In this document: positions 1 through 47,622 of the stretch, piece after piece | Layout: every line of letters starts with the position of its first letter | Numbering within the stretch: the stretch's first letter is position 1 | From: a virus | Length of the DNA stretch: 47,622 nt | Direction: 5' to 3' (one strand) | IMG/VR virus record: IMGVR_UViG_3300020601_000020 | Span: 1-47,622 of that record | Position numbers and translations under genes: made by a program | The notes under the pieces: generated by a model | Database searches by the model: none | The model's input: only the letters and a program-made list of their open reading frames with translations | What the model was told of the DNA's origin: nothing

Positions 1-1305
1 ATCATCCATCCAAGAAATTTCCTCTGGTAGAGTGTGTTTAGAAGCTAAAACGGATACATGATTACGGTTATGCGCAAGTATCTCTTCCATTTCTGAAAGC
101 ATATTATGTAAATCAGGAAGCGACATAGAATTAAGTTTTGCTATTTCTTTTATTATGAGTTGCAATCGCTGCTCATCATTTTCTTCTGTATCATAACTCT
201 CGTCAATCCAAGGAGAGAATGTTTTGAACCCCATGTTTGTTATATATTCTAGATAATATGCACTTGCATATCCTATGAAGGGCCTTTTACTTATCAGTGC
301 TTTGTATGTTTTTTCTGTAACAAAGGTTGCTGAAAAATCATTGTATGTGAGTTTAAATCTAGATTTCTCTGGGTGTGCTAATGTAGGCGCAAACGGAGCA
401 TGGTACGATGTAGCAGTGTCAAAATTTATAAACTCTATAGCATAATGTTTAAAGTGTGACTCAATGACAACATGGAAGCAAGCATCTTGTGTAGCGGTAA
501 TGATAAGATCATTCCATTTATCAGTAAGCCTCTCGCTATCGAAAGCATATTCGTTTAAAGTGTAGGGAACGGCGTTTAAAAATTGTTGTATTTTTTCGTG
601 TTTGTGATATGACTTATAATCTACGTCATTCGATTCAAGCCATTTGGCATACATTCCTTGCATTTCGGAAACACTATATTTTAGGGGGGACGTGCCGCCG
701 ATATAAGGATTGCAATTCCAAAAAGTAAAATTGCAAGTGCTTGGGTCTAAAATACCTCTTTCATGCAGTCTGTAAAATAAGTCAAGCCTTTCAGCTTTAA
801 AATTTCTGCTGAATATACTAAATTTTTTAGTTGGTGTTGGATTGCTGTCCAGTCCAATCTTGTGACAATAATTTACCCAGACAGGTTGCATGTAAGTTGT
901 CGGTAAGGGAAACTCTCTTTTTTTAAACGCTCGGTGTAGTAGAGACTCAAAGTTTATATCAAGGCAGCCAATAAAAACTTTATGCATTTGATTTTGCATA
1001 TTGTGTTTTTCAAACATAGAAATCCAATGATCTATGTCATAGTAATTATAGTAGTCGGTGACATATGATATCACTAATTTCCAATTAGGCTTTTTCTTGA
1101 ATGTTTGCCAAAGATCATCGTTGATGAATTTTCTTAAAGGTATTTGATGCTGTGTTCGATCAGTCTCGTTATAAAATAGCACAACCTCAGTCTCTTCCGA
1201 AAATTTCCGGCTTGACATAAACTCAGTGATTTTAGTTTTGGGATGTGTGATATTACTGTTCACGATATAACTGCCATCTGTTAACACAAATAGAGGTTTT
1301 TCCAT
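1..1305 (-). CDS. Putative glycosyltransferase (exostosin/fucosyltransferase-like), C-terminus cut by window edge
   Basis: An uninterrupted reading frame runs from an ATG at 1305 to the window edge (435 codons, no stop), so the gene is 3'-truncated by the window. Translation begins MEKPLFVLTDGSYIVNSN. The part around residues 330-380 reads FVTEKTYKALISKRPFIGYA and then GFKTFSPWIDESYD. This resembles the nucleotide-sugar-binding end of phage and giant-virus glycosyltransferases of the exostosin/fucosyltransferase type (family knowledge, not tested here). It probably transfers a sugar to a phage or host glycan; the acceptor is unknown. The start lies 3 nt behind the TGA of the upstream oxygenase gene (TGATAATG), so the two are probably co-transcribed and translationally coupled. 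The gene lies beyond the terminator that ends the capsid transcript. Confidence 0.7.
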   Translation of the reverse strand, partial: MEKPLFVLTDGSYIVNSNITHPKTKITEFMSSRKFSEETEVVLFYNETDRTQHQIPLRKFINDDLWQTFKKKPNWKLVISYVTDYYNYYDIDHWISMFEKHNMQNQMHKVFIGCLDINFESLLHRAFKKREFPLPTTYMQPVWVNYCHKIGLDSNPTPTKKFSIFSRNFKAERLDLFYRLHERGILDPSTCNFTFWNCNPYIGGTSPLKYSVSEMQGMYAKWLESNDVDYKSYHKHEKIQQFLNAVPYTLNEYAFDSERLTDKWNDLIITATQDACFHVVIESHFKHYAIEFINFDTATSYHAPFAPTLAHPEKSRFKLTYNDFSATFVTEKTYKALISKRPFIGYASAYYLEYITNMGFKTFSPWIDESYDTEENDEQRLQLIIKEIAKLNSMSLPDLHNMLSEMEEILAHNRNHVSVLASKHTLPEEISWMDD

Positions 1306-1307
1306 TA

Positions 1308-2039
1308 TCATTTTCTCGAGGTTATATCATATGGCGCGTTAGCTTCTCTATCATACCAGTACAAACTTCTATGAGGTCTATCATCTGTGTTATATGTAGA
1401 GTTGCTAGTATAGAAAAACAATCTGAATGTTGTTCGGTGCATTTCTTCAGGGCAATCTATAGCCTTTGGATACCCATGAAACCCTCTCATGTGATCGTTC
1501 CATATGATAGCGCGATTGAAAAGGCAGTCTACACTTTTGATGCATTCCTTTTTGTCGAAATCCCAAAATTCAAATGCACCGTTGTATTCTGGTTTCCAAT
1601 CAGGCGTCAGGTATATTATAAATGCACAGGCTCTATGCAGCTTTAGTTCTTCGTTCCAATTAAAGTCAGTATGTACTTTGAGCGAATCTCCGCTCCAGCT
1701 TTTAGAATACCCTGCTCCTGTGATATGCGGGTCAGGAATGAGTCCAGAGAAGCCTGTAAGATCTTCTAGCCAACGTATCCCTTCACTGCTATGTAACTGC
1801 TCTAGTAATTCTCTAGCAACAGGCATATGAGGTAACTGTATACATTCTTGCATACTACTATTATTTCTTGTAAAAGTAGTCCAGTATTCTTCGGGAATAG
1901 TCTGCGCTTCTTTATATAGCCTTAGCGCAAAGTCAACGGGGAGAAAGTTTTCTAGGACCGCAGATGGGGTAGGAAGTGTAGTTGCATACTCATTTCTTTT
2001 ACCACCATGTAAGTCTGTTACATGCTTCATTATAGTCAT
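1308..2039 (-). CDS. 2OG-Fe(II) dioxygenase (prolyl/lysyl-hydroxylase-like)
   Basis: A 243-aa protein with the facial-triad pattern of 2-oxoglutarate/Fe(II) dioxygenases on a double-stranded beta-helix: HTD (His123, Asp125, in KVHTDFNW), a distal His (His188, in MRGFHGYP) and the 2OG-binding Arg (Arg206, in RTTFRLFF). Such enzymes hydroxylate proteins or small molecules; the substrate here is unknown. It sits between the capsid gene terminator and a glycosyltransferase that starts 3 nt after its stop, so hydroxylation followed by glycosylation is a reasonable guess. The ATG at 2039 lies only 5 nt after a TATAAATA late-promoter box. A second in-frame ATG at 2030 (Met4) may be the true start. 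Neither has a Shine-Dalgarno sequence. Confidence 0.82.
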   Translation of the reverse strand: MTIMKHVTDLHGGKRNEYATTLPTPSAVLENFLPVDFALRLYKEAQTIPEEYWTTFTRNNSSMQECIQLPHMPVARELLEQLHSSEGIRWLEDLTGFSGLIPDPHITGAGYSKSWSGDSLKVHTDFNWNEELKLHRACAFIIYLTPDWKPEYNGAFEFWDFDKKECIKSVDCLFNRAIIWNDHMRGFHGYPKAIDCPEEMHRTTFRLFFYTSNSTYNTDDRPHRSLYWYDREANAPYDITSRK

Positions 2040-2044
2040 GCAAT

Positions 2045-2052
2045 TATTTATA
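2045..2052 (-). promoter_or_regulatory. T4-type late promoter TATAAATA
   Basis: Exact TATAAATA on the minus strand directly before the 2OG-oxygenase gene. It lies just past the gp23 terminator, so it would restart transcription for the oxygenase/glycosyltransferase pair. Confidence 0.6.
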
Positions 2053-2056
2053 AGGC

Positions 2057-2081
2057 AAAAAAAAGCGCACCGAAGTGCGCT
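2057..2081 (-). terminator. Rho-independent terminator with UUCG tetraloop behind gp23
   Basis: On the minus strand AGCGCAC-TTCG-GTGCGCT forms a perfect 7-bp GC-rich stem capped by a UUCG tetraloop. It is followed directly by a run of T residues. It begins about 30 nt after the gp23 stop codon and is the strongest terminator in the window. Confidence 0.92.
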
Positions 2082-2111
2082 CTTAAAATTGTCCTTTACG
2101 GATTCTTTTTC

Positions 2112-3383
2112 TTACATCAAGTTTGTAACTTTAACTCGACGGTAGTACTGATTGCGAGATGCAGTGAATGTATCAGCATCAGTTGTACCATTGGCTTGTG
2201 TTACGAACGGGTTAGCGATCATGCCGTAGCGAGTCTTGAAGCCGATCTTTGGCTGGAATGTCGCTGGGTCGATTGCGCGAACCATCTGTAAAGGAACATA
2301 TGGGCAGTAGAAAATACCTGCGTCATAAGCACTAGAACCTTTGTATCCTGCAACATAGAACTGACTAGCAGAACCTGTGTTAGCGGAGTAAGGATCGATG
2401 TATACTTTGTAACGACCGTTCAATGTACCAGCAAAAGTGTTGCCAGTATCGTCAACGTTTAAGTCAGTAGACAAAGCAGGAGTATAGTCAAGAACGCCTG
2501 ACATAGCCAAAGCACTTGCAACGTCTGCTGAACAGATGATGAAGTTACCTTTTCCACGTCGAGTGTCTTGTGCGATTACGTTTGCATCACGCTCGATGTT
2601 GAACAACAAGCCTTTGAAACGCTCTACAGACCAACGACCGTTAGAGTCAACGTCCAAGTCGAAAGTACCAGGAGTTGCAGTAGATGCAGCACCAGGCTTA
2701 GCGACTTTGTAGATTGTGCGAATTACTTCGCGGTTAATTTCAGCAAGAATTTCTTGAGACAAGATGTTGCTCAACTCGCCTTCTGCGTCAAGACCGTGTA
2801 CTGCTTTCAAGTCTTGTGCAAGTTCTACTGTGTACTCAGCTTTCAACGCGCGGGTCTTAGCAGTAACAGTTGTCTTTTCGATGCTGAATGCCATCTCATT
2901 AAGAGTAACACTGTCACCGAAGTCCTCGCCAGTTGCTGTTGCAACGCCAGTACCTGTTGTGTAAGCACCATCTACTGGGTTAGAACCGTCATGAGCACCA
3001 GCGCCAGAGAAGTCAGTATCGGCTTCGTTGAACAGTGCTTCAGCGCCGGCCTGTGTGCCGTAGTGTGACTTCATAGCAAAGATAAGACCAGTAGGTCCAG
3101 TCATTGGCTGAACGCCAGCGACATCATATGCCATAAGGTTAGGAAGTGCGCGTCTTACCAATGAGATAAGAATCGGATCGTAGTTGTCGATTCCGCCACC
3201 AGTTACGCTGTTGCTAGGTGCTGCTTCTGAAAACAGAGCTTGCTTTTCTTCACGAAGAGCTTTCTCTTGGTTTTCCAGAATAACAGTAGTAACGGCGCGC
3301 TTGTGCGGGTCTTTAATGGCAGGCAAGTCAGCGTGTTCGAGGACAGGACTCCATTTCTGTTGTAATTGCTCTGAAAGATACAT
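2112..3383 (-). CDS. gp23: Major capsid protein (T4 gp23 homologue)
   Basis: A 423-aa homologue of the T4 major head protein, which forms the hexamers of the icosahedral shell. The N-terminal region carries ILENQEKALREE, then LFSEAAPSN, and SLVRRALPNLMAYDVAGVQP, which is the hallmark of T4-like gp23. A Glu53-Ala54 junction (LFSE/AAP) fits the [hydrophobic]-x-Glu cleavage pattern of the gp21 prohead protease, so the first 53 residues are probably a propeptide (inference). It is shorter than T4 gp23 (521 aa), as in many marine T4-like phages. The ATG at 3383 has AAGGAG 8 nt upstream and its own TATAAATAG late promoter. The order gp20-core-gp21-gp22-gp23 is that of T4. The gene ends at a strong terminator. 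Confidence 0.97.
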   Translation of the reverse strand: MYLSEQLQQKWSPVLEHADLPAIKDPHKRAVTTVILENQEKALREEKQALFSEAAPSNSVTGGGIDNYDPILISLVRRALPNLMAYDVAGVQPMTGPTGLIFAMKSHYGTQAGAEALFNEADTDFSGAGAHDGSNPVDGAYTTGTGVATATGEDFGDSVTLNEMAFSIEKTTVTAKTRALKAEYTVELAQDLKAVHGLDAEGELSNILSQEILAEINREVIRTIYKVAKPGAASTATPGTFDLDVDSNGRWSVERFKGLLFNIERDANVIAQDTRRGKGNFIICSADVASALAMSGVLDYTPALSTDLNVDDTGNTFAGTLNGRYKVYIDPYSANTGSASQFYVAGYKGSSAYDAGIFYCPYVPLQMVRAIDPATFQPKIGFKTRYGMIANPFVTQANGTTDADTFTASRNQYYRRVKVTNLM

Positions 3384-3424
3384 TTAAGTTTCTCCTTACT
3401 TGGTTGTGTATATAATATTATTAC

Positions 3425-3432
3425 TATTTATA
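3425..3432 (-). promoter_or_regulatory. T4-type late promoter for gp23 (TATAAATAG)
   Basis: Exact TATAAATA followed by G on the minus strand, in the short gap between gp22 and gp23. It lies about 42 nt before the gp23 ATG, leaving room for a leader with a good AAGGAG site. Confidence 0.85.
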
Positions 3433-3437
3433 AAAAA

Positions 3438-4592
3438 TTACTTTTTGACTGCTTTGCTAATAGACTGCGTGTATATAGCCATTGCATTGTTTTCGGTAAT
3501 GAATTCTTCTTCTACCGTATCTTGCATTTTGTCTTCGGTTGTAGCCTTAACCTTAGGGAAATAATTCTCTTTGATTACAGATACTTTCTCAGCAAACATG
3601 TCTTCAGTATCAAACTCAACGTTCTCAACCAATTTAGCAAGTTTTTCGGCTTCTGTTACGGTCAGATCAGTAGACGCTTCAGTTAGTGCCTGTTGACGTT
3701 GAAGTGCTACTTTTTCAGAAACCATTGCAATTTTCTCTGCAACGTTCTCGTCCAACTTAGTCTTCAGTTCATCAATTTGAGTCTGCATTTCACCTAGTAC
3801 GTCATACTTCTCAGCAGGTACTTCGATGTAATGATCTTCAAACAAGCCCTTCATGCCTTTGATAAAGTCTTCAGTAATTTCTGTCCTGAGTCCTCGCTCA
3901 ATTGCAAGTTCGTTTTCCTTCATCCAATTTTCAGCAACATATGAAAGATACGCATCGATCTTCTCGACCATATCAGTACGGAACTCTTCTTCCGCTAATT
4001 TTGCTTCTTCTCGAATGTCAGATTCAATAGCGTCAATTTCTGATGCTACTCTAGCAGTTAGTACTGCTTCAAAGATAGATGCAGCTTTTACTTTGAAGTC
4101 TTCGCTTAGATGTTCTTCGTCAGCAAATAGTGAAGCGATATCATGCTCTACTAGTTCACTTTCGTCTTCAGCGGAAATTTCTTCTACTTCATCTTCAGCG
4201 ATAACTTCCTGATCTTCTTCAACTTCTACTTCTTCCTCTTCGCGGACGCCAGCAGATGTTGGGTTGTTTACAACAGACGCAGAGTCTGTGCCACTGTCAT
4301 AGTTTGGAGCTTGTCCAGCGCCGTTACCTTTAGGCAGTGTTGTGTCTTTGGATGCTTTTGCAGATGCAGCTTTTCCAACAGGTGAAGTTAATCCACCTTT
4401 GTCATCTGATCCTGATAAGTCTTCCTGTTCTGGATTAGCATTTGAGTCACCCTGTGTAGGGATAGTCTTGTCACCAACATCTTTCGAGTTTGGTAAACCA
4501 GCCTTTTCCTCAATGCTTTGAGCTTCTTCAACAAGGGTGTCTACTTCACCGACCTTGCCAAGGAGCTCTCTGATTTTGGATTCAACAGCCAT
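3438..4592 (-). CDS. gp22: Prohead core scaffold protein (T4 gp22 homologue)
   Basis: A 384-aa, very acidic protein that starts MAVESKIRELLGKVGEVDT, between gp21 and gp23 where T4 carries the main scaffold gene. Residues about 1-115 are polar and low-complexity, and residues about 118-165 form a Glu/Asp-rich linker. The C-terminal half is alpha-helical with heptad-like spacing (for example DVLGEMQTQIDELKTKLDEN). It is expected to form the internal core of the prohead and to be degraded by gp21 during maturation. It is longer than T4 gp22 (269 aa), mostly through the N-terminal low-complexity part. The ATG at 4592 has AAGGAG 7 nt upstream. Assignment rests on position and composition more than on conserved motifs. 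Confidence 0.88.
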   Translation of the reverse strand: MAVESKIRELLGKVGEVDTLVEEAQSIEEKAGLPNSKDVGDKTIPTQGDSNANPEQEDLSGSDDKGGLTSPVGKAASAKASKDTTLPKGNGAGQAPNYDSGTDSASVVNNPTSAGVREEEEVEVEEDQEVIAEDEVEEISAEDESELVEHDIASLFADEEHLSEDFKVKAASIFEAVLTARVASEIDAIESDIREEAKLAEEEFRTDMVEKIDAYLSYVAENWMKENELAIERGLRTEITEDFIKGMKGLFEDHYIEVPAEKYDVLGEMQTQIDELKTKLDENVAEKIAMVSEKVALQRQQALTEASTDLTVTEAEKLAKLVENVEFDTEDMFAEKVSVIKENYFPKVKATTEDKMQDTVEEEFITENNAMAIYTQSISKAVKK

Positions 4593-4623
4593 TTAATGTC
4601 TCCTTAAAGTTTGTTAACTTGTT

Positions 4624-4631
4624 TATTTATA
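4624..4631 (-). promoter_or_regulatory. T4-type late promoter for gp22
   Basis: Exact TATAAATA on the minus strand in the gap between gp21 and gp22, about 32 nt before the gp22 ATG. Confidence 0.83.
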
Positions 4632-4636
4632 TAAAT

Positions 4637-5293
4637 TTAAATTTTGGATAACTTGTTCAAGAATGAGCTAAACACCTGAATCTTCGCTTCTTCTAGTTCA
4701 CGGCTAGATGCTTTGCGAATTGTTTGTTGTGCCTGTTCCATATCCCTTGCAGTCCAGATACCGTCAACCATTACCCATTCTCTATTTTCCATAATACCTT
4801 CAACATATGCATCTGGTGCAGAAGGATCTGCTACGATGTCAGCGGCTGTTGCCAGCATAAAATCGTTTTGGACTTCATTGATTCCATTCTTTTCTTTAAT
4901 GGATCCAAGCCCTCTTGAACTGACGCCTAACTGAGCGCCTGCTTCAATTAAATTAGCTGCGATTTTTCCCATTGGAGTGTCTAAAATCTTAGCTTTACCT
5001 ATCCAGTTATCGCCGTCTTCTTTCAATGATACGATCATGTGTGACACGCGATCAAGATTAAGTGACGGTCCTTCTGGGTGACCAAGTTCGCCTAATGCTC
5101 TCTTCTTGTCAATACTTTCGGCGGTGTATCGTGCGACTTCATTTCGCATAACTTCTTTAGGGTATACTCTGCCGTTACGATTTTTTAAATTTGATTGTAG
5201 GAAAACGCCCTCGATGAAAAGATTCTTCTTTCCATCTTTGCTTTCTTCTAAAAAGTATTGAACGTCTTCATTTAATTCTTTGATTAATCTCAT
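4637..5293 (-). CDS. gp21: Prohead maturation protease (T4 gp21 homologue)
   Basis: A 218-aa serine protease of the T4 gp21 prohead peptidase family (T4 gp21 is 212 aa). Recognisable blocks are NLFIEGVFLQSNLKNRNGR near residues 24-42, GELGHPEG with His72, DRVSHMIVSLKEDG with His85, and LGVSSRGLGS with Ser125/Ser126. These are candidate catalytic His and Ser residues. In the T4 pathway it cleaves scaffold and capsid proteins and then itself before DNA packaging. The ATG at 5293 overlaps the stop of the upstream gene by one base (TAATG), so translation is coupled. No promoter lies directly before it. Confidence 0.94.
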   Translation of the reverse strand: MRLIKELNEDVQYFLEESKDGKKNLFIEGVFLQSNLKNRNGRVYPKEVMRNEVARYTAESIDKKRALGELGHPEGPSLNLDRVSHMIVSLKEDGDNWIGKAKILDTPMGKIAANLIEAGAQLGVSSRGLGSIKEKNGINEVQNDFMLATAADIVADPSAPDAYVEGIMENREWVMVDGIWTARDMEQAQQTIRKASSRELEEAKIQVFSSFLNKLSKI

Positions 5294-5688
5294 TAGCCTA
5301 GATCTCCATCAGCGCCTTGGTGTTGTTGTGAGCCGTAACCTGCAATCTTTGCTGCCTGTACAATTACTGTACCACCAGCGCCAGTGACACTAACGACAAT
5401 ATCAGACTCGTTCTCTCTGTTATCAGAGAAGCCGAAAAATTCTAATTTTCCTGACATGTGTAAAGTATGCAGCAAGACACTGTTTCTTGTGATAGTAGCA
5501 GTCGCACCATCACCGAGTGTCCAATAAATGGCACTAATATCTACAACCGGGGTACCTACAGTTTCTGTTGATTTTTTAAGTTCATTATTCAAACGAATTG
5601 TCTGAGCAGCAGGTGTACTGCCATCTTCAGAGACAACAGTAACACCTTGAACCTGTGTTAATTTAAGATTTGCTTGAGTAGATGCCAT
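5293..5688 (-). CDS. Unknown 131-aa protein between the prohead core and protease genes
   Basis: I do not recognise this protein. It starts MASTQANLKLTQVQGVTVV and is predicted mostly beta, with alternating hydrophobic segments such as LEFFGFSDNRENESDIVVSV. It ends in a polar tail (QQHQGADGDLG). It has no signal peptide, membrane segment or cysteine. It lies in the head block between the gp68-like gene and gp21, where T4 has no equivalent gene, and shares a TAATG junction with gp21. A minor head or decoration protein is possible from position and fold only. A start at 5688 with AGGGG about 8 nt upstream is well supported, so the gene itself is secure although its role is not. Confidence 0.8.
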   Translation of the reverse strand: MASTQANLKLTQVQGVTVVSEDGSTPAAQTIRLNNELKKSTETVGTPVVDISAIYWTLGDGATATITRNSVLLHTLHMSGKLEFFGFSDNRENESDIVVSVTGAGGTVIVQAAKIAGYGSQQHQGADGDLG

Positions 5689-5701
5689 TTAGTTTTATCC
5701 C

Positions 5702-6139
5702 CTACTTCTTTTTCTTGTGATTCATATGGGAACCTTCTTCTAGCACTTCCATGCTATAAGTCTCACACGTTTCGATTCCATGTTCAAACATAACTTTATA
5801 CCACCAGACGGTGCCATTTGCATCTGGTTCAGCATGCTCACCCATGATCGGCTTACCTTCACCAAACTTAGGATGCACTACTTTAGTTGCGCAATTGTGT
5901 GTCAACTTAGGATCTTCAGAGTCACCCTGCTTTGGAGGTGTAGTATCACCTTCAGTGCTAGGCGCTTGGGGGTGCGCGGCAGTTGGCTTTTCTTTAGAAG
6001 TTTTAGCAACTGGCATCGCTTCTTCTGCTGCCATCTTTGCTAGTTGCTTTTGCTTTCTAGCGGCTCGACGTTCTGCTTTTGCGCGAATATCTCCCGCATC
6101 GTCTGCGGCAGATTCTCTAAACTCGTTAAATTTTTTCAT
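5702..6139 (-). CDS. Prohead core protein, gp68-like by position
   Basis: A 145-aa protein, highly charged. Residues 1-50 are Lys/Arg/Ala-rich (MKKFNEFRESAADD, RAERRAARKQKQ type), the middle is a Pro/Thr/Ser linker, and the C-terminal 65 residues form a compact part (VVHPKFGEGKPI, WYKVMFEHGIE) ending in KKKK. It occupies the T4 gene 68 place between the gp67-like gene and gp21. An in-frame ATG at 6190 would give a 162-aa form with GGAGG only 3 nt upstream. I prefer 6139 because MKKFNEF resembles usual starts of T4-like head proteins, AAGGA precedes it, and the overlap with the upstream gene falls to 14 bases. Function is inferred from position. Confidence 0.75.
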   Translation of the reverse strand: MKKFNEFRESAADDAGDIRAKAERRAARKQKQLAKMAAEEAMPVAKTSKEKPTAAHPQAPSTEGDTTPPKQGDSEDPKLTHNCATKVVHPKFGEGKPIMGEHAEPDANGTVWWYKVMFEHGIETCETYSMEVLEEGSHMNHKKKK

Positions 6140-6458
6140 CTGATCCTTGACCCTGTTGGGGTTCCTCCGATTCTGTTTCCGGTAGTTCATCGTCCTCCAC
6201 CTCTACTTGAGTTTCATCGTTATCCATCTCTGCATATTCAACGTCGGTTTCAATCGCATCGTTGTATATAGCAGCGGCTATATCTGCTTTTTTATCAGCA
6301 ACTAAATCGTCAGCGCGTACATTCATGATCCCATTAAAAGAATCTTGTGCGTCTGTCAGTTCTCCGTTAGCCCACTTGTCCATCATATCTCTGATGGCAT
6401 CCTGTCTAGCATCTTCTGGGCTAACTTCTAATTCGATTTCTGTTTCAACTTCACTCAT
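6126..6458 (-). CDS. Small acidic prohead core protein, gp67-like by position
   Basis: A 110-aa strongly acidic protein (MSEVETEIELEVSPED at the N-terminus; a C-terminal stretch of Asp/Glu with Gln). It follows the portal gene, as T4 gene 67 does. T4 gp67 is a small acidic core protein processed by gp21; the match here is composition and position, not motif. The frame is open from 6491, but the ATG at 6458 has AGAAGGTG just upstream and overlaps the gp20 stop by 8 bases (ATGAGTGA), which makes it the better start. Confidence 0.75.
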   Translation of the reverse strand: MSEVETEIELEVSPEDARQDAIRDMMDKWANGELTDAQDSFNGIMNVRADDLVADKKADIAAAIYNDAIETDVEYAEMDNDETQVEVEDDELPETESEEPQQGQGSDEKI

Positions 6459-7956
6459 TATTATCACCTTCTGGTTTTGGTTCGCTTGCAATCTGAGAAT
6501 TAATCTCTGTTATTTCTTCATCACTGAGCATAAGAATTTTCTTCTGAACATACTCTCGACTGAAGAATTGTCCTACGAATGGCGCAACACCATTCAATAC
6601 TTCTGTTCTACTTCTAAGAATTTCCTGATCTTTCGATTCAGTGTAGTAGGCATCTGAGGCAAACTTATATATGATTGTCTCTCTAATATCAGCCCATTCA
6701 TCTTCTTTGATGACCCCTTTTAATACTAACTGAGTCTTTAACAAGTCATCAAAAAGTACACTGAACCTACGTCTTAGCTTAGAAATAAATTTAACAAACT
6801 TCAATTCATCTCTATTTATCTCGGCGCTACGACCGAAATTTAAACCTGCTTGCTGTTCTAAACGAGAGACAGGCACGTTCAAAGATTGGTATAACTTTCT
6901 TTGGAAGTACTCTATGTCGCCTGTCTCACCTAGATTTGAACCTCCAGGTAATGTCTGAATCTCTGTGCCTCTGCCACCCTCTCTTCGTGGTAACCAGAAG
7001 TCTTCAAGCATAGACATGAATTTCTTATCATCGCGGATCTCGCCAGTAGAGGCATCGTATACTAATTTGTTACGATAGCGATCCATAATATCTTTTAAGT
7101 ATTGCTCTGCTTTCATTCTAGGCAGATTGCCTGTATCTACATAAAAGATTCTTCGTTCTGGTGCGCGAGTGATACGATAGATCACCGCAGCGTTTTCCAT
7201 CATTCTTAACTGATTCGCTGGACGAATCGCTTTATGTAAGAATGACAAAGGAATATTTTTATCTTGATCTACTAGTCCTGATGGGCAGTATGCAATTGCA
7301 TCTTTAGTAATACGCAACGCTTTGCTATCATGCAATGCATTATTTGACTGTATTTGCCCAGGCTTACTAGCAATTCCTTTATCATCGTATACAAAATATT
7401 CTTTAATTTCTTTAATGAAATTGACGCCTGTATTCGGATCCTTTTCCTTTTTAACATCTCGTATTAAACGTATTTTTCTAGGGTCGATATATCTAATATC
7501 AGTAATGCCCTGCTTTGGCTTTTGCATGTCAATCACTTTGTGAAAGTAGATTAGACCGTCAATATACCAACGTCTAAAATAATCTTGCGCTCTATTGTTA
7601 AAGTCAAACAATTTCAGCACTTCATTGAATTCATCGTGTATTGCTTTTTTTACAGCGGCAGAAACATTCACCGAATCAGTATCAACTGAGACGGGTCTCT
7701 CATCATCTAGATTTGAAATAGTGTCGTTGACGATATCTTCAATAGCAGTATCTACATCTGCCATCATAGAGATGTCACGATATCTTTTTATCAATTGCTC
7801 TTGAGTGTTTGCAACACCGTCGATGTCCAAGTAAGTGCCATAGTGTCCGCCAGCATTGCGAACGGTATCTATAGCACCGTCTTCAGAAGGAGGCACAAAC
7901 GACTTTTCAGACGCGAGTGCCTTTTTCCTGTTTATTTCAAACCCAAATATTTCCAT
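6451..7956 (-). CDS. gp20: Portal vertex protein (T4 gp20 homologue)
   Basis: A 501-aa homologue of T4 gp20 (524 aa), the dodecameric portal that nucleates head assembly and forms the DNA channel for the terminase. Characteristic blocks include YRDISMMADVDTAIEDIVND, LYFHKVIDM-type and IRYIDPRKIRLIR, YRITRAPERRIFYVDTGN, AEQYLKDIMDRYRNKLVYD and REGGRGTEIQTLPGGSNLG. All are typical of T4-like portals. The ATG at 7956 has AGGAG 6 nt upstream and a GATAAATA late-promoter-like box about 25 nt further. The last codons overlap the start of the gp67-like gene. Confidence 0.97.
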   Translation of the reverse strand: MEIFGFEINRKKALASEKSFVPPSEDGAIDTVRNAGGHYGTYLDIDGVANTQEQLIKRYRDISMMADVDTAIEDIVNDTISNLDDERPVSVDTDSVNVSAAVKKAIHDEFNEVLKLFDFNNRAQDYFRRWYIDGLIYFHKVIDMQKPKQGITDIRYIDPRKIRLIRDVKKEKDPNTGVNFIKEIKEYFVYDDKGIASKPGQIQSNNALHDSKALRITKDAIAYCPSGLVDQDKNIPLSFLHKAIRPANQLRMMENAAVIYRITRAPERRIFYVDTGNLPRMKAEQYLKDIMDRYRNKLVYDASTGEIRDDKKFMSMLEDFWLPRREGGRGTEIQTLPGGSNLGETGDIEYFQRKLYQSLNVPVSRLEQQAGLNFGRSAEINRDELKFVKFISKLRRRFSVLFDDLLKTQLVLKGVIKEDEWADIRETIIYKFASDAYYTESKDQEILRSRTEVLNGVAPFVGQFFSREYVQKKILMLSDEEITEINSQIASEPKPEGDNNE

Positions 7957-7980
7957 TATAATCTCCTAATCCACACTATG

Positions 7981-7988
7981 TATTTATC
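7981..7988 (-). promoter_or_regulatory. Late-promoter-like box GATAAATA for gp20
   Basis: One mismatch from TATAAATA, overlapping the end of gp19 and about 25 nt before the gp20 ATG. Its position matches the other late promoters. Confidence 0.55.
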
Positions 7989-8499
7989 TTACATCGTAGT
8001 GGGTGTATTGGAATGTCACTGTAAATTCTTCAAGGACGTCGTTCTGTGCATATTGCAATGCGATTTCAGACATGTTGATAGGGAAAGCATTGTTTAATGT
8101 GTAAGTGCCACCTGGCAATACGTCATTGTTTCTATCCAAATGCTTCACTACTATGTCTGCTTGATATTCACTTGGTGTAAGAACACCTGTGTTATCTTCA
8201 CGACCGTTCATGCCGTTCATCCATTCTTCAAAGGGTTGACGTAAAGAAAATCCTGAATCGTTAACAATCGTAATTGTCCACGGATCAAAAATTCTTTCGC
8301 CAGCTAGTTTGATCTCACGACCTCTGTACTGAATGATAGCTGGGTTTACGTTAGAAGCGGGCAATGCAGCACCCGTAACCAGAAGACTGTAAGACGGATC
8401 AACACCGCCTACATATCCTGGGAACGTTAAGTCCACTTCAAATTGATTGGGTCTCGCTCCACCAGCGCCCAATCTTGCTTTAAAATCTTCAATATTCAT
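7984..8499 (-). CDS. gp19: Tail tube protein (T4 gp19 homologue)
   Basis: A 171-aa tail tube subunit (T4 gp19 is 163 aa) that polymerises on the baseplate inside the sheath. Typical blocks are NQFEVDLTFPGYV, LLVTGAALPASNV, YRGREIKLAGERIFDPWTIT and NDSGFSLRQPFEEWMNGMNG. It follows the sheath gene directly, as in T4. AGGAG lies 9 nt before the ATG, and an AATAAATAG box precedes it. Confidence 0.97.
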   Translation of the reverse strand: MNIEDFKARLGAGGARPNQFEVDLTFPGYVGGVDPSYSLLVTGAALPASNVNPAIIQYRGREIKLAGERIFDPWTITIVNDSGFSLRQPFEEWMNGMNGREDNTGVLTPSEYQADIVVKHLDRNNDVLPGGTYTLNNAFPINMSEIALQYAQNDVLEEFTVTFQYTHYDVR

Positions 8500-8521
8500 T
8501 GAATTGTTCTCCTGTTGATTC

Positions 8522-8529
8522 TATTTATT
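8522..8529 (-). promoter_or_regulatory. Late-promoter-like box AATAAATA for gp19
   Basis: One mismatch from TATAAATA, followed by G, overlapping the gp18 stop codon and about 22 nt before the gp19 ATG. Confidence 0.55.
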
Positions 8530-10435
8530 AGGCGCCTAACTCTTCAAAACTGATGCCTGTGCGTGTTGCAACAAACGTCAGAGTGATGAAGTTGATAGAT
8601 TTAGCAGGCTTCAAGAAGATGTCTGCTCTGAATTGGTTTTGATCAATAACTTCAGCAGTGTTATTAGTTTCATCACACACTACTCGGAAGTCATAGACAC
8701 CTCTTCGACCTTGCACATCGCGCAAGAAAGGGCTAACCAATGAACGGAACTGGGCTCTTGTGAAACCATCGTTAAATTCAAATAGTTGGAATTTAGCTGC
8801 TGTTGCAATTGCCTTTTCAACTGTAATAAACAATCTACGAACATTGATTCTGTTGAATGCGCTGTTCTTGTTAAGCAGCGTCTTGTCACCGAATAAGATG
8901 ATACCTTGTCCTTGTGAACCAACTACTGGGTTGATGCCTGCTTTATAAAGCGTATCTCGGTCTGCTTTGCTTGGGCTATACGCGAGTTTAACCGCATTCT
9001 TGATAGAACCACGTGATGCGCCTGCAGGAGAGAACCAAGGATCAGCCGTTGCGTCAGCCGTAACACATGCACCAGCAATATCACCACTGCAAGGTACCCA
9101 ACGATACTTGTCGTTATACTTGTCGTACATGTACTTCCAACCGCTGTCCATTGAAGCGTAAGAAGATCTTGTGTAGTTAGACAATTCAGCAACAAGTGCT
9201 GTAGTTTCACTGCCTGCGTTGTTCACTACAGATGCTGACTGCGGTGATACAAACACCATGCAGTCTTTGCGTACTTCAGCAACGTTATCAATGATAGCGT
9301 CTTGTACTATTGCACTGTGCCGACCGCCGATAAGAAGGTTTACGTCAACCAATTCATCGTTAGCAAAAAGATCGTATCCAGATGTCAACTGACCGTCACT
9401 TGGTGCAGCATCTGCGCCTGCGCTTAGAGAATTATCTAAGTCGCTGTCACTTGAAAGCAAAGTAACAAATGCTGCGTTACCTACTGTAGATGTGTCCCAA
9501 TCCGTGCCATTGCTTGGTTTCGTAACAGCCCAAATCCACTTAGAACGATTGTTGATTACATCTTTGTAGAAATTAGACTGATTAGAATCATCTTTAGCGT
9601 CTGATGCTTTAGAGACGCCTGCGAATTTTTCTAGTACTGTTCCTGCACGACCTGTGATTGCGCCGTCTTCGTCGATAACAATAACGTGTATCTCATCTAG
9701 TGATGTGCTGTTATTAGCAGCGTATGCAGATGTTCCTGGAGCACTATCAAACTGATTTGCGTAAGTCCAAGCTGTAACCATTGTTGCTGTAGCCGCTGCA
9801 CCGGTGCCGCCGCCGCCAGTAAATGTTATAGCAGGAGCACTTGTGTATCCTAAGCCAGCAAACGAAACGATTATCGAACCTACTGTATCGCCGGCAAGTA
9901 CCGCTGTAGCTGTAGCAGTAACACCGCCAGCTGGCGCGGCGTCCACTACCACATCAGGAACAGTTGTGTAGCCTGAACCAGCAGTATCAACTGCAATAGA
10001 AGCAATAGATCCACTACTGAATGTAGTAGAGTCTGCCATTGCTACTTTGAGACTGTTACCCAAAGAACCTGGGTACTTAGCTGCAAAGACACCTACAGTC
10101 TGGGCACCGAGTGCTTCAAAAGCATCTTCGTTTTTGACTAGCAACGCGCCGCCGTTTGCAGTTGCGTTAGCAGCAGCACCCACTGTTCGTACTACTTTAA
10201 GAGCCGATCCATATGCAAGAAAACTTGCGGCTGTTAAAAAGTCTACATTTGCTGTTGTGTTTGGTTTACCGAATCTCTCTACCAGTTGATTTTCACTTGC
10301 AACTGTGATGATCTCATCTGCAGGACCCCAATTGAAGTCGCCTACAAAACCACCGATAGTGGTTGCGACTGCGGGAACTACGTTTGAGGCATCTTGTTCC
10401 TGTACGAGAACGCCAGGGGAAAGCTGAAAAGCCAT
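8528..10435 (-). CDS. gp18: Contractile tail sheath protein (T4 gp18 homologue)
   Basis: A 635-aa sheath protein (T4 gp18 is 659 aa). The N-terminus (MAFQLSPGVLVQEQD, TTIGGFVGDFNWGP) and the C-terminal core (RRLFITVEKAIATAAKFQLF, NDGFTRAQFRSLVSPFL, GRRGVYDFRVVCDETNN) are classic. These C-terminal parts form the contractile core. Residues about 143-220 hold two copies of a Gly-rich beta module (GSGYTTVPDVVV and GLGYTSAPAITFTGGGG) that recurs in other tail proteins here and replaces part of the outer domain. The ATG at 10435 has GGAG 6 nt upstream and a perfect late promoter. Confidence 0.96.
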   Translation of the reverse strand: MAFQLSPGVLVQEQDASNVVPAVATTIGGFVGDFNWGPADEIITVASENQLVERFGKPNTTANVDFLTAASFLAYGSALKVVRTVGAAANATANGGALLVKNEDAFEALGAQTVGVFAAKYPGSLGNSLKVAMADSTTFSSGSIASIAVDTAGSGYTTVPDVVVDAAPAGGVTATATAVLAGDTVGSIIVSFAGLGYTSAPAITFTGGGGTGAAATATMVTAWTYANQFDSAPGTSAYAANNSTSLDEIHVIVIDEDGAITGRAGTVLEKFAGVSKASDAKDDSNQSNFYKDVINNRSKWIWAVTKPSNGTDWDTSTVGNAAFVTLLSSDSDLDNSLSAGADAAPSDGQLTSGYDLFANDELVDVNLLIGGRHSAIVQDAIIDNVAEVRKDCMVFVSPQSASVVNNAGSETTALVAELSNYTRSSYASMDSGWKYMYDKYNDKYRWVPCSGDIAGACVTADATADPWFSPAGASRGSIKNAVKLAYSPSKADRDTLYKAGINPVVGSQGQGIILFGDKTLLNKNSAFNRINVRRLFITVEKAIATAAKFQLFEFNDGFTRAQFRSLVSPFLRDVQGRRGVYDFRVVCDETNNTAEVIDQNQFRADIFLKPAKSINFITLTFVATRTGISFEELGA

Positions 10436-10481
10436 ATTATTCTCCTCGAATTAAGTTAGCGTTATATTATATTACTTTGTT

Positions 10482-10489
10482 TATTTATA
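10482..10489 (-). promoter_or_regulatory. T4-type late promoter for gp18
   Basis: Exact TATAAATA on the minus strand overlapping the gp17 stop codon, about 47 nt before the gp18 ATG. Confidence 0.82.
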
Positions 10490-12128
10490 AATCTAGTAAT
10501 TTAGGTTCTTCAAATAACCACAAATCTCCACCCATCACTTCCATTTCCTGCTGTTGTCCATCATCAATAATTCCAAAAGGTGTCAAATCGTTTTCAATTG
10601 CCCGCATTTCTGAATTATACAGACCTTCTCTAACATTAACATTTGTCAAGTCCGAGAAAAATGTGTTGGTTGTAACCCAGCCAAACAAGACCAAGCACAT
10701 TGCTAAATCATCGTTGTAACCTTCGTCAGCCTGATAAGAACCACTTCGTTCAATAAACGTTGATAGCTCTGATATAATTTCTGGGTCAAATAAAAGAAGT
10801 TTTCGTTCTTCCATCAAACTTTTGAAACTAAAACACCCCTGTCTCTTCACTGCTTTAGATGTAGTTACACCTAATCGCGCTGCTTTACCGAAGCCAGGAG
10901 TTATGTATTGTCTGTTGTTCTCTGTGACTGTTGTGAATATATTCTCATATTCATTTTCCTGATGCAGAATAGTGAGAACCTGTTGCCCAATATCATTTGC
11001 TTCTACTAGAATAAATGCATCATTATAGTCTTTACCTACTTTCTCTATAATATTTGGATATAATAACGGAGAAATCTTGTTGTGTCGATATTTACCTACG
11101 ACGGTGTATGGCATCTGTGTCACATCGACAACAACAAACGCAGAGTAGTCACCACCAACGCCTCTAGCAACGTCAGCGACTAGTATGTAATAGTTATTTG
11201 CTTTCGGCTCTTCGTAAATATCTAAGCCATCTTTAGAGTATATTGGCACTTTAGCACTAAGAGATCCTAGTGTTTTGCCGTTGATAAGTGTATTAGAGGA
11301 TCCTAAAAATTCACACAATACCTCTTGGTTGAATTTCAATTCACCTAATAGCTGTAACTGTTGTTCTGCCCATGCATCATCTCTGCCAGGAATCTCACTG
11401 TAATGAATGAACATGTGCTCAAACCCGTTACGCTTCTCTACAGAATCGTTCCAAAACTTCCAGAAGTGATTATAACCTAACGGCGTAGATGTCAAAAGAA
11501 TCTTTGTCGTTTTACCAGCAGAAATCGTAGGATATACAGAAGTAAAAAATTGTTCTGCTACATTGTTAGGAATGATTGCAGCCTCGTCAATGTATAGCCA
11601 GTTTACAGATTTGCCTCGAATACCAGAAGCAGTTGTTGCCGCAGTGAATACTCTAGATCCGTTTTCTAAATCAACATCACCCTTGTTCCAAGTCTTTACG
11701 CCTTGTTGCATCCATATAGGCAAATTTTCATACATGATTTGATAACGAGCAAGTACTTCCATCGCCGCCTTACTTTTATTCGCCATGATAGCAACAGTCT
11801 TGCTGTCTTGAAATATAGTGTAATGAAGAATACACGCAGCCGCAGTTACTGTTTTACCTTGCTGCCTTCCTTCCATAAGAATGCAGCGTCGATTGTCCAT
11901 AATAAATTTGACTTTTTCTTTCTGACAATCGTACAATTTGAATGGCTGCAACCCTGTATCTAGCGTGACAATCATACAATAGGTTTCAATAAAATATATA
12001 GGGTCTCCCATACATTTTTGATATTCTATAATCTGCTCAGGCGTCCACTCATGATTATGCCCGATTGATTTTAGATTTGGATTACCGTGGTAAGAAGTTG
12101 CTTCTTGATTAGTCAGTTGCGGAATCAT
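10485..12128 (-). CDS. gp17: Terminase large subunit (T4 gp17 homologue)
   Basis: A 547-aa packaging motor with ATPase and nuclease domains. Walker A is GRQQGKT (residues 87-93), Walker B is WLYIDEA with Asp181/Glu182, and the coupling motif is LTSTP. The RNase-H-like nuclease domain shows Asp319 (VADVARG), Glu376 (LVEAND) and Asp473/474 (YNDDLAM). It packages DNA through gp20 and cuts concatemers. The frame is open from a TTG at 12134; the ATG at 12128, inside the last codons of gp16, is the more likely start. No intein or frameshift is present. Confidence 0.97.
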   Translation of the reverse strand: MIPQLTNQEATSYHGNPNLKSIGHNHEWTPEQIIEYQKCMGDPIYFIETYCMIVTLDTGLQPFKLYDCQKEKVKFIMDNRRCILMEGRQQGKTVTAAACILHYTIFQDSKTVAIMANKSKAAMEVLARYQIMYENLPIWMQQGVKTWNKGDVDLENGSRVFTAATTASGIRGKSVNWLYIDEAAIIPNNVAEQFFTSVYPTISAGKTTKILLTSTPLGYNHFWKFWNDSVEKRNGFEHMFIHYSEIPGRDDAWAEQQLQLLGELKFNQEVLCEFLGSSNTLINGKTLGSLSAKVPIYSKDGLDIYEEPKANNYYILVADVARGVGGDYSAFVVVDVTQMPYTVVGKYRHNKISPLLYPNIIEKVGKDYNDAFILVEANDIGQQVLTILHQENEYENIFTTVTENNRQYITPGFGKAARLGVTTSKAVKRQGCFSFKSLMEERKLLLFDPEIISELSTFIERSGSYQADEGYNDDLAMCLVLFGWVTTNTFFSDLTNVNVREGLYNSEMRAIENDLTPFGIIDDGQQQEMEVMGGDLWLFEEPKLLDL

Positions 12129-12555
12129 GCTCAATCACTTCTTTTTTTGCACTCAATGCTTTTAACAAGTCAGAGGTGCTACCATTAAATAAAATGTTTG
12201 TTTGATTTTCTATTTTCGATGCTTGCTTAGGATCTGTGAGATCGATCTTCTGTTTCTTTTCTTGTATTTCCATAGCATCTTTTGCTTGATCAGACATCAA
12301 CTTGATAGCTTGCACTGCAACCTCAAATGCTCTTGGGTTGTCGCTATTTTGCGCGACTTCTAATATACTTTGTACAGCAGATTCACTGTAAGCCATTGCG
12401 CGTTTTAAACTACTCCTAGCTTCCTGAAAATCATGTTCTAGTTGTTCGTCTTTTTTACCAACAGGAACAATAGGCCTAGAAATTTCTTCAGCCTCAGTCA
12501 TTGTGCCAAAAGTTTTATCTAACGCATCAAATACTTTATTAGACATAGGTTTCAT
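12109..12555 (-). CDS. gp16: Terminase small subunit (T4 gp16 homologue)
   Basis: A 148-aa protein directly before gp17, as in T4 (gp16 is 164 aa). It contains SNKVFDALDKTFG near the start and predicted coiled-coil helices (SSLKRAMAYSESAVQSILE; AFEVAVQAIKLMSDQAKDAM), matching T4-like small terminases that form rings and regulate the motor. The frame is open from 12585. I chose the ATG at 12555 because GGAGG lies exactly 6 nt upstream, inside the gp15 end. The ATG at 12546 is too far from that site. It overlaps gp15 by 17 bases and gp17 by 20. Confidence 0.92.
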   Translation of the reverse strand: MKPMSNKVFDALDKTFGTMTEAEEISRPIVPVGKKDEQLEHDFQEARSSLKRAMAYSESAVQSILEVAQNSDNPRAFEVAVQAIKLMSDQAKDAMEIQEKKQKIDLTDPKQASKIENQTNILFNGSTSDLLKALSAKKEVIEHDSATD

Positions 12556-13528
12556 CAAACTCCTCCAAGAATCGATATGCATCATCTATTGTTTGTGACC
12601 CTGCATCTGGTCCCTCTATAGTAACTGTTGGCGCACTAACATATCCAGATCCAGCATCGTCAATAACAATGCTGCCTATCTTATCACCATCCATAACTGC
12701 GTGTGCCCTTGCGTTTCCTGTAAGAGTAACGTTAGGTTCTGTTGTATATTTTGTACCTGCATAAGTAAGCGTAATTGCGTTTACCGCATCACCTGAAATT
12801 GTAGCAGTAGCGGTTGCTCTTGCATCTTCTACACTATACGTCTGTCTGACAAATGCCCCCTGAAAGTCTGGGTTCTGATATATTGTAGAAATAGCCTCTC
12901 GTATAACACTTTGATTTGATACATAACCGTAAAAATTTAATTTCATGTTAAAATTCAAAGTCCAGATTATACTCTGTCGATCTGCAAATGTTCCAGCAGT
13001 GTTATCTTCATACGAGATACCATCTAAGACAATCTTTATGTCTCGTTTTATATCCATTTCAGGCAAATCATTCAATGTGATATTAAAATCAGGATTGAAG
13101 TATGGTAAAATTTGTTCTAATATTTGAAGCCCGTCTTCTTGGTTCTTAGCAAAGATATACAATGCAAGATTCATATCATATGGTGTTGATACGAATTGAC
13201 GAGTGACATTCAATGCATCCGAGCTTATCGTCTTTCGATGTTTTTGTATCTGTGATATTTTTCTACTAGGATCATATTGCAGCCCTAGAATTTCAAATCC
13301 CATTCTAGGTAGAATAATTGCAACATCGCCTCTTGATTCTACTGTCGGTGTCTGCTCAATGCGAGTTAAGAATTTTTGTTTTGTAGAGTATGCTAAAGGC
13401 ACTCTAAGATTCTGTACCGCTACATCCGATGTATTCTTTCTTTCAATATTAATACCATTGAAAATTGTGCCAAAAGCAATTATTGCTTTGCGTACATGCT
13501 CATGGTAAAACTGCTTGCCTTTAAACAT
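12539..13528 (-). CDS. gp15: Tail sheath stabilizer and completion protein (T4 gp15 homologue)
   Basis: A 329-aa protein starting MFKGKQFYHEHVRKAIIAFG, with VPLAYSTKQKFLTRIEQTP, PRMGFEILGLQYDPSRK and VSTPYDMNLALYIFAKNQED. These blocks are typical of gp15, the hexameric terminator at the head-proximal tail end that joins the head. Residues about 230-312 form an extra Gly/Thr-rich extension with two modules (TKYTTEPNVTLTG, GSGYVSAPTVTIEG) of the kind also found in the sheath, gp8 and other tail proteins. Without it the length is close to T4 gp15 (272 aa). The ATG overlaps the gp14 stop by 8 bases. Confidence 0.94.
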   Translation of the reverse strand: MFKGKQFYHEHVRKAIIAFGTIFNGINIERKNTSDVAVQNLRVPLAYSTKQKFLTRIEQTPTVESRGDVAIILPRMGFEILGLQYDPSRKISQIQKHRKTISSDALNVTRQFVSTPYDMNLALYIFAKNQEDGLQILEQILPYFNPDFNITLNDLPEMDIKRDIKIVLDGISYEDNTAGTFADRQSIIWTLNFNMKLNFYGYVSNQSVIREAISTIYQNPDFQGAFVRQTYSVEDARATATATISGDAVNAITLTYAGTKYTTEPNVTLTGNARAHAVMDGDKIGSIVIDDAGSGYVSAPTVTIEGPDAGSQTIDDAYRFLEEFDETYV

Positions 13529-14276
13529 CTAATTCACCAAATGGGTTTAATTCTGAGAAGTCTAAAATGTCACCTGCAGTTTCTTCATTGGTGAAATCTT
13601 GATTATCGCCTGCAACACCTGGTTTGACTGAGAAGTCTTCTTTGATTATAGCACCACCAGATTCAAGCAACAGTCTGTCACCATCTTCTTTCTGCAATTC
13701 AAACAACCGCTGATCCAATGAATTGTCATCTTCAATCTGATCAATCGCGCCAATACCTGTAGTAATCTCCTCTGAACTATATTCAAACAATTCAGCGGTT
13801 ATTCTAAACGTGTAAATTTTACCTAGCTGATAGAAAGGATTCTGAAACTCTACAAACTTAATTTCAAACAGTGAACGAGTTTTGCCAAAGTAAAGTAGAT
13901 CGCCTTCCATTGGTCTAGCGCCATCTTGCACAAAATCGCCACCAGTACTATTACTAACAACCAATTCATCCCATCTACGTCTCGCAAGAATGAAAGTTGC
14001 TTGGTCGCGAGTCTCCAATCCAAAGCGACTGAATAACTCACCATCGCCTTCGTAGCCAGCAACGTTTTCCATATACATTTCTAGTGGATATGCTTGTGTA
14101 AATTTAGATAGAGAATCTTCATCAAAGATTGTATCTCTATTTACAAAAGTTCTAGGCAAGTAATAGACATCGTGTCCGTAAATCTTTAAGGATTCGATTA
14201 CTAGGTCTTCTACAAGTAACTGCTCACTTGTGGTACCCGATGTGTCTCCACTTTGAAAATAGAAATTTGTTGGCAC
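13521..14276 (-). CDS. gp14: Neck protein (T4 gp14 homologue), GTG start
   Basis: A 251-aa neck protein (T4 gp14 is 256 aa) with EQLLVEDLVIESLKIYGHDV, YYLPRTFVNRDTIFDED, KFTQAYPLEMYMENVAGYEG and SRFGLETRDQATFILARRRW, which are diagnostic for gp14. With gp13 it closes the filled head and carries the tail-attachment site. The start codon is GTG at 14276, one base after the gp13 stop (TAACGTG). The 3' end overlaps gp15 by 8 bases, so gp13-gp14-gp15 form a coupled unit. Confidence 0.95.
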   Translation of the reverse strand: MPTNFYFQSGDTSGTTSEQLLVEDLVIESLKIYGHDVYYLPRTFVNRDTIFDEDSLSKFTQAYPLEMYMENVAGYEGDGELFSRFGLETRDQATFILARRRWDELVVSNSTGGDFVQDGARPMEGDLLYFGKTRSLFEIKFVEFQNPFYQLGKIYTFRITAELFEYSSEEITTGIGAIDQIEDDNSLDQRLFELQKEDGDRLLLESGGAIIKEDFSVKPGVAGDNQDFTNEETAGDILDFSELNPFGELDV

Positions 14277-14277
14277 G

Positions 14278-15252
14278 TTAGCCTACCATAAATGCGGGAG
14301 GAAGTTCGTACTTAGATTGCATTTCTTCTTCAGTCTGTTGAATTTCTGCAACCGCTTCTTGAAATATCTGATCTCCGTTGAGTATCACACCACCTGGCAA
14401 TTGAATGCCGCCAAACTTTTTCATGTTCTCTCCCCACTGTCTTTTAATAAGTGCAGTAGTGTATTTCTTTAAAAACATGTCGTTATACACTTCAGCGTAA
14501 TCGGTGCCTGCAATCATAGCCTGACCTTCAGCAATCACATAGTCGCCAACATCGAATGTCTTATCAAAGTCTGTGTCAATGTAAAGTCTATTAGTTTTTC
14601 GATTGAATCGTATTTGTCTTTCAGTAACGAAAATGCTTTCTAGTGTAGATAAGTGAGTTTTCACCATAGAGTAATATGTCAAGTCTGCACTGAGTAAATT
14701 GTACAAGTCATTCAATGCAAATTGATAATCAACATCAAACAAGCCGTCTGACTTGCCGCCAGTTGTCGCGCCAAACTTAAACATTCTAGTAACGCCAAGA
14801 ATATTGTCACCTATAGGAATGTAGCCGTTTTCTAAGTCGCCTTTAGAGTATGCGGTAGACGAAGATGTGGTTGTAGCATATCCAGACTGATTGCCTGTAA
14901 TGGTTTCAGATAAAGAAAAAGTTGCGCCACCAGGCTTTACATTATCTACGGTGATTTCTGCACCATCTGTACTGACAACAATCGCGGTTGTTCCCGAAGT
15001 ACCACCAGTAACAGTTTCACCAACAGTAAAGTTGTTAGCCAAGGATGCTTGTAATGTGATCTTTGACCCTGTAAGTTTGTGTTTGATGTAGGCTCTTTCG
15101 GTACCATCAAAGTGATACTCTTGCCAAAATTGGATTGCGTCATCTACGCGATCACTTACCTGATCGTCATCCACATTGATTTCAATAACAGGAAAGCCCA
15201 GTCTGCGTAAGCTATAATCAATCAACTCTTGTCTTGATGCTAGTACAGCCAT
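14278..15252 (-). CDS. gp13: Neck protein (T4 gp13 homologue)
   Basis: A 324-aa neck protein (T4 gp13 is 309 aa). N-terminal blocks SRQELIDYSLRRLGFPVIEI and DRVDDAIQFWQEYHFDG, and C-terminal KYTTALIKRQWGENMKKFGG, identify it. Residues about 65-135 carry an added Gly/Thr-rich segment ([18 protein letters not shown], then SLSETITGNQSGY). This segment resembles a module in the 2194-aa virion protein ([18 protein letters not shown]). The ATG at 15252 has AGGAG 6 nt upstream. Confidence 0.95.
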   Translation of the reverse strand: MAVLASRQELIDYSLRRLGFPVIEINVDDDQVSDRVDDAIQFWQEYHFDGTERAYIKHKLTGSKITLQASLANNFTVGETVTGGTSGTTAIVVSTDGAEITVDNVKPGGATFSLSETITGNQSGYATTTSSSTAYSKGDLENGYIPIGDNILGVTRMFKFGATTGGKSDGLFDVDYQFALNDLYNLLSADLTYYSMVKTHLSTLESIFVTERQIRFNRKTNRLYIDTDFDKTFDVGDYVIAEGQAMIAGTDYAEVYNDMFLKKYTTALIKRQWGENMKKFGGIQLPGGVILNGDQIFQEAVAEIQQTEEEMQSKYELPPAFMVG

Positions 15253-15268
15253 CAGTATCTCCTAGTTA

Positions 15269-15871
15269 TTATGGATCGTAAGCGTATAGTTCTGCTCTGA
15301 GTGCAGTCAATTCCGCTTGTACATAAGCCGTAGTAGCAATCTGCGTGGTGTTTGTACCTGCAGATGCTGTTGGTGCAGCAGGAGTTCCAGTCAACGTGGG
15401 GCTTGCTAATGGAGCCTTTGCTGCCAATGCGTTTGTTGTCGTTGTCGCATAGTTCGCGTCATCACCAAGTGCTGCTGCTAATTCGTTCAGCGTATCTAAT
15501 GCACCAGGAGCAGAGTCAACTAAATTCCCTACCGCAGTATCAACATAACTTCTTGTCGCAATTGTGCTAGTATCAACCGTAAGTGTACCCGACGAAATGC
15601 CTATGCCAGTACCTGCTGTCAAATATGAATCGATTTCACTGTCTACCCTAGCGTTAGTAAAGTACAGATTGGTGCTACCTTCACCAATATCATCAGTATC
15701 TCCAGTGACATTAGTTAAATCGGCAAGCAATAAAGATTTACCGCCCTGTGTTGAGCCATCATGCACTCGCAAATGGTAATCTGTGGTGCTGACGGATAGT
15801 TCTCCCTGAGCACCGGTAAACACATTATTCTGAGTAGTTGTCCCTCTTCTAAATTGTACTTGTTTAGGCAT
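15269..15871 (-). CDS. Short tail-fibre-like protein
   Basis: A 200-aa protein. The N-terminal module (QVQFRRGTTTQNNVFTGAQG, then LRVHDGSTQGGKSLL) is a common marine-phage fibre head that starts with a QxRRGT strand. It is followed by EGSTNLYFTNARVDSEID, a module shared with two neighbouring fibre genes. The last 50 residues hold the fibre repeat PLASPTLTGTPAAPTASAGT followed by ATTAYVQAELTAL. This Ala/Thr repeat is typical of trimeric phage fibres. It is probably a fibre segment or adapter of the host-recognition apparatus. It is preceded by a perfect late promoter and followed closely by gp13. Confidence 0.85.
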   Translation of the reverse strand: MPKQVQFRRGTTTQNNVFTGAQGELSVSTTDYHLRVHDGSTQGGKSLLLADLTNVTGDTDDIGEGSTNLYFTNARVDSEIDSYLTAGTGIGISSGTLTVDTSTIATRSYVDTAVGNLVDSAPGALDTLNELAAALGDDANYATTTTNALAAKAPLASPTLTGTPAAPTASAGTNTTQIATTAYVQAELTALRAELYAYDP

Positions 15872-15896
15872 GTATCCTACTCCTATATATTACATC

Positions 15897-15904
15897 TATT
15901 TATA
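15897..15904 (-). promoter_or_regulatory. T4-type late promoter for the 15.3-15.9 kb fibre gene and neck block (TATAAATAG)
   Basis: Exact TATAAATA plus G on the minus strand, in the 51-bp gap behind the 944-aa adhesin gene and about 26 nt before the next start. Confidence 0.83.
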
Positions 15905-15922
15905 ATAAATTTTAAGACCAGT

Positions 15923-18757
15923 TTATTGGTAGAAAATATAAAATCTACCAGTGGTGTGATTGGTGTTCAGAACAACATTTTCTGATGAAAATTTTGTTGG
16001 CCCATACTCATAAAGCGATAAATTGTTGGTATCCCTATAAGCCATAAAACTATAATCGCTTCCAGTTAGAGTGGCACCTGATGTTTCACTCCACCAATGT
16101 ACTCTAAAGCTAGTAAAAAACCCAAAGTTATTTGGATTGATTGTTGTTGTAGGTGCAGGCTTAACGTTAGCACCCTCAATTGTCGAGCGAGCAACCATCG
16201 CATAATTCTCAAGATTATCTCCCCACACATACCAAACACGATTAGCTGTTGTGGCTGCTCGTACAGCTTGGAAAGCTGAGTCACTTAATATAACGTTAGT
16301 GGAATCTGAAGGAAGTGGATTACCTTCTGTAACACTGACTCCGCCAACTGGTTGCCAATCTGGTGAGTTAAACGTAGCAACCAACGTTCCGTAGGTTGGA
16401 TGAGTATAATTACCTACAGAAATCGCATCTGTACCTAATGACGTAACACTGCCAGACGTACCTCCGCCTTCTGTATAGTTAGCAGTGACGGTGATAACAG
16501 CGTCCAGATCTGCTTCTACTAGTGTATATGTAGTAGCGGTGGCACCTGTAATAGCTACCCCGTCTCGATTCCACTGATAACTGATGGCACTGATGCCATC
16601 ACCATCAGCCAGATTATTAGAAGCAGTTAGCGTTGAGCCTAGTATTGATTCACCATTAATAATCGCAGTGCCTGTTGTTAAGTAGTACGCCTCAGTTGGT
16701 CCTGGGCTATCATACATAAAATTCCCAACACTACTGCGTACTATCAATGTAAGCGCATCGCCAGATAAGTATACGCTGCTAAATTTAGTATACGATGAAA
16801 CATCTGGTAATATTGGCACAGGATCTTGTGCCCAGGTTTCTCCTGTTTTAGTAAAGGATCGTACTATACCTGTGTTGTCATCACCGACCGCGATATTGCT
16901 ACCTGATACAATTCTGTCACCTGAGTTACTCATACTGTTGTATGTAAATATATTACCGTCAGGCGAAGTTATATCAGCTTGCTGCGTCCAGGTTGCGTCT
17001 GATCGAGTGAATAAGTTAAGCGCAGTAGAAGTAAAGTCCCGTGAGATTAAGGTATTTCCATCACCCGATAACTGGAGCCCGCCACCGAAATAAACATACG
17101 GGTCCGTGCCGTCGCTTATCTTGGCCTGGAAGTTGTATGTGTGAGGCCAGGAGAAACTGCCATCTACAGCTCTGTTTCGTGTATAGATATATATGGCACC
17201 AGCGGTGGAGTCGTCGGCAGTGGCACCGATGGCGAGGGTACTTGCATCATTAGAGATCTTAACATCAGATCCATACCGGGCTCCGGCTTCTTGTTGGCCT
17301 ATAGTAGAAGCCAGCAGTTTGATCTGATTGCTAAATCCCTGGCCATGGGCGGCACGTTGATAAACATAAACAGCACCAGCATCAGCGCCAGCTGCATCTT
17401 CCCACTGGGCACCGGCTATTAGAGTGTTACCATCACCAGATATACTGACTGTGCTGCCAAACTGATCACCATCCTGTTTATCACTGGCTTGTAGATACTG
17501 CGTCAGTGACCAGGATGTACCATTTCTGCTATAAACATAAGCGGCGCCCGCGTTGGCAGGAGTCTCTCTTTGCCTTCTACTGCCTACAACAATGGTATTG
17601 CCATCATCAGAGATTGCGCAACTATATCCGTAGATATCACGGTCGCCTGACAGGTTGCCACTACCCTGATATGTAGCCTGTATTGCCCAGCTTGAGCCTG
17701 TCCTAGCAAGGAACCATGCCTTTCCTGCATAATCTGCCGTGGTAGTCTGATATGCGTTAGTATAGACAGCAGTGTTGCCGTCGCCTGAAATAGCAAATGT
17801 TTCTTTAAGTGGGCCCACTGTGGTAGGCTGAATTAAAGTGCCTTCTTGTATGTAAATAGGATCCGGTAGAGGTTCTGGAGCTACCGTCGACCACATAGAC
17901 TCACCCCAACTGTATGTACCTGAATGTACGCCATGAGTATTATTGTTAGCAGACAATTCATAAGTAGTAGCATCCATAGTCTGCGCTGTTACTGCATTAG
18001 TTAGCGTTGCACCGGTGGTGCCAGGAGCATATCTAAATGCATTATTATTCAGAATTAGACCTGACCCGCCAGCATAGTCGTTTGTACCATTTTCAGTAGT
18101 GTAAAAACTACAGTTGTTTAACACAGACGTGTTAACTTGACTATTGTCATACTGTAAAGCCCAGTTACCATTCGCATTGGTTTCTTGAAACACACAGTTG
18201 TAAAAGTCACCTTGGCTGTATGCCGTCGAACCGTTAAACATGCCTACAGAATAAGAGTTTGATTTTCCATTGTTGTTTCTTTTTAGAATTGCGCCATACA
18301 CTGCGCTATTAGTGTTTTGTAAGTTTACCATAGCGGCATCACGTTGAGCAGTGGTAGCCGTCCACTGAAATACCACCTGTCCAGCTGCACAAAAGAAAGT
18401 TCTAGGTAAATTGCCATCGCTGAACCCAGCAGTAGTAAATTGTGGTACCTGTGGGCCTACTGTAACTGGTGTAAGATCATAAACGCCTGGCTTGATCACA
18501 TACATTACAGCAGTGCCGATGGCAGCAGTCTGAGATTGAGCATAACTTAATGTCTGATAAGCAGTAGCATCAGTGTCTCCATTATTACTGTCGGACCCAT
18601 TGGTGATATCAATATACTTTTTATCACCTGAAAATGAATTGATAAAGCTAGTAGCCACCGAGCCAAAATTTGGGACAAACGGGATAACCGGATCTAAGAA
18701 ACGTTTTAGTGTTTTACCTGCTAGAATTTTACCTGAAAATGATGTAATACGTGGCAT
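15923..18757 (-). CDS. Large fibre/adhesin: beta-helix, FG-GAP propeller, Ig-like domain
   Basis: A 944-aa protein I read as a receptor-binding fibre. Residues about 45-290 start KYIDITNGSDSNNGDTDATA and look like a right-handed beta-helix of the pectin-lyase type. Residues about 313-690 hold seven repeats centred on motifs like FGSTVSISGDGNTLIAGA (also GYSCAISDDGNTIVVGS and YGSDVKISNDASTLAIGA). This is the FG-GAP/integrin-alpha type, and seven units suggest a closed seven-bladed propeller. Residues about 696-782 are an Ig-like module (ISYQWNRDGVAITGATATTY) known from large bacterial adhesins. The last 160 residues are unassigned. No lyase active site is visible. AAGGCG precedes the ATG at 18757. 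Confidence 0.85.
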   Translation of the reverse strand: MPRITSFSGKILAGKTLKRFLDPVIPFVPNFGSVATSFINSFSGDKKYIDITNGSDSNNGDTDATAYQTLSYAQSQTAAIGTAVMYVIKPGVYDLTPVTVGPQVPQFTTAGFSDGNLPRTFFCAAGQVVFQWTATTAQRDAAMVNLQNTNSAVYGAILKRNNNGKSNSYSVGMFNGSTAYSQGDFYNCVFQETNANGNWALQYDNSQVNTSVLNNCSFYTTENGTNDYAGGSGLILNNNAFRYAPGTTGATLTNAVTAQTMDATTYELSANNNTHGVHSGTYSWGESMWSTVAPEPLPDPIYIQEGTLIQPTTVGPLKETFAISGDGNTAVYTNAYQTTTADYAGKAWFLARTGSSWAIQATYQGSGNLSGDRDIYGYSCAISDDGNTIVVGSRRQRETPANAGAAYVYSRNGTSWSLTQYLQASDKQDGDQFGSTVSISGDGNTLIAGAQWEDAAGADAGAVYVYQRAAHGQGFSNQIKLLASTIGQQEAGARYGSDVKISNDASTLAIGATADDSTAGAIYIYTRNRAVDGSFSWPHTYNFQAKISDGTDPYVYFGGGLQLSGDGNTLISRDFTSTALNLFTRSDATWTQQADITSPDGNIFTYNSMSNSGDRIVSGSNIAVGDDNTGIVRSFTKTGETWAQDPVPILPDVSSYTKFSSVYLSGDALTLIVRSSVGNFMYDSPGPTEAYYLTTGTAIINGESILGSTLTASNNLADGDGISAISYQWNRDGVAITGATATTYTLVEADLDAVITVTANYTEGGGTSGSVTSLGTDAISVGNYTHPTYGTLVATFNSPDWQPVGGVSVTEGNPLPSDSTNVILSDSAFQAVRAATTANRVWYVWGDNLENYAMVARSTIEGANVKPAPTTTINPNNFGFFTSFRVHWWSETSGATLTGSDYSFMAYRDTNNLSLYEYGPTKFSSENVVLNTNHTTGRFYIFYQ

Positions 18758-18767
18758 ATATTTCGCC

Positions 18768-20213
18768 TTACACCGAACCGAATGCTGTTACAGTTCCGAG
18801 AACCGTCCAAGCACCAGCAAACCTAATAAGGGTAAAACTAGCAATATCAGTAGCACTCGGAGTTGACGTAGGAGCTGATGCGCCTTGCCATAAAATTGTC
18901 TGAGCCGCACCATCAATCTGAACGGCAGTGGGTAAATACCCCGTGGCTCCTTGACTAATAATTAGTGCCGCAGAGAGAGTTCTATCATCAGTAGTCGGCA
19001 CATTAGTAAAGTTAGCAGTGAAATCAGCAGCTACCGAACTATGTATAAACAACGATCTAGAAGTGATGTCATGAGTAACTACACCGGTTGCACCAGTTAA
19101 TGTTGTTGCTATTTCCGTAGTTGAACCAAAAGTTGTTAAAGCAGTAAATGATGTAGTAGCAGCAGGAGGTGTATATGTAAACACACCAGTTGAGTTATCA
19201 TAAGCAACAGCACCGTCACCTGATGCAGGTGCAGCGGCGCCTACTGAGATATCAGTTAGTGCTATTCCTCCGCCACTGCCGATCTCAGTATAATTAGTAC
19301 CGTCGTTTGTAAATGCCCAATAACCTTCGCTTTCGTCCCAAATTAACGCAACATCAGCAGCTGAGCCTCTGTTAACGCTTATACCAGCATCTTCAGTTGG
19401 AGTGCCGGATGCATCTCTGTTCAATTCGATAATGTTGTCTGCTAAACTTGTAATCTGCGAGTTAACAATAGTTTGTGTGCCACTGATTGTGACGTTGCCG
19501 TTAAACACTGCGTCATCGCTGTATGTTTTAGCACCTGCGATAGTTTGTGGACCACTGGTTCGGACCACTGTGCTGTCTGCTGTCAGGACGCCTGCACTGA
19601 CGGACACACCATCGCTGCCGGTGAGATATGATGTACCATCAACATATGCTTTTACTGACTGTTGAGATGGCAATCTAGTAGCACTATTGGAAGAAAAGTT
19701 ATCTTCGTCAATGAGTGCCGCGGTAATTCTTGCATCTGCTCTAGCATTTGTAAAGTATAGATTGCTTGACCCTTCACTCAATTCATCAGTGTCTGCTGCT
19801 CCAGCAGTAATACTAGCAGTAGTAACAGCGGTCACTCTACCTTTCGCATCTACTGTGACAACAGGAATAGCCGTAGAGCTACCATAACTAGCAGCGGTGA
19901 CACCTGAATCAGGAGTTGATATTGTAACCGAGTCTGTGCCTACTGCAACATCAATTTGATTCGATGTGCCGTTGACTGTAAGAGGAGTATCAGTTCCTAC
20001 AACAATGGTAAAAGTATTAGTACCGTCACTAACAGTCCAACCCGCTGTTGAGTTACTTAGGTCAGCCCTAGCAAATTCTATTCCACCACTAGTAGATCCG
20101 TCATGCAAATGCAATGACTTATTAGTAGTGTTTACTGTCAGTTCACCTTCTGCTCCAGTGAACGAAGACATATCTGAATTGGAACCACGTCTTAACTGTA
20201 GTTGCGTAGGCAT
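18768..20213 (-). CDS. Tail-fibre protein
   Basis: A 481-aa Ser/Thr/Ala/Gly-rich fibre-like protein. Its N-terminus (QLQLRRGSNSDMSSFTGAEG, then LHLHDGSTSGG) is paralogous to that of the 200-aa fibre gene downstream. The middle part contains GSSTAIPVVTVDAKGRVTAV, also present in the 458-aa fibre gene, then SSNLYFTNARADARITAAL. Residues about 220-300 (FNGNVTISGTQTIVNSQI, ADNIIELNRDA) are a fibre module common in marine T4-like phages. The C-terminal 160 residues are beta-rich and probably form the distal tip. No chaperone or chitinase motif is seen. It is separated by one base from the upstream 103-aa gene (TAGAATG). Confidence 0.85.
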   Translation of the reverse strand: MPTQLQLRRGSNSDMSSFTGAEGELTVNTTNKSLHLHDGSTSGGIEFARADLSNSTAGWTVSDGTNTFTIVVGTDTPLTVNGTSNQIDVAVGTDSVTISTPDSGVTAASYGSSTAIPVVTVDAKGRVTAVTTASITAGAADTDELSEGSSNLYFTNARADARITAALIDEDNFSSNSATRLPSQQSVKAYVDGTSYLTGSDGVSVSAGVLTADSTVVRTSGPQTIAGAKTYSDDAVFNGNVTISGTQTIVNSQITSLADNIIELNRDASGTPTEDAGISVNRGSAADVALIWDESEGYWAFTNDGTNYTEIGSGGGIALTDISVGAAAPASGDGAVAYDNSTGVFTYTPPAATTSFTALTTFGSTTEIATTLTGATGVVTHDITSRSLFIHSSVAADFTANFTNVPTTDDRTLSAALIISQGATGYLPTAVQIDGAAQTILWQGASAPTSTPSATDIASFTLIRFAGAWTVLGTVTAFGSV

Positions 20214-20214
20214 T

Positions 20215-20526
20215 CTAGGTCAACCCTCCGAGATCTTCAATTTGAATAGAACCACTTGGAGTATCTAGCGCGTCAAAACTTTGACTTGTTGCTTGACCAA
20301 AAGCATCAACCGATAACGCACTGAGATCTCCATAATCTCCTATAGGGAAAACTAGATTGGGATCACTCGCAGAAAAGTTAGCAATAGTCTGGATTGCTCC
20401 AGACGAATCTCGCATGTACACTGTTTTGTCAGGTATATTTACCGCAATTTCGCCTATCGCAAGATCTGATGTACTAGGCGCTGAGTTTGCAGTGTTACTT
20501 CTTTTTGGCTTTATTATGTTCGACAT
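20215..20526 (-). CDS. Short fibre-like protein with N-terminal fibre module
   Basis: A 103-aa protein starting MSNIIKPKRSNTANSAPSTS followed by DLAIGEIAVNIPDKTVYMRD. This is the N-terminal fibre module seen also in the 458-aa fibre gene (SDLAVGELAYAM). The rest (LSALSVDAFGQATSQSFDAL, DTPSGSIQIEDLGGLT) has no known fold to me. It is probably an adapter or the stub of a fibre whose distal part is encoded by a neighbour. It overlaps the upstream coiled-coil gene by 32 bases in a different frame. Confidence 0.8.
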   Translation of the reverse strand: MSNIIKPKRSNTANSAPSTSDLAIGEIAVNIPDKTVYMRDSSGAIQTIANFSASDPNLVFPIGDYGDLSALSVDAFGQATSQSFDALDTPSGSIQIEDLGGLT

Positions 20527-20695
20527 CTGCTTCTACAAACTCGCTTTGTTGTGGTTCTACTTGCGCGTTGTCATACTCTGCCAATTTCTCATTTGCAATT
20601 GCAAGTTTAGATTTAAGCAGAATATTCTCTAAGTTTAAATCATTCATTTGAGATGCGAGTGCATTCACATAAGTATTTATTAATTTCTCATCCAT
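20495..20695 (-). CDS. Small coiled-coil protein, function unknown
   Basis: A 66-aa protein starting MDEKLINTYVNALASQMNDL. Residues 1-45 form a regular amphipathic helix with a Leu/Ile heptad pattern (NLENILLKSKLAIANEKLAEY), and the tail is Lys-rich (HNKAKKK). I do not know its function. Small coiled-coil proteins of this sort occur between fibre genes of marine T4-like phages, so a chaperone or trimerisation role is possible. It has its own perfect late promoter and a hairpin in the leader. The next fibre gene starts within its 3' end. Confidence 0.72.
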   Translation of the reverse strand: MDEKLINTYVNALASQMNDLNLENILLKSKLAIANEKLAEYDNAQVEPQQSEFVEADVEHNKAKKK

Positions 20696-20712
20696 TTCAT
20701 TATCTCAAAATT

Positions 20713-20734
20713 GAGAGGACTGTATTGTCCTCTC
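20713..20734 (-). terminator. Hairpin between late promoter and coiled-coil gene (terminator or leader structure)
   Basis: GAGAGGAC-6 nt loop-GTCCTCTC is a perfect 8-bp stem. On the minus strand it is followed by AATTTTGAG. It could terminate transcription of the 458-aa fibre gene, whose stop lies about 28 nt upstream. It also falls just inside the expected 5' end of the transcript from the TATAAATA box at 20745-20752. The T run is short (4), so termination is plausible but not certain. Confidence 0.65.
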
Positions 20735-20744
20735 TTCATAATTT

Positions 20745-20752
20745 TATTTATA
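20745..20752 (-). promoter_or_regulatory. T4-type late promoter for the coiled-coil and following fibre genes
   Basis: Exact TATAAATA on the minus strand in the 66-bp gap after the 458-aa fibre gene, about 50 nt before the ATG at 20695. Confidence 0.78.
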
Positions 20753-20761
20753 CTAATTATA

Positions 20762-22138
20762 TTAGTAGGTTCCGCCATCAATCGTAGCCGCATTAATTGT
20801 TTTAGCAGTGTTGCTAGTCAAGAATGTGCCTACTCTCGTATCTGTGTAATACAGATTAGTAGAACCTTCGCTAATGTCATCAGTATCATGATTTGATACA
20901 TCGGAAACTGTGCCTGTAACGTTACCTGTAACGTTACCTGTAACATTGCCTGTTAAGTTGCCTTCAAATGCAGCGACAAGTGTAGCGACAGTGTACCCTG
21001 TTCCTGATTTATTTACTGTTGTGCCTGGAACTGCTTGCAGTGATTTAAATAAATGCCACTTATCATCAGATGCATCTCTGAATAAACCAGAGTACAAATC
21101 TAGTGATCCAGATGTGTCGTAAAGTCCATAGAAACCTATGTCAACAGCATCAGATGAATCGTTGCCAGTTGCTAATGAAAACAGCGGATCATTTACTGCT
21201 AAGTTTGTAGTATCAACAGTAGTTGTTGATCCACTTACTGTAAGATTTCCTGATACTGTCAAGTTACCTGATACAGTTGGGTTAGTTGCAAGACCTACTG
21301 TCATTGTATCAGTAGCACTTACAACAACATCGATTTCATTTGTTGTGCCACTTACTGTTAGCGTATCACCGCCTGCAACAGACTGTGTGTTGGAACCGTC
21401 TGACAAAGTAAATGCAGTGCTGATAGCCGCAGTAGAAACCGCAGTTACAAGACCTTTAGCATTTACAGTAACAACAGGAATAGCAGTTGTGCTACCGAAG
21501 TTACCTACGTTTGAGTTTACAGTAGCCAGTGTACCAGTACCCGTTACGCCGGCAGTACCATCAAAAGATGCTGATGTATATGCTAGGTCGCCCGTAATGG
21601 CAATAGTTCTACCAGTTGCCAATGCAGTTGCAGTGTCGGCATTACCTGTAAGGTCACCAGTTACATCGCCAGTTACGTTACCTGTTACATTACCTGTAAG
21701 GTCGCCAGTTACGTCACCAGTTACATTACCTGTAATGTTACCAGTGATATCGCCGATTAAATCGCCAGTTACGTTACCTGTGATATTACCCGTTACGTTA
21801 CCAGTAAGGTCACCTGTAAGGTCACCAGTTACATCGCCAGTTACGTTACCTGTAAGATCAGCTGTAATTGTTCCTGCAGAGAAATCTCCACTTGCGTCTC
21901 TCTTAACAAGCTGTAAAGCTGTGTTAGAGGAAGAGGCACCGTCTACAATATCGGTGTAATACTTACCACCAATAGCATGAATAGCAGCACCGCCGCTGTT
22001 TGTCGATTCGATGTAGAGTTTAGAGCCTACACCATCATTTGCGGTATCCATTGCATATGCAAGTTCACCTACTGCTAAGTCTGACGTAGTAGGGGCTGTT
22101 GCAGCAGACCCACGTTTAATTTGAATGGTCGAAGCCAT
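20762..22138 (-). CDS. Tail-fibre protein with G-[ND]-[VLI]-T tetrapeptide repeats
   Basis: A 458-aa fibre protein. The N-terminal module (TIQIKRGSAATAPTTSDLAV, then GSKLYIESTNSGG) is a fibre head like that of the 103-aa neighbour. Residues 94-165 are 18 tetrapeptides of the form [ND]-[VLI]-T-G, which suggest a beta-solenoid or triple-beta shaft. Then follow GSTTAIPVVTVNAKGLVTAV (shared with the 481-aa fibre), NLTVSGSTTTVDTTNLAVND, four more tetrapeptides (residues 394-409), EGSTNLYYTDTRVGTFL and a C-terminal INAATIDGGTY. AGGAG lies 6 nt before the ATG. Internal repeats make the gene prone to length change. Confidence 0.87.
   Translation of the reverse strand: MASTIQIKRGSAATAPTTSDLAVGELAYAMDTANDGVGSKLYIESTNSGGAAIHAIGGKYYTDIVDGASSSNTALQLVKRDASGDFSAGTITADLTGNVTGDVTGDLTGDLTGNVTGNITGNVTGDLIGDITGNITGNVTGDVTGDLTGNVTGNVTGDVTGDLTGNADTATALATGRTIAITGDLAYTSASFDGTAGVTGTGTLATVNSNVGNFGSTTAIPVVTVNAKGLVTAVSTAAISTAFTLSDGSNTQSVAGGDTLTVSGTTNEIDVVVSATDTMTVGLATNPTVSGNLTVSGNLTVSGSTTTVDTTNLAVNDPLFSLATGNDSSDAVDIGFYGLYDTSGSLDLYSGLFRDASDDKWHLFKSLQAVPGTTVNKSGTGYTVATLVAAFEGNLTGNVTGNVTGNVTGTVSDVSNHDTDDISEGSTNLYYTDTRVGTFLTSNTAKTINAATIDGGTY
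20912..20960 (-). repeat. Short 12-bp tandem repeat encoding G-N-[VL]-T
   Basis: Four near-identical 12-bp units (consensus GGTAACGTTACA on the minus strand) in the C-terminal part of the 458-aa fibre gene. They are the same unit as the larger array 0.7 kb upstream. Confidence 0.88.
21644..21859 (-). repeat. 18-unit 12-bp tandem repeat in a fibre gene
   Basis: Eighteen in-frame 12-bp units (consensus GGTRACGTTACW / GGTGACCTTACW on the minus strand) encode [ND]-[VLI]-T-G. Third-position variation shows the array is not freshly expanded, but several units are identical. Confidence 0.92.
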
Positions 22139-22165
22139 TGTTCTCTCCTAAGTTTATTGAATTTA

Positions 22166-22498
22166 TTATGACCCGAATGTTCCACCGTCTAACGTTGCGC
22201 CTGCATCCAATGTAGCTTGAATTGCAGTAGCTACTGCGGAACTAGTTCCGACTGATTCATCGACCTTAGTTTGCAGTGATACGGATTCCCATTTCTCAGT
22301 CTCAGCATTATAAACTAGAGTTTCCCCTGTAGCAATTACGCCATCTTCACCCTTATCTAAATTTCCTATATTGTCTTCTAACTTCGCAATTTTAATCTTG
22401 GAAGCGGCTGTTGTAGTAGCGATGATTGTACTGCCGCCGACAGAAACTCTCGCTGAATTGCTACCACCTGTAACTCGTACTTGTACTTCATTAGCCAT
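22166..22498 (-). CDS. Small fibre-associated protein, function unknown
   Basis: A 110-aa protein starting MANEVQVRVTGGSNSARVSV. Residues about 55-75 (GETLVYNAETEKWESVS) look like the short beta segment found in many fibre proteins. The C-terminus ATLDGGTFGS parallels the ATIDGGTY end of the 458-aa fibre protein downstream. I infer a fibre or fibre-attachment protein from position and this shared end. No catalytic motif is visible. The Shine-Dalgarno site is weak (AGAGG far from the ATG). Confidence 0.75.
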   Translation of the reverse strand: MANEVQVRVTGGSNSARVSVGGSTIIATTTAASKIKIAKLEDNIGNLDKGEDGVIATGETLVYNAETEKWESVSLQTKVDESVGTSSAVATAIQATLDAGATLDGGTFGS

Positions 22499-22525
22499 GT
22501 TATTTCGCTACCTCTTGCTTCTGAA

Positions 22526-22861
22526 TTACTTTGTTGCTTCTGGGGTAACTGTTACGATACCTTCAATTACTCTAAGCGTTTCAGAGTCTGCAATTGAGAC
22601 TACTTCTAAATCATACACATACCTACCTGCCTTCAATGTACTGGTCTGTGTTGCAGTTAAAGATAGCGTTATTACGCCTCCAGTAACATCAGTTTTTACT
22701 GCTGTAAATGCAGTATAAGTATTAGTGTAATAACTTTTACGAATGTGTGCAGTGGGTGTGTAGTTGGTCAGGTCTTTAGCTGTTCCATCTGGATTTGTCA
22801 TGTTTACCACAATAGAAAACGTGGTACCCTGATCGATTAGCAAATTGTTGATAGTAGCCAT
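22526..22861 (-). CDS. Conserved virion protein with beta-sandwich look
   Basis: A 111-aa protein starting MATINNLLIDQGTTFSIVVN. It has an IDQGTTFS-x(9)-GTAKDL pattern, then AHIRKSYYTN and GGVITLSLTATQTSTLKAG and RYVYDLEVVS. From memory this architecture matches a small structural protein of marine T4-like phages located next to fibre genes, with an Ig-like beta-sandwich resembling BppU N-terminal domains. The name is therefore an inference. It is the first minus-strand gene after the plus-strand cassette and has a perfect late promoter. Confidence 0.8.
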   Translation of the reverse strand: MATINNLLIDQGTTFSIVVNMTNPDGTAKDLTNYTPTAHIRKSYYTNTYTAFTAVKTDVTGGVITLSLTATQTSTLKAGRYVYDLEVVSIADSETLRVIEGIVTVTPEATK

Positions 22862-22883
22862 ACCGCACCCTTAAAGTTTATAT

Positions 22884-22891
22884 TATTTATA
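22884..22891 (-). promoter_or_regulatory. T4-type late promoter for the fibre block
   Basis: Exact TATAAATA on the minus strand in the 44-bp divergent gap, about 22 nt before the ATG at 22861. On the opposite strand the overlapping bases 22888-22893 read TATAAT, a sigma70-like -10 facing the plus-strand cassette, but no matching -35 box is seen. Confidence 0.78.
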
Positions 22892-22905
22892 ATAACACGA
22901 AACTT

Positions 22906-23592
22906 ATGAAAACTATACTCACCCTGAAATATGGGAACAAGTACAGCGCGTCTGATGTAAACACTATTTATGACGCTACTGAGGGCGCATATAACTATGT
23001 TTGCTTGACTGACGATCCTATAGGACTTTACAGTGACATAAAAACAGTGCCCGTCGATGCTGAGTATGGTCATTGGAACAAGGTTCTAATGCTAGGTCTA
23101 AAGGATCTAGGTGACGTACTGTACTTAGATTTAGATGTCCATTTACAGCAATCAATTGTTGACATCTGGAAGCATTGTCAGTATACTGCGTCTGTCGCTT
23201 TCACATACTGGAAATCAGATACTTTTCCGACTAAGCGTTTAGAGTCTAATCCAGACCCTATGATGAGCTATCTCGGAAACTACAATTCAAGCGTTATGCT
23301 ATGGCGAAGTGGTCACTGCAATCACATAGTAGATAAATTTGTAGCAGATGAAGATTACTACATGGTTAAGTATTGCGGTGGCGATGATCGATTTCTTTGG
23401 CATGAATGCGAGTTGAATGCATTGCCTAAAGGATTGATATACTCATACGTCTATGGCGCAGACTATATATATGATAACAAATCATTTGAATACCGACCTG
23501 ACTATATGATCGCCTTGTTGAATGGGATTGATCGACACAAAAATGTGAGACAACGATACTATGATGCACTTTCTGTGCATGAAATGGGGTGA
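22906..23592 (+). CDS. GT-A-like glycosyltransferase, paralogue 1
   Basis: A 228-aa protein and the first gene of the only plus-strand block. It begins TILTLKYGNKYSASDVNTIY, continues with YVCLTDDPIGLY, and has LYLDLDVHLQ with Asp75/Asp77 as the probable DxD metal site. YNSSVMLWRSG comes later. These blocks recur in three other genes of the cassette and fit a GT-A nucleotide-sugar transferase fold. Sugar donor and acceptor are unknown. There is no Shine-Dalgarno site at the ATG 22906 and no late promoter on this strand. The gene overlaps the next by 32 bases. It lacks the region of about 60 aa (HPKHWFG type) present in paralogues 2 and 3. Confidence 0.78.
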   Translation: MKTILTLKYGNKYSASDVNTIYDATEGAYNYVCLTDDPIGLYSDIKTVPVDAEYGHWNKVLMLGLKDLGDVLYLDLDVHLQQSIVDIWKHCQYTASVAFTYWKSDTFPTKRLESNPDPMMSYLGNYNSSVMLWRSGHCNHIVDKFVADEDYYMVKYCGGDDRFLWHECELNALPKGLIYSYVYGADYIYDNKSFEYRPDYMIALLNGIDRHKNVRQRYYDALSVHEMG

Positions 23593-25768
23593 TAAGTATT
23601 CCCCTGATTATGTAAACAATCTTTACCACATGGTCAATAGAAATTATAGTAAGAGATTTAAATTCTTTTGCTATACTGACGATGCCTCTGGATTAGAGAA
23701 AGGAATACAAGTCAGAGCGATTCCTGACATAAAGCCATTGCATCCCAAGCACTGGTTTGGCAGAGAAAATTACTGCTGGGACAGAGCAAAGTTTCTACTG
23801 TTCAATTCTCACTACTGGCTAAAAACGAAAGGACCCTTTTGCTACTTTGATTTAGACGTTGTTATTCAAAATAACATCGATGACTTTTTCGAGTTAGCAA
23901 CCGCTGGTCCGCATATGGTTTACAGTAACTGGGATGACCCAGCAAATCTGAATCATAGAGCATTTAAAAATATCAAAGGCACTCCTTATAATTCTAGCGT
24001 CATGCTATGGAATAGTGATCAGTGTGAAAAAATATACAATGATGTAATTAAGAATACAGATGTTGTATTTAAAACATTCTTCAAAGGATCTGATAATTAT
24101 CACTACTGGCGTGAAGAACACGTTGTGGGTAAAAACTTTTGGAAGTTTCTATCTGATGATTCTGTCTACTCTTACAATAGGGGTAGAAAATTCCCTGAAG
24201 ATATTGAAGAACATCTGTACAGAGAAGATGCGCAAATATGTCTGTTCAACACAGACTTAGTTCCAGGTGATCGCGTACAATACAAGCCGCACGAATTGCA
24301 GAAAGACTATGACTTGCTGATTCACTGGCATGGTAAAGATGACTTTGAAAGATTGTGGTTACCTAAGCTGCCTGAAAACTTCTTTGATTACACTACAAAA
24401 GATCTAAAAATAATTCAAGACATGGTTGATAGAGAAGACCATGTACAAATAGCAGATAAGTTTTTATCTGAGTTCCCTAGATTCACGCGAGAATGGGGTA
24501 GATATCACAAAGACTACGACAAGATGAAAAACTGGTTGCAGTTTGAATGGTTGAAAGAACGAGCGATCACAGACCGGTATTTGAATTATGAAGCACATCA
24601 ACTCATAAAAGAAAACTATGATTCTGGTGATCTTGTTTCTATGCATAAAACATTTGTCGATGCGTTTCCAGAAGATACTACTATCAAAGAAGCTGATCAG
24701 AGTATGCTATGGAACATGTCATACGAAGAGATCTGTGAGACCTTCGATACACTGTATGCATATCAACGACAAGATTGGCTAATGCAACAGTACAAAGAGA
24801 ACGGACCGTCTGTTTTCTTTTGGCATGCGACTTATAATGAGCTTGCTGAGTTGTACAAAAAATACTACTTCCACAATCTGACTGAGTTGTTTTACGATGA
24901 AAGATACGAAGAAGTATTTGAGAGACTCTACAACATCATGCCTAGAGAAGAGTTGCTGCGTGTTCTGAATCAACAGGGCGATGATAATACGCTGTTTAAA
25001 TATTTTCAGAGTTACGGCGAAGAGTTTAGCGACTTGTACAAAGGGCTGTATGATGAGAAGCCTGACGGTGCAATCATACAAATGTCTACTGCTAGAAATG
25101 ATACGGGCAACGAATTCAACGATATCTTTATTGATGGGCAAGAAATGTCTGCAAAGAAACTCGGTGAGATATTTGATGGGTACGATGTAAATTGGATTAC
25201 ACTCTCATGCGAAATAGCAGAGCCTGTATTGTGCGACAATTTTACAGAGGTGTGTGAGTTCTTTAATAAGCGAAACATCCCTATAACTCTGCAAACTAGA
25301 TTAAAAAATCTAGTATTAGATGTTGATGTCGCTGAAATAGTTTACCTCCCACCTGAAGAAATATCTGAAGAAGAACAGTCTGTGCAGGACACGATTGATA
25401 ACAACAAGCCCGTCGATTTAGAAACTCTGCGTAAGTTCTATCACACTATAGAGACTCGCAATAGAAGAACAAAAGCAAAAGACAAAGATCCTGTTTGGTG
25501 CGATGCAAGAAAGAGTTCATACTTCTACATAAACTCTGCGGGCAATACTTTCCCATGTGCATTCATTGCAAGAGATGTCACCGAAAACAAATTATTTCCG
25601 TATCATCCTATTGACTACCCTTTCAATATGCAGTATAATGATAGTACAAAGTTTCCTATTGAAGAGATAATATATAATAGTGATATGCAAAACATAAGTG
25701 AACATTTGAAGAGAAACCCCTTGCCTATATGCAAGAAGAAGTGTGGAGATTGTAATGCGTCGTGTTAA
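23561..25768 (+). CDS. Glycosyltransferase fused to SPASM-type cysteine domain
   Basis: A 735-aa fusion. Residues about 1-290 are a GT-A-like transferase (CMKWGDKYSPDYVNNLY, FFCYTDDASGLE, CYFDLDVVIQ with Asp97/Asp99, YNSSVMLWNSDQ, VYSYNRGRKFP). Residues about 290-495 are helical with repeated FxxxFPxFTREW and LxELYKKYY-like segments. Residues about 499-600 resemble half of a TIM barrel (IIQMSTARNDTG, TEVCEFFNKRNIPITLQTRL). The end is SPASM-like: Cys647 and Cys666 in CDARKSSYFYINSAGNTFPC, then Cys724, 728, 731 and 735. No CxxxCxxC radical-SAM motif occurs; the three cysteines of the middle part (550, 558, 565) are wrongly spaced. An alternative start is ATG 23579. Confidence 0.8.
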   Translation: MMHFLCMKWGDKYSPDYVNNLYHMVNRNYSKRFKFFCYTDDASGLEKGIQVRAIPDIKPLHPKHWFGRENYCWDRAKFLLFNSHYWLKTKGPFCYFDLDVVIQNNIDDFFELATAGPHMVYSNWDDPANLNHRAFKNIKGTPYNSSVMLWNSDQCEKIYNDVIKNTDVVFKTFFKGSDNYHYWREEHVVGKNFWKFLSDDSVYSYNRGRKFPEDIEEHLYREDAQICLFNTDLVPGDRVQYKPHELQKDYDLLIHWHGKDDFERLWLPKLPENFFDYTTKDLKIIQDMVDREDHVQIADKFLSEFPRFTREWGRYHKDYDKMKNWLQFEWLKERAITDRYLNYEAHQLIKENYDSGDLVSMHKTFVDAFPEDTTIKEADQSMLWNMSYEEICETFDTLYAYQRQDWLMQQYKENGPSVFFWHATYNELAELYKKYYFHNLTELFYDERYEEVFERLYNIMPREELLRVLNQQGDDNTLFKYFQSYGEEFSDLYKGLYDEKPDGAIIQMSTARNDTGNEFNDIFIDGQEMSAKKLGEIFDGYDVNWITLSCEIAEPVLCDNFTEVCEFFNKRNIPITLQTRLKNLVLDVDVAEIVYLPPEEISEEEQSVQDTIDNNKPVDLETLRKFYHTIETRNRRTKAKDKDPVWCDARKSSYFYINSAGNTFPCAFIARDVTENKLFPYHPIDYPFNMQYNDSTKFPIEEIIYNSDMQNISEHLKRNPLPICKKKCGDCNASC

Positions 25769-26570
25769 TTATGTTTGCTCTAAGTGGGGTACGAAATACG
25801 GTCCGCATTTTGTGAATCGACTTAAAAATATGGCATTCAGAAATACTTCATCTGAGTTTGAAGCGCATTTCTATTGCTATACTGATAATGCAGAGGGTTT
25901 AGATGCCGACATCAATGTTATCGATTTTCCTGATATTCCTAATATCCATCCTAAGTATTGGTTTGGTGCTGAAGATTTTAAGTATGGTATGGCTCGTTGT
26001 TGGGACAGGCCTAAGACTTTTGTTTTCAACACTCACAATTTTGCTCATGACAAGCCTACTGGTCGTTTTGTTTTTTTCGATCTCGATGTTATCATCCAAC
26101 GTGACCTTACTCCTATTATAACATATAACTTGGAGCGACCTACTAAGATGAAGTCTTGGTGGCAAGATCCTAGACCAATGAATACGAGACGATTTAAACT
26201 TTCCCATGGTGCGTATACTAATGGTAGTTGCCAAGTCTGGAGTGACGATCAATGCGAACCTATTTGGAATGATGTATTAGAAAATCAAGAAAAGATATGG
26301 TTCACATTTACTGATGGTACCGACAATTATCATAGTTGGCGTTGGGGTAGATATGGCGCAGATCTCTGGGATCACTTTCCCAGCTGGATGGCATACTCTT
26401 ACAATCGAGGCAGGTCGTGGGACGAAGATGATTTGAATGTAGGTATCTACAGGGACAATTGCATCGTATGTGTGTTCAATGTTGACTTACTTCCGTTTGA
26501 AGATGAAAGCAGAGGTAGCACGAAACAAGATGAATTGGTAGATCCAAATTTACTGGCACATTGGAAATGA
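25755..26570 (+). CDS. GT-A-like glycosyltransferase, paralogue 3
   Basis: A 271-aa protein closely related to the N-terminal domain of the preceding fusion gene: VCSKWGTKYGPHFVNRL, FYCYTDNAEGLDADI, HPKYWFGAEDF, VFFDLDVIIQRD (Asp109/Asp111), GTDNYHSW and AYSYNRGRSW. It ends soon after the GT domain, so it corresponds to the transferase without helical or cysteine-rich parts. The frame is open from a GTG at 25743, but ATG 25755 has GGAG 6 nt upstream and is preferred. It starts within the last 14 bases of the fusion gene, and its stop overlaps the next start. Confidence 0.83.
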   Translation: MRRVNYVCSKWGTKYGPHFVNRLKNMAFRNTSSEFEAHFYCYTDNAEGLDADINVIDFPDIPNIHPKYWFGAEDFKYGMARCWDRPKTFVFNTHNFAHDKPTGRFVFFDLDVIIQRDLTPIITYNLERPTKMKSWWQDPRPMNTRRFKLSHGAYTNGSCQVWSDDQCEPIWNDVLENQEKIWFTFTDGTDNYHSWRWGRYGADLWDHFPSWMAYSYNRGRSWDEDDLNVGIYRDNCIVCVFNVDLLPFEDESRGSTKQDELVDPNLLAHWK

Positions 26571-27148
26571 ACGAAATACGAGTTTGGAATAATCGAAACT
26601 GGCTTTGGCCTGTAGAAGATTATTTCTGCTGGAGAGACAACACACATTTCCATGCTACAATGCCGTATGATATTATTGATACGATAGGCAATGTTTCAAC
26701 AGTAGTCCACGCAGGAGGTAACTGCGGCATCTATACGTCAATGTATGCATCGCTTGCAAATGAAGTTATAACATTTGAGCCAGAGCTAAACAATTTTAAA
26801 TGCCTGTTGCATAATGTGTATGAAGAGAATGTGATAATGCATAACGCAGCATTGGGTGATAAGACTACTGGTGTTAGTATTTCAATAGATCCAATAAACG
26901 CTGGCGCATCTTATGTAATAGGAGAGGGGCTTATACCTCAAGTTAGACTAGATGATTATAACTATGCTCCCGACTTGTTGCATTTAGATGTAGAAGGGTA
27001 CGAAGAGTATGCATTGTTAGGCGCACTTGAAACTATAGAAGAACATCGACCTGCCATTGTGCTTGAAAGAGGCAATGGTGAAGATATAATTTACGATTTA
27101 GGATATAAGAGCGTGAAAAAATTCGGTCTAGACTGGCTTTACATATGA
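26567..27148 (+). CDS. FkbM-family methyltransferase
   Basis: A 193-aa SAM-dependent O-methyltransferase of the FkbM type. SAM motif I is VVHAGGNCGIYTSMYA, followed by EVITFEPELNNFKCLLHN with the acidic residue of motif II. Then come MHNAALGDKTTG and LLHLDVEGYEEYALLGA, the typical HxDxEG-like segment of this family. FkbM enzymes methylate sugars or secondary metabolites, which fits the surrounding glycosyltransferases. It is somewhat short for the family. The ATG overlaps the previous stop as ATGA, so the cassette is translationally coupled. A TTG at 26561 is a weaker alternative. Confidence 0.86.
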   Translation: MNEIRVWNNRNWLWPVEDYFCWRDNTHFHATMPYDIIDTIGNVSTVVHAGGNCGIYTSMYASLANEVITFEPELNNFKCLLHNVYEENVIMHNAALGDKTTGVSISIDPINAGASYVIGEGLIPQVRLDDYNYAPDLLHLDVEGYEEYALLGALETIEEHRPAIVLERGNGEDIIYDLGYKSVKKFGLDWLYI

Positions 27149-27819
27149 ACATTTATACTGTGAAATGGGGCAGCAAATATGTTGCTTCTCATGTAAATCA
27201 GTTACTGGATAGCTGTAAGCAGCATCTGAGTTGCCCTTTTCAATTTCATTGCATCACTGAAGATGGTGAAGGATTGTCAGAAGAAATAAATGTTATTCCC
27301 ATTCCAGAGAACAATCGTATGGAAAAGTGGTGGAATAAAATGTATCTGTTTGATGATTTGATTGTCACTCAGAAAGGTGAAAAAATGTTCTTTGACTTGG
27401 ATGTAATCATACAGAAAAATATTGATGTGATTGCAGAATGGGAAACGGGTGACTGCTTGACATTCGTTAAGACATGGTGGCATGACTTGGATGATTCGTA
27501 TGAAAACACTCGCCACATCCCGCATAAATATACAGACTTAAACTCTAGTGTTCTACGTTGGAATGATTCACTTGATACTAGGGCAATCAAAGAATACTTT
27601 TTAAAGTATAAGAAGCAAATTTTATGGTATTATCGTGGGCTTGACAATTTCTTTTATAATAGAAGAGTAGTAAAGCAGAAACTGTTTCCAATAGGTTGGG
27701 TGTATAGTTTCAATCAGGGCTTCTTGTTTCCGCAAGATACCGAAAAACATGTCTATAGGGAATTGCCCTATATTTGTATTTTTGACTCAATGGGAAAAAG
27801 TGAAGATGTCAAATTCTAA
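27145..27819 (+). CDS. GT-A-like glycosyltransferase, paralogue 4
   Basis: A 224-aa member of the same paralogous set: IYTVKWGSKYVASHVNQLL, FHCITEDGEGLSEEI, MFFDLDVIIQKN (Asp84/Asp86), DLNSSVLRWNDS, GLDNFFYNRR and VYSFNQGFLFP. It lacks the HPKHWFG insert and is nearer in length to paralogue 1. Its ATG overlaps the FkbM stop (ATGA). The last 14 bases overlap the next gene. The acceptor is unknown. Confidence 0.82.
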   Translation: MNIYTVKWGSKYVASHVNQLLDSCKQHLSCPFQFHCITEDGEGLSEEINVIPIPENNRMEKWWNKMYLFDDLIVTQKGEKMFFDLDVIIQKNIDVIAEWETGDCLTFVKTWWHDLDDSYENTRHIPHKYTDLNSSVLRWNDSLDTRAIKEYFLKYKKQILWYYRGLDNFFYNRRVVKQKLFPIGWVYSFNQGFLFPQDTEKHVYRELPYICIFDSMGKSEDVKF

Positions 27820-28501
27820 GTTGAACAGTAACTTTCTGAATAACTATAAAAACTGGGGTGAAGCGATGCATGTGATCGAAAGACGCATGCCGCACAAGCT
27901 GACAGATTTTCGTGAATCATTGTCTAATAATAACGTCGAAGCGAGTATATGGCTCGTTGAAGAACTGAAAGAATATCTTGAGGAGCATTATCTAAAGACA
28001 GGTAACTTGCGTGTACTGATATTGAATTCTTGGCTCGGCATTCCAATGGTACCATTGTTGTGTGAGAATCTAGATATTTCACAGTTGCATTTGGTTGATA
28101 TAGACGAAGAGGCAATTGAACTATCTAAGATTTTTCACAAGTACTACGCGCAAGAAAAGTTCATCAAGACTAGGCATCACAACCTAGACATCCCGTTTGA
28201 ATTTGACAATCTAAACAAGATTGAAGTTGATGTTGTAGTGTGCGTTCAGACTGAACAGATGTATCCTCTCAAAGATCTACGAACAAAGAATCCGCATGCT
28301 GTGTTCGCATTGCAAAATAGCAATGTCGTAGAAGAGATGTATGGCATAAATTGTGTTGATTCAATCGATGCACTTAAAGATCAGATTGGATTGGATGAGG
28401 TGAACTACGAAGGCTCTAGACCGCAAAACTATTATGCTTGGGACGGTAAGAAAGAGTTTGAAAGGTATATGATTATCGGTCAACGAGACGGGCTGCTTTA
28501 A
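27806..28501 (+). CDS. Putative class I SAM-dependent methyltransferase
   Basis: A 231-aa protein. Residues about 60-130 look like a Rossmann SAM fold: LRVLILNSWLGIPMVPLLC (motif I place, but without the usual GxGxG), QLHLVDIDEEAIELSK (acidic motif II) and VDVVVCVQTEQMYPL (motif IV). The frame extends upstream to 27749, but ATG 27806 (MSNSKLNSNF) is preferred since it gives a 14-base overlap with the transferase gene and AAGTGAAG precedes it. The end meets the convergent oxygenase-like gene: both stops share bases at 28498-28501 (TTTAA). Substrate unknown. The degenerate glycine motif lowers confidence. Confidence 0.65.
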   Translation: MSNSKLNSNFLNNYKNWGEAMHVIERRMPHKLTDFRESLSNNNVEASIWLVEELKEYLEEHYLKTGNLRVLILNSWLGIPMVPLLCENLDISQLHLVDIDEEAIELSKIFHKYYAQEKFIKTRHHNLDIPFEFDNLNKIEVDVVVCVQTEQMYPLKDLRTKNPHAVFALQNSNVVEEMYGINCVDSIDALKDQIGLDEVNYEGSRPQNYYAWDGKKEFERYMIIGQRDGLL

Positions 28502-29130
28502 CAACCCCCTATATCTTCCACCATCATTTCCCACATATCTTTGTCAGGAATGACCATACCAAAAGTGTGTCTAGGTGAATCAGATCCTGCGCAGTGCCAA
28601 TAATGCAAATCTTCTGATTCATGCTTGCCGCCATAGTAGCCTACTTTAGCTGACCATCCAGGTGTATCATGTAATGTGATAATTTCATCTTCTCGTTTGT
28701 CATAATATTTAAACCAACCTTTGCCTCGTGGATTATAGTTGATTAGAATATTGTAACCTGGGCAATCCCAGTTGTTATGCCATCCCATGTAATCGCTTGG
28801 CATGTAGAATACATGTACAGCACTAAACTTAGCACCTAGAAACTTTACGAGTGCGTCATTAATTTCACTTGACTTTTTTCTGTGTTCGGCAGGTATATCT
28901 GGTCCCGCTTGCAAGTCTCGTATTTTAGATAACTCAGGAGGACCTTTATGTGATGCATCACTCATAACTTCTTGCAAGTATTTTCTTGCTGATGCAGTCT
29001 CTGAGTTGTGTGCTATCCAGTCTCCGTTCTTATGTACTGGTAGATTCTCATAGTCCGTATCAAAGAACCATTGCATATATGGTTCTAAGATCTCAATTAA
29101 TTCTGGATTAATTTTTTCTAATATCTTCAT
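28498..29130 (-). CDS. 2OG-Fe(II)-oxygenase-like protein with HxN in place of HxD
   Basis: A 210-aa protein with a cupin/2OG-oxygenase outline near its C-terminus: YMGWHNNWDCPGYNILINY (His118, Asn120), then HYWHCAGSDSPRHTFGMVI (His176/His179, Arg187). The pattern His-x-Asn...His...Arg resembles a group of phage proteins usually annotated as 2OG-Fe(II) oxygenases, with Asn replacing the iron-binding Asp. Activity is therefore uncertain. It pairs with the glycosyltransferase upstream (23-base overlap), repeating the oxygenase/glycosyltransferase pairing seen at 0-2 kb. It is convergent with the plus-strand cassette. Confidence 0.65.
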   Translation of the reverse strand: MKILEKINPELIEILEPYMQWFFDTDYENLPVHKNGDWIAHNSETASARKYLQEVMSDASHKGPPELSKIRDLQAGPDIPAEHRKKSSEINDALVKFLGAKFSAVHVFYMPSDYMGWHNNWDCPGYNILINYNPRGKGWFKYYDKREDEIITLHDTPGWSAKVGYYGGKHESEDLHYWHCAGSDSPRHTFGMVIPDKDMWEMMVEDIGGC

Positions 29131-29839
29131 TACGTTCTAAATCACTTTTAGGTATCGTGTAATGAAAAATCACACGTTCAGTATCTTCTAACTCTTTGTC
29201 AAAATACCCTATAACAAAATTCCATCTTGCATCAGGCTTAGGAAACTCACCTACATTTATAATGTCTTTATACTCTGTCTTGTTCAACAGATACCACATT
29301 GAGAATGTATCCCAGCGTCTAACTTCCCACGGATAAGGATCAGAGTTCCAATCAGGTTCGAGTTGTTTCATATACTGCTCGTACCAAGCATCCATTAATT
29401 TAAAAGTATGTTCATTACTCTTATAAACAAAAAGACCACAGTGCCAAATCATTTCTTCGGTATCAGAAAGTTTAGTAATCTTAGCGTTGTATGGGCGATT
29501 GCGCGTGAAGACTATATCGTGGTCATCACAGAAATCAAACACGTCCGCAATATCTTCTGATTCAATTATTGTGTCCGCGTCTATGTATAAGGTTCTATCG
29601 TATGGAGTTTTTGATAGTGCCCATAGTTTTGCTCTGATATTTTTCGGCACATCTTCTGTAATGATTGTGTCGAATATCTCATAGTCTTCTTCTTCAACCC
29701 ACCATTCGTGCGTTGCTAAAGTTATCTTTGCTTCAGGATAAAAGTCTAACAGAGACTCGGCAGACTTCTTTGCTGCGTAGTAGTAAGATTTGTTTACTGA
29801 AGCGACATAGATGTAGCCGTTATTCAACATCTGCGGCAT
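29108..29839 (-). CDS. GT8-like glycosyltransferase (glycogenin-type)
   Basis: A 243-aa GT-A transferase different from the four paralogues of the plus-strand cassette. It starts NNGYIYVASVNKSYYYAA and has SAESLLDFYPEAKITLAT and YDRTLYIDADTII with Asp87/Asp89 as the DxD site. WHCGLFVYKSNEHTFKLMD follows, as in glycogenin/GT8 enzymes. It probably transfers a hexose to a protein or glycan. ATG 29839 lies within the last codons of the upstream gene; Met4 (29830) is an alternative. Confidence 0.8.
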   Translation of the reverse strand: MPQMLNNGYIYVASVNKSYYYAAKKSAESLLDFYPEAKITLATHEWWVEEEDYEIFDTIITEDVPKNIRAKLWALSKTPYDRTLYIDADTIIESEDIADVFDFCDDHDIVFTRNRPYNAKITKLSDTEEMIWHCGLFVYKSNEHTFKLMDAWYEQYMKQLEPDWNSDPYPWEVRRWDTFSMWYLLNKTEYKDIINVGEFPKPDARWNFVIGYFDKELEDTERVIFHYTIPKSDLERNEDIRKN

Positions 29840-30254
29840 ACTCTGATTGCATCAGAATAGTAGCATATGCTTGTGCCTCAATAGGAGACTTGGCTTTTCG
29901 GATAAGTTTTTTGAGTTCTTTGTTCTTGGACTTCTTGACTAAATCAATTTCAAAGATCTCTAGCTTCATGTTGAAAAGAATCTCTTGCTTTTGACGTTGG
30001 AACTTTTGTTCTTCTTGTTCTCTTCGCCTGGCTTGCTGCTTCTTTTGACCATCTTTATGGATCTGAGTTCTTTGATCTAAGCCCTCGATACCAAATTGTT
30101 CAACGATAGCATCATAGTCTTGATTGACTCCGCCTTCACTTTCAGGTCCAGCAATAACATGCGCTACTGAATACTCGCCATTGCCTTGCAGCATTTCACA
30201 TACAAGATGTCTTCTCTTTTTATCCTGCCAGATAGGATTTCTATATTTTTCCAT
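29820..30254 (-). CDS. Unknown protein with long charged coiled coil
   Basis: A 144-aa protein. Residues 1-65 are a mixed fold (RNPIWQDKKRRHLVCEM, GNGEYSVAHVIAGPES). Residues 70-130 are a continuous charged helix (DGQKKQQARRREQEEQKFQR). I do not recognise a family. Location at the end of the structural block suggests a virion or assembly protein. GGAG is 7 nt before the ATG, and a CATAAATA box stands upstream, so it is likely expressed late. Confidence 0.72.
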   Translation of the reverse strand: MEKYRNPIWQDKKRRHLVCEMLQGNGEYSVAHVIAGPESEGGVNQDYDAIVEQFGIEGLDQRTQIHKDGQKKQQARRREQEEQKFQRQKQEILFNMKLEIFEIDLVKKSKNKELKKLIRKAKSPIEAQAYATILMQSEYAADVE

Positions 30255-30287
30255 AATATAACTCCACTTGTTTTATAATTATACAAT

Positions 30288-30295
30288 TATTTATG
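30288..30295 (-). promoter_or_regulatory. Late-promoter-like box CATAAATA
   Basis: One mismatch from TATAAATA, overlapping the stop of the Tyr/Gly-repeat gene and about 33 nt before the ATG at 30254. Confidence 0.52.
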
Positions 30296-31622
30296 CGATT
30301 CGTAGGAACAGTTTCTTAGACTCTTGTGTTGAGGATGTCGCCTGAACAGTGGCACCTACATAAGTGCCAGTGAAACTTTGCGAGTAGGTGCCCGCGTATG
30401 CTTGGTTATATGTTCCAGCATAGGCACCTGAATATGCAGCAGTATATGATCCGGTAAATGCACCGGTATATGATCCCGAATATGTTCCAGCATATGCACC
30501 CGAAAAGTTCTGACTATAGCTACCAGAGTATGTACCGGCATAAGCACCAGCATAGGTGCCTGCATATGCACCAGTGAAATACCCGCCGACTGATCCCCCG
30601 TAGAATAGAGTGTACGCACCAGAATATGAACCAGTGTAGTAGCCAGTATAATAGCCTGTGTACGAACCAGTAAAGTATCCAGTATACGCACCGGTATAAT
30701 AACCAGTATACGCGCCTGTAAATCCTTGTGAATAGGTTCCTGCATATGCTCGGTTATATGTTCCAATATATGAGCCTGTGTATGCAGCAGTATACGAGCC
30801 AGTGAAAGCGCCGGTGTATCCACCAGTGTAAGTTACATCAGTTATAGTTTTTAATTGGTCTGTAAGAGTCTCACCTTTCTGCTGCCAAGTTCCTGTACCT
30901 GGAGCGGAAGATACTACTTCATAAGTACCAATATTATTTGAAATAATCCTATTTCTAAATCTATTTGTCAATGATTGTAGTTCAGCATCAGTTGCCTCTA
31001 CTACACCATCATCAGCAAATTTAATAAGAGTTCTGTTTGTTGCGGATGAGGGCACTGTTGTTGCAGCGGTCTTTTGCCAAAGATACTTTGTTACAGTTGT
31101 TCCATCTGTTTGAGTATCATCAACTTGCCCACGATTTACCCATGTGCCCCCTGCAGGAGCCGTTGCCGCTAACCAATATTGTCCAGCAGTATTCGCATCA
31201 TCGGTTATCATTGCATCGATTAGTTCATCTATAATCTCTGAGTCGATCTCACTGTCCGTAGACTCTGCTACCTCACCGTTACTGTTTATTCTAAGCGGTG
31301 TGAATGTTTTATTGTCTGTAGCGGTACTATCGTTTTGACCAAAAGTATATACTTCTGTAGTTGTTGTGCCTACTGCTGGGTGATCTCCTACATTCTCTAC
31401 TCTGACCCTATTAGTAAATGTGCCAATACTAGAAAAATTCGTAGTTAGAGATCCGTCTGCTGAAGTCACTTCAATTGAACCGACACCAGCAGTTCCTGCA
31501 AATGCAGTCGTGATTATATTTGCGGTATAATCTTTTAGTTCGGACGCAGATAGCTCTTGTAATCCTTCGATAGTATCACCTGAAGTGATATCCGCTGTCT
31601 TTATTTTTAAGGGACCAGCCAT
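30291..31622 (-). CDS. Structural protein with Tyr/Gly tetrapeptide array
   Basis: A 443-aa protein. Residues 1-265 are an Asp/Thr-rich beta-type region (LKIKTADITSGDTIEGLQEL; two loosely similar stretches, EVYTFGQNDSTATDNKTF and ATAPAGGTWVNRGQVDDT). Residues 267-423 are about 39 tandem tetrapeptides of the type G-[ASTY]-[YF]-[TAS], giving an aromatic ring at almost every fourth residue. The last 20 residues (VQATSSTQESKKLFLRIA) form a capping end. The regular period suggests a beta-solenoid or stacked beta fibre, perhaps a fibre shaft or adhesive. The function is not known. It is flanked by fibre-type genes with no gap larger than 40 bases. Confidence 0.82.
   Translation of the reverse strand: MAGPLKIKTADITSGDTIEGLQELSASELKDYTANIITTAFAGTAGVGSIEVTSADGSLTTNFSSIGTFTNRVRVENVGDHPAVGTTTTEVYTFGQNDSTATDNKTFTPLRINSNGEVAESTDSEIDSEIIDELIDAMITDDANTAGQYWLAATAPAGGTWVNRGQVDDTQTDGTTVTKYLWQKTAATTVPSSATNRTLIKFADDGVVEATDAELQSLTNRFRNRIISNNIGTYEVVSSAPGTGTWQQKGETLTDQLKTITDVTYTGGYTGAFTGSYTAAYTGSYIGTYNRAYAGTYSQGFTGAYTGYYTGAYTGYFTGSYTGYYTGYYTGSYSGAYTLFYGGSVGGYFTGAYAGTYAGAYAGTYSGSYSQNFSGAYAGTYSGSYTGAFTGSYTAAYSGAYAGTYNQAYAGTYSQSFTGTYVGATVQATSSTQESKKLFLRIA
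30354..30824 (-). repeat. 39-unit aromatic tetrapeptide array with end duplication
   Basis: About 39 in-frame 12-bp units encode G-x-[YF]-x. Two units (LFYG, GSVG) near the middle break the pattern. Units 2-10 and 31-39 are near-copies of one 36-residue super-repeat (GSYTAAY, GTYN, AYAGTYSQ, FTG), so the array grew by segmental duplication. Confidence 0.92.
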
Positions 31623-31633
31623 TTTTTAACCTT

Positions 31634-32485
31634 TTAGTTTAAGAGTGTGCCACTTGAATCATATACTGCTAATGGTCTATGCACACGCCAATCAGTAGCA
31701 TCTTTACAAGAAAGTGTGTAAGAAGTATTTGCTGGCAACGTGATTGCTGCATTAGCTGAACCACCGTTAATAGTATCCGAAGAATTTGGATACAGTTTAC
31801 AGTCAGTTGCCGTAGAGTTAAATACAGTTACCGTTCTTCCTGCTACTGCAACCGGAAGTTTGACACCTGTAGTATCTGCTGATACTGTGGTTACTACAGT
31901 AATAGTTTCAGCTATTTGAGTAGCGTCACCTTGAGAAGATCCCGCTGAACTTAGTGCGGGTGTCACACCGCTTTGCTCAAAGCCGCCTACAGTCAAATCG
32001 CCACTAGTTGTAACCGAAGTTACATCTAAATCAGTAAGATCTGCTGTGATTTGCTCCCAAGAAGTTGCACCAGTAGCAATTGCGTCAAACACATTACCCG
32101 GTCTGAGTACTACGGGAGCGTTTAATGAGCCACCATCGATTGATTCGCTTGTTGCGGGATATATTTTAATATCATTGGCAGTTGAATTATACACCGTCAC
32201 TTTAAGGCCTGCTGCTGCATCTGGGAGCTTGACTCCTTGGTTAGCTGATGCAGATTGAACTAAGTTGTAAGTCTTAGTCAGAGCAGTTGCGTCGCCTTGT
32301 ACGGTACCAGCGGCAGTTACAGATGCATTCATTCCTGCAACGAAATTGCCCGTATATGTAACGGCACCCACACTAATGTCATCAGACGCTTCATACTTAT
32401 CGGTATTTAAGTTGGTAAAGTTATTGTCTACTTCTGTGTTAGTAAGTGGACTGCCTTTACCTGCTCTTGTAGTTAAGGTTGACAT
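31634..32485 (-). CDS. Fibre-type protein with two internal repeats
   Basis: A 283-aa protein. After a 50-residue N-terminus with SPLTNTEVDNNFTNLNTDKY, a fibre head motif common in phages, two copies of a 93-residue domain follow: residues about 53-146 and 177-268. Shared marks are QGDAT, GVKLP, VTVYNSTA/VTVFNSTA, YP-x(5)-I[DN]GGS and a terminal DW/SW. The copies are joined by TSVTTSGDLTVGGFEQSGVT. It is probably a short fibre or baseplate spike. A TATAAATAG box lies inside the preceding small gene, 73 nt before the ATG. Confidence 0.82.
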   Translation of the reverse strand: MSTLTTRAGKGSPLTNTEVDNNFTNLNTDKYEASDDISVGAVTYTGNFVAGMNASVTAAGTVQGDATALTKTYNLVQSASANQGVKLPDAAAGLKVTVYNSTANDIKIYPATSESIDGGSLNAPVVLRPGNVFDAIATGATSWEQITADLTDLDVTSVTTSGDLTVGGFEQSGVTPALSSAGSSQGDATQIAETITVVTTVSADTTGVKLPVAVAGRTVTVFNSTATDCKLYPNSSDTINGGSANAAITLPANTSYTLSCKDATDWRVHRPLAVYDSSGTLLN

Positions 32486-32495
32486 TTATTTTTTC

Positions 32496-32690
32496 CTAAT
32501 TTTTCTCTATTAAAAATTTGAGTGCTTCTTTTATTGCAGTTAGTTCAGATTTCAAACTATTTATATCGGATGAAATCTCGTCTACGCGCTTAGCCTGCTT
32601 TTTTTTCATCTTATACTGTTTAAGGCCTTCGTCATCGTTACTAATAAACACACCGCCACCTTGTTGTTGATATTTATGTTCTATACTCAT
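32496..32690 (-). CDS. Small coiled-coil protein, function unknown
   Basis: A 64-aa protein starting MSIEHKYQQQGGGVFISNDD. The second half is a Lys-rich linker followed by a helix with a regular heptad pattern (ISSDINSLKSELTAIKEALK). Start ATG lies 2 nt after the stop of the giant virion gene (TAAGTATG), so translation is coupled. Its function is unknown. It resembles the 66-aa coiled-coil gene of the fibre block in size and layout but not in sequence. Confidence 0.75.
   Translation of the reverse strand: MSIEHKYQQQGGGVFISNDDEGLKQYKMKKKQAKRVDEISSDINSLKSELTAIKEALKFLIEKN
32558..32565 (-). promoter_or_regulatory. T4-type late promoter inside the small coiled-coil gene (TATAAATAG)
   Basis: Exact TATAAATA plus G on the minus strand, within coding sequence and 73 nt before the ATG at 32485. 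This matches the spacing range of other late promoters here, although its coding location could be chance. Confidence 0.6.
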
Positions 32691-32692
32691 AC

Positions 32693-35600
32693 TTATGCCT
32701 GTAATGCAATTCCTCGTAGGTTCTTAACTGCGGGAACCGAAGAAGAGTTTGAAGATTTCAATACAATCTTAATTGCAAAATCATTAAATCTAGTGTAAGT
32801 AATAGTAGATACTGCCGCTGTAGCTGTTGCACTTGTGCCACCACCTCCAGTTAATGTTATAGTAGGAGCACTTGCATATCCTCTACCAGGATCAGTTACT
32901 ATTATACCTGTGACAGCACCACCTGAAATCTGAGCAACGCCTGTTGCCTGTTTCCAAGCACCTCCACCAGAGAACGTTACAGTAGGAGCACTTGTGTATC
33001 CTGAACCACCAGCAGTAATTGTTGTACTACTTACACGCTTAATAATGTATTCTAATACATCATTGTCAGAACCACCAAGTCCTACATTATTAGATCCTCG
33101 CAACGGAAGAGTGTAGACCGTTTCTACAAACTTATTCGGAGATGATACTGCGTCAGATGATGTTGCCATCTGTACCCAATACAAATCATCTCTAAATTTC
33201 GCGTCATCTTCTGTTGCTCTGAATTTCGCGTAGACTTCAATGCTACCTTCTACCGGTATACGTTGATCTAAGTACACGCGCATATCTTCAGATTGATTCT
33301 CTTTGTTTAATTGTACAATCTTAGAGATGTACTTACAAGTAGCATCACCACTATTTCTATCATCTTCATTTGTAGAATCATTGTTAATAACATTGGCTTC
33401 TAGTTGATATGTCGCTCTTGACAAGTCAATTACCGGTGATATAAAGTTGTTTGGTGATGTAAAGATCGCCTCAGTTTTAAAAGATTTAGCTTGCCCAGTT
33501 AACCCAGTTATTTCATTTGATCTAGAGAAAACTGCATACTCTGAGGGAGTGAATGCTTCTTCTGCTCTACCAATCTTAGTTTCTACAGTACCAGCTGCCG
33601 ATGCTGCTGACCCTGTGCCGTAAAAACTGTAGTCTAATCTGCTGTTAGCAGGAGTCAAGTCTGTGAAGTTGTGGGCGATTCTATTGTATGTCTTATTGTT
33701 GATCGTGTCGATTGTTGCCTGAGAAGACCCAGTACCAACAACATCACCAACAGCAAATGACCCAGAATCAATATCTACCGTACAAGTTGTAAACTTATTC
33801 TTAAATTCAACCACACTCGCAGTGTTTGTAGTGATATTGAATGTAGCACCAGTACCACTACCATCTGTAGACGCCTGTGCAACGGCTGAACCATTTGCAG
33901 TGTAGTTTGTTCCCATCAATCCAGCTTTCACCCCGGTAATTGCACCTGAGTTTACAGTGGTAACAATCAAAGTTGCCCCTGTGCCGTTACCGAAAGAATT
34001 CAAAGTAACGACATCATCTACGACATATCCTGAACCACCGCCCGCTATCGTAACATCAAACTGGTGAATAGCATCAATGTTGCTAAAGAATCCAGTTGTG
34101 AAGTCTTTCAAAGTCCAGTAATCAAAGTCTTCGTTATTGAAGACAGCTTTCCCGCCGAGTTTACTGAAACTAGCTCTCTTTAAACTGTACTTAACATCTT
34201 CTGCTTGAATCGCGTTCCAAGTTCTATTGTTTGAAGATACAAACAAAACACCCACTGAAGAATCTCCTGCCTGTATGCGTTCTGTTGTTCCTAACTGATT
34301 CTGTCCTAATTCTGATACCCATGCTTCATATCCTGGGTCATTCGCTTGGGGCATCAACACAAAGCAATACTCTTTACCAGATCCTAAATACACTGGAGAG
34401 TCAAACGTGAACGTTGTTGCCGTTGTTGCATCTTCTGAAATGTTTACATTAGCAGCCGTCTTGAATACAGAACCGTATGGTACGATGCTGCTTCCAGGAT
34501 ATCCGTTAACGACTTCTCTTATTTGTAGAGTTATGCCATTAGTAGCAGATTTTGTCTTAAAGAAGACATCAATGCTGCTTGCAAATATACCATGTCCATT
34601 CGTAATGTTGAATGTCTGTGCGAGTGGGTCTGCGCCGGTCATACCGATATCACCAATTCCAATATTGAGTTGGAAGTCTGTCCAATCAAAAACAAAATCG
34701 TCCGGAAGCGTAAAGCCCGCATCCTCTGCTTCTGTTACCACCTCTACCGGCACCTCAGTAGTGGGCGGGTCAACGGGATCTGGAGTAACCGGGGGTTGCT
34801 CTGCTGCCGGCGCAACTGCGACTGGGGCACCGGGTATAGTTTCAAGCGATTCGTTAATCGTATTAGCCGTAGTGTTGGTAGTTTGATTGAGTGAAGCATT
34901 TAACCTTACACCTGTCGTAACCGATCCAACTACTCGCGAGGGCGGATTTGCTGCTTGAAAGCCCATTGTAATATTTGGTCTAACAGTACTCAAGTTGAGC
35001 CTGGAAGATTCAATTGTTGTATTTACAAATGAGGAATATTCAGACGCAGCAGATGATGTCACAAAACCATTTCTATTTTTAATATCATTACTGAGTACAA
35101 TTAACTTATTGCCTACGCGATATCTGTTAGGTGGTATGCGGATCTGCGCTACTATTCTACCAGTAGAATCAGACTCTACATAGCCATTTGTCCAAACACC
35201 TGCGCTTGTAACTGCACTGTAAGAGCGTCTCTTCTGTGCTGCCGTGAGACCATCAAAGAATGCTGTTGGAATCTGTCTGACTTTCGCCGCAGTTGTTCCT
35301 GTGATTCTATCGCCTTCAAGCGCACCATCAAAAAATACATAAAATCTTGTGTTAGGCATTAACCGAGTAGCTTCAACAAAGATAGTTCGCTGTCTGATAA
35401 ACTCGCTGAATGAAATGTCCCTGACTGCTGTGAATGAACCTTCTTCAAAGTCAGATAAGTTAGCGTTTGTATTTACACCAAGAATTTCCGTAAACTGCGA
35501 AATGTCTCTACTGGTAACAGTCAATTCACTGTCTATCGTTGTGGTAGTAGTATCAACATATTCGATATCTGTGGTTCGTAATACAGTGTCTGCCGTAGAC

Positions 35601-38600
35601 TGACCATCTCTCAATGTCTGTGTTTCTGCTTCAACTTCCTGTGTAACAAAAGTAGACGAGGAACTAGATGTTGAAGTATCACTCTGAGTTGTATCAGATG
35701 CGCTACCCATTGTGATAGTGGATCTAGTTACACCTGCTGTTCCTAAGTTATCAAATGCATTTACTAGCGCAGTAGCAGAACCTTTCAGTCTGATATTTAC
35801 TGGCTCAGGAGATACATCCTTATCCGAAGATGTGTCAGATGTAGGAAATACTTTCATATCGCCATTGTAATTAAATAGCAATTCACCTACGCAATTTCTT
35901 GGCTTAGATGCAGCATTGTTTTTGCTGTATTCTACTTGTGTGTATGGCAGTGTAATAAGGTTACCTGTAACTTGAACATTTGCAGATGACCCTGAATTGT
36001 ACTCCAAGTCAATGCTATGCTCTAATATAGTAGGACCACCTTCGTGTAACATATCATTGATACCAAAGTTTAAGTCGGCATCGTTTACGTTCATCAGATC
36101 GTGGTTACTAAAACTATCTACAAAGAATCCATTCTTGAATCTATCTAAGCCGTTTGCATCTGGTATATTTTTACTTGCAGTTGCAGACTCTAGGAAGTTC
36201 AATGAAGCGTAGTATTCCAATCTACCAATTCGCTTTTCAATCGCTGCAATATCTTGCATTGTAAAACGTCTGTTTTGTTTTACGTCAATTCGGCATGCTA
36301 AATCAAGTCTAGATTGTTTCTTAGCTAATGAATACGGAAGTGATGGATAAGGCGGAATGACCAAATCTGCAATCAACATGCTACCAGGATTAAAGATAGG
36401 TGCTGTTGGATTAGGAGCAGGACGCCCCTCAACGTTAGTAATGTTACCATCATCTGACATCAAAATTCTATCAACTCTTCCCTCCCAGTATTCGCCGTCA
36501 GTTGCATAAGTCTCCCTAGGCATTGGAAATTGATACCCACCGCTGACTGTTCTGATATCATTTCCAATTGCAGGGTTTTCAGTAGCTCCCCCAATGGTGC
36601 TAGAATCAGCTGCCGTGTTATCAATGTATGGTCTGAAATCGATTGCATCTCGTAGATCTACTCTTCGCTTTCCTCGCAATGTGTGCATAGGAATTTGATA
36701 TGTGTAGAACGAAGGAGTGACCGCAGTCAATTCATCTGCTGGATACGAGTCTACTACAAAGTATGTTGATTGACTTGCAGCGTAGTTGGGCTCCAAGTAG
36801 CTTAACTTAACAAGAATACTTTTGCTTGATGTGTCTAAGTTGCCAGTCTTGATCAATTGTGAGTGTGTATACAGGTTATCAGTCTGACCAGTAGTCGATT
36901 TGAATAATTCTTTGTAATCTGTTGTAGTATCATCGTATGAGCTACCAACAAAAACACCTTCAATATCGTATACGTTGCAGATACCTAAGTTCCAAGGACC
37001 TGTTGAACCACCTGCGTTTGTTGCAGTATCGATCTTCACATACTTGCTCTTATTAGCAGTAAGAGGTACTGGGGTAGTATCAGTCTGTTTTACTTTAATA
37101 TAAAACTTTGCGTCCGCAGTGTTACTTAATGTTGTGCCGATATCTAAAGCGATAGCTGTTGCAGATGTACTTGTAAAATGCGATGATTGCAAATCAAAAA
37201 TCTGACCAGCAGCATATGCTGTTCCATCAACAGTAACTGCCTCTTTAAACACCATGATGAATTCATCATCAATTTGTGTCTGAGACGGTGTCGATGAATA
37301 TGGGAACGTTTCTGTACCGCTCACACTTAGAGTAGAGGTGCCATTAGTAGCAAAAGTCACAGTAAATTCTTTCTGGAATGTGAAATTGTTGTCGTATGTG
37401 TTGATAGGGTCAACTTCAATTGTCTTCATTGCCCTTGCTGGCATTGGGAACAACATTTGATTCTGCAATTGATTGAAGATTAACGGAGAGCCACTGTTGT
37501 TGTCAAACAACACATCGCCCGCACCATTAAAGTTGCTTGTAGCTGAATCAAAGTAAACCGATTTAATGTTCGCTAAAGCACCGCCGCTCATATTGATGCT
37601 GTATAAGTACAAGCGATATACTGCTTCAGGTGCGCCTGGTGTGCCACTTTCTCTTGTGATATGTCGCACTCTAGCACTACCAATAATATTACTTGGGGCT
37701 GCAACCGCTCCATATGTGTTTGCTCTACTAGAACCTGTAGTTAACACATCGAAAGTAAGCGATGCGCCGCCGCCAGAACCCAATCTGCTGTCAGGCACAG
37801 TGATAGTTTCATCAACTATGAAGCCACTACCACCTTCAATTATTTGTACTGTAGCCGCACCAGCAGCACTGATAGTGATCAAGAATTTTGCATCAATACC
37901 ACTATTCTGTGTTGTGTATGCGCCAGGCTCAATTAAATAAGTGCCTTTTAATCTTAGAGTATCTGCGGCTGAGATTGTGTCAACAGTAAGAACACCATCA
38001 GTGTTCATGTTTGCATCTAGTGCAGCATCACCAAAATTTATCTGACTTCCTGTAGAAATGTCCCATTCACCTGCAAGGTTGTTTACGCGAATATAGTTTC
38101 CGTAAACAGTTGATGTTGTAATAGACTCTTGCAGTATGAAGTCCTTACCTTTTCTAACCTTCAAGTAAGTAGGAGCGATAAGTTCATGTGTTCTTCCGCG
38201 AACAACCGCTTTACCATCTGCAACACCTACAGCAATGTGTGAAGCTGATCCACCTCTAGCTGTTTCAAGTAAGCCGTCATTTTCAGCGGTTAGATCGTTT
38301 AAATGCTCTCTTACAGAGACTTGAAAGTTTTTGCTTGTGTAATGTCCACTTTCTAAATATGTCCTTTCTGCTAATCTGTCGCCGATCAAGTTGTAGATAG
38401 ACAAGTCATCTTCTACAACAGATGTAGATTTTTTACCGTCTACAATGCGAGAAAGACTTACAAAAGTATCCTCGATTGTATCAGTATCAGATCTGAACAC
38501 CAGTTCAGTGTAGACCTTATATCTGTCTGCACCAGGAGCACTGAAGTTGAATGTGCCAGATGCTGGATCTAACAGCGTGTTGTCATCACCTGAGTTGACG

Positions 38601-39277
38601 ATTGCTTCTTTAATTAATACACCGACAAATCCATTAACTGGGTCACCAAATTTACTAACTAGAACGTCTTGCGTTGCATGCTCAATGAACTTACCGCCGA
38701 AATATATTAGCCCAGCGTCAACCGAAAAGTGTGTAGAGTCGCCTCTGAAATGCTTTGCGCGTTCTAGGCTTTTGTTTGAATCAACGACAAAGGTATCGCC
38801 ATTTCGACCACCATCAGATGATGATACGGTAAGCACTTCACTAGCACCGAATCGCGTTTCAGTTGTAGATGAGGAACCTTCTACATATGCTAAGTACAAG
38901 GTCTTTTTCAAAGAGACATCTGTATCGTCACCAGTCAAAACTTTTTTGATTACAGCTTTTACGCCGCTTGTGCCGCCGGTAACAGTGTCGCCAATATAGT
39001 CTGCTAAAGTAGAATTTGAAACTGCAACAGAGCTATTGTCCAAATCGTCAATCTTTACGAATGGATATTTTTGCAGAACGTCTTTGCAGCCGAGTACAGG
39101 AGAACCGTCAACAAATATATGCTCACCAAAACGAGCAATTTGATTCTGTAAGATACTCTGTAGTTGAGTTAATTCTCTTGCTTGTACAGCGAATCCAGGC
39201 TTAAAAAGAATTCGGTTAAAATTCTTGGTAGCGTCAAAGTCGTCATAATATGGACCTGTGTTTAGATTCAATGCCAT
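32693..39277 (-). CDS. Giant baseplate/virion protein (DUF4815-type N-terminus)
   Basis: A 2194-aa protein. Its N-terminus ([39 protein letters not shown]) is the start of a large family of marine T4-like virion proteins I know as DUF4815. Other conserved parts are [20 protein letters not shown] with [10 protein letters not shown], and DPLAQTF plus [11 protein letters not shown] followed by [14 protein letters not shown] Pro/Val linker lies near residues 1480-1515. GSGYTSAP-like modules lie near residues 467-512, 1740-1815 and 2086-2165. By position after gp8 it may take the place of T4 gp10/gp9 and link fibres to the baseplate (inference). It is the longest gene of the window. Confidence 0.85.
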
Positions 39278-39289
39278 TTTTTCTTCGCC

Positions 39290-40885
39290 TTAAAAATTGA
39301 ATATTACTTTTACAGTTTCGACTTGATCTGCGTCTCTAGTAATAGGTTTTCGGTTGTCAATGTACATCACATCGCCTGAGTGTACTGACATCTCTGGACT
39401 TGTCAAACTATTTATAGTCATTCCGGTAACGCCCGTATTTACGTTATTGAAAGAGCCGCCTACAGTTATACCTGGGAGAATCTCTTGTAAATATACTGTT
39501 TCGATGGTACCGTCATTATTTGTATCTAGTTTCTGAATGACCCTAAATCTACCACCACTATCAACAGTAATTATGTCATCTAGATTATACGAAGATGGAT
39601 TTGATACTGTTATAATAAAACACGGGGTGCCGGTAGACAATGTGAACAATGCATCTTCAGCATAATTTTGTATATTCTTGATCAGACCAATCTGTCTGAA
39701 TTCGTTACCAATAATGATATCATCATTCGTGCTTGTCAATGAAGTTGTAATACCTACATTGCTTGCGAATAATTCTTTGGGAGGATTTCCCCCATGACCT
39801 TCGTATGGGCCTACAATAGCTCGCAGTGTGCAGCCTGTACCACTGCCTACCGTCTGCGTTAAAGTTAAAGTAGCAAATGTATACCCCGAGCCTGGATTCG
39901 TCACGTTGACTCCTGTGACTGTTCCTGCTGCATCTACTGTAGCACTTCCAGTTGCGCCAGTGCCATCGCCGTTAATCAATACGACTACATCTCCTTGGAT
40001 GTAATCTTGACCGCCGGCAGTGACCAGTACTCTATCAAGCGTTCCGGAGACCGCAGTTGACTCTACTGCTTGTTGCAATGAAGGTGTTTCAGTAGATCCT
40101 AAAACCGCAGTAGCTGTTGCGCCTGTACCATCTGTACTTGTAATATTTACAATCGCAAACGAATACCCCGTTCCCGCTGATGTTATAGTTATCGCTGACA
40201 CCGCGTCGCCGGTAATAGTTGCAGTTGCTGTTGCTCCAGTGCCGTCACCAGTAACAACAACCGTTGCATTAGTGTAGCTAGAACCGCCGGCAGTGACTGA
40301 TATTGAATCAATTTCACCGTTAACATCAAATGCAGGATTACCTGTTCCCGCAACCTTTCTTACGGGCATAAACGCAGACGATAAAAATTTAGTTCTGTCT
40401 GCCGCGCCTATTTGATACATGAATTTCCAAACGTATCCGTCGCTCAATTCAAATATTTCTGTGCCTGTTGCTGTAGGTTCAACGGTACTAGCTGAATTGC
40501 CGTTATTATTCAGACATTTGTATACGTTGAAATCATCTGTCATCACATAGAAATTAGCGTCTGCTAAATTGGTAGCACCTGAATTCGATTGATATGCAGA
40601 TGAATAACTGTCATCATATTGATCGTACACCGTGCCTGTAACCCAATCGTATCTCTTAGTCAAAAGAACCGTATCCGCTGCCCCGATTTTTTTCACAAAA
40701 AGCATATCACGCTTATATTGCTGCATATATGCCTGTGAGTCTACCGGTGTTTCTGGCAAGGCATCGTCATCCCAGGCTTGTGCCCGGGATGCGAAAACAT
40801 AAAAATAATCGTTTACGTTATGTATATCTCTAAAAAAAGATCTAGCTAACTGTTGACGACCGGTTCTTCTAACTAAGATTGTCAT
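39290..40885 (-). CDS. gp8: Baseplate wedge protein (gp8-like) with large beta insertion
   Basis: A 531-aa protein. N-terminal blocks DYFYVFASRAQAWDDDALP, RDMLFVKKI, YDWVTGTVYDQYDDSY, NFYVMTDDFNVYKCLNNNG and LSDGYVWKFMYQI are typical of gp8 of marine T4-like phages. The C-terminus contains FRVIQKLDTNNDGTIETVYL and HSGDVMYIDNRKPITRDADQ. Residues about 187-365 are an insertion of four to five GSGY/GTGATATAT-type modules. Removing it leaves about 350 aa, near T4 gp8 (334 aa). gp8 is a wedge component of the baseplate. TAGGAG precedes the ATG. Confidence 0.88.
   Translation of the reverse strand: MTILVRRTGRQQLARSFFRDIHNVNDYFYVFASRAQAWDDDALPETPVDSQAYMQQYKRDMLFVKKIGAADTVLLTKRYDWVTGTVYDQYDDSYSSAYQSNSGATNLADANFYVMTDDFNVYKCLNNNGNSASTVEPTATGTEIFELSDGYVWKFMYQIGAADRTKFLSSAFMPVRKVAGTGNPAFDVNGEIDSISVTAGGSSYTNATVVVTGDGTGATATATITGDAVSAITITSAGTGYSFAIVNITSTDGTGATATAVLGSTETPSLQQAVESTAVSGTLDRVLVTAGGQDYIQGDVVVLINGDGTGATGSATVDAAGTVTGVNVTNPGSGYTFATLTLTQTVGSGTGCTLRAIVGPYEGHGGNPPKELFASNVGITTSLTSTNDDIIIGNEFRQIGLIKNIQNYAEDALFTLSTGTPCFIITVSNPSSYNLDDIITVDSGGRFRVIQKLDTNNDGTIETVYLQEILPGITVGGSFNNVNTGVTGMTINSLTSPEMSVHSGDVMYIDNRKPITRDADQVETVKVIFNF
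39409..39416 (-). promoter_or_regulatory. T4-type late promoter inside gp8 (TATAAATAG)
   Basis: Exact TATAAATA plus G on the minus strand, in the 3' part of gp8 and about 132 nt before the giant virion gene. The 12-bp gap between these genes offers no other promoter. Confidence 0.55.
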
Positions 40886-40896
40886 TCTAACTCCTA

Positions 40897-41352
40897 TTAG
40901 GTGTCAGAAACAGTGACAGTCCACGTGATCTTCAACGTATCATCAGCGCCTTTATTGACCACTGAAAACACTGTCCTACATAGAAGGGTGCCACCTGAAG
41001 CAGCGTTAAGTACACCCGCTTCTACAATTGCGCCAGTACCAGTACCTGCAGGAAAGTCACCAATATATTCGATGGCATTCGATGTTACAGTAGTGCTTGT
41101 GAGCGCCACTCTTGAAGCAGCAATAGCTGCACCCAAAGCAGTGTCGCCAGCAGCGGCTGCTGTATTGTCGGTGCCAACTTCCATATGAGACATAGCAGTT
41201 GCACTTGCATCTTTCATTCTAGATGCGATGTAATCTAGGCCAGTGTCAACAACAAGGTTGCTCACTACTTGCTCATCTTTGATCGTACCTTCAGGCGAGA
41301 TAAGTTGTAATTTAACTTGACCTTGCGCTCTGGTTTTTTCTAAGTTAAACAT
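40897..41352 (-). CDS. Small conserved phage structural protein
   Basis: A 151-aa protein starting MFNLEKTRAQGQVKLQLISP, then VSNLVVDTGLDYIASRM, SHMEVGTDNTAAAAGDTALG and AASRVALTSTTV. It has a Gly-rich FPAGTGTGAIVEAGVLNAAS segment and ends TLKITWTVTVSDT. This arrangement occurs in short beta-rich proteins of many tailed phages, usually near tail genes. Its exact role is unknown. It sits between the gp7-like gene and gp8. It has a perfect late promoter and GGAG before the ATG. Confidence 0.8.
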   Translation of the reverse strand: MFNLEKTRAQGQVKLQLISPEGTIKDEQVVSNLVVDTGLDYIASRMKDASATAMSHMEVGTDNTAAAAGDTALGAAIAASRVALTSTTVTSNAIEYIGDFPAGTGTGAIVEAGVLNAASGGTLLCRTVFSVVNKGADDTLKITWTVTVSDT

Positions 41353-41390
41353 TTTTGGTTGTTCTCCGTTTTCGTAAAATGTTATTTAGT

Positions 41391-41398
41391 TATTTATA
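41391..41398 (-). promoter_or_regulatory. T4-type late promoter for the 151-aa gene and gp8
   Basis: Exact TATAAATA on the minus strand in the gap after the gp7-like gene, about 38 nt before the ATG at 41352. Confidence 0.82.
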
Positions 41399-41401
41399 CA
41401 G

Positions 41402-44400
41402 TTAAAAAGTAGTAGATGATACTCCTGAGTAACTTTCTACATAGTCCTCAGCAAAATAGTCCCCAGCGTAATTTTGCATATAAATCGTTCCAGCATCAGA
41501 AACTTCATAGTTGTCTGCTTTAGTTGCTACAAAAAGCAATATTGCAGGATCTACAAAGTCTGCTGTATCAGCAAGCGGTTTGCCTACATCGAATGAATCC
41601 AATGCATCGCCAGTTGTTGGGTTCTCAGTCTTTATTAAGTTTGGCTGCAATGAAGGAGCGTCTTGTATTTCAAGCTGCTCTGCTTTAACCAAACCAATTG
41701 CAAATATAGCTGCGTCTTGTGTAAACGGATCTTCTGTTGGATTTCTAAGAATCTGTAATAGTGTATCAAAGGTTTCTGAGAAAGTTATGGATTCTGTGAT
41801 ATTGTTCTTGTTAAATGCTTTCCCAACTACTTCAGGTAAATCAACAGTTTCTGTCTTATTTAGTTCGACATCAAAATCAACATTTGTGTCGTCCATCTCA
41901 GCCGTTTCTGTCTTCACTAGTCCAGGCTCAAGAATAGCCTCATCATCCTGTGTCGCAAAAGTATCAGAGACTGGTCGAGAAAAACTCAGTATTACTAACT
42001 CTTGAGTCACCGGCGTCTCAATAGTAGGCGTGACATACAAAGCATACGCTGTCGGTCTAATATTGAAACTAAGTCCAACGTTAACATCGTGCAAGATTTG
42101 TAAATCAGAAAATGCAACCATGCCTGAAGGATTTGCAATTCTATCTAATATCTCACCCCACACACCTTTAGGCTGTGACGATTGTATCTGATATGAATAA
42201 GATTGATAGATTTTATTATCTTGTAAGCGGTTTGCGTCAGACAAAAATCCTTGTGAATTTTTAAATTGACCAGGGAACGTGTGCGCGAAGCCTGTTGTAC
42301 AAGTGATAACAGCACTTTCACCATTCCCGCTGTTGCAAGTAAAATCAAATGTCTGTCTTTGAAATAATACACCTGTTGCAATGATATCAAATGTTAACGG
42401 ATAATTGGATGTATCAATTGTACTGATTCGTATATATGCATTATTATCCACACCTGTTAGGGTGTAATCTTCAGAGAAATAATCAATAGCGTATTCACCC
42501 AATACATTGCCAGCTTCAGCTACCTTGAATACTTGACCAATTTTAAACCCACCGTCCGCAGCACCGGTATTACTTTTTAGAGCAGTTGCATTTAATACTC
42601 TAACTAAGAATGCTCTTTTGTTTTCTATTTGATCCAGAGTCTCATTTTCAAATGAAATATATGAACGATAAGGTGTAGTATCCAATACTAAAGTTGGTGC
42701 AGTATTATAACCAAGACCTTCTTCAGATATTACAATGCTTGAAATAACGTTGCTAGTAAGTCGAGTTTCAATAGTAGCGACAGTTGTTATTGTATCAGTA
42801 GGATCCGCTAGTACAATGACATCAGGATTTGCGCTGTAACCTTGACCTGCATCAGCAATTGTTACACTTTTAATTGCACCTTCTGTAATAGTAGCAACAT
42901 TAAACGTCAGTGCAGCACCGCCGCCGCCTCCCAATATAGCATCAGGAATAGTGATAGTCTCCCCTGGTGCATAGTCAATGCCAACAGTATCTACTGTAAT
43001 AGTAGCAGCACCGGATCCATTAACTACTACTGTAAATTGTGCGCCAGTTCCATTGCCCGATGTAGTAAACCCAGTATCGATATCATAACTGCCGGCAGCT
43101 CTGAGAACGTCTGCTGCACCAATTGTACCAACAGTTGCAATCTTACCACCGATGACAGCAGTTAGTTCTCCTAACACACCAGGTCCAGGTATTGCGGTAT
43201 CTGCGACTAAATCCAAGTCCAATTCATACGTTGCTGGATTAGTAAATGCAATCTTTTTAGCCTGCGTGATTGCAGTTGTAAATTTCTTTCTTACTGTTAT
43301 AGATGCGGTAGATTCGTAATAATGAATATCTACCTTTCTTGCCTGAAGATCTAGAGGATTGTAATCAGTTGCCCTCTCGTCGTTCTCCGTTACCTTAATT
43401 GCAAGTTTCTTAGACCAAATACCATCAGAAGGTCGAAGCACATACTCAGAAGGTTTAAATACTTCTACTTCTTCCCCATACATCATTCTGAAAAAAGTCT
43501 TTATGCTTTCAGATGATCCTTTAGATGTGTAAAAATCACGAATACGTTTAATCAACAAACGAGTATCAATTTCTTTACTGTCAGGGAAGTCTAGTGCATA
43601 TTGCTGCAACAATGTTTCTAAGAAATCACCATGATAATGTGATACACTAAATCGGTCTAATAATTCTTGCAATACATAATTTGGTGACTGTGACGATGCA
43701 CCTATTGCAGTAGTGACATCTGAATCTGCATCTAAGAATGAGAAATAAGTTGTAATGAAATTAGAGAATTTTGGATACTCATCTCGTATCCATTCAGGTA
43801 TCTGGTATTCTGAGATATAAGAAAAATTTTGGTGAAAGTATAATTGTGGTCTATTCAGATAAAAAATAGAAGGTGTTAATACTGCGCCTGATCCACTAGC
43901 TATAGTCGCTGCTGTGAGTATTATATCAGCCGCTGATCCATCACCACCAACAGAAGTGTCTGCGATTGTGATCGTGTCGCCTTCTGCGTATCCTGTTCCC
44001 GCAGCAGTGACAGTTGCACCAGTAACTTGACCACTAGCATTTACTACTATTCTAAACTGCGCACCGGTACCTATTCCTGAAGAGCTTACTTGGCCAACAT
44101 TATTAAAAGTTCCCGTGCCTCTGTTAGAATCATCTTGTGCTGTAAACGAGACAGTAGATAGTATGCCTACAAGTTTTACTGTGGGTGTAACATCATACCC
44201 ATCACCTGCTTCAGTTATGGTTACTACTTCTACTGCACCGTTTGAAATAGCAACCGTTGCCACTGCCTGGACTTTATCTTGCCCTGTATTACTAGCTGTT
44301 GGCGCGCTTATAAAAATACTGGGTGGATTAACACTGCTATAATTACTTCCCGCAGAAGTGATTACTATGGATTCAATATACTGCTTAAAGTTTGGTCCTG

Positions 44401-44410
44401 TTCTAGACAT
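41402..44410 (-). CDS. Baseplate wedge protein, gp7-like by position and length
   Basis: A 1002-aa protein (T4 gp7 is 1032 aa) located directly after gp6. Residues about 200-380 carry blocks typical of marine T4-like wedge proteins: IPEWIRDEYPKFSNFITTYF, DTRLLIKRIRDFYTSKGSSE, IKTFFRMMYGEEVEVFKPSE, and LRPSDGIWSKKLAIKV. Beta modules (ITSAGSNYSSVNPPSIFIS, EAGDGYDVTPTVKL, AAGTGYAEGDTITIAD) occupy residues about 10-165, with more at 433-580. The C-terminal 250 residues are repetitive with acidic ETAEM / ETVDLP / EQLEIQD segments. The start shares one base with the gp6 stop (TAATG). The gp7 name rests on context, since I cannot align it with T4. Confidence 0.78.
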   Translation of the reverse strand: MSRTGPNFKQYIESIVITSAGSNYSSVNPPSIFISAPTASNTGQDKVQAVATVAISNGAVEVVTITEAGDGYDVTPTVKLVGILSTVSFTAQDDSNRGTGTFNNVGQVSSSGIGTGAQFRIVVNASGQVTGATVTAAGTGYAEGDTITIADTSVGGDGSAADIILTAATIASGSGAVLTPSIFYLNRPQLYFHQNFSYISEYQIPEWIRDEYPKFSNFITTYFSFLDADSDVTTAIGASSQSPNYVLQELLDRFSVSHYHGDFLETLLQQYALDFPDSKEIDTRLLIKRIRDFYTSKGSSESIKTFFRMMYGEEVEVFKPSEYVLRPSDGIWSKKLAIKVTENDERATDYNPLDLQARKVDIHYYESTASITVRKKFTTAITQAKKIAFTNPATYELDLDLVADTAIPGPGVLGELTAVIGGKIATVGTIGAADVLRAAGSYDIDTGFTTSGNGTGAQFTVVVNGSGAATITVDTVGIDYAPGETITIPDAILGGGGGAALTFNVATITEGAIKSVTIADAGQGYSANPDVIVLADPTDTITTVATIETRLTSNVISSIVISEEGLGYNTAPTLVLDTTPYRSYISFENETLDQIENKRAFLVRVLNATALKSNTGAADGGFKIGQVFKVAEAGNVLGEYAIDYFSEDYTLTGVDNNAYIRISTIDTSNYPLTFDIIATGVLFQRQTFDFTCNSGNGESAVITCTTGFAHTFPGQFKNSQGFLSDANRLQDNKIYQSYSYQIQSSQPKGVWGEILDRIANPSGMVAFSDLQILHDVNVGLSFNIRPTAYALYVTPTIETPVTQELVILSFSRPVSDTFATQDDEAILEPGLVKTETAEMDDTNVDFDVELNKTETVDLPEVVGKAFNKNNITESITFSETFDTLLQILRNPTEDPFTQDAAIFAIGLVKAEQLEIQDAPSLQPNLIKTENPTTGDALDSFDVGKPLADTADFVDPAILLFVATKADNYEVSDAGTIYMQNYAGDYFAEDYVESYSGVSSTTF

Positions 44411-46329
44411 TAGTAATCAGACACCCTAGCAGTTGCGTTGACCGTCACCCCAGAAAACACGTTGTTGGGTATATCTCCCGTAGTGTTATCTAAAACCAGT
44501 ATGACGTTCTTAGATGGTTGTGGCATAACGGCAGACCCAGAAGATGACTCCACTGTAGTTGAAACTAGTATTTGAGTTTTGATATCTTTCGATGTTTCAT
44601 GTGGGGTTACTGTCACGCTCAGTGTTGTATTGTTCGTTCCTGAGATAGCTGTAATCTTTGTGCCGTTTAAAATAACAAGACCTGTGTCATAATTAACAGT
44701 GCCTGCATTTGCGACAACCTTGGTGTCACCCGATATTGTTTTCAGCGCAATTGTTCCGCTACCATTGTATGCAGGAGCAACAACAGTCGCGTCTGGCACA
44801 TCAACCAGTTTAACTTCATAAACTTTACCATTGACATCTACACTGAAATTGTTGCTGTTCAATGCATAAGGATTGATCTTATTATTAAAGTCAAATTGAT
44901 ATTTTGTTGATATGTTCAAAGCAGGAGTTGCTGTCTTTTTCAGTCTAAGCGCAATATTCGCGCCAATAATTGAATTGTCGGCTTTAACAAGTGCAGTAGC
45001 CAATGATGAATAATAGAAATTAGTATCTAGGGTGTTTAGTGTAGTATCAAAGAAATTAGTGATTTCATCGTCTACAATGGTTGCTATCTCACCTGATGTT
45101 GATGTAGTTCTCTTTGAGTCATAATCAACATTCACATCCATACCGATGCTTGTAAACTCTGGATCTACAAATTCGGTCAACAAGGAGATGGGCTGTCTAG
45201 GCTCAATAAAATCTTTTAAGATTCTGTCCTTATCAACGTCTGTGATAATGAAACCATCTTTTGCTTGCAATGAAACAAATACTTTGCCGTAAATTGGGGG
45301 AACGTTTCTTTCTCCGCCCCACACAGCAACCGATTTTACATTTGGGTTGTTGTCTAGTATCAAACTTTGATAATCGTTTGATGTGATTGCTCTATTCTTT
45401 GTAGCATTAAATCTCGGAGCACTAAAACGTATGCTATCCGTAGACTCTTGTGATGCACCACCAGATGCCTGAGATACTAAAGTTATCGTAGTGGTTGAGC
45501 CAGAACCCGTAAGACCTGATGGGGGTTGAAAGACTTTTGCTCCGTTACCAGCTTCAGCGTTTGTTGCAATATAATCAACTCTAACAACGTTGCCTACTGT
45601 TAACTTATTACCAATATTACCATCACCAAATATTACTTGATAGTAACCATTCAGAGCCTCTTCAATAAAAAATACTTTACTGTCGCCTTTAACTGAAATG
45701 ATGTTATCAGAAAAATTGTATGTTGTCAATGTAACATCAGTCAACGAGGCTTGCACACGCACTCTTGTTGTTGTAGTGTCTACATCAGGATTCGCCATCA
45801 GCACTGGTCCCTGTACACTAGTATTTTCTACCAGTTCAGAGTTTATTACTCTTGACCCTTCTATAATCTCAACATTTGTGAACGAGAATACTTCTACACC
45901 ATTTAATAAAGACCTATCTGCAACATAATCTTCTTTCGGGTAATAGTTTAATGTTTTACCGTCAACAGAACTTTTAAAAATAGAATCTCTTGATAGTGTA
46001 AAATTGCTACCAACGTATGAGGAAGATGGTACAATAGTTACATTTATGATAGCTCTTGCTGCTCTAGCTGACCTTGCTGTGTATCCCATAGTCTTAGCAA
46101 TAGATGCTACTGAATTCCTCTTTACCGCAGAATCTAGAAATGCTTCATTAGCTGTCATGTGTGCCAACATAGCATTGTAGTGTGTGTTGTATGACAGCAG
46201 ATCAATCAACACAGCCATACCAGAGGCTTCAAAATCATAGTCTTGAAACTCGGTTTGATCTTGCAGGTACAATTTTAGATTGTTTTTAATACCTTCAAAA
46301 TCTAGTTCTGTTAAACTTCGTGTTGCCAT
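44410..46329 (-). CDS. gp6: Baseplate wedge protein (T4 gp6 homologue)
   Basis: A 639-aa wedge protein (T4 gp6 is 660 aa). Diagnostic parts are the N-terminus (LTELDFEGIKNNLKLYLQDQ, YDFEASGMAVLIDLLSYNTH, NAMLAHMTANEAFLDSAVKR) and RFNATKNRAITSNDYQSLIL plus KSVAVWGGERNVPPIYGKVF. It belongs to the gpJ/gp6 baseplate family that holds the wedges in the inner ring. AAAGAG lies upstream of the ATG, with a CATAAATA late-type box. It follows gp25, the usual arrangement. Confidence 0.96.
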   Translation of the reverse strand: MATRSLTELDFEGIKNNLKLYLQDQTEFQDYDFEASGMAVLIDLLSYNTHYNAMLAHMTANEAFLDSAVKRNSVASIAKTMGYTARSARAARAIINVTIVPSSSYVGSNFTLSRDSIFKSSVDGKTLNYYPKEDYVADRSLLNGVEVFSFTNVEIIEGSRVINSELVENTSVQGPVLMANPDVDTTTTRVRVQASLTDVTLTTYNFSDNIISVKGDSKVFFIEEALNGYYQVIFGDGNIGNKLTVGNVVRVDYIATNAEAGNGAKVFQPPSGLTGSGSTTTITLVSQASGGASQESTDSIRFSAPRFNATKNRAITSNDYQSLILDNNPNVKSVAVWGGERNVPPIYGKVFVSLQAKDGFIITDVDKDRILKDFIEPRQPISLLTEFVDPEFTSIGMDVNVDYDSKRTTSTSGEIATIVDDEITNFFDTTLNTLDTNFYYSSLATALVKADNSIIGANIALRLKKTATPALNISTKYQFDFNNKINPYALNSNNFSVDVNGKVYEVKLVDVPDATVVAPAYNGSGTIALKTISGDTKVVANAGTVNYDTGLVILNGTKITAISGTNNTTLSVTVTPHETSKDIKTQILVSTTVESSSGSAVMPQPSKNVILVLDNTTGDIPNNVFSGVTVNATARVSDY

Positions 46330-46348
46330 GTTTGATCTCTTTTGATTT

Positions 46349-46356
46349 TATTTATG
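46349..46356 (-). promoter_or_regulatory. Late-promoter-like box CATAAATA for gp6
   Basis: One mismatch from TATAAATA, in the gap between gp25 and gp6 and about 19 nt before the gp6 ATG. Confidence 0.55.
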
Positions 46357-46366
46357 CACTAAAAAA

Positions 46367-46756
46367 TTATCTAACTCTCTTCAGAGAGGTGCTAAATGTC
46401 TGTGGTGCTGACACACCCAAAACATGAAAGTCAAGTTGTATCTTATACAAATTATTGTTAAAGTCAGGGTAAACTATTACTTGGTCGATCCTAACTCTCG
46501 GCTCGTAATTTGATATAGTTTCATCGATTATATTAGCAATTGCACTCGCTGTAATGTTGTCCATTGGTTCAAACAACAACCCTGCAATAGGCGACCCATA
46601 ATTTGGTGCAAATGGCTTAGAATAAAAAGGGGTAAGCATTATATTTTTTAACGCTTGCTTCACTGCTTCAACATTAGTTTTTTTGTAGATATCCTGAGTT
46701 ACAGGATTTGCTGCAAAATCCATATCTATATCTGAGTATATTCTTGCTGTAGCCAT
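46367..46756 (-). CDS. gp25: Baseplate wedge protein (T4 gp25 homologue)
   Basis: A 129-aa protein (T4 gp25 is 132 aa) of the gp25/gpW lysozyme-like fold family. Blocks are DIDMDFAANPVTQDIYKKTN, EAVKQALKNIMLTPFYSKPF, YGSPIAGLLFEPMD and ISNYEPRVRIDQVIVYPD, with the conserved EPR. It connects the wedge to the sheath start and is not itself expected to be an active lysozyme. The ATG 46756 lies just 6 nt after a TATAAATA box and has no Shine-Dalgarno sequence. Confidence 0.96.
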   Translation of the reverse strand: MATARIYSDIDMDFAANPVTQDIYKKTNVEAVKQALKNIMLTPFYSKPFAPNYGSPIAGLLFEPMDNITASAIANIIDETISNYEPRVRIDQVIVYPDFNNNLYKIQLDFHVLGVSAPQTFSTSLKRVR

Positions 46757-46762
46757 AATAGT

Positions 46763-46770
46763 TATTTATA
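46763..46770 (-). promoter_or_regulatory. T4-type late promoter directly before gp25
   Basis: Exact TATAAATA on the minus strand only 6 nt before the gp25 ATG, so a transcript from it would begin at or very near the start codon. Confidence 0.65.
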
Positions 46771-46776
46771 TGTCCT

Positions 46777-47574
46777 TTAGTTGCCGGATACGGTATCTAC
46801 TGTACTTTCTACAGTGTCTAAGCCTTCTTGTACTTTATCTAATATATCACCAAATAAATTGTCGCCAGCACCTTCTTTCAACGCGCCAAACGGGTTGCCG
46901 CCTTTGAGTGCGTCTAATGAGATGTTTCGTTTTCTAGCGAATCTAGGCACGCCATTCATTCTAAATGCTTGTCCAGGTTCTTCGCTCACAGTGAATCCTT
47001 GTTTATCTGGGTCCAACTCTACCTCGACTTCTACATTCCTAGCAGCGTCTTTGAAGTTGCCAACTACATCTGGGAATTTACCTTCTGCTGCAATACGCTT
47101 TACATTGATTTCTGGCATCGATAATGGAATGCCTTTCAGTACAAACTCACCACCAATGTTTTGTATGTTAGGAACAATCTCACATATCTTGTCAAGATCA
47201 TTTCCTGCTTCGTTTAAAATGCCTACGATATTATCAATATCAACATCTAAATCGCCGTATTTGTCTTTAAGATTCTTCAAATATAATGCAGAACCTACAA
47301 CACCTGCTGCGACACCAGCATATTCATCAACAAAGCCTTTTATATCAGCCGGCAGTCCTGGAATCACACCGCCTAGTGCATCAAGAGGATTTGCCAAGAG
47401 TTGATTTAAAAGTTGTATCTTTGACTGCAACGAAGTCAGCAATTGCGCTTCCACGTATCCTGGAATGGATGCGATTTTAAACGGTAACGCTACTAATGCA
47501 GTATCTGCAATAGTGAGTAATTGCTCAACGTTAGCTGATAAATCCTTTACAAGTTCTGCGGGACCACAAGACAT
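46777..47574 (-). CDS. Virion protein of unknown role beside gp25
   Basis: A 265-aa protein starting MSCGPAELVKDLSANVEQLL. The first half is helical (LPFKIASIPGYVEAQLLTSL; GVAAGVVGSALYLKNLKDKY), with one weakly hydrophobic stretch but no clear membrane segment. The second half has EPGQAFRMNGVPRFARKRNI and a C-terminal acidic Gly/Asp-rich tail (VESTVDTVSGN). From memory, proteins of this outline lie next to gp5/gp25 in marine T4-like phages, probably as baseplate components. I do not know the role. AAGGAG lies 7 nt before the ATG. Confidence 0.78.
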   Translation of the reverse strand: MSCGPAELVKDLSANVEQLLTIADTALVALPFKIASIPGYVEAQLLTSLQSKIQLLNQLLANPLDALGGVIPGLPADIKGFVDEYAGVAAGVVGSALYLKNLKDKYGDLDVDIDNIVGILNEAGNDLDKICEIVPNIQNIGGEFVLKGIPLSMPEINVKRIAAEGKFPDVVGNFKDAARNVEVEVELDPDKQGFTVSEEPGQAFRMNGVPRFARKRNISLDALKGGNPFGALKEGAGDNLFGDILDKVQEGLDTVESTVDTVSGN

Positions 47575-47587
47575 TTAAAACTCCTTA

Positions 47588-47622
47588 TTAAAATGAGACT
47601 GGGGGTGTTGTTCCGCCAGCTG
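47588..47622 (-). CDS. C-terminal end of an upstream gene (partial)
   Basis: The last ten codons of a frame entering from the right edge read AGGTTPPVSF and stop with TAA at 47588-47590, 13 nt before the next ATG. A Gly/Pro-rich end like this would fit a baseplate hub/tail-lysozyme (gp5) gene, which precedes gp25 in related phages, but ten residues cannot prove it. Confidence 0.4.
   Translation of the reverse strand, partial: AGGTTPPVSF

Follow-up and report, generated by a model that had tools for sequence, protein, structure and literature searches.

A glycosyltransferase of T4-like marine phages joined to a putative radical-SAM-derived module with Twitch/SPASM-type cysteines

Radical-SAM enzymes of the Twitch/SPASM type act on peptides or small molecules, and pseudoenzymes acting as adaptors are known. 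In GtfA/GtfB, acceptor binding falls to the second protein, which has no catalytic activity; to our knowledge, this system has no radical-SAM or SPASM part. GeoRSP_SPASM (TIGR04304), which we take to be a SPASM protein with a separate radical-SAM protein as its partner, has no glycosyltransferase that we know of. According to passages of PMC6231123, the full SPASM signature reads CX9-15GX4C-gap-CX2CX5CX3C-gap-C, with CX9-15GX4C as its first half, and the Twitch region of SkfB holds five conserved Cys. Passages of PMC5207161 describe GtfA/GtfB (Gtf1/Gtf2) as the two-protein glycosyltransferase of serine-rich adhesins; as a two-protein complex of an unrelated family, it offers a works-like analogy only. 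Radical-SAM/SPASM proteins and glycosyltransferases are both mentioned in passages of PMC7159879 and PMC6423787, which describe no fusion of this kind. The sequence-only reading of the DNA studied here knew of no described enzyme in which a glycosyltransferase is joined to a SPASM-like domain, and a targeted literature search, short of most subscription journals and preprints, found none either.

The window analysed here is the whole stretch of 47,622 nucleotides of IMG/VR virus record IMGVR_UViG_3300020601_000020. In the structural region of this T4-like marine phage, an uncultured ocean virus, lies an intact open reading frame of 735 aa, exactly where it had been placed before (Table 1). It encodes, in this order, a glycosyltransferase domain, a helical middle, a predicted pseudo-radical-SAM half barrel and a Twitch/SPASM-type domain, an architecture common to dozens of IMG/VR contigs. 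The frame error that the sequence-only reading had considered is not seen, and a frame error or chimera is ruled out by intact copies on many contigs, identical or near-identical ones among them (L002 and L006, 100%; L003 and L004, 99% identical). The gene is part of a cassette with three single-domain glycosyltransferases or glycosyltransferase-like proteins (GT1, GT3 and GT4), which is adjoined by tail- and structural-type genes, the neighbouring tail-type proteins being encoded at 18768-22861.

Table 1. Coordinates of the gene, its parts and its neighbours in the window
Feature	Coordinates	Strand	Basis or remark
GT1, single-domain glycosyltransferase, upstream	22906..23592	+	Shares 32 bases with the gene
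Whole gene, 735 aa	23561..25768	+	Open reading frame; relatives with the same architecture
Glycosyltransferase domain, residues 1-272	23561..24376	+	PHROG 1962 glycosyltransferase, E 0.0071
DLD motif, residues 97-99	23849..23857	+	DxD expected of a metal-dependent GT-A enzyme
Helical middle, residues 273-494	24377..25042	+	Mainly helix; blocks 281-440 at pLDDT 77-91
Pseudo-radical-SAM half barrel, residues 495-600	25043..25360	+	Structure comparison of the predicted fold
Cys-free loop N-D-T-x4-N-D-I-F, residues 513-523	25097..25129	+	N513, D514, D521 and F523 in 36/36 rows
Variable linker, residues 601-640	25361..25480	+	38-70% identity, six pairwise comparisons
Twitch/SPASM-type domain, residues 641-735	25481..25765	+	Pfam SPASM; five invariant Cys
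Codons of the five invariant Cys	25499, 25556, 25730, 25742, 25751
GT3, single-domain glycosyltransferase-like, downstream	25743..26570	+	Overlaps the gene; 42% identical to residues 2-256
GT4, single-domain glycosyltransferase, same cassette	27145..27819	+

In the predicted model, residues 54-271 have a pLDDT below 50, and the glycosyltransferase assignment rests on PHROG 1962, which two of the three neighbouring single-domain proteins match at 2e-9; GT3 has no PHROG match of its own. The domain is 42%, 32% and 28% identical to these three proteins. D97, L98 and D99 are invariant in all 12 rows of the paralogue alignment, and because of this DxD motif residues 1-272 are called GT-A-like. A PDB search with the glycosyltransferase profile retrieved one protein, MS5a (3.6e-5), over a partial stretch. 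Among annotated phages, five records match the 735-aa protein, in its glycosyltransferase part only. The annotated single-domain glycosyltransferases of Kyanoviridae (Mosig and C48C1) share 36% and 32% identity with parts of the N-terminal domain; unlike the window protein, they are 225-226 aa long and lack the tail. In relatives of 807-912 aa, the helical middle is longer and contains self-similar stretches.

The part before the C-terminal domain had been read as a piece of a radical-SAM barrel lacking CxxxCxxC, and this is supported by structure comparison together with the family sequences. In a fragment model, the blocks of the barrel part (31-100) have a pLDDT of 83-96, and Foldseek gives SuiB as best match (probability 1.00, E 9.1e-3), with nothing at E <=0.001 and unrelated folds from E 0.013 onward; set against the (beta/alpha)6 barrel of the radical SAM superfamily, half a barrel is predicted. 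With VIA-align, rows 1-23 of the 50 listed are all radical-SAM enzymes (Z of 9.4 for BtrN, 9.3 for SuiB, 7.8 for MoaA, 7.6 for BlsE and 7.5 for SpeY; at least 8 for five chains only), followed by an unrelated protein in row 24 at Z 5.0. For the full-length model, which was predicted separately, rows 1-17 are likewise radical-SAM enzymes without exception, with a best Z of 7.7, and in the comparison with a virus library the top matches with names are radical-SAM or Fe-S proteins.

Across the 160 residues that precede the SPASM part, CxxxCxxC is absent from all 41 distinct sequences collected by their SPASM-side Cys pattern (40 from the family of the window protein, family A, plus L401), and among 58 distinct frames, some incomplete, this spacing occurs only at the very C-terminal end, where no barrel follows. 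At E 0.01, Pfam Radical_SAM (PF04055) finds nothing in the window record; of the ten relatives scanned, one gives a match (L108, E 0.64), while no NCBIfam model matches the window protein at E 1. Judging by its position after the first strand, the conserved Cys-free loop would stand where an active enzyme carries CxxxCxxC. A stretch of L299 considered as a mutated CxxxCxxC was rejected, as the family alignment and profile match put it on the first helix. The same applies to the idea of a missing insert, with a longer relative in which the barrel would be complete again, suggested by tblastn spans of about 3000 bases: these spans are the downstream paralogous glycosyltransferase joined on. Cysteines 550 and 565 are missing in L135 and L137, in which the linker region is also shorter.

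For the C-terminal domain, the alignment comprises 36 rows (34 distinct) whose C-terminal part is complete, truncated frames being left out. C647, C666, C724, C728 and C731 are kept in all 36. The Cys layout noted earlier from the sequence (C647-x18-C666, then C724-x3-C728-x2-C731-x3-C735) is present in the window protein, but C735 occurs in only 4 and G661 in 18 of the 36 rows. C647-x13-G661-x4-C666 agrees with the first half of the SPASM signature, and the Twitch layout of CX9-15GX4C, a gap and a second Cys pair is likewise found in the window protein. The seven-Cys SPASM motif is not, with five conserved Cys and the second half of the motif missing. Because five Cys are conserved, the domain is closer to Twitch (one-cluster) than to seven-Cys SPASM, which corrects the earlier label of a SPASM-like domain.

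Pfam SPASM (PF13186) matches residues 647-728 with 22.2 bits in a six-frame search, against a cut-off of 21.5; the whole-protein scan gives 16.2 bits (E 0.014), under the cut-off, and the C-terminal piece alone 19.2 bits. At E <=1, the same model is found in 13/17 rows in one scan and in 6/10 in another. Given the five Cys kept throughout the alignment, the match is judged to be more than chance. TIGR04317 matches L014 weakly (E 6e-4), and PDB sequence searches with C-terminal profiles yielded one chance-like match at E 0.4 (A1), chance-like matches at E >=0.6 (A6) or none at E 1 (A7). The last 95 residues are modelled with pLDDT blocks mostly of 32-45, a hairpin block of 73 and a low helix, in hairpin-then-helix order. 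As this part is poorly modelled, sequence is the basis for assigning its fold and metal, and a plain zinc ribbon, the outcome that the sequence-only reading had named as refuting its view, is a possible alternative. The SPASM part is 94-96% identical in two close pairs, where it is the best conserved domain; in more distant pairs it is no better conserved than the glycosyltransferase part (for L028, 57% vs 63%). Its dN/dS is 0.02-0.08 in four of six pairs, where computable.

Compared with the radical-SAM Twitch/SPASM enzymes BtrN, SuiB, SkfB, CteB and MoaA, the predicted barrel arrangement is alike in the confident part, and C-x13-G-x4-C, a gap and a C-terminal Cys group are common to such enzymes and the window protein. 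The window protein differs in having half the barrel and no CxxxCxxC, and it carries a glycosyltransferase at the N-terminus where SuiB, SkfB and CteB have a peptide-recognition domain.

At the same locus in a sister lineage (family B), the glycosyltransferase is a gene of its own, followed by a gene for a separate module whose glycosyltransferase-like domain lacks the DxD, whose dead barrel is fuller and whose SPASM part is decayed; this module gene overlaps the single-domain glycosyltransferase gene. The C-terminal profiles of families A and B match (E 9.2e-12, probability 97%), as does the sister N-terminal half with the glycosyltransferase profile (E 6e-5, probability 65%). In all 12 sister rows, V/I-T-P replaces DLD at the aligned site and the CxxxCxxC loop is absent. 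Two of the five SPASM Cys are lost, and L328 and L329 lack a third; the metal site is thus not needed everywhere. L401 has the sister architecture, yet a five-Cys C-terminus. Weak matches to viperin, MoaA and QueE models occur in two of seven sister rows (E 0.003-0.024), and unrelated families match two others at similar E. The sister protein has no match among annotated phages at E 0.01. One of the two forms of the module lies within 2.6 kb upstream of GT3 at 72/72 testable loci. Instead of a lone oddity or the split enzyme considered earlier, there is a conserved virus family plus a sister lineage with the module as a separate gene.

What remains of the earlier interpretation is that a degenerate barrel, a SPASM-like Cys domain and a DxD glycosyltransferase domain stand together in one protein. 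We favour, with a probability of roughly 0.45, the reading that a radical-SAM-derived pseudoenzyme serves the phage glycosyltransferase as a fixed acceptor- or partner-binding module. The anatomy and conservation behind it are computed; activity, function and metal we infer. The N-terminal domain would perform the chemistry, using the DxD motif and a sugar nucleotide. The C-terminal module would descend from a radical-SAM Twitch/SPASM enzyme and, judging from sequence and predicted fold, appears to have lost the radical cluster and half of the barrel, so that radical chemistry should be impossible for it. It seems to have kept the five-cysteine Twitch-type site, probably with one structural Fe-S cluster, and the Cys-free loop at the presumed old active site. 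The module most likely binds the acceptor, e.g. a tail-fibre protein or another virion protein whose gene adjoins the cassette, although that the acceptor is a virion protein is a guess. Alternatively, it may dock a partner, the acceptor or partner being presented to the glycosyltransferase in either case. In the sister lineage, a separate protein would do the same job in trans, its glycosyltransferase-like and radical-SAM parts both looking dead.

As to the source of the module, a direct origin from the twitch domain-containing radical SAM proteins of these phages (N_Twi_rSAM, NF033640) was rejected as not supported: profile comparison gives only a short C-terminal Cys motif. These proteins occur in the same phages and have a similar Cys-G-Cys half motif, but theirs is N-terminal and their CxxxCxxC is intact. 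A first genome scan for a cellular origin found no relative by short peptide patterns. A second found one MAG contig with a relative, which has tail-type and glycosyltransferase genes resembling those of the window and looks like phage DNA. Distant cellular relatives could escape such scans, which rely on short peptide patterns.

A rather unlikely alternative is that the tail is structural or serves oligomerisation, on a glycosyltransferase modifying polysaccharide of the host surface; the Cys site would then be only a fold-stabilising zinc or Fe-S site that binds no acceptor. Sequence cannot tell which metal is bound, an FkbM-type methyltransferase gene is also present in the cassette, and published opinion on pelagimyophage glycosyltransferases (PMC7029224) favours modification of the host O-chain. 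Such a tail, however, has no obvious need for a barrel remnant with a conserved loop, or for the module to be kept as a gene of its own in the sister lineage.

It is unlikely that the enzyme is split, with the SPASM part as auxiliary cluster or substrate dock in trans for a stand-alone radical-SAM protein of the phage, coupling radical modification to glycosylation. A stand-alone radical-SAM gene, looked for following the sequence-only reading, is found in long relatives but not in the window record: 5 of the 11 records searched, the five longest (116-166 kb), carry 6-7 Twitch-type radical-SAM genes each over the curated cut-off, compared with 0/6 cultured relatives at E 1e-10. Radical-SAM gene cassettes are also reported in pelagimyophages (PMC7029224), and 12 such genes in one T4-like marine genome in passages of PMC5332604; the restriction of annotated-phage matches to the glycosyltransferase part would fit as well. 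Yet the window record has none and a near-identical 96-kb relative one weak match below the cut-off, both records possibly being incomplete, which leaves a partner in trans unproven. Furthermore, the stand-alone family is named for a Twitch domain of its own, and its genes lie about 45-50 kb from the module in G002-G004. Among records chosen for a stand-alone radical-SAM gene (16 of 80 loci), one has a clear family B relative and one a weak match (E 0.007); with 1/16 clear module relatives, stand-alone radical-SAM genes are often present where the module is lacking.

It is very unlikely that the tail is vestigial, the remnant of a captured radical-SAM gene in decay: family A lacks half the barrel, L135/L137 lack cysteines 550 and 565, and family B lacks part of the SPASM Cys, but the five Cys and the N-D/D/F loop are invariant, the SPASM part is best conserved in the close pairs under low dN/dS, and the module is retained at every testable locus.

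The acceptor- or partner-binding pseudoenzyme can be carried one step further into a tentative picture, which we hold possible rather than probable: ocean T4-like phages may have captured a peptide-binding radical-SAM/SPASM enzyme and stripped it of radical chemistry, leaving a metal-bearing adaptor that chooses the protein acceptor for a glycosyltransferase decorating their own tail fibres, fused in cis in one lineage and acting as a doubly dead trans subunit in the other. In the literature searched, no description was found of a dead radical-SAM barrel that retains SPASM/Twitch cysteines and is joined to a glycosyltransferase. Marine T4-like phages have many glycosyltransferases in their host-recognition region, and if the tail selects the acceptor, it would provide a testable handle on their targets, virion proteins or host polysaccharide. 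If true, this would also mean that selection can retain a SPASM/Twitch domain even when radical chemistry is gone, a point relevant to the role of auxiliary clusters beyond electron transfer.

The gene under study is intact, with a clean 735-aa frame and no sign of the frame error considered in the sequence-only reading. It lies in a plus-strand series of overlapping genes, within a window made up of a T4-like phage's structural module. In a search of annotated phages, the baseplate genes best match Methylophilales and Pelagibacter phages (36-38% identity). The surroundings resemble the pelagimyophage host recognition cluster, described in PMC7029224 as a variable island from VrlC to gp14 with tail fibres and glycosyltransferases; the 2194-aa gene might be VrlC.

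Coordinates of the gene, its surroundings and related loci
Record or locus	Position	Feature	Remarks
Window	minus strand	Major head protein, scaffold, portal, tail sheath, terminase, sheath stabiliser, head-closure, baseplate	
Window	18768-22861	Tail- and structural-type genes flanking the cassette on one side	1 of 4 tested without match
Window	23561-25768 (+)	Gene under study	
Window	25730-25770	Gene end and overlapping start of the next gene	Vary slightly among near-identical relatives, which end in NASC, NAC, NAS, NES or K
Window	25743-26570 (+)	Downstream single-domain glycosyltransferase-like gene	
Window	26561-27148	FkbM-type methyltransferase, same cassette	Pfam E 6e-8; missing from the otherwise similar cassette of relative L032
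Window	27749-28501	Possible second methyltransferase in cassette	
Window	32693-39277	2194-aa gene further along, function not known	PHROG 358
L303	6001-7539	Family B protein	Glycosyltransferase-like and radical-SAM-like halves both look catalytically dead
L068; L071; L072/L073 (records G004, G002, G003)	6907-18081; 7963-19223; 	Twitch-domain radical-SAM gene arrays	Uncultured T4-like phages; include NodU-like carbamoyltransferase and sugar-metabolism-like genes
L067; L070	12560-13735; 7700-9310	Two more radical-SAM genes	Both in one phage record; best NCBIfam matches are B12-type families (TIGR04072; PhpK and HpnJ), below cut-offs

As the sequence-only reading had noted, the radical-SAM cluster motif is absent and a SPASM-type cysteine layout is present. 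CxxxCxxC is missing from the 160 residues preceding the SPASM part in all 41 distinct sequences selected by their SPASM-side cysteine pattern, namely 40 of family A (glycosyltransferase and module fused) and locus L401. The SPASM-type cysteines are located in residues 641-735, where C647, C666, C724, C728 and C731 are invariant across 36 aligned rows (34 distinct, selected for a complete C-terminal part). Equally invariant are N513, D514, D521 and F523, in a loop at the expected radical-cluster position. Cysteines 550 and 565 are missing in two rows, while G661 and C735 are kept in 18 and 4 rows, respectively. Compared with relatives L007 and L010, the SPASM part is 94-96% identical, against 65% for the barrel part; in more distant pairs, its identity is sometimes equal to or under that of the glycosyltransferase part (L028: 57% vs 63%). 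Its dN/dS is 0.02-0.08 in the four of six pairs where it was computable, with synonymous sites saturated in many comparisons.

Residues 495-600 were modelled as a partial beta/alpha barrel. The suggestion that this is a piece of a radical-SAM barrel holds in that radical-SAM enzymes are the top structural matches, but E never reaches 0.001. Against the PDB, the C-terminal model first matched SuiB, a radical-SAM/SPASM enzyme acting on peptides (probability 1.00, E 9.1e-3); no match reached E 0.001, and unrelated folds began at rank 3 (E 0.013). When 999 chains were aligned with VIA-align, radical-SAM enzymes filled rows 1-23 of the best 50 listed, with BtrN (Z 9.4, rmsd 3.2, 126 aligned) just ahead of SuiB (Z 9.3, rmsd 3.7, 134 aligned); row 24 was an unrelated fold at Z 5.0. 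For a separately predicted full-length model, the first 17 rows were radical-SAM (best Z 7.7) and the next was unrelated at 5.0. In general, Z values below 8 may reflect a common arrangement, as the tool cautions; the weight for radical-SAM ancestry rests on this clean separation of rows. In a virus structure library, those top matches that carry a name, with E no lower than 0.01, were radical-SAM or Fe-S proteins.

Residues 1-272 share 42%, 32% and 28% identity with three single-domain neighbour proteins. Two of these match PHROG 1962, a glycosyltransferase family, at 2e-9, and the domain of the gene under study does so at E 0.0071. The DLD motif is invariant (12/12 aligned rows), and the product is likely to act as a glycosyltransferase. 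Residues 281-440 are confidently predicted as helical; relatives of 807-912 aa have a longer version of this middle region with self-similarity. The glycosyltransferase part is also matched by Tetraselmis viridis viruses S20 and SI1, for which the record gives an algal host; one such record carries a phage head-closure annotation beneath the match.

A profile search of 16 virus records picked for a twitch-type radical-SAM gene yielded one weak match (E 0.007) and one clear further module relative. The latter comes from a 71.5-kb record in which the glycosyltransferase has a 259-aa gene of its own. A 512-aa gene overlaps it, and the N-terminus of the 512-aa product resembles a glycosyltransferase (profile E 6e-5, probability 65%). 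A scan then gave 32 loci of this sister lineage (family B), whose C-terminal profile matches that of family A at E 9.2e-12. Here, V/I-T-P stands opposite DLD in 12/12 rows and the barrel remnant is fuller than in family A. Two of the five cysteines are gone, since only C-x18-C and one terminal cysteine are kept (11 rows with a full C-terminus); L328/L329 have also lost the second cysteine of C-x18-C. For family B proteins such as L303, identity per column averages 72% (8 rows), a good level of conservation, and a C-terminal NDFYKGYFNNLLKLNP block is invariant. Because L401 combines the sister architecture with a five-cysteine C-terminus, the five-cysteine site is probably ancestral and the radical cluster was probably lost before the two families split.

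Association with glycosyltransferase genes is constant in the examined loci. Among the best 80 of 470 stretches with the downstream glycosyltransferase, a sample biased to family B because it was ranked by similarity to the family B neighbour, a module lies at most 2.6 kb upstream in 72 of 72 loci with enough upstream sequence (8 were too short). Seventy-one of these modules, including L401, are closer to family B and one to family A. The gene immediately upstream is an unmatched 110-237-aa ORF, not the module, in 16 of 53 loci viewed closely. One cassette-bearing contig, L402 (PCBP01000045.1), is filed in a Flavobacteriales metagenome bin and is probably a misbinned phage fragment.

The search for a stand-alone radical-SAM gene gave a divided answer. 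No gene of NF033640, a twitch-domain radical-SAM family, exceeded the cut-off in six shorter records, two of which are the window and a 96-kb relative nearly identical to it, whereas five longer records (G002, G003, G004, G016 and G017; 116-166 kb) carry 6-7 each. None was found in six cultured T4-like phages at E 1e-10. Such clusters are already published: 12 radical-SAM genes in a single T4-like marine genome (PMC5332604) and radical-SAM gene cassettes in pelagimyophages (PMC7029224).

The protein very probably consists of a glycosyltransferase, a dead radical-SAM remnant and a Twitch-type cysteine site, which may hold a metal. Targeted searches of a single open paper library found no description of this combination, in line with the earlier statement that no such enzyme was known. 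Since one lineage carries the module as a fusion and the other as a free-standing, doubly dead protein, its most plausible role is that of an accessory subunit to the glycosyltransferase. The closest works-like analogue is the GtfA/GtfB pair of serine-rich adhesins, the second protein of which is reportedly a non-catalytic acceptor binder. PMC5207161 describes this pair as a two-protein enzyme complex. By its tentative role, the module would bind a partner or the acceptor. The domain combination is real, conserved and assembled from known parts, and the whole is best explained, with a probability of about 0.45, as a glycosyltransferase carrying a radical-SAM-derived accessory module that would serve acceptor or partner binding.
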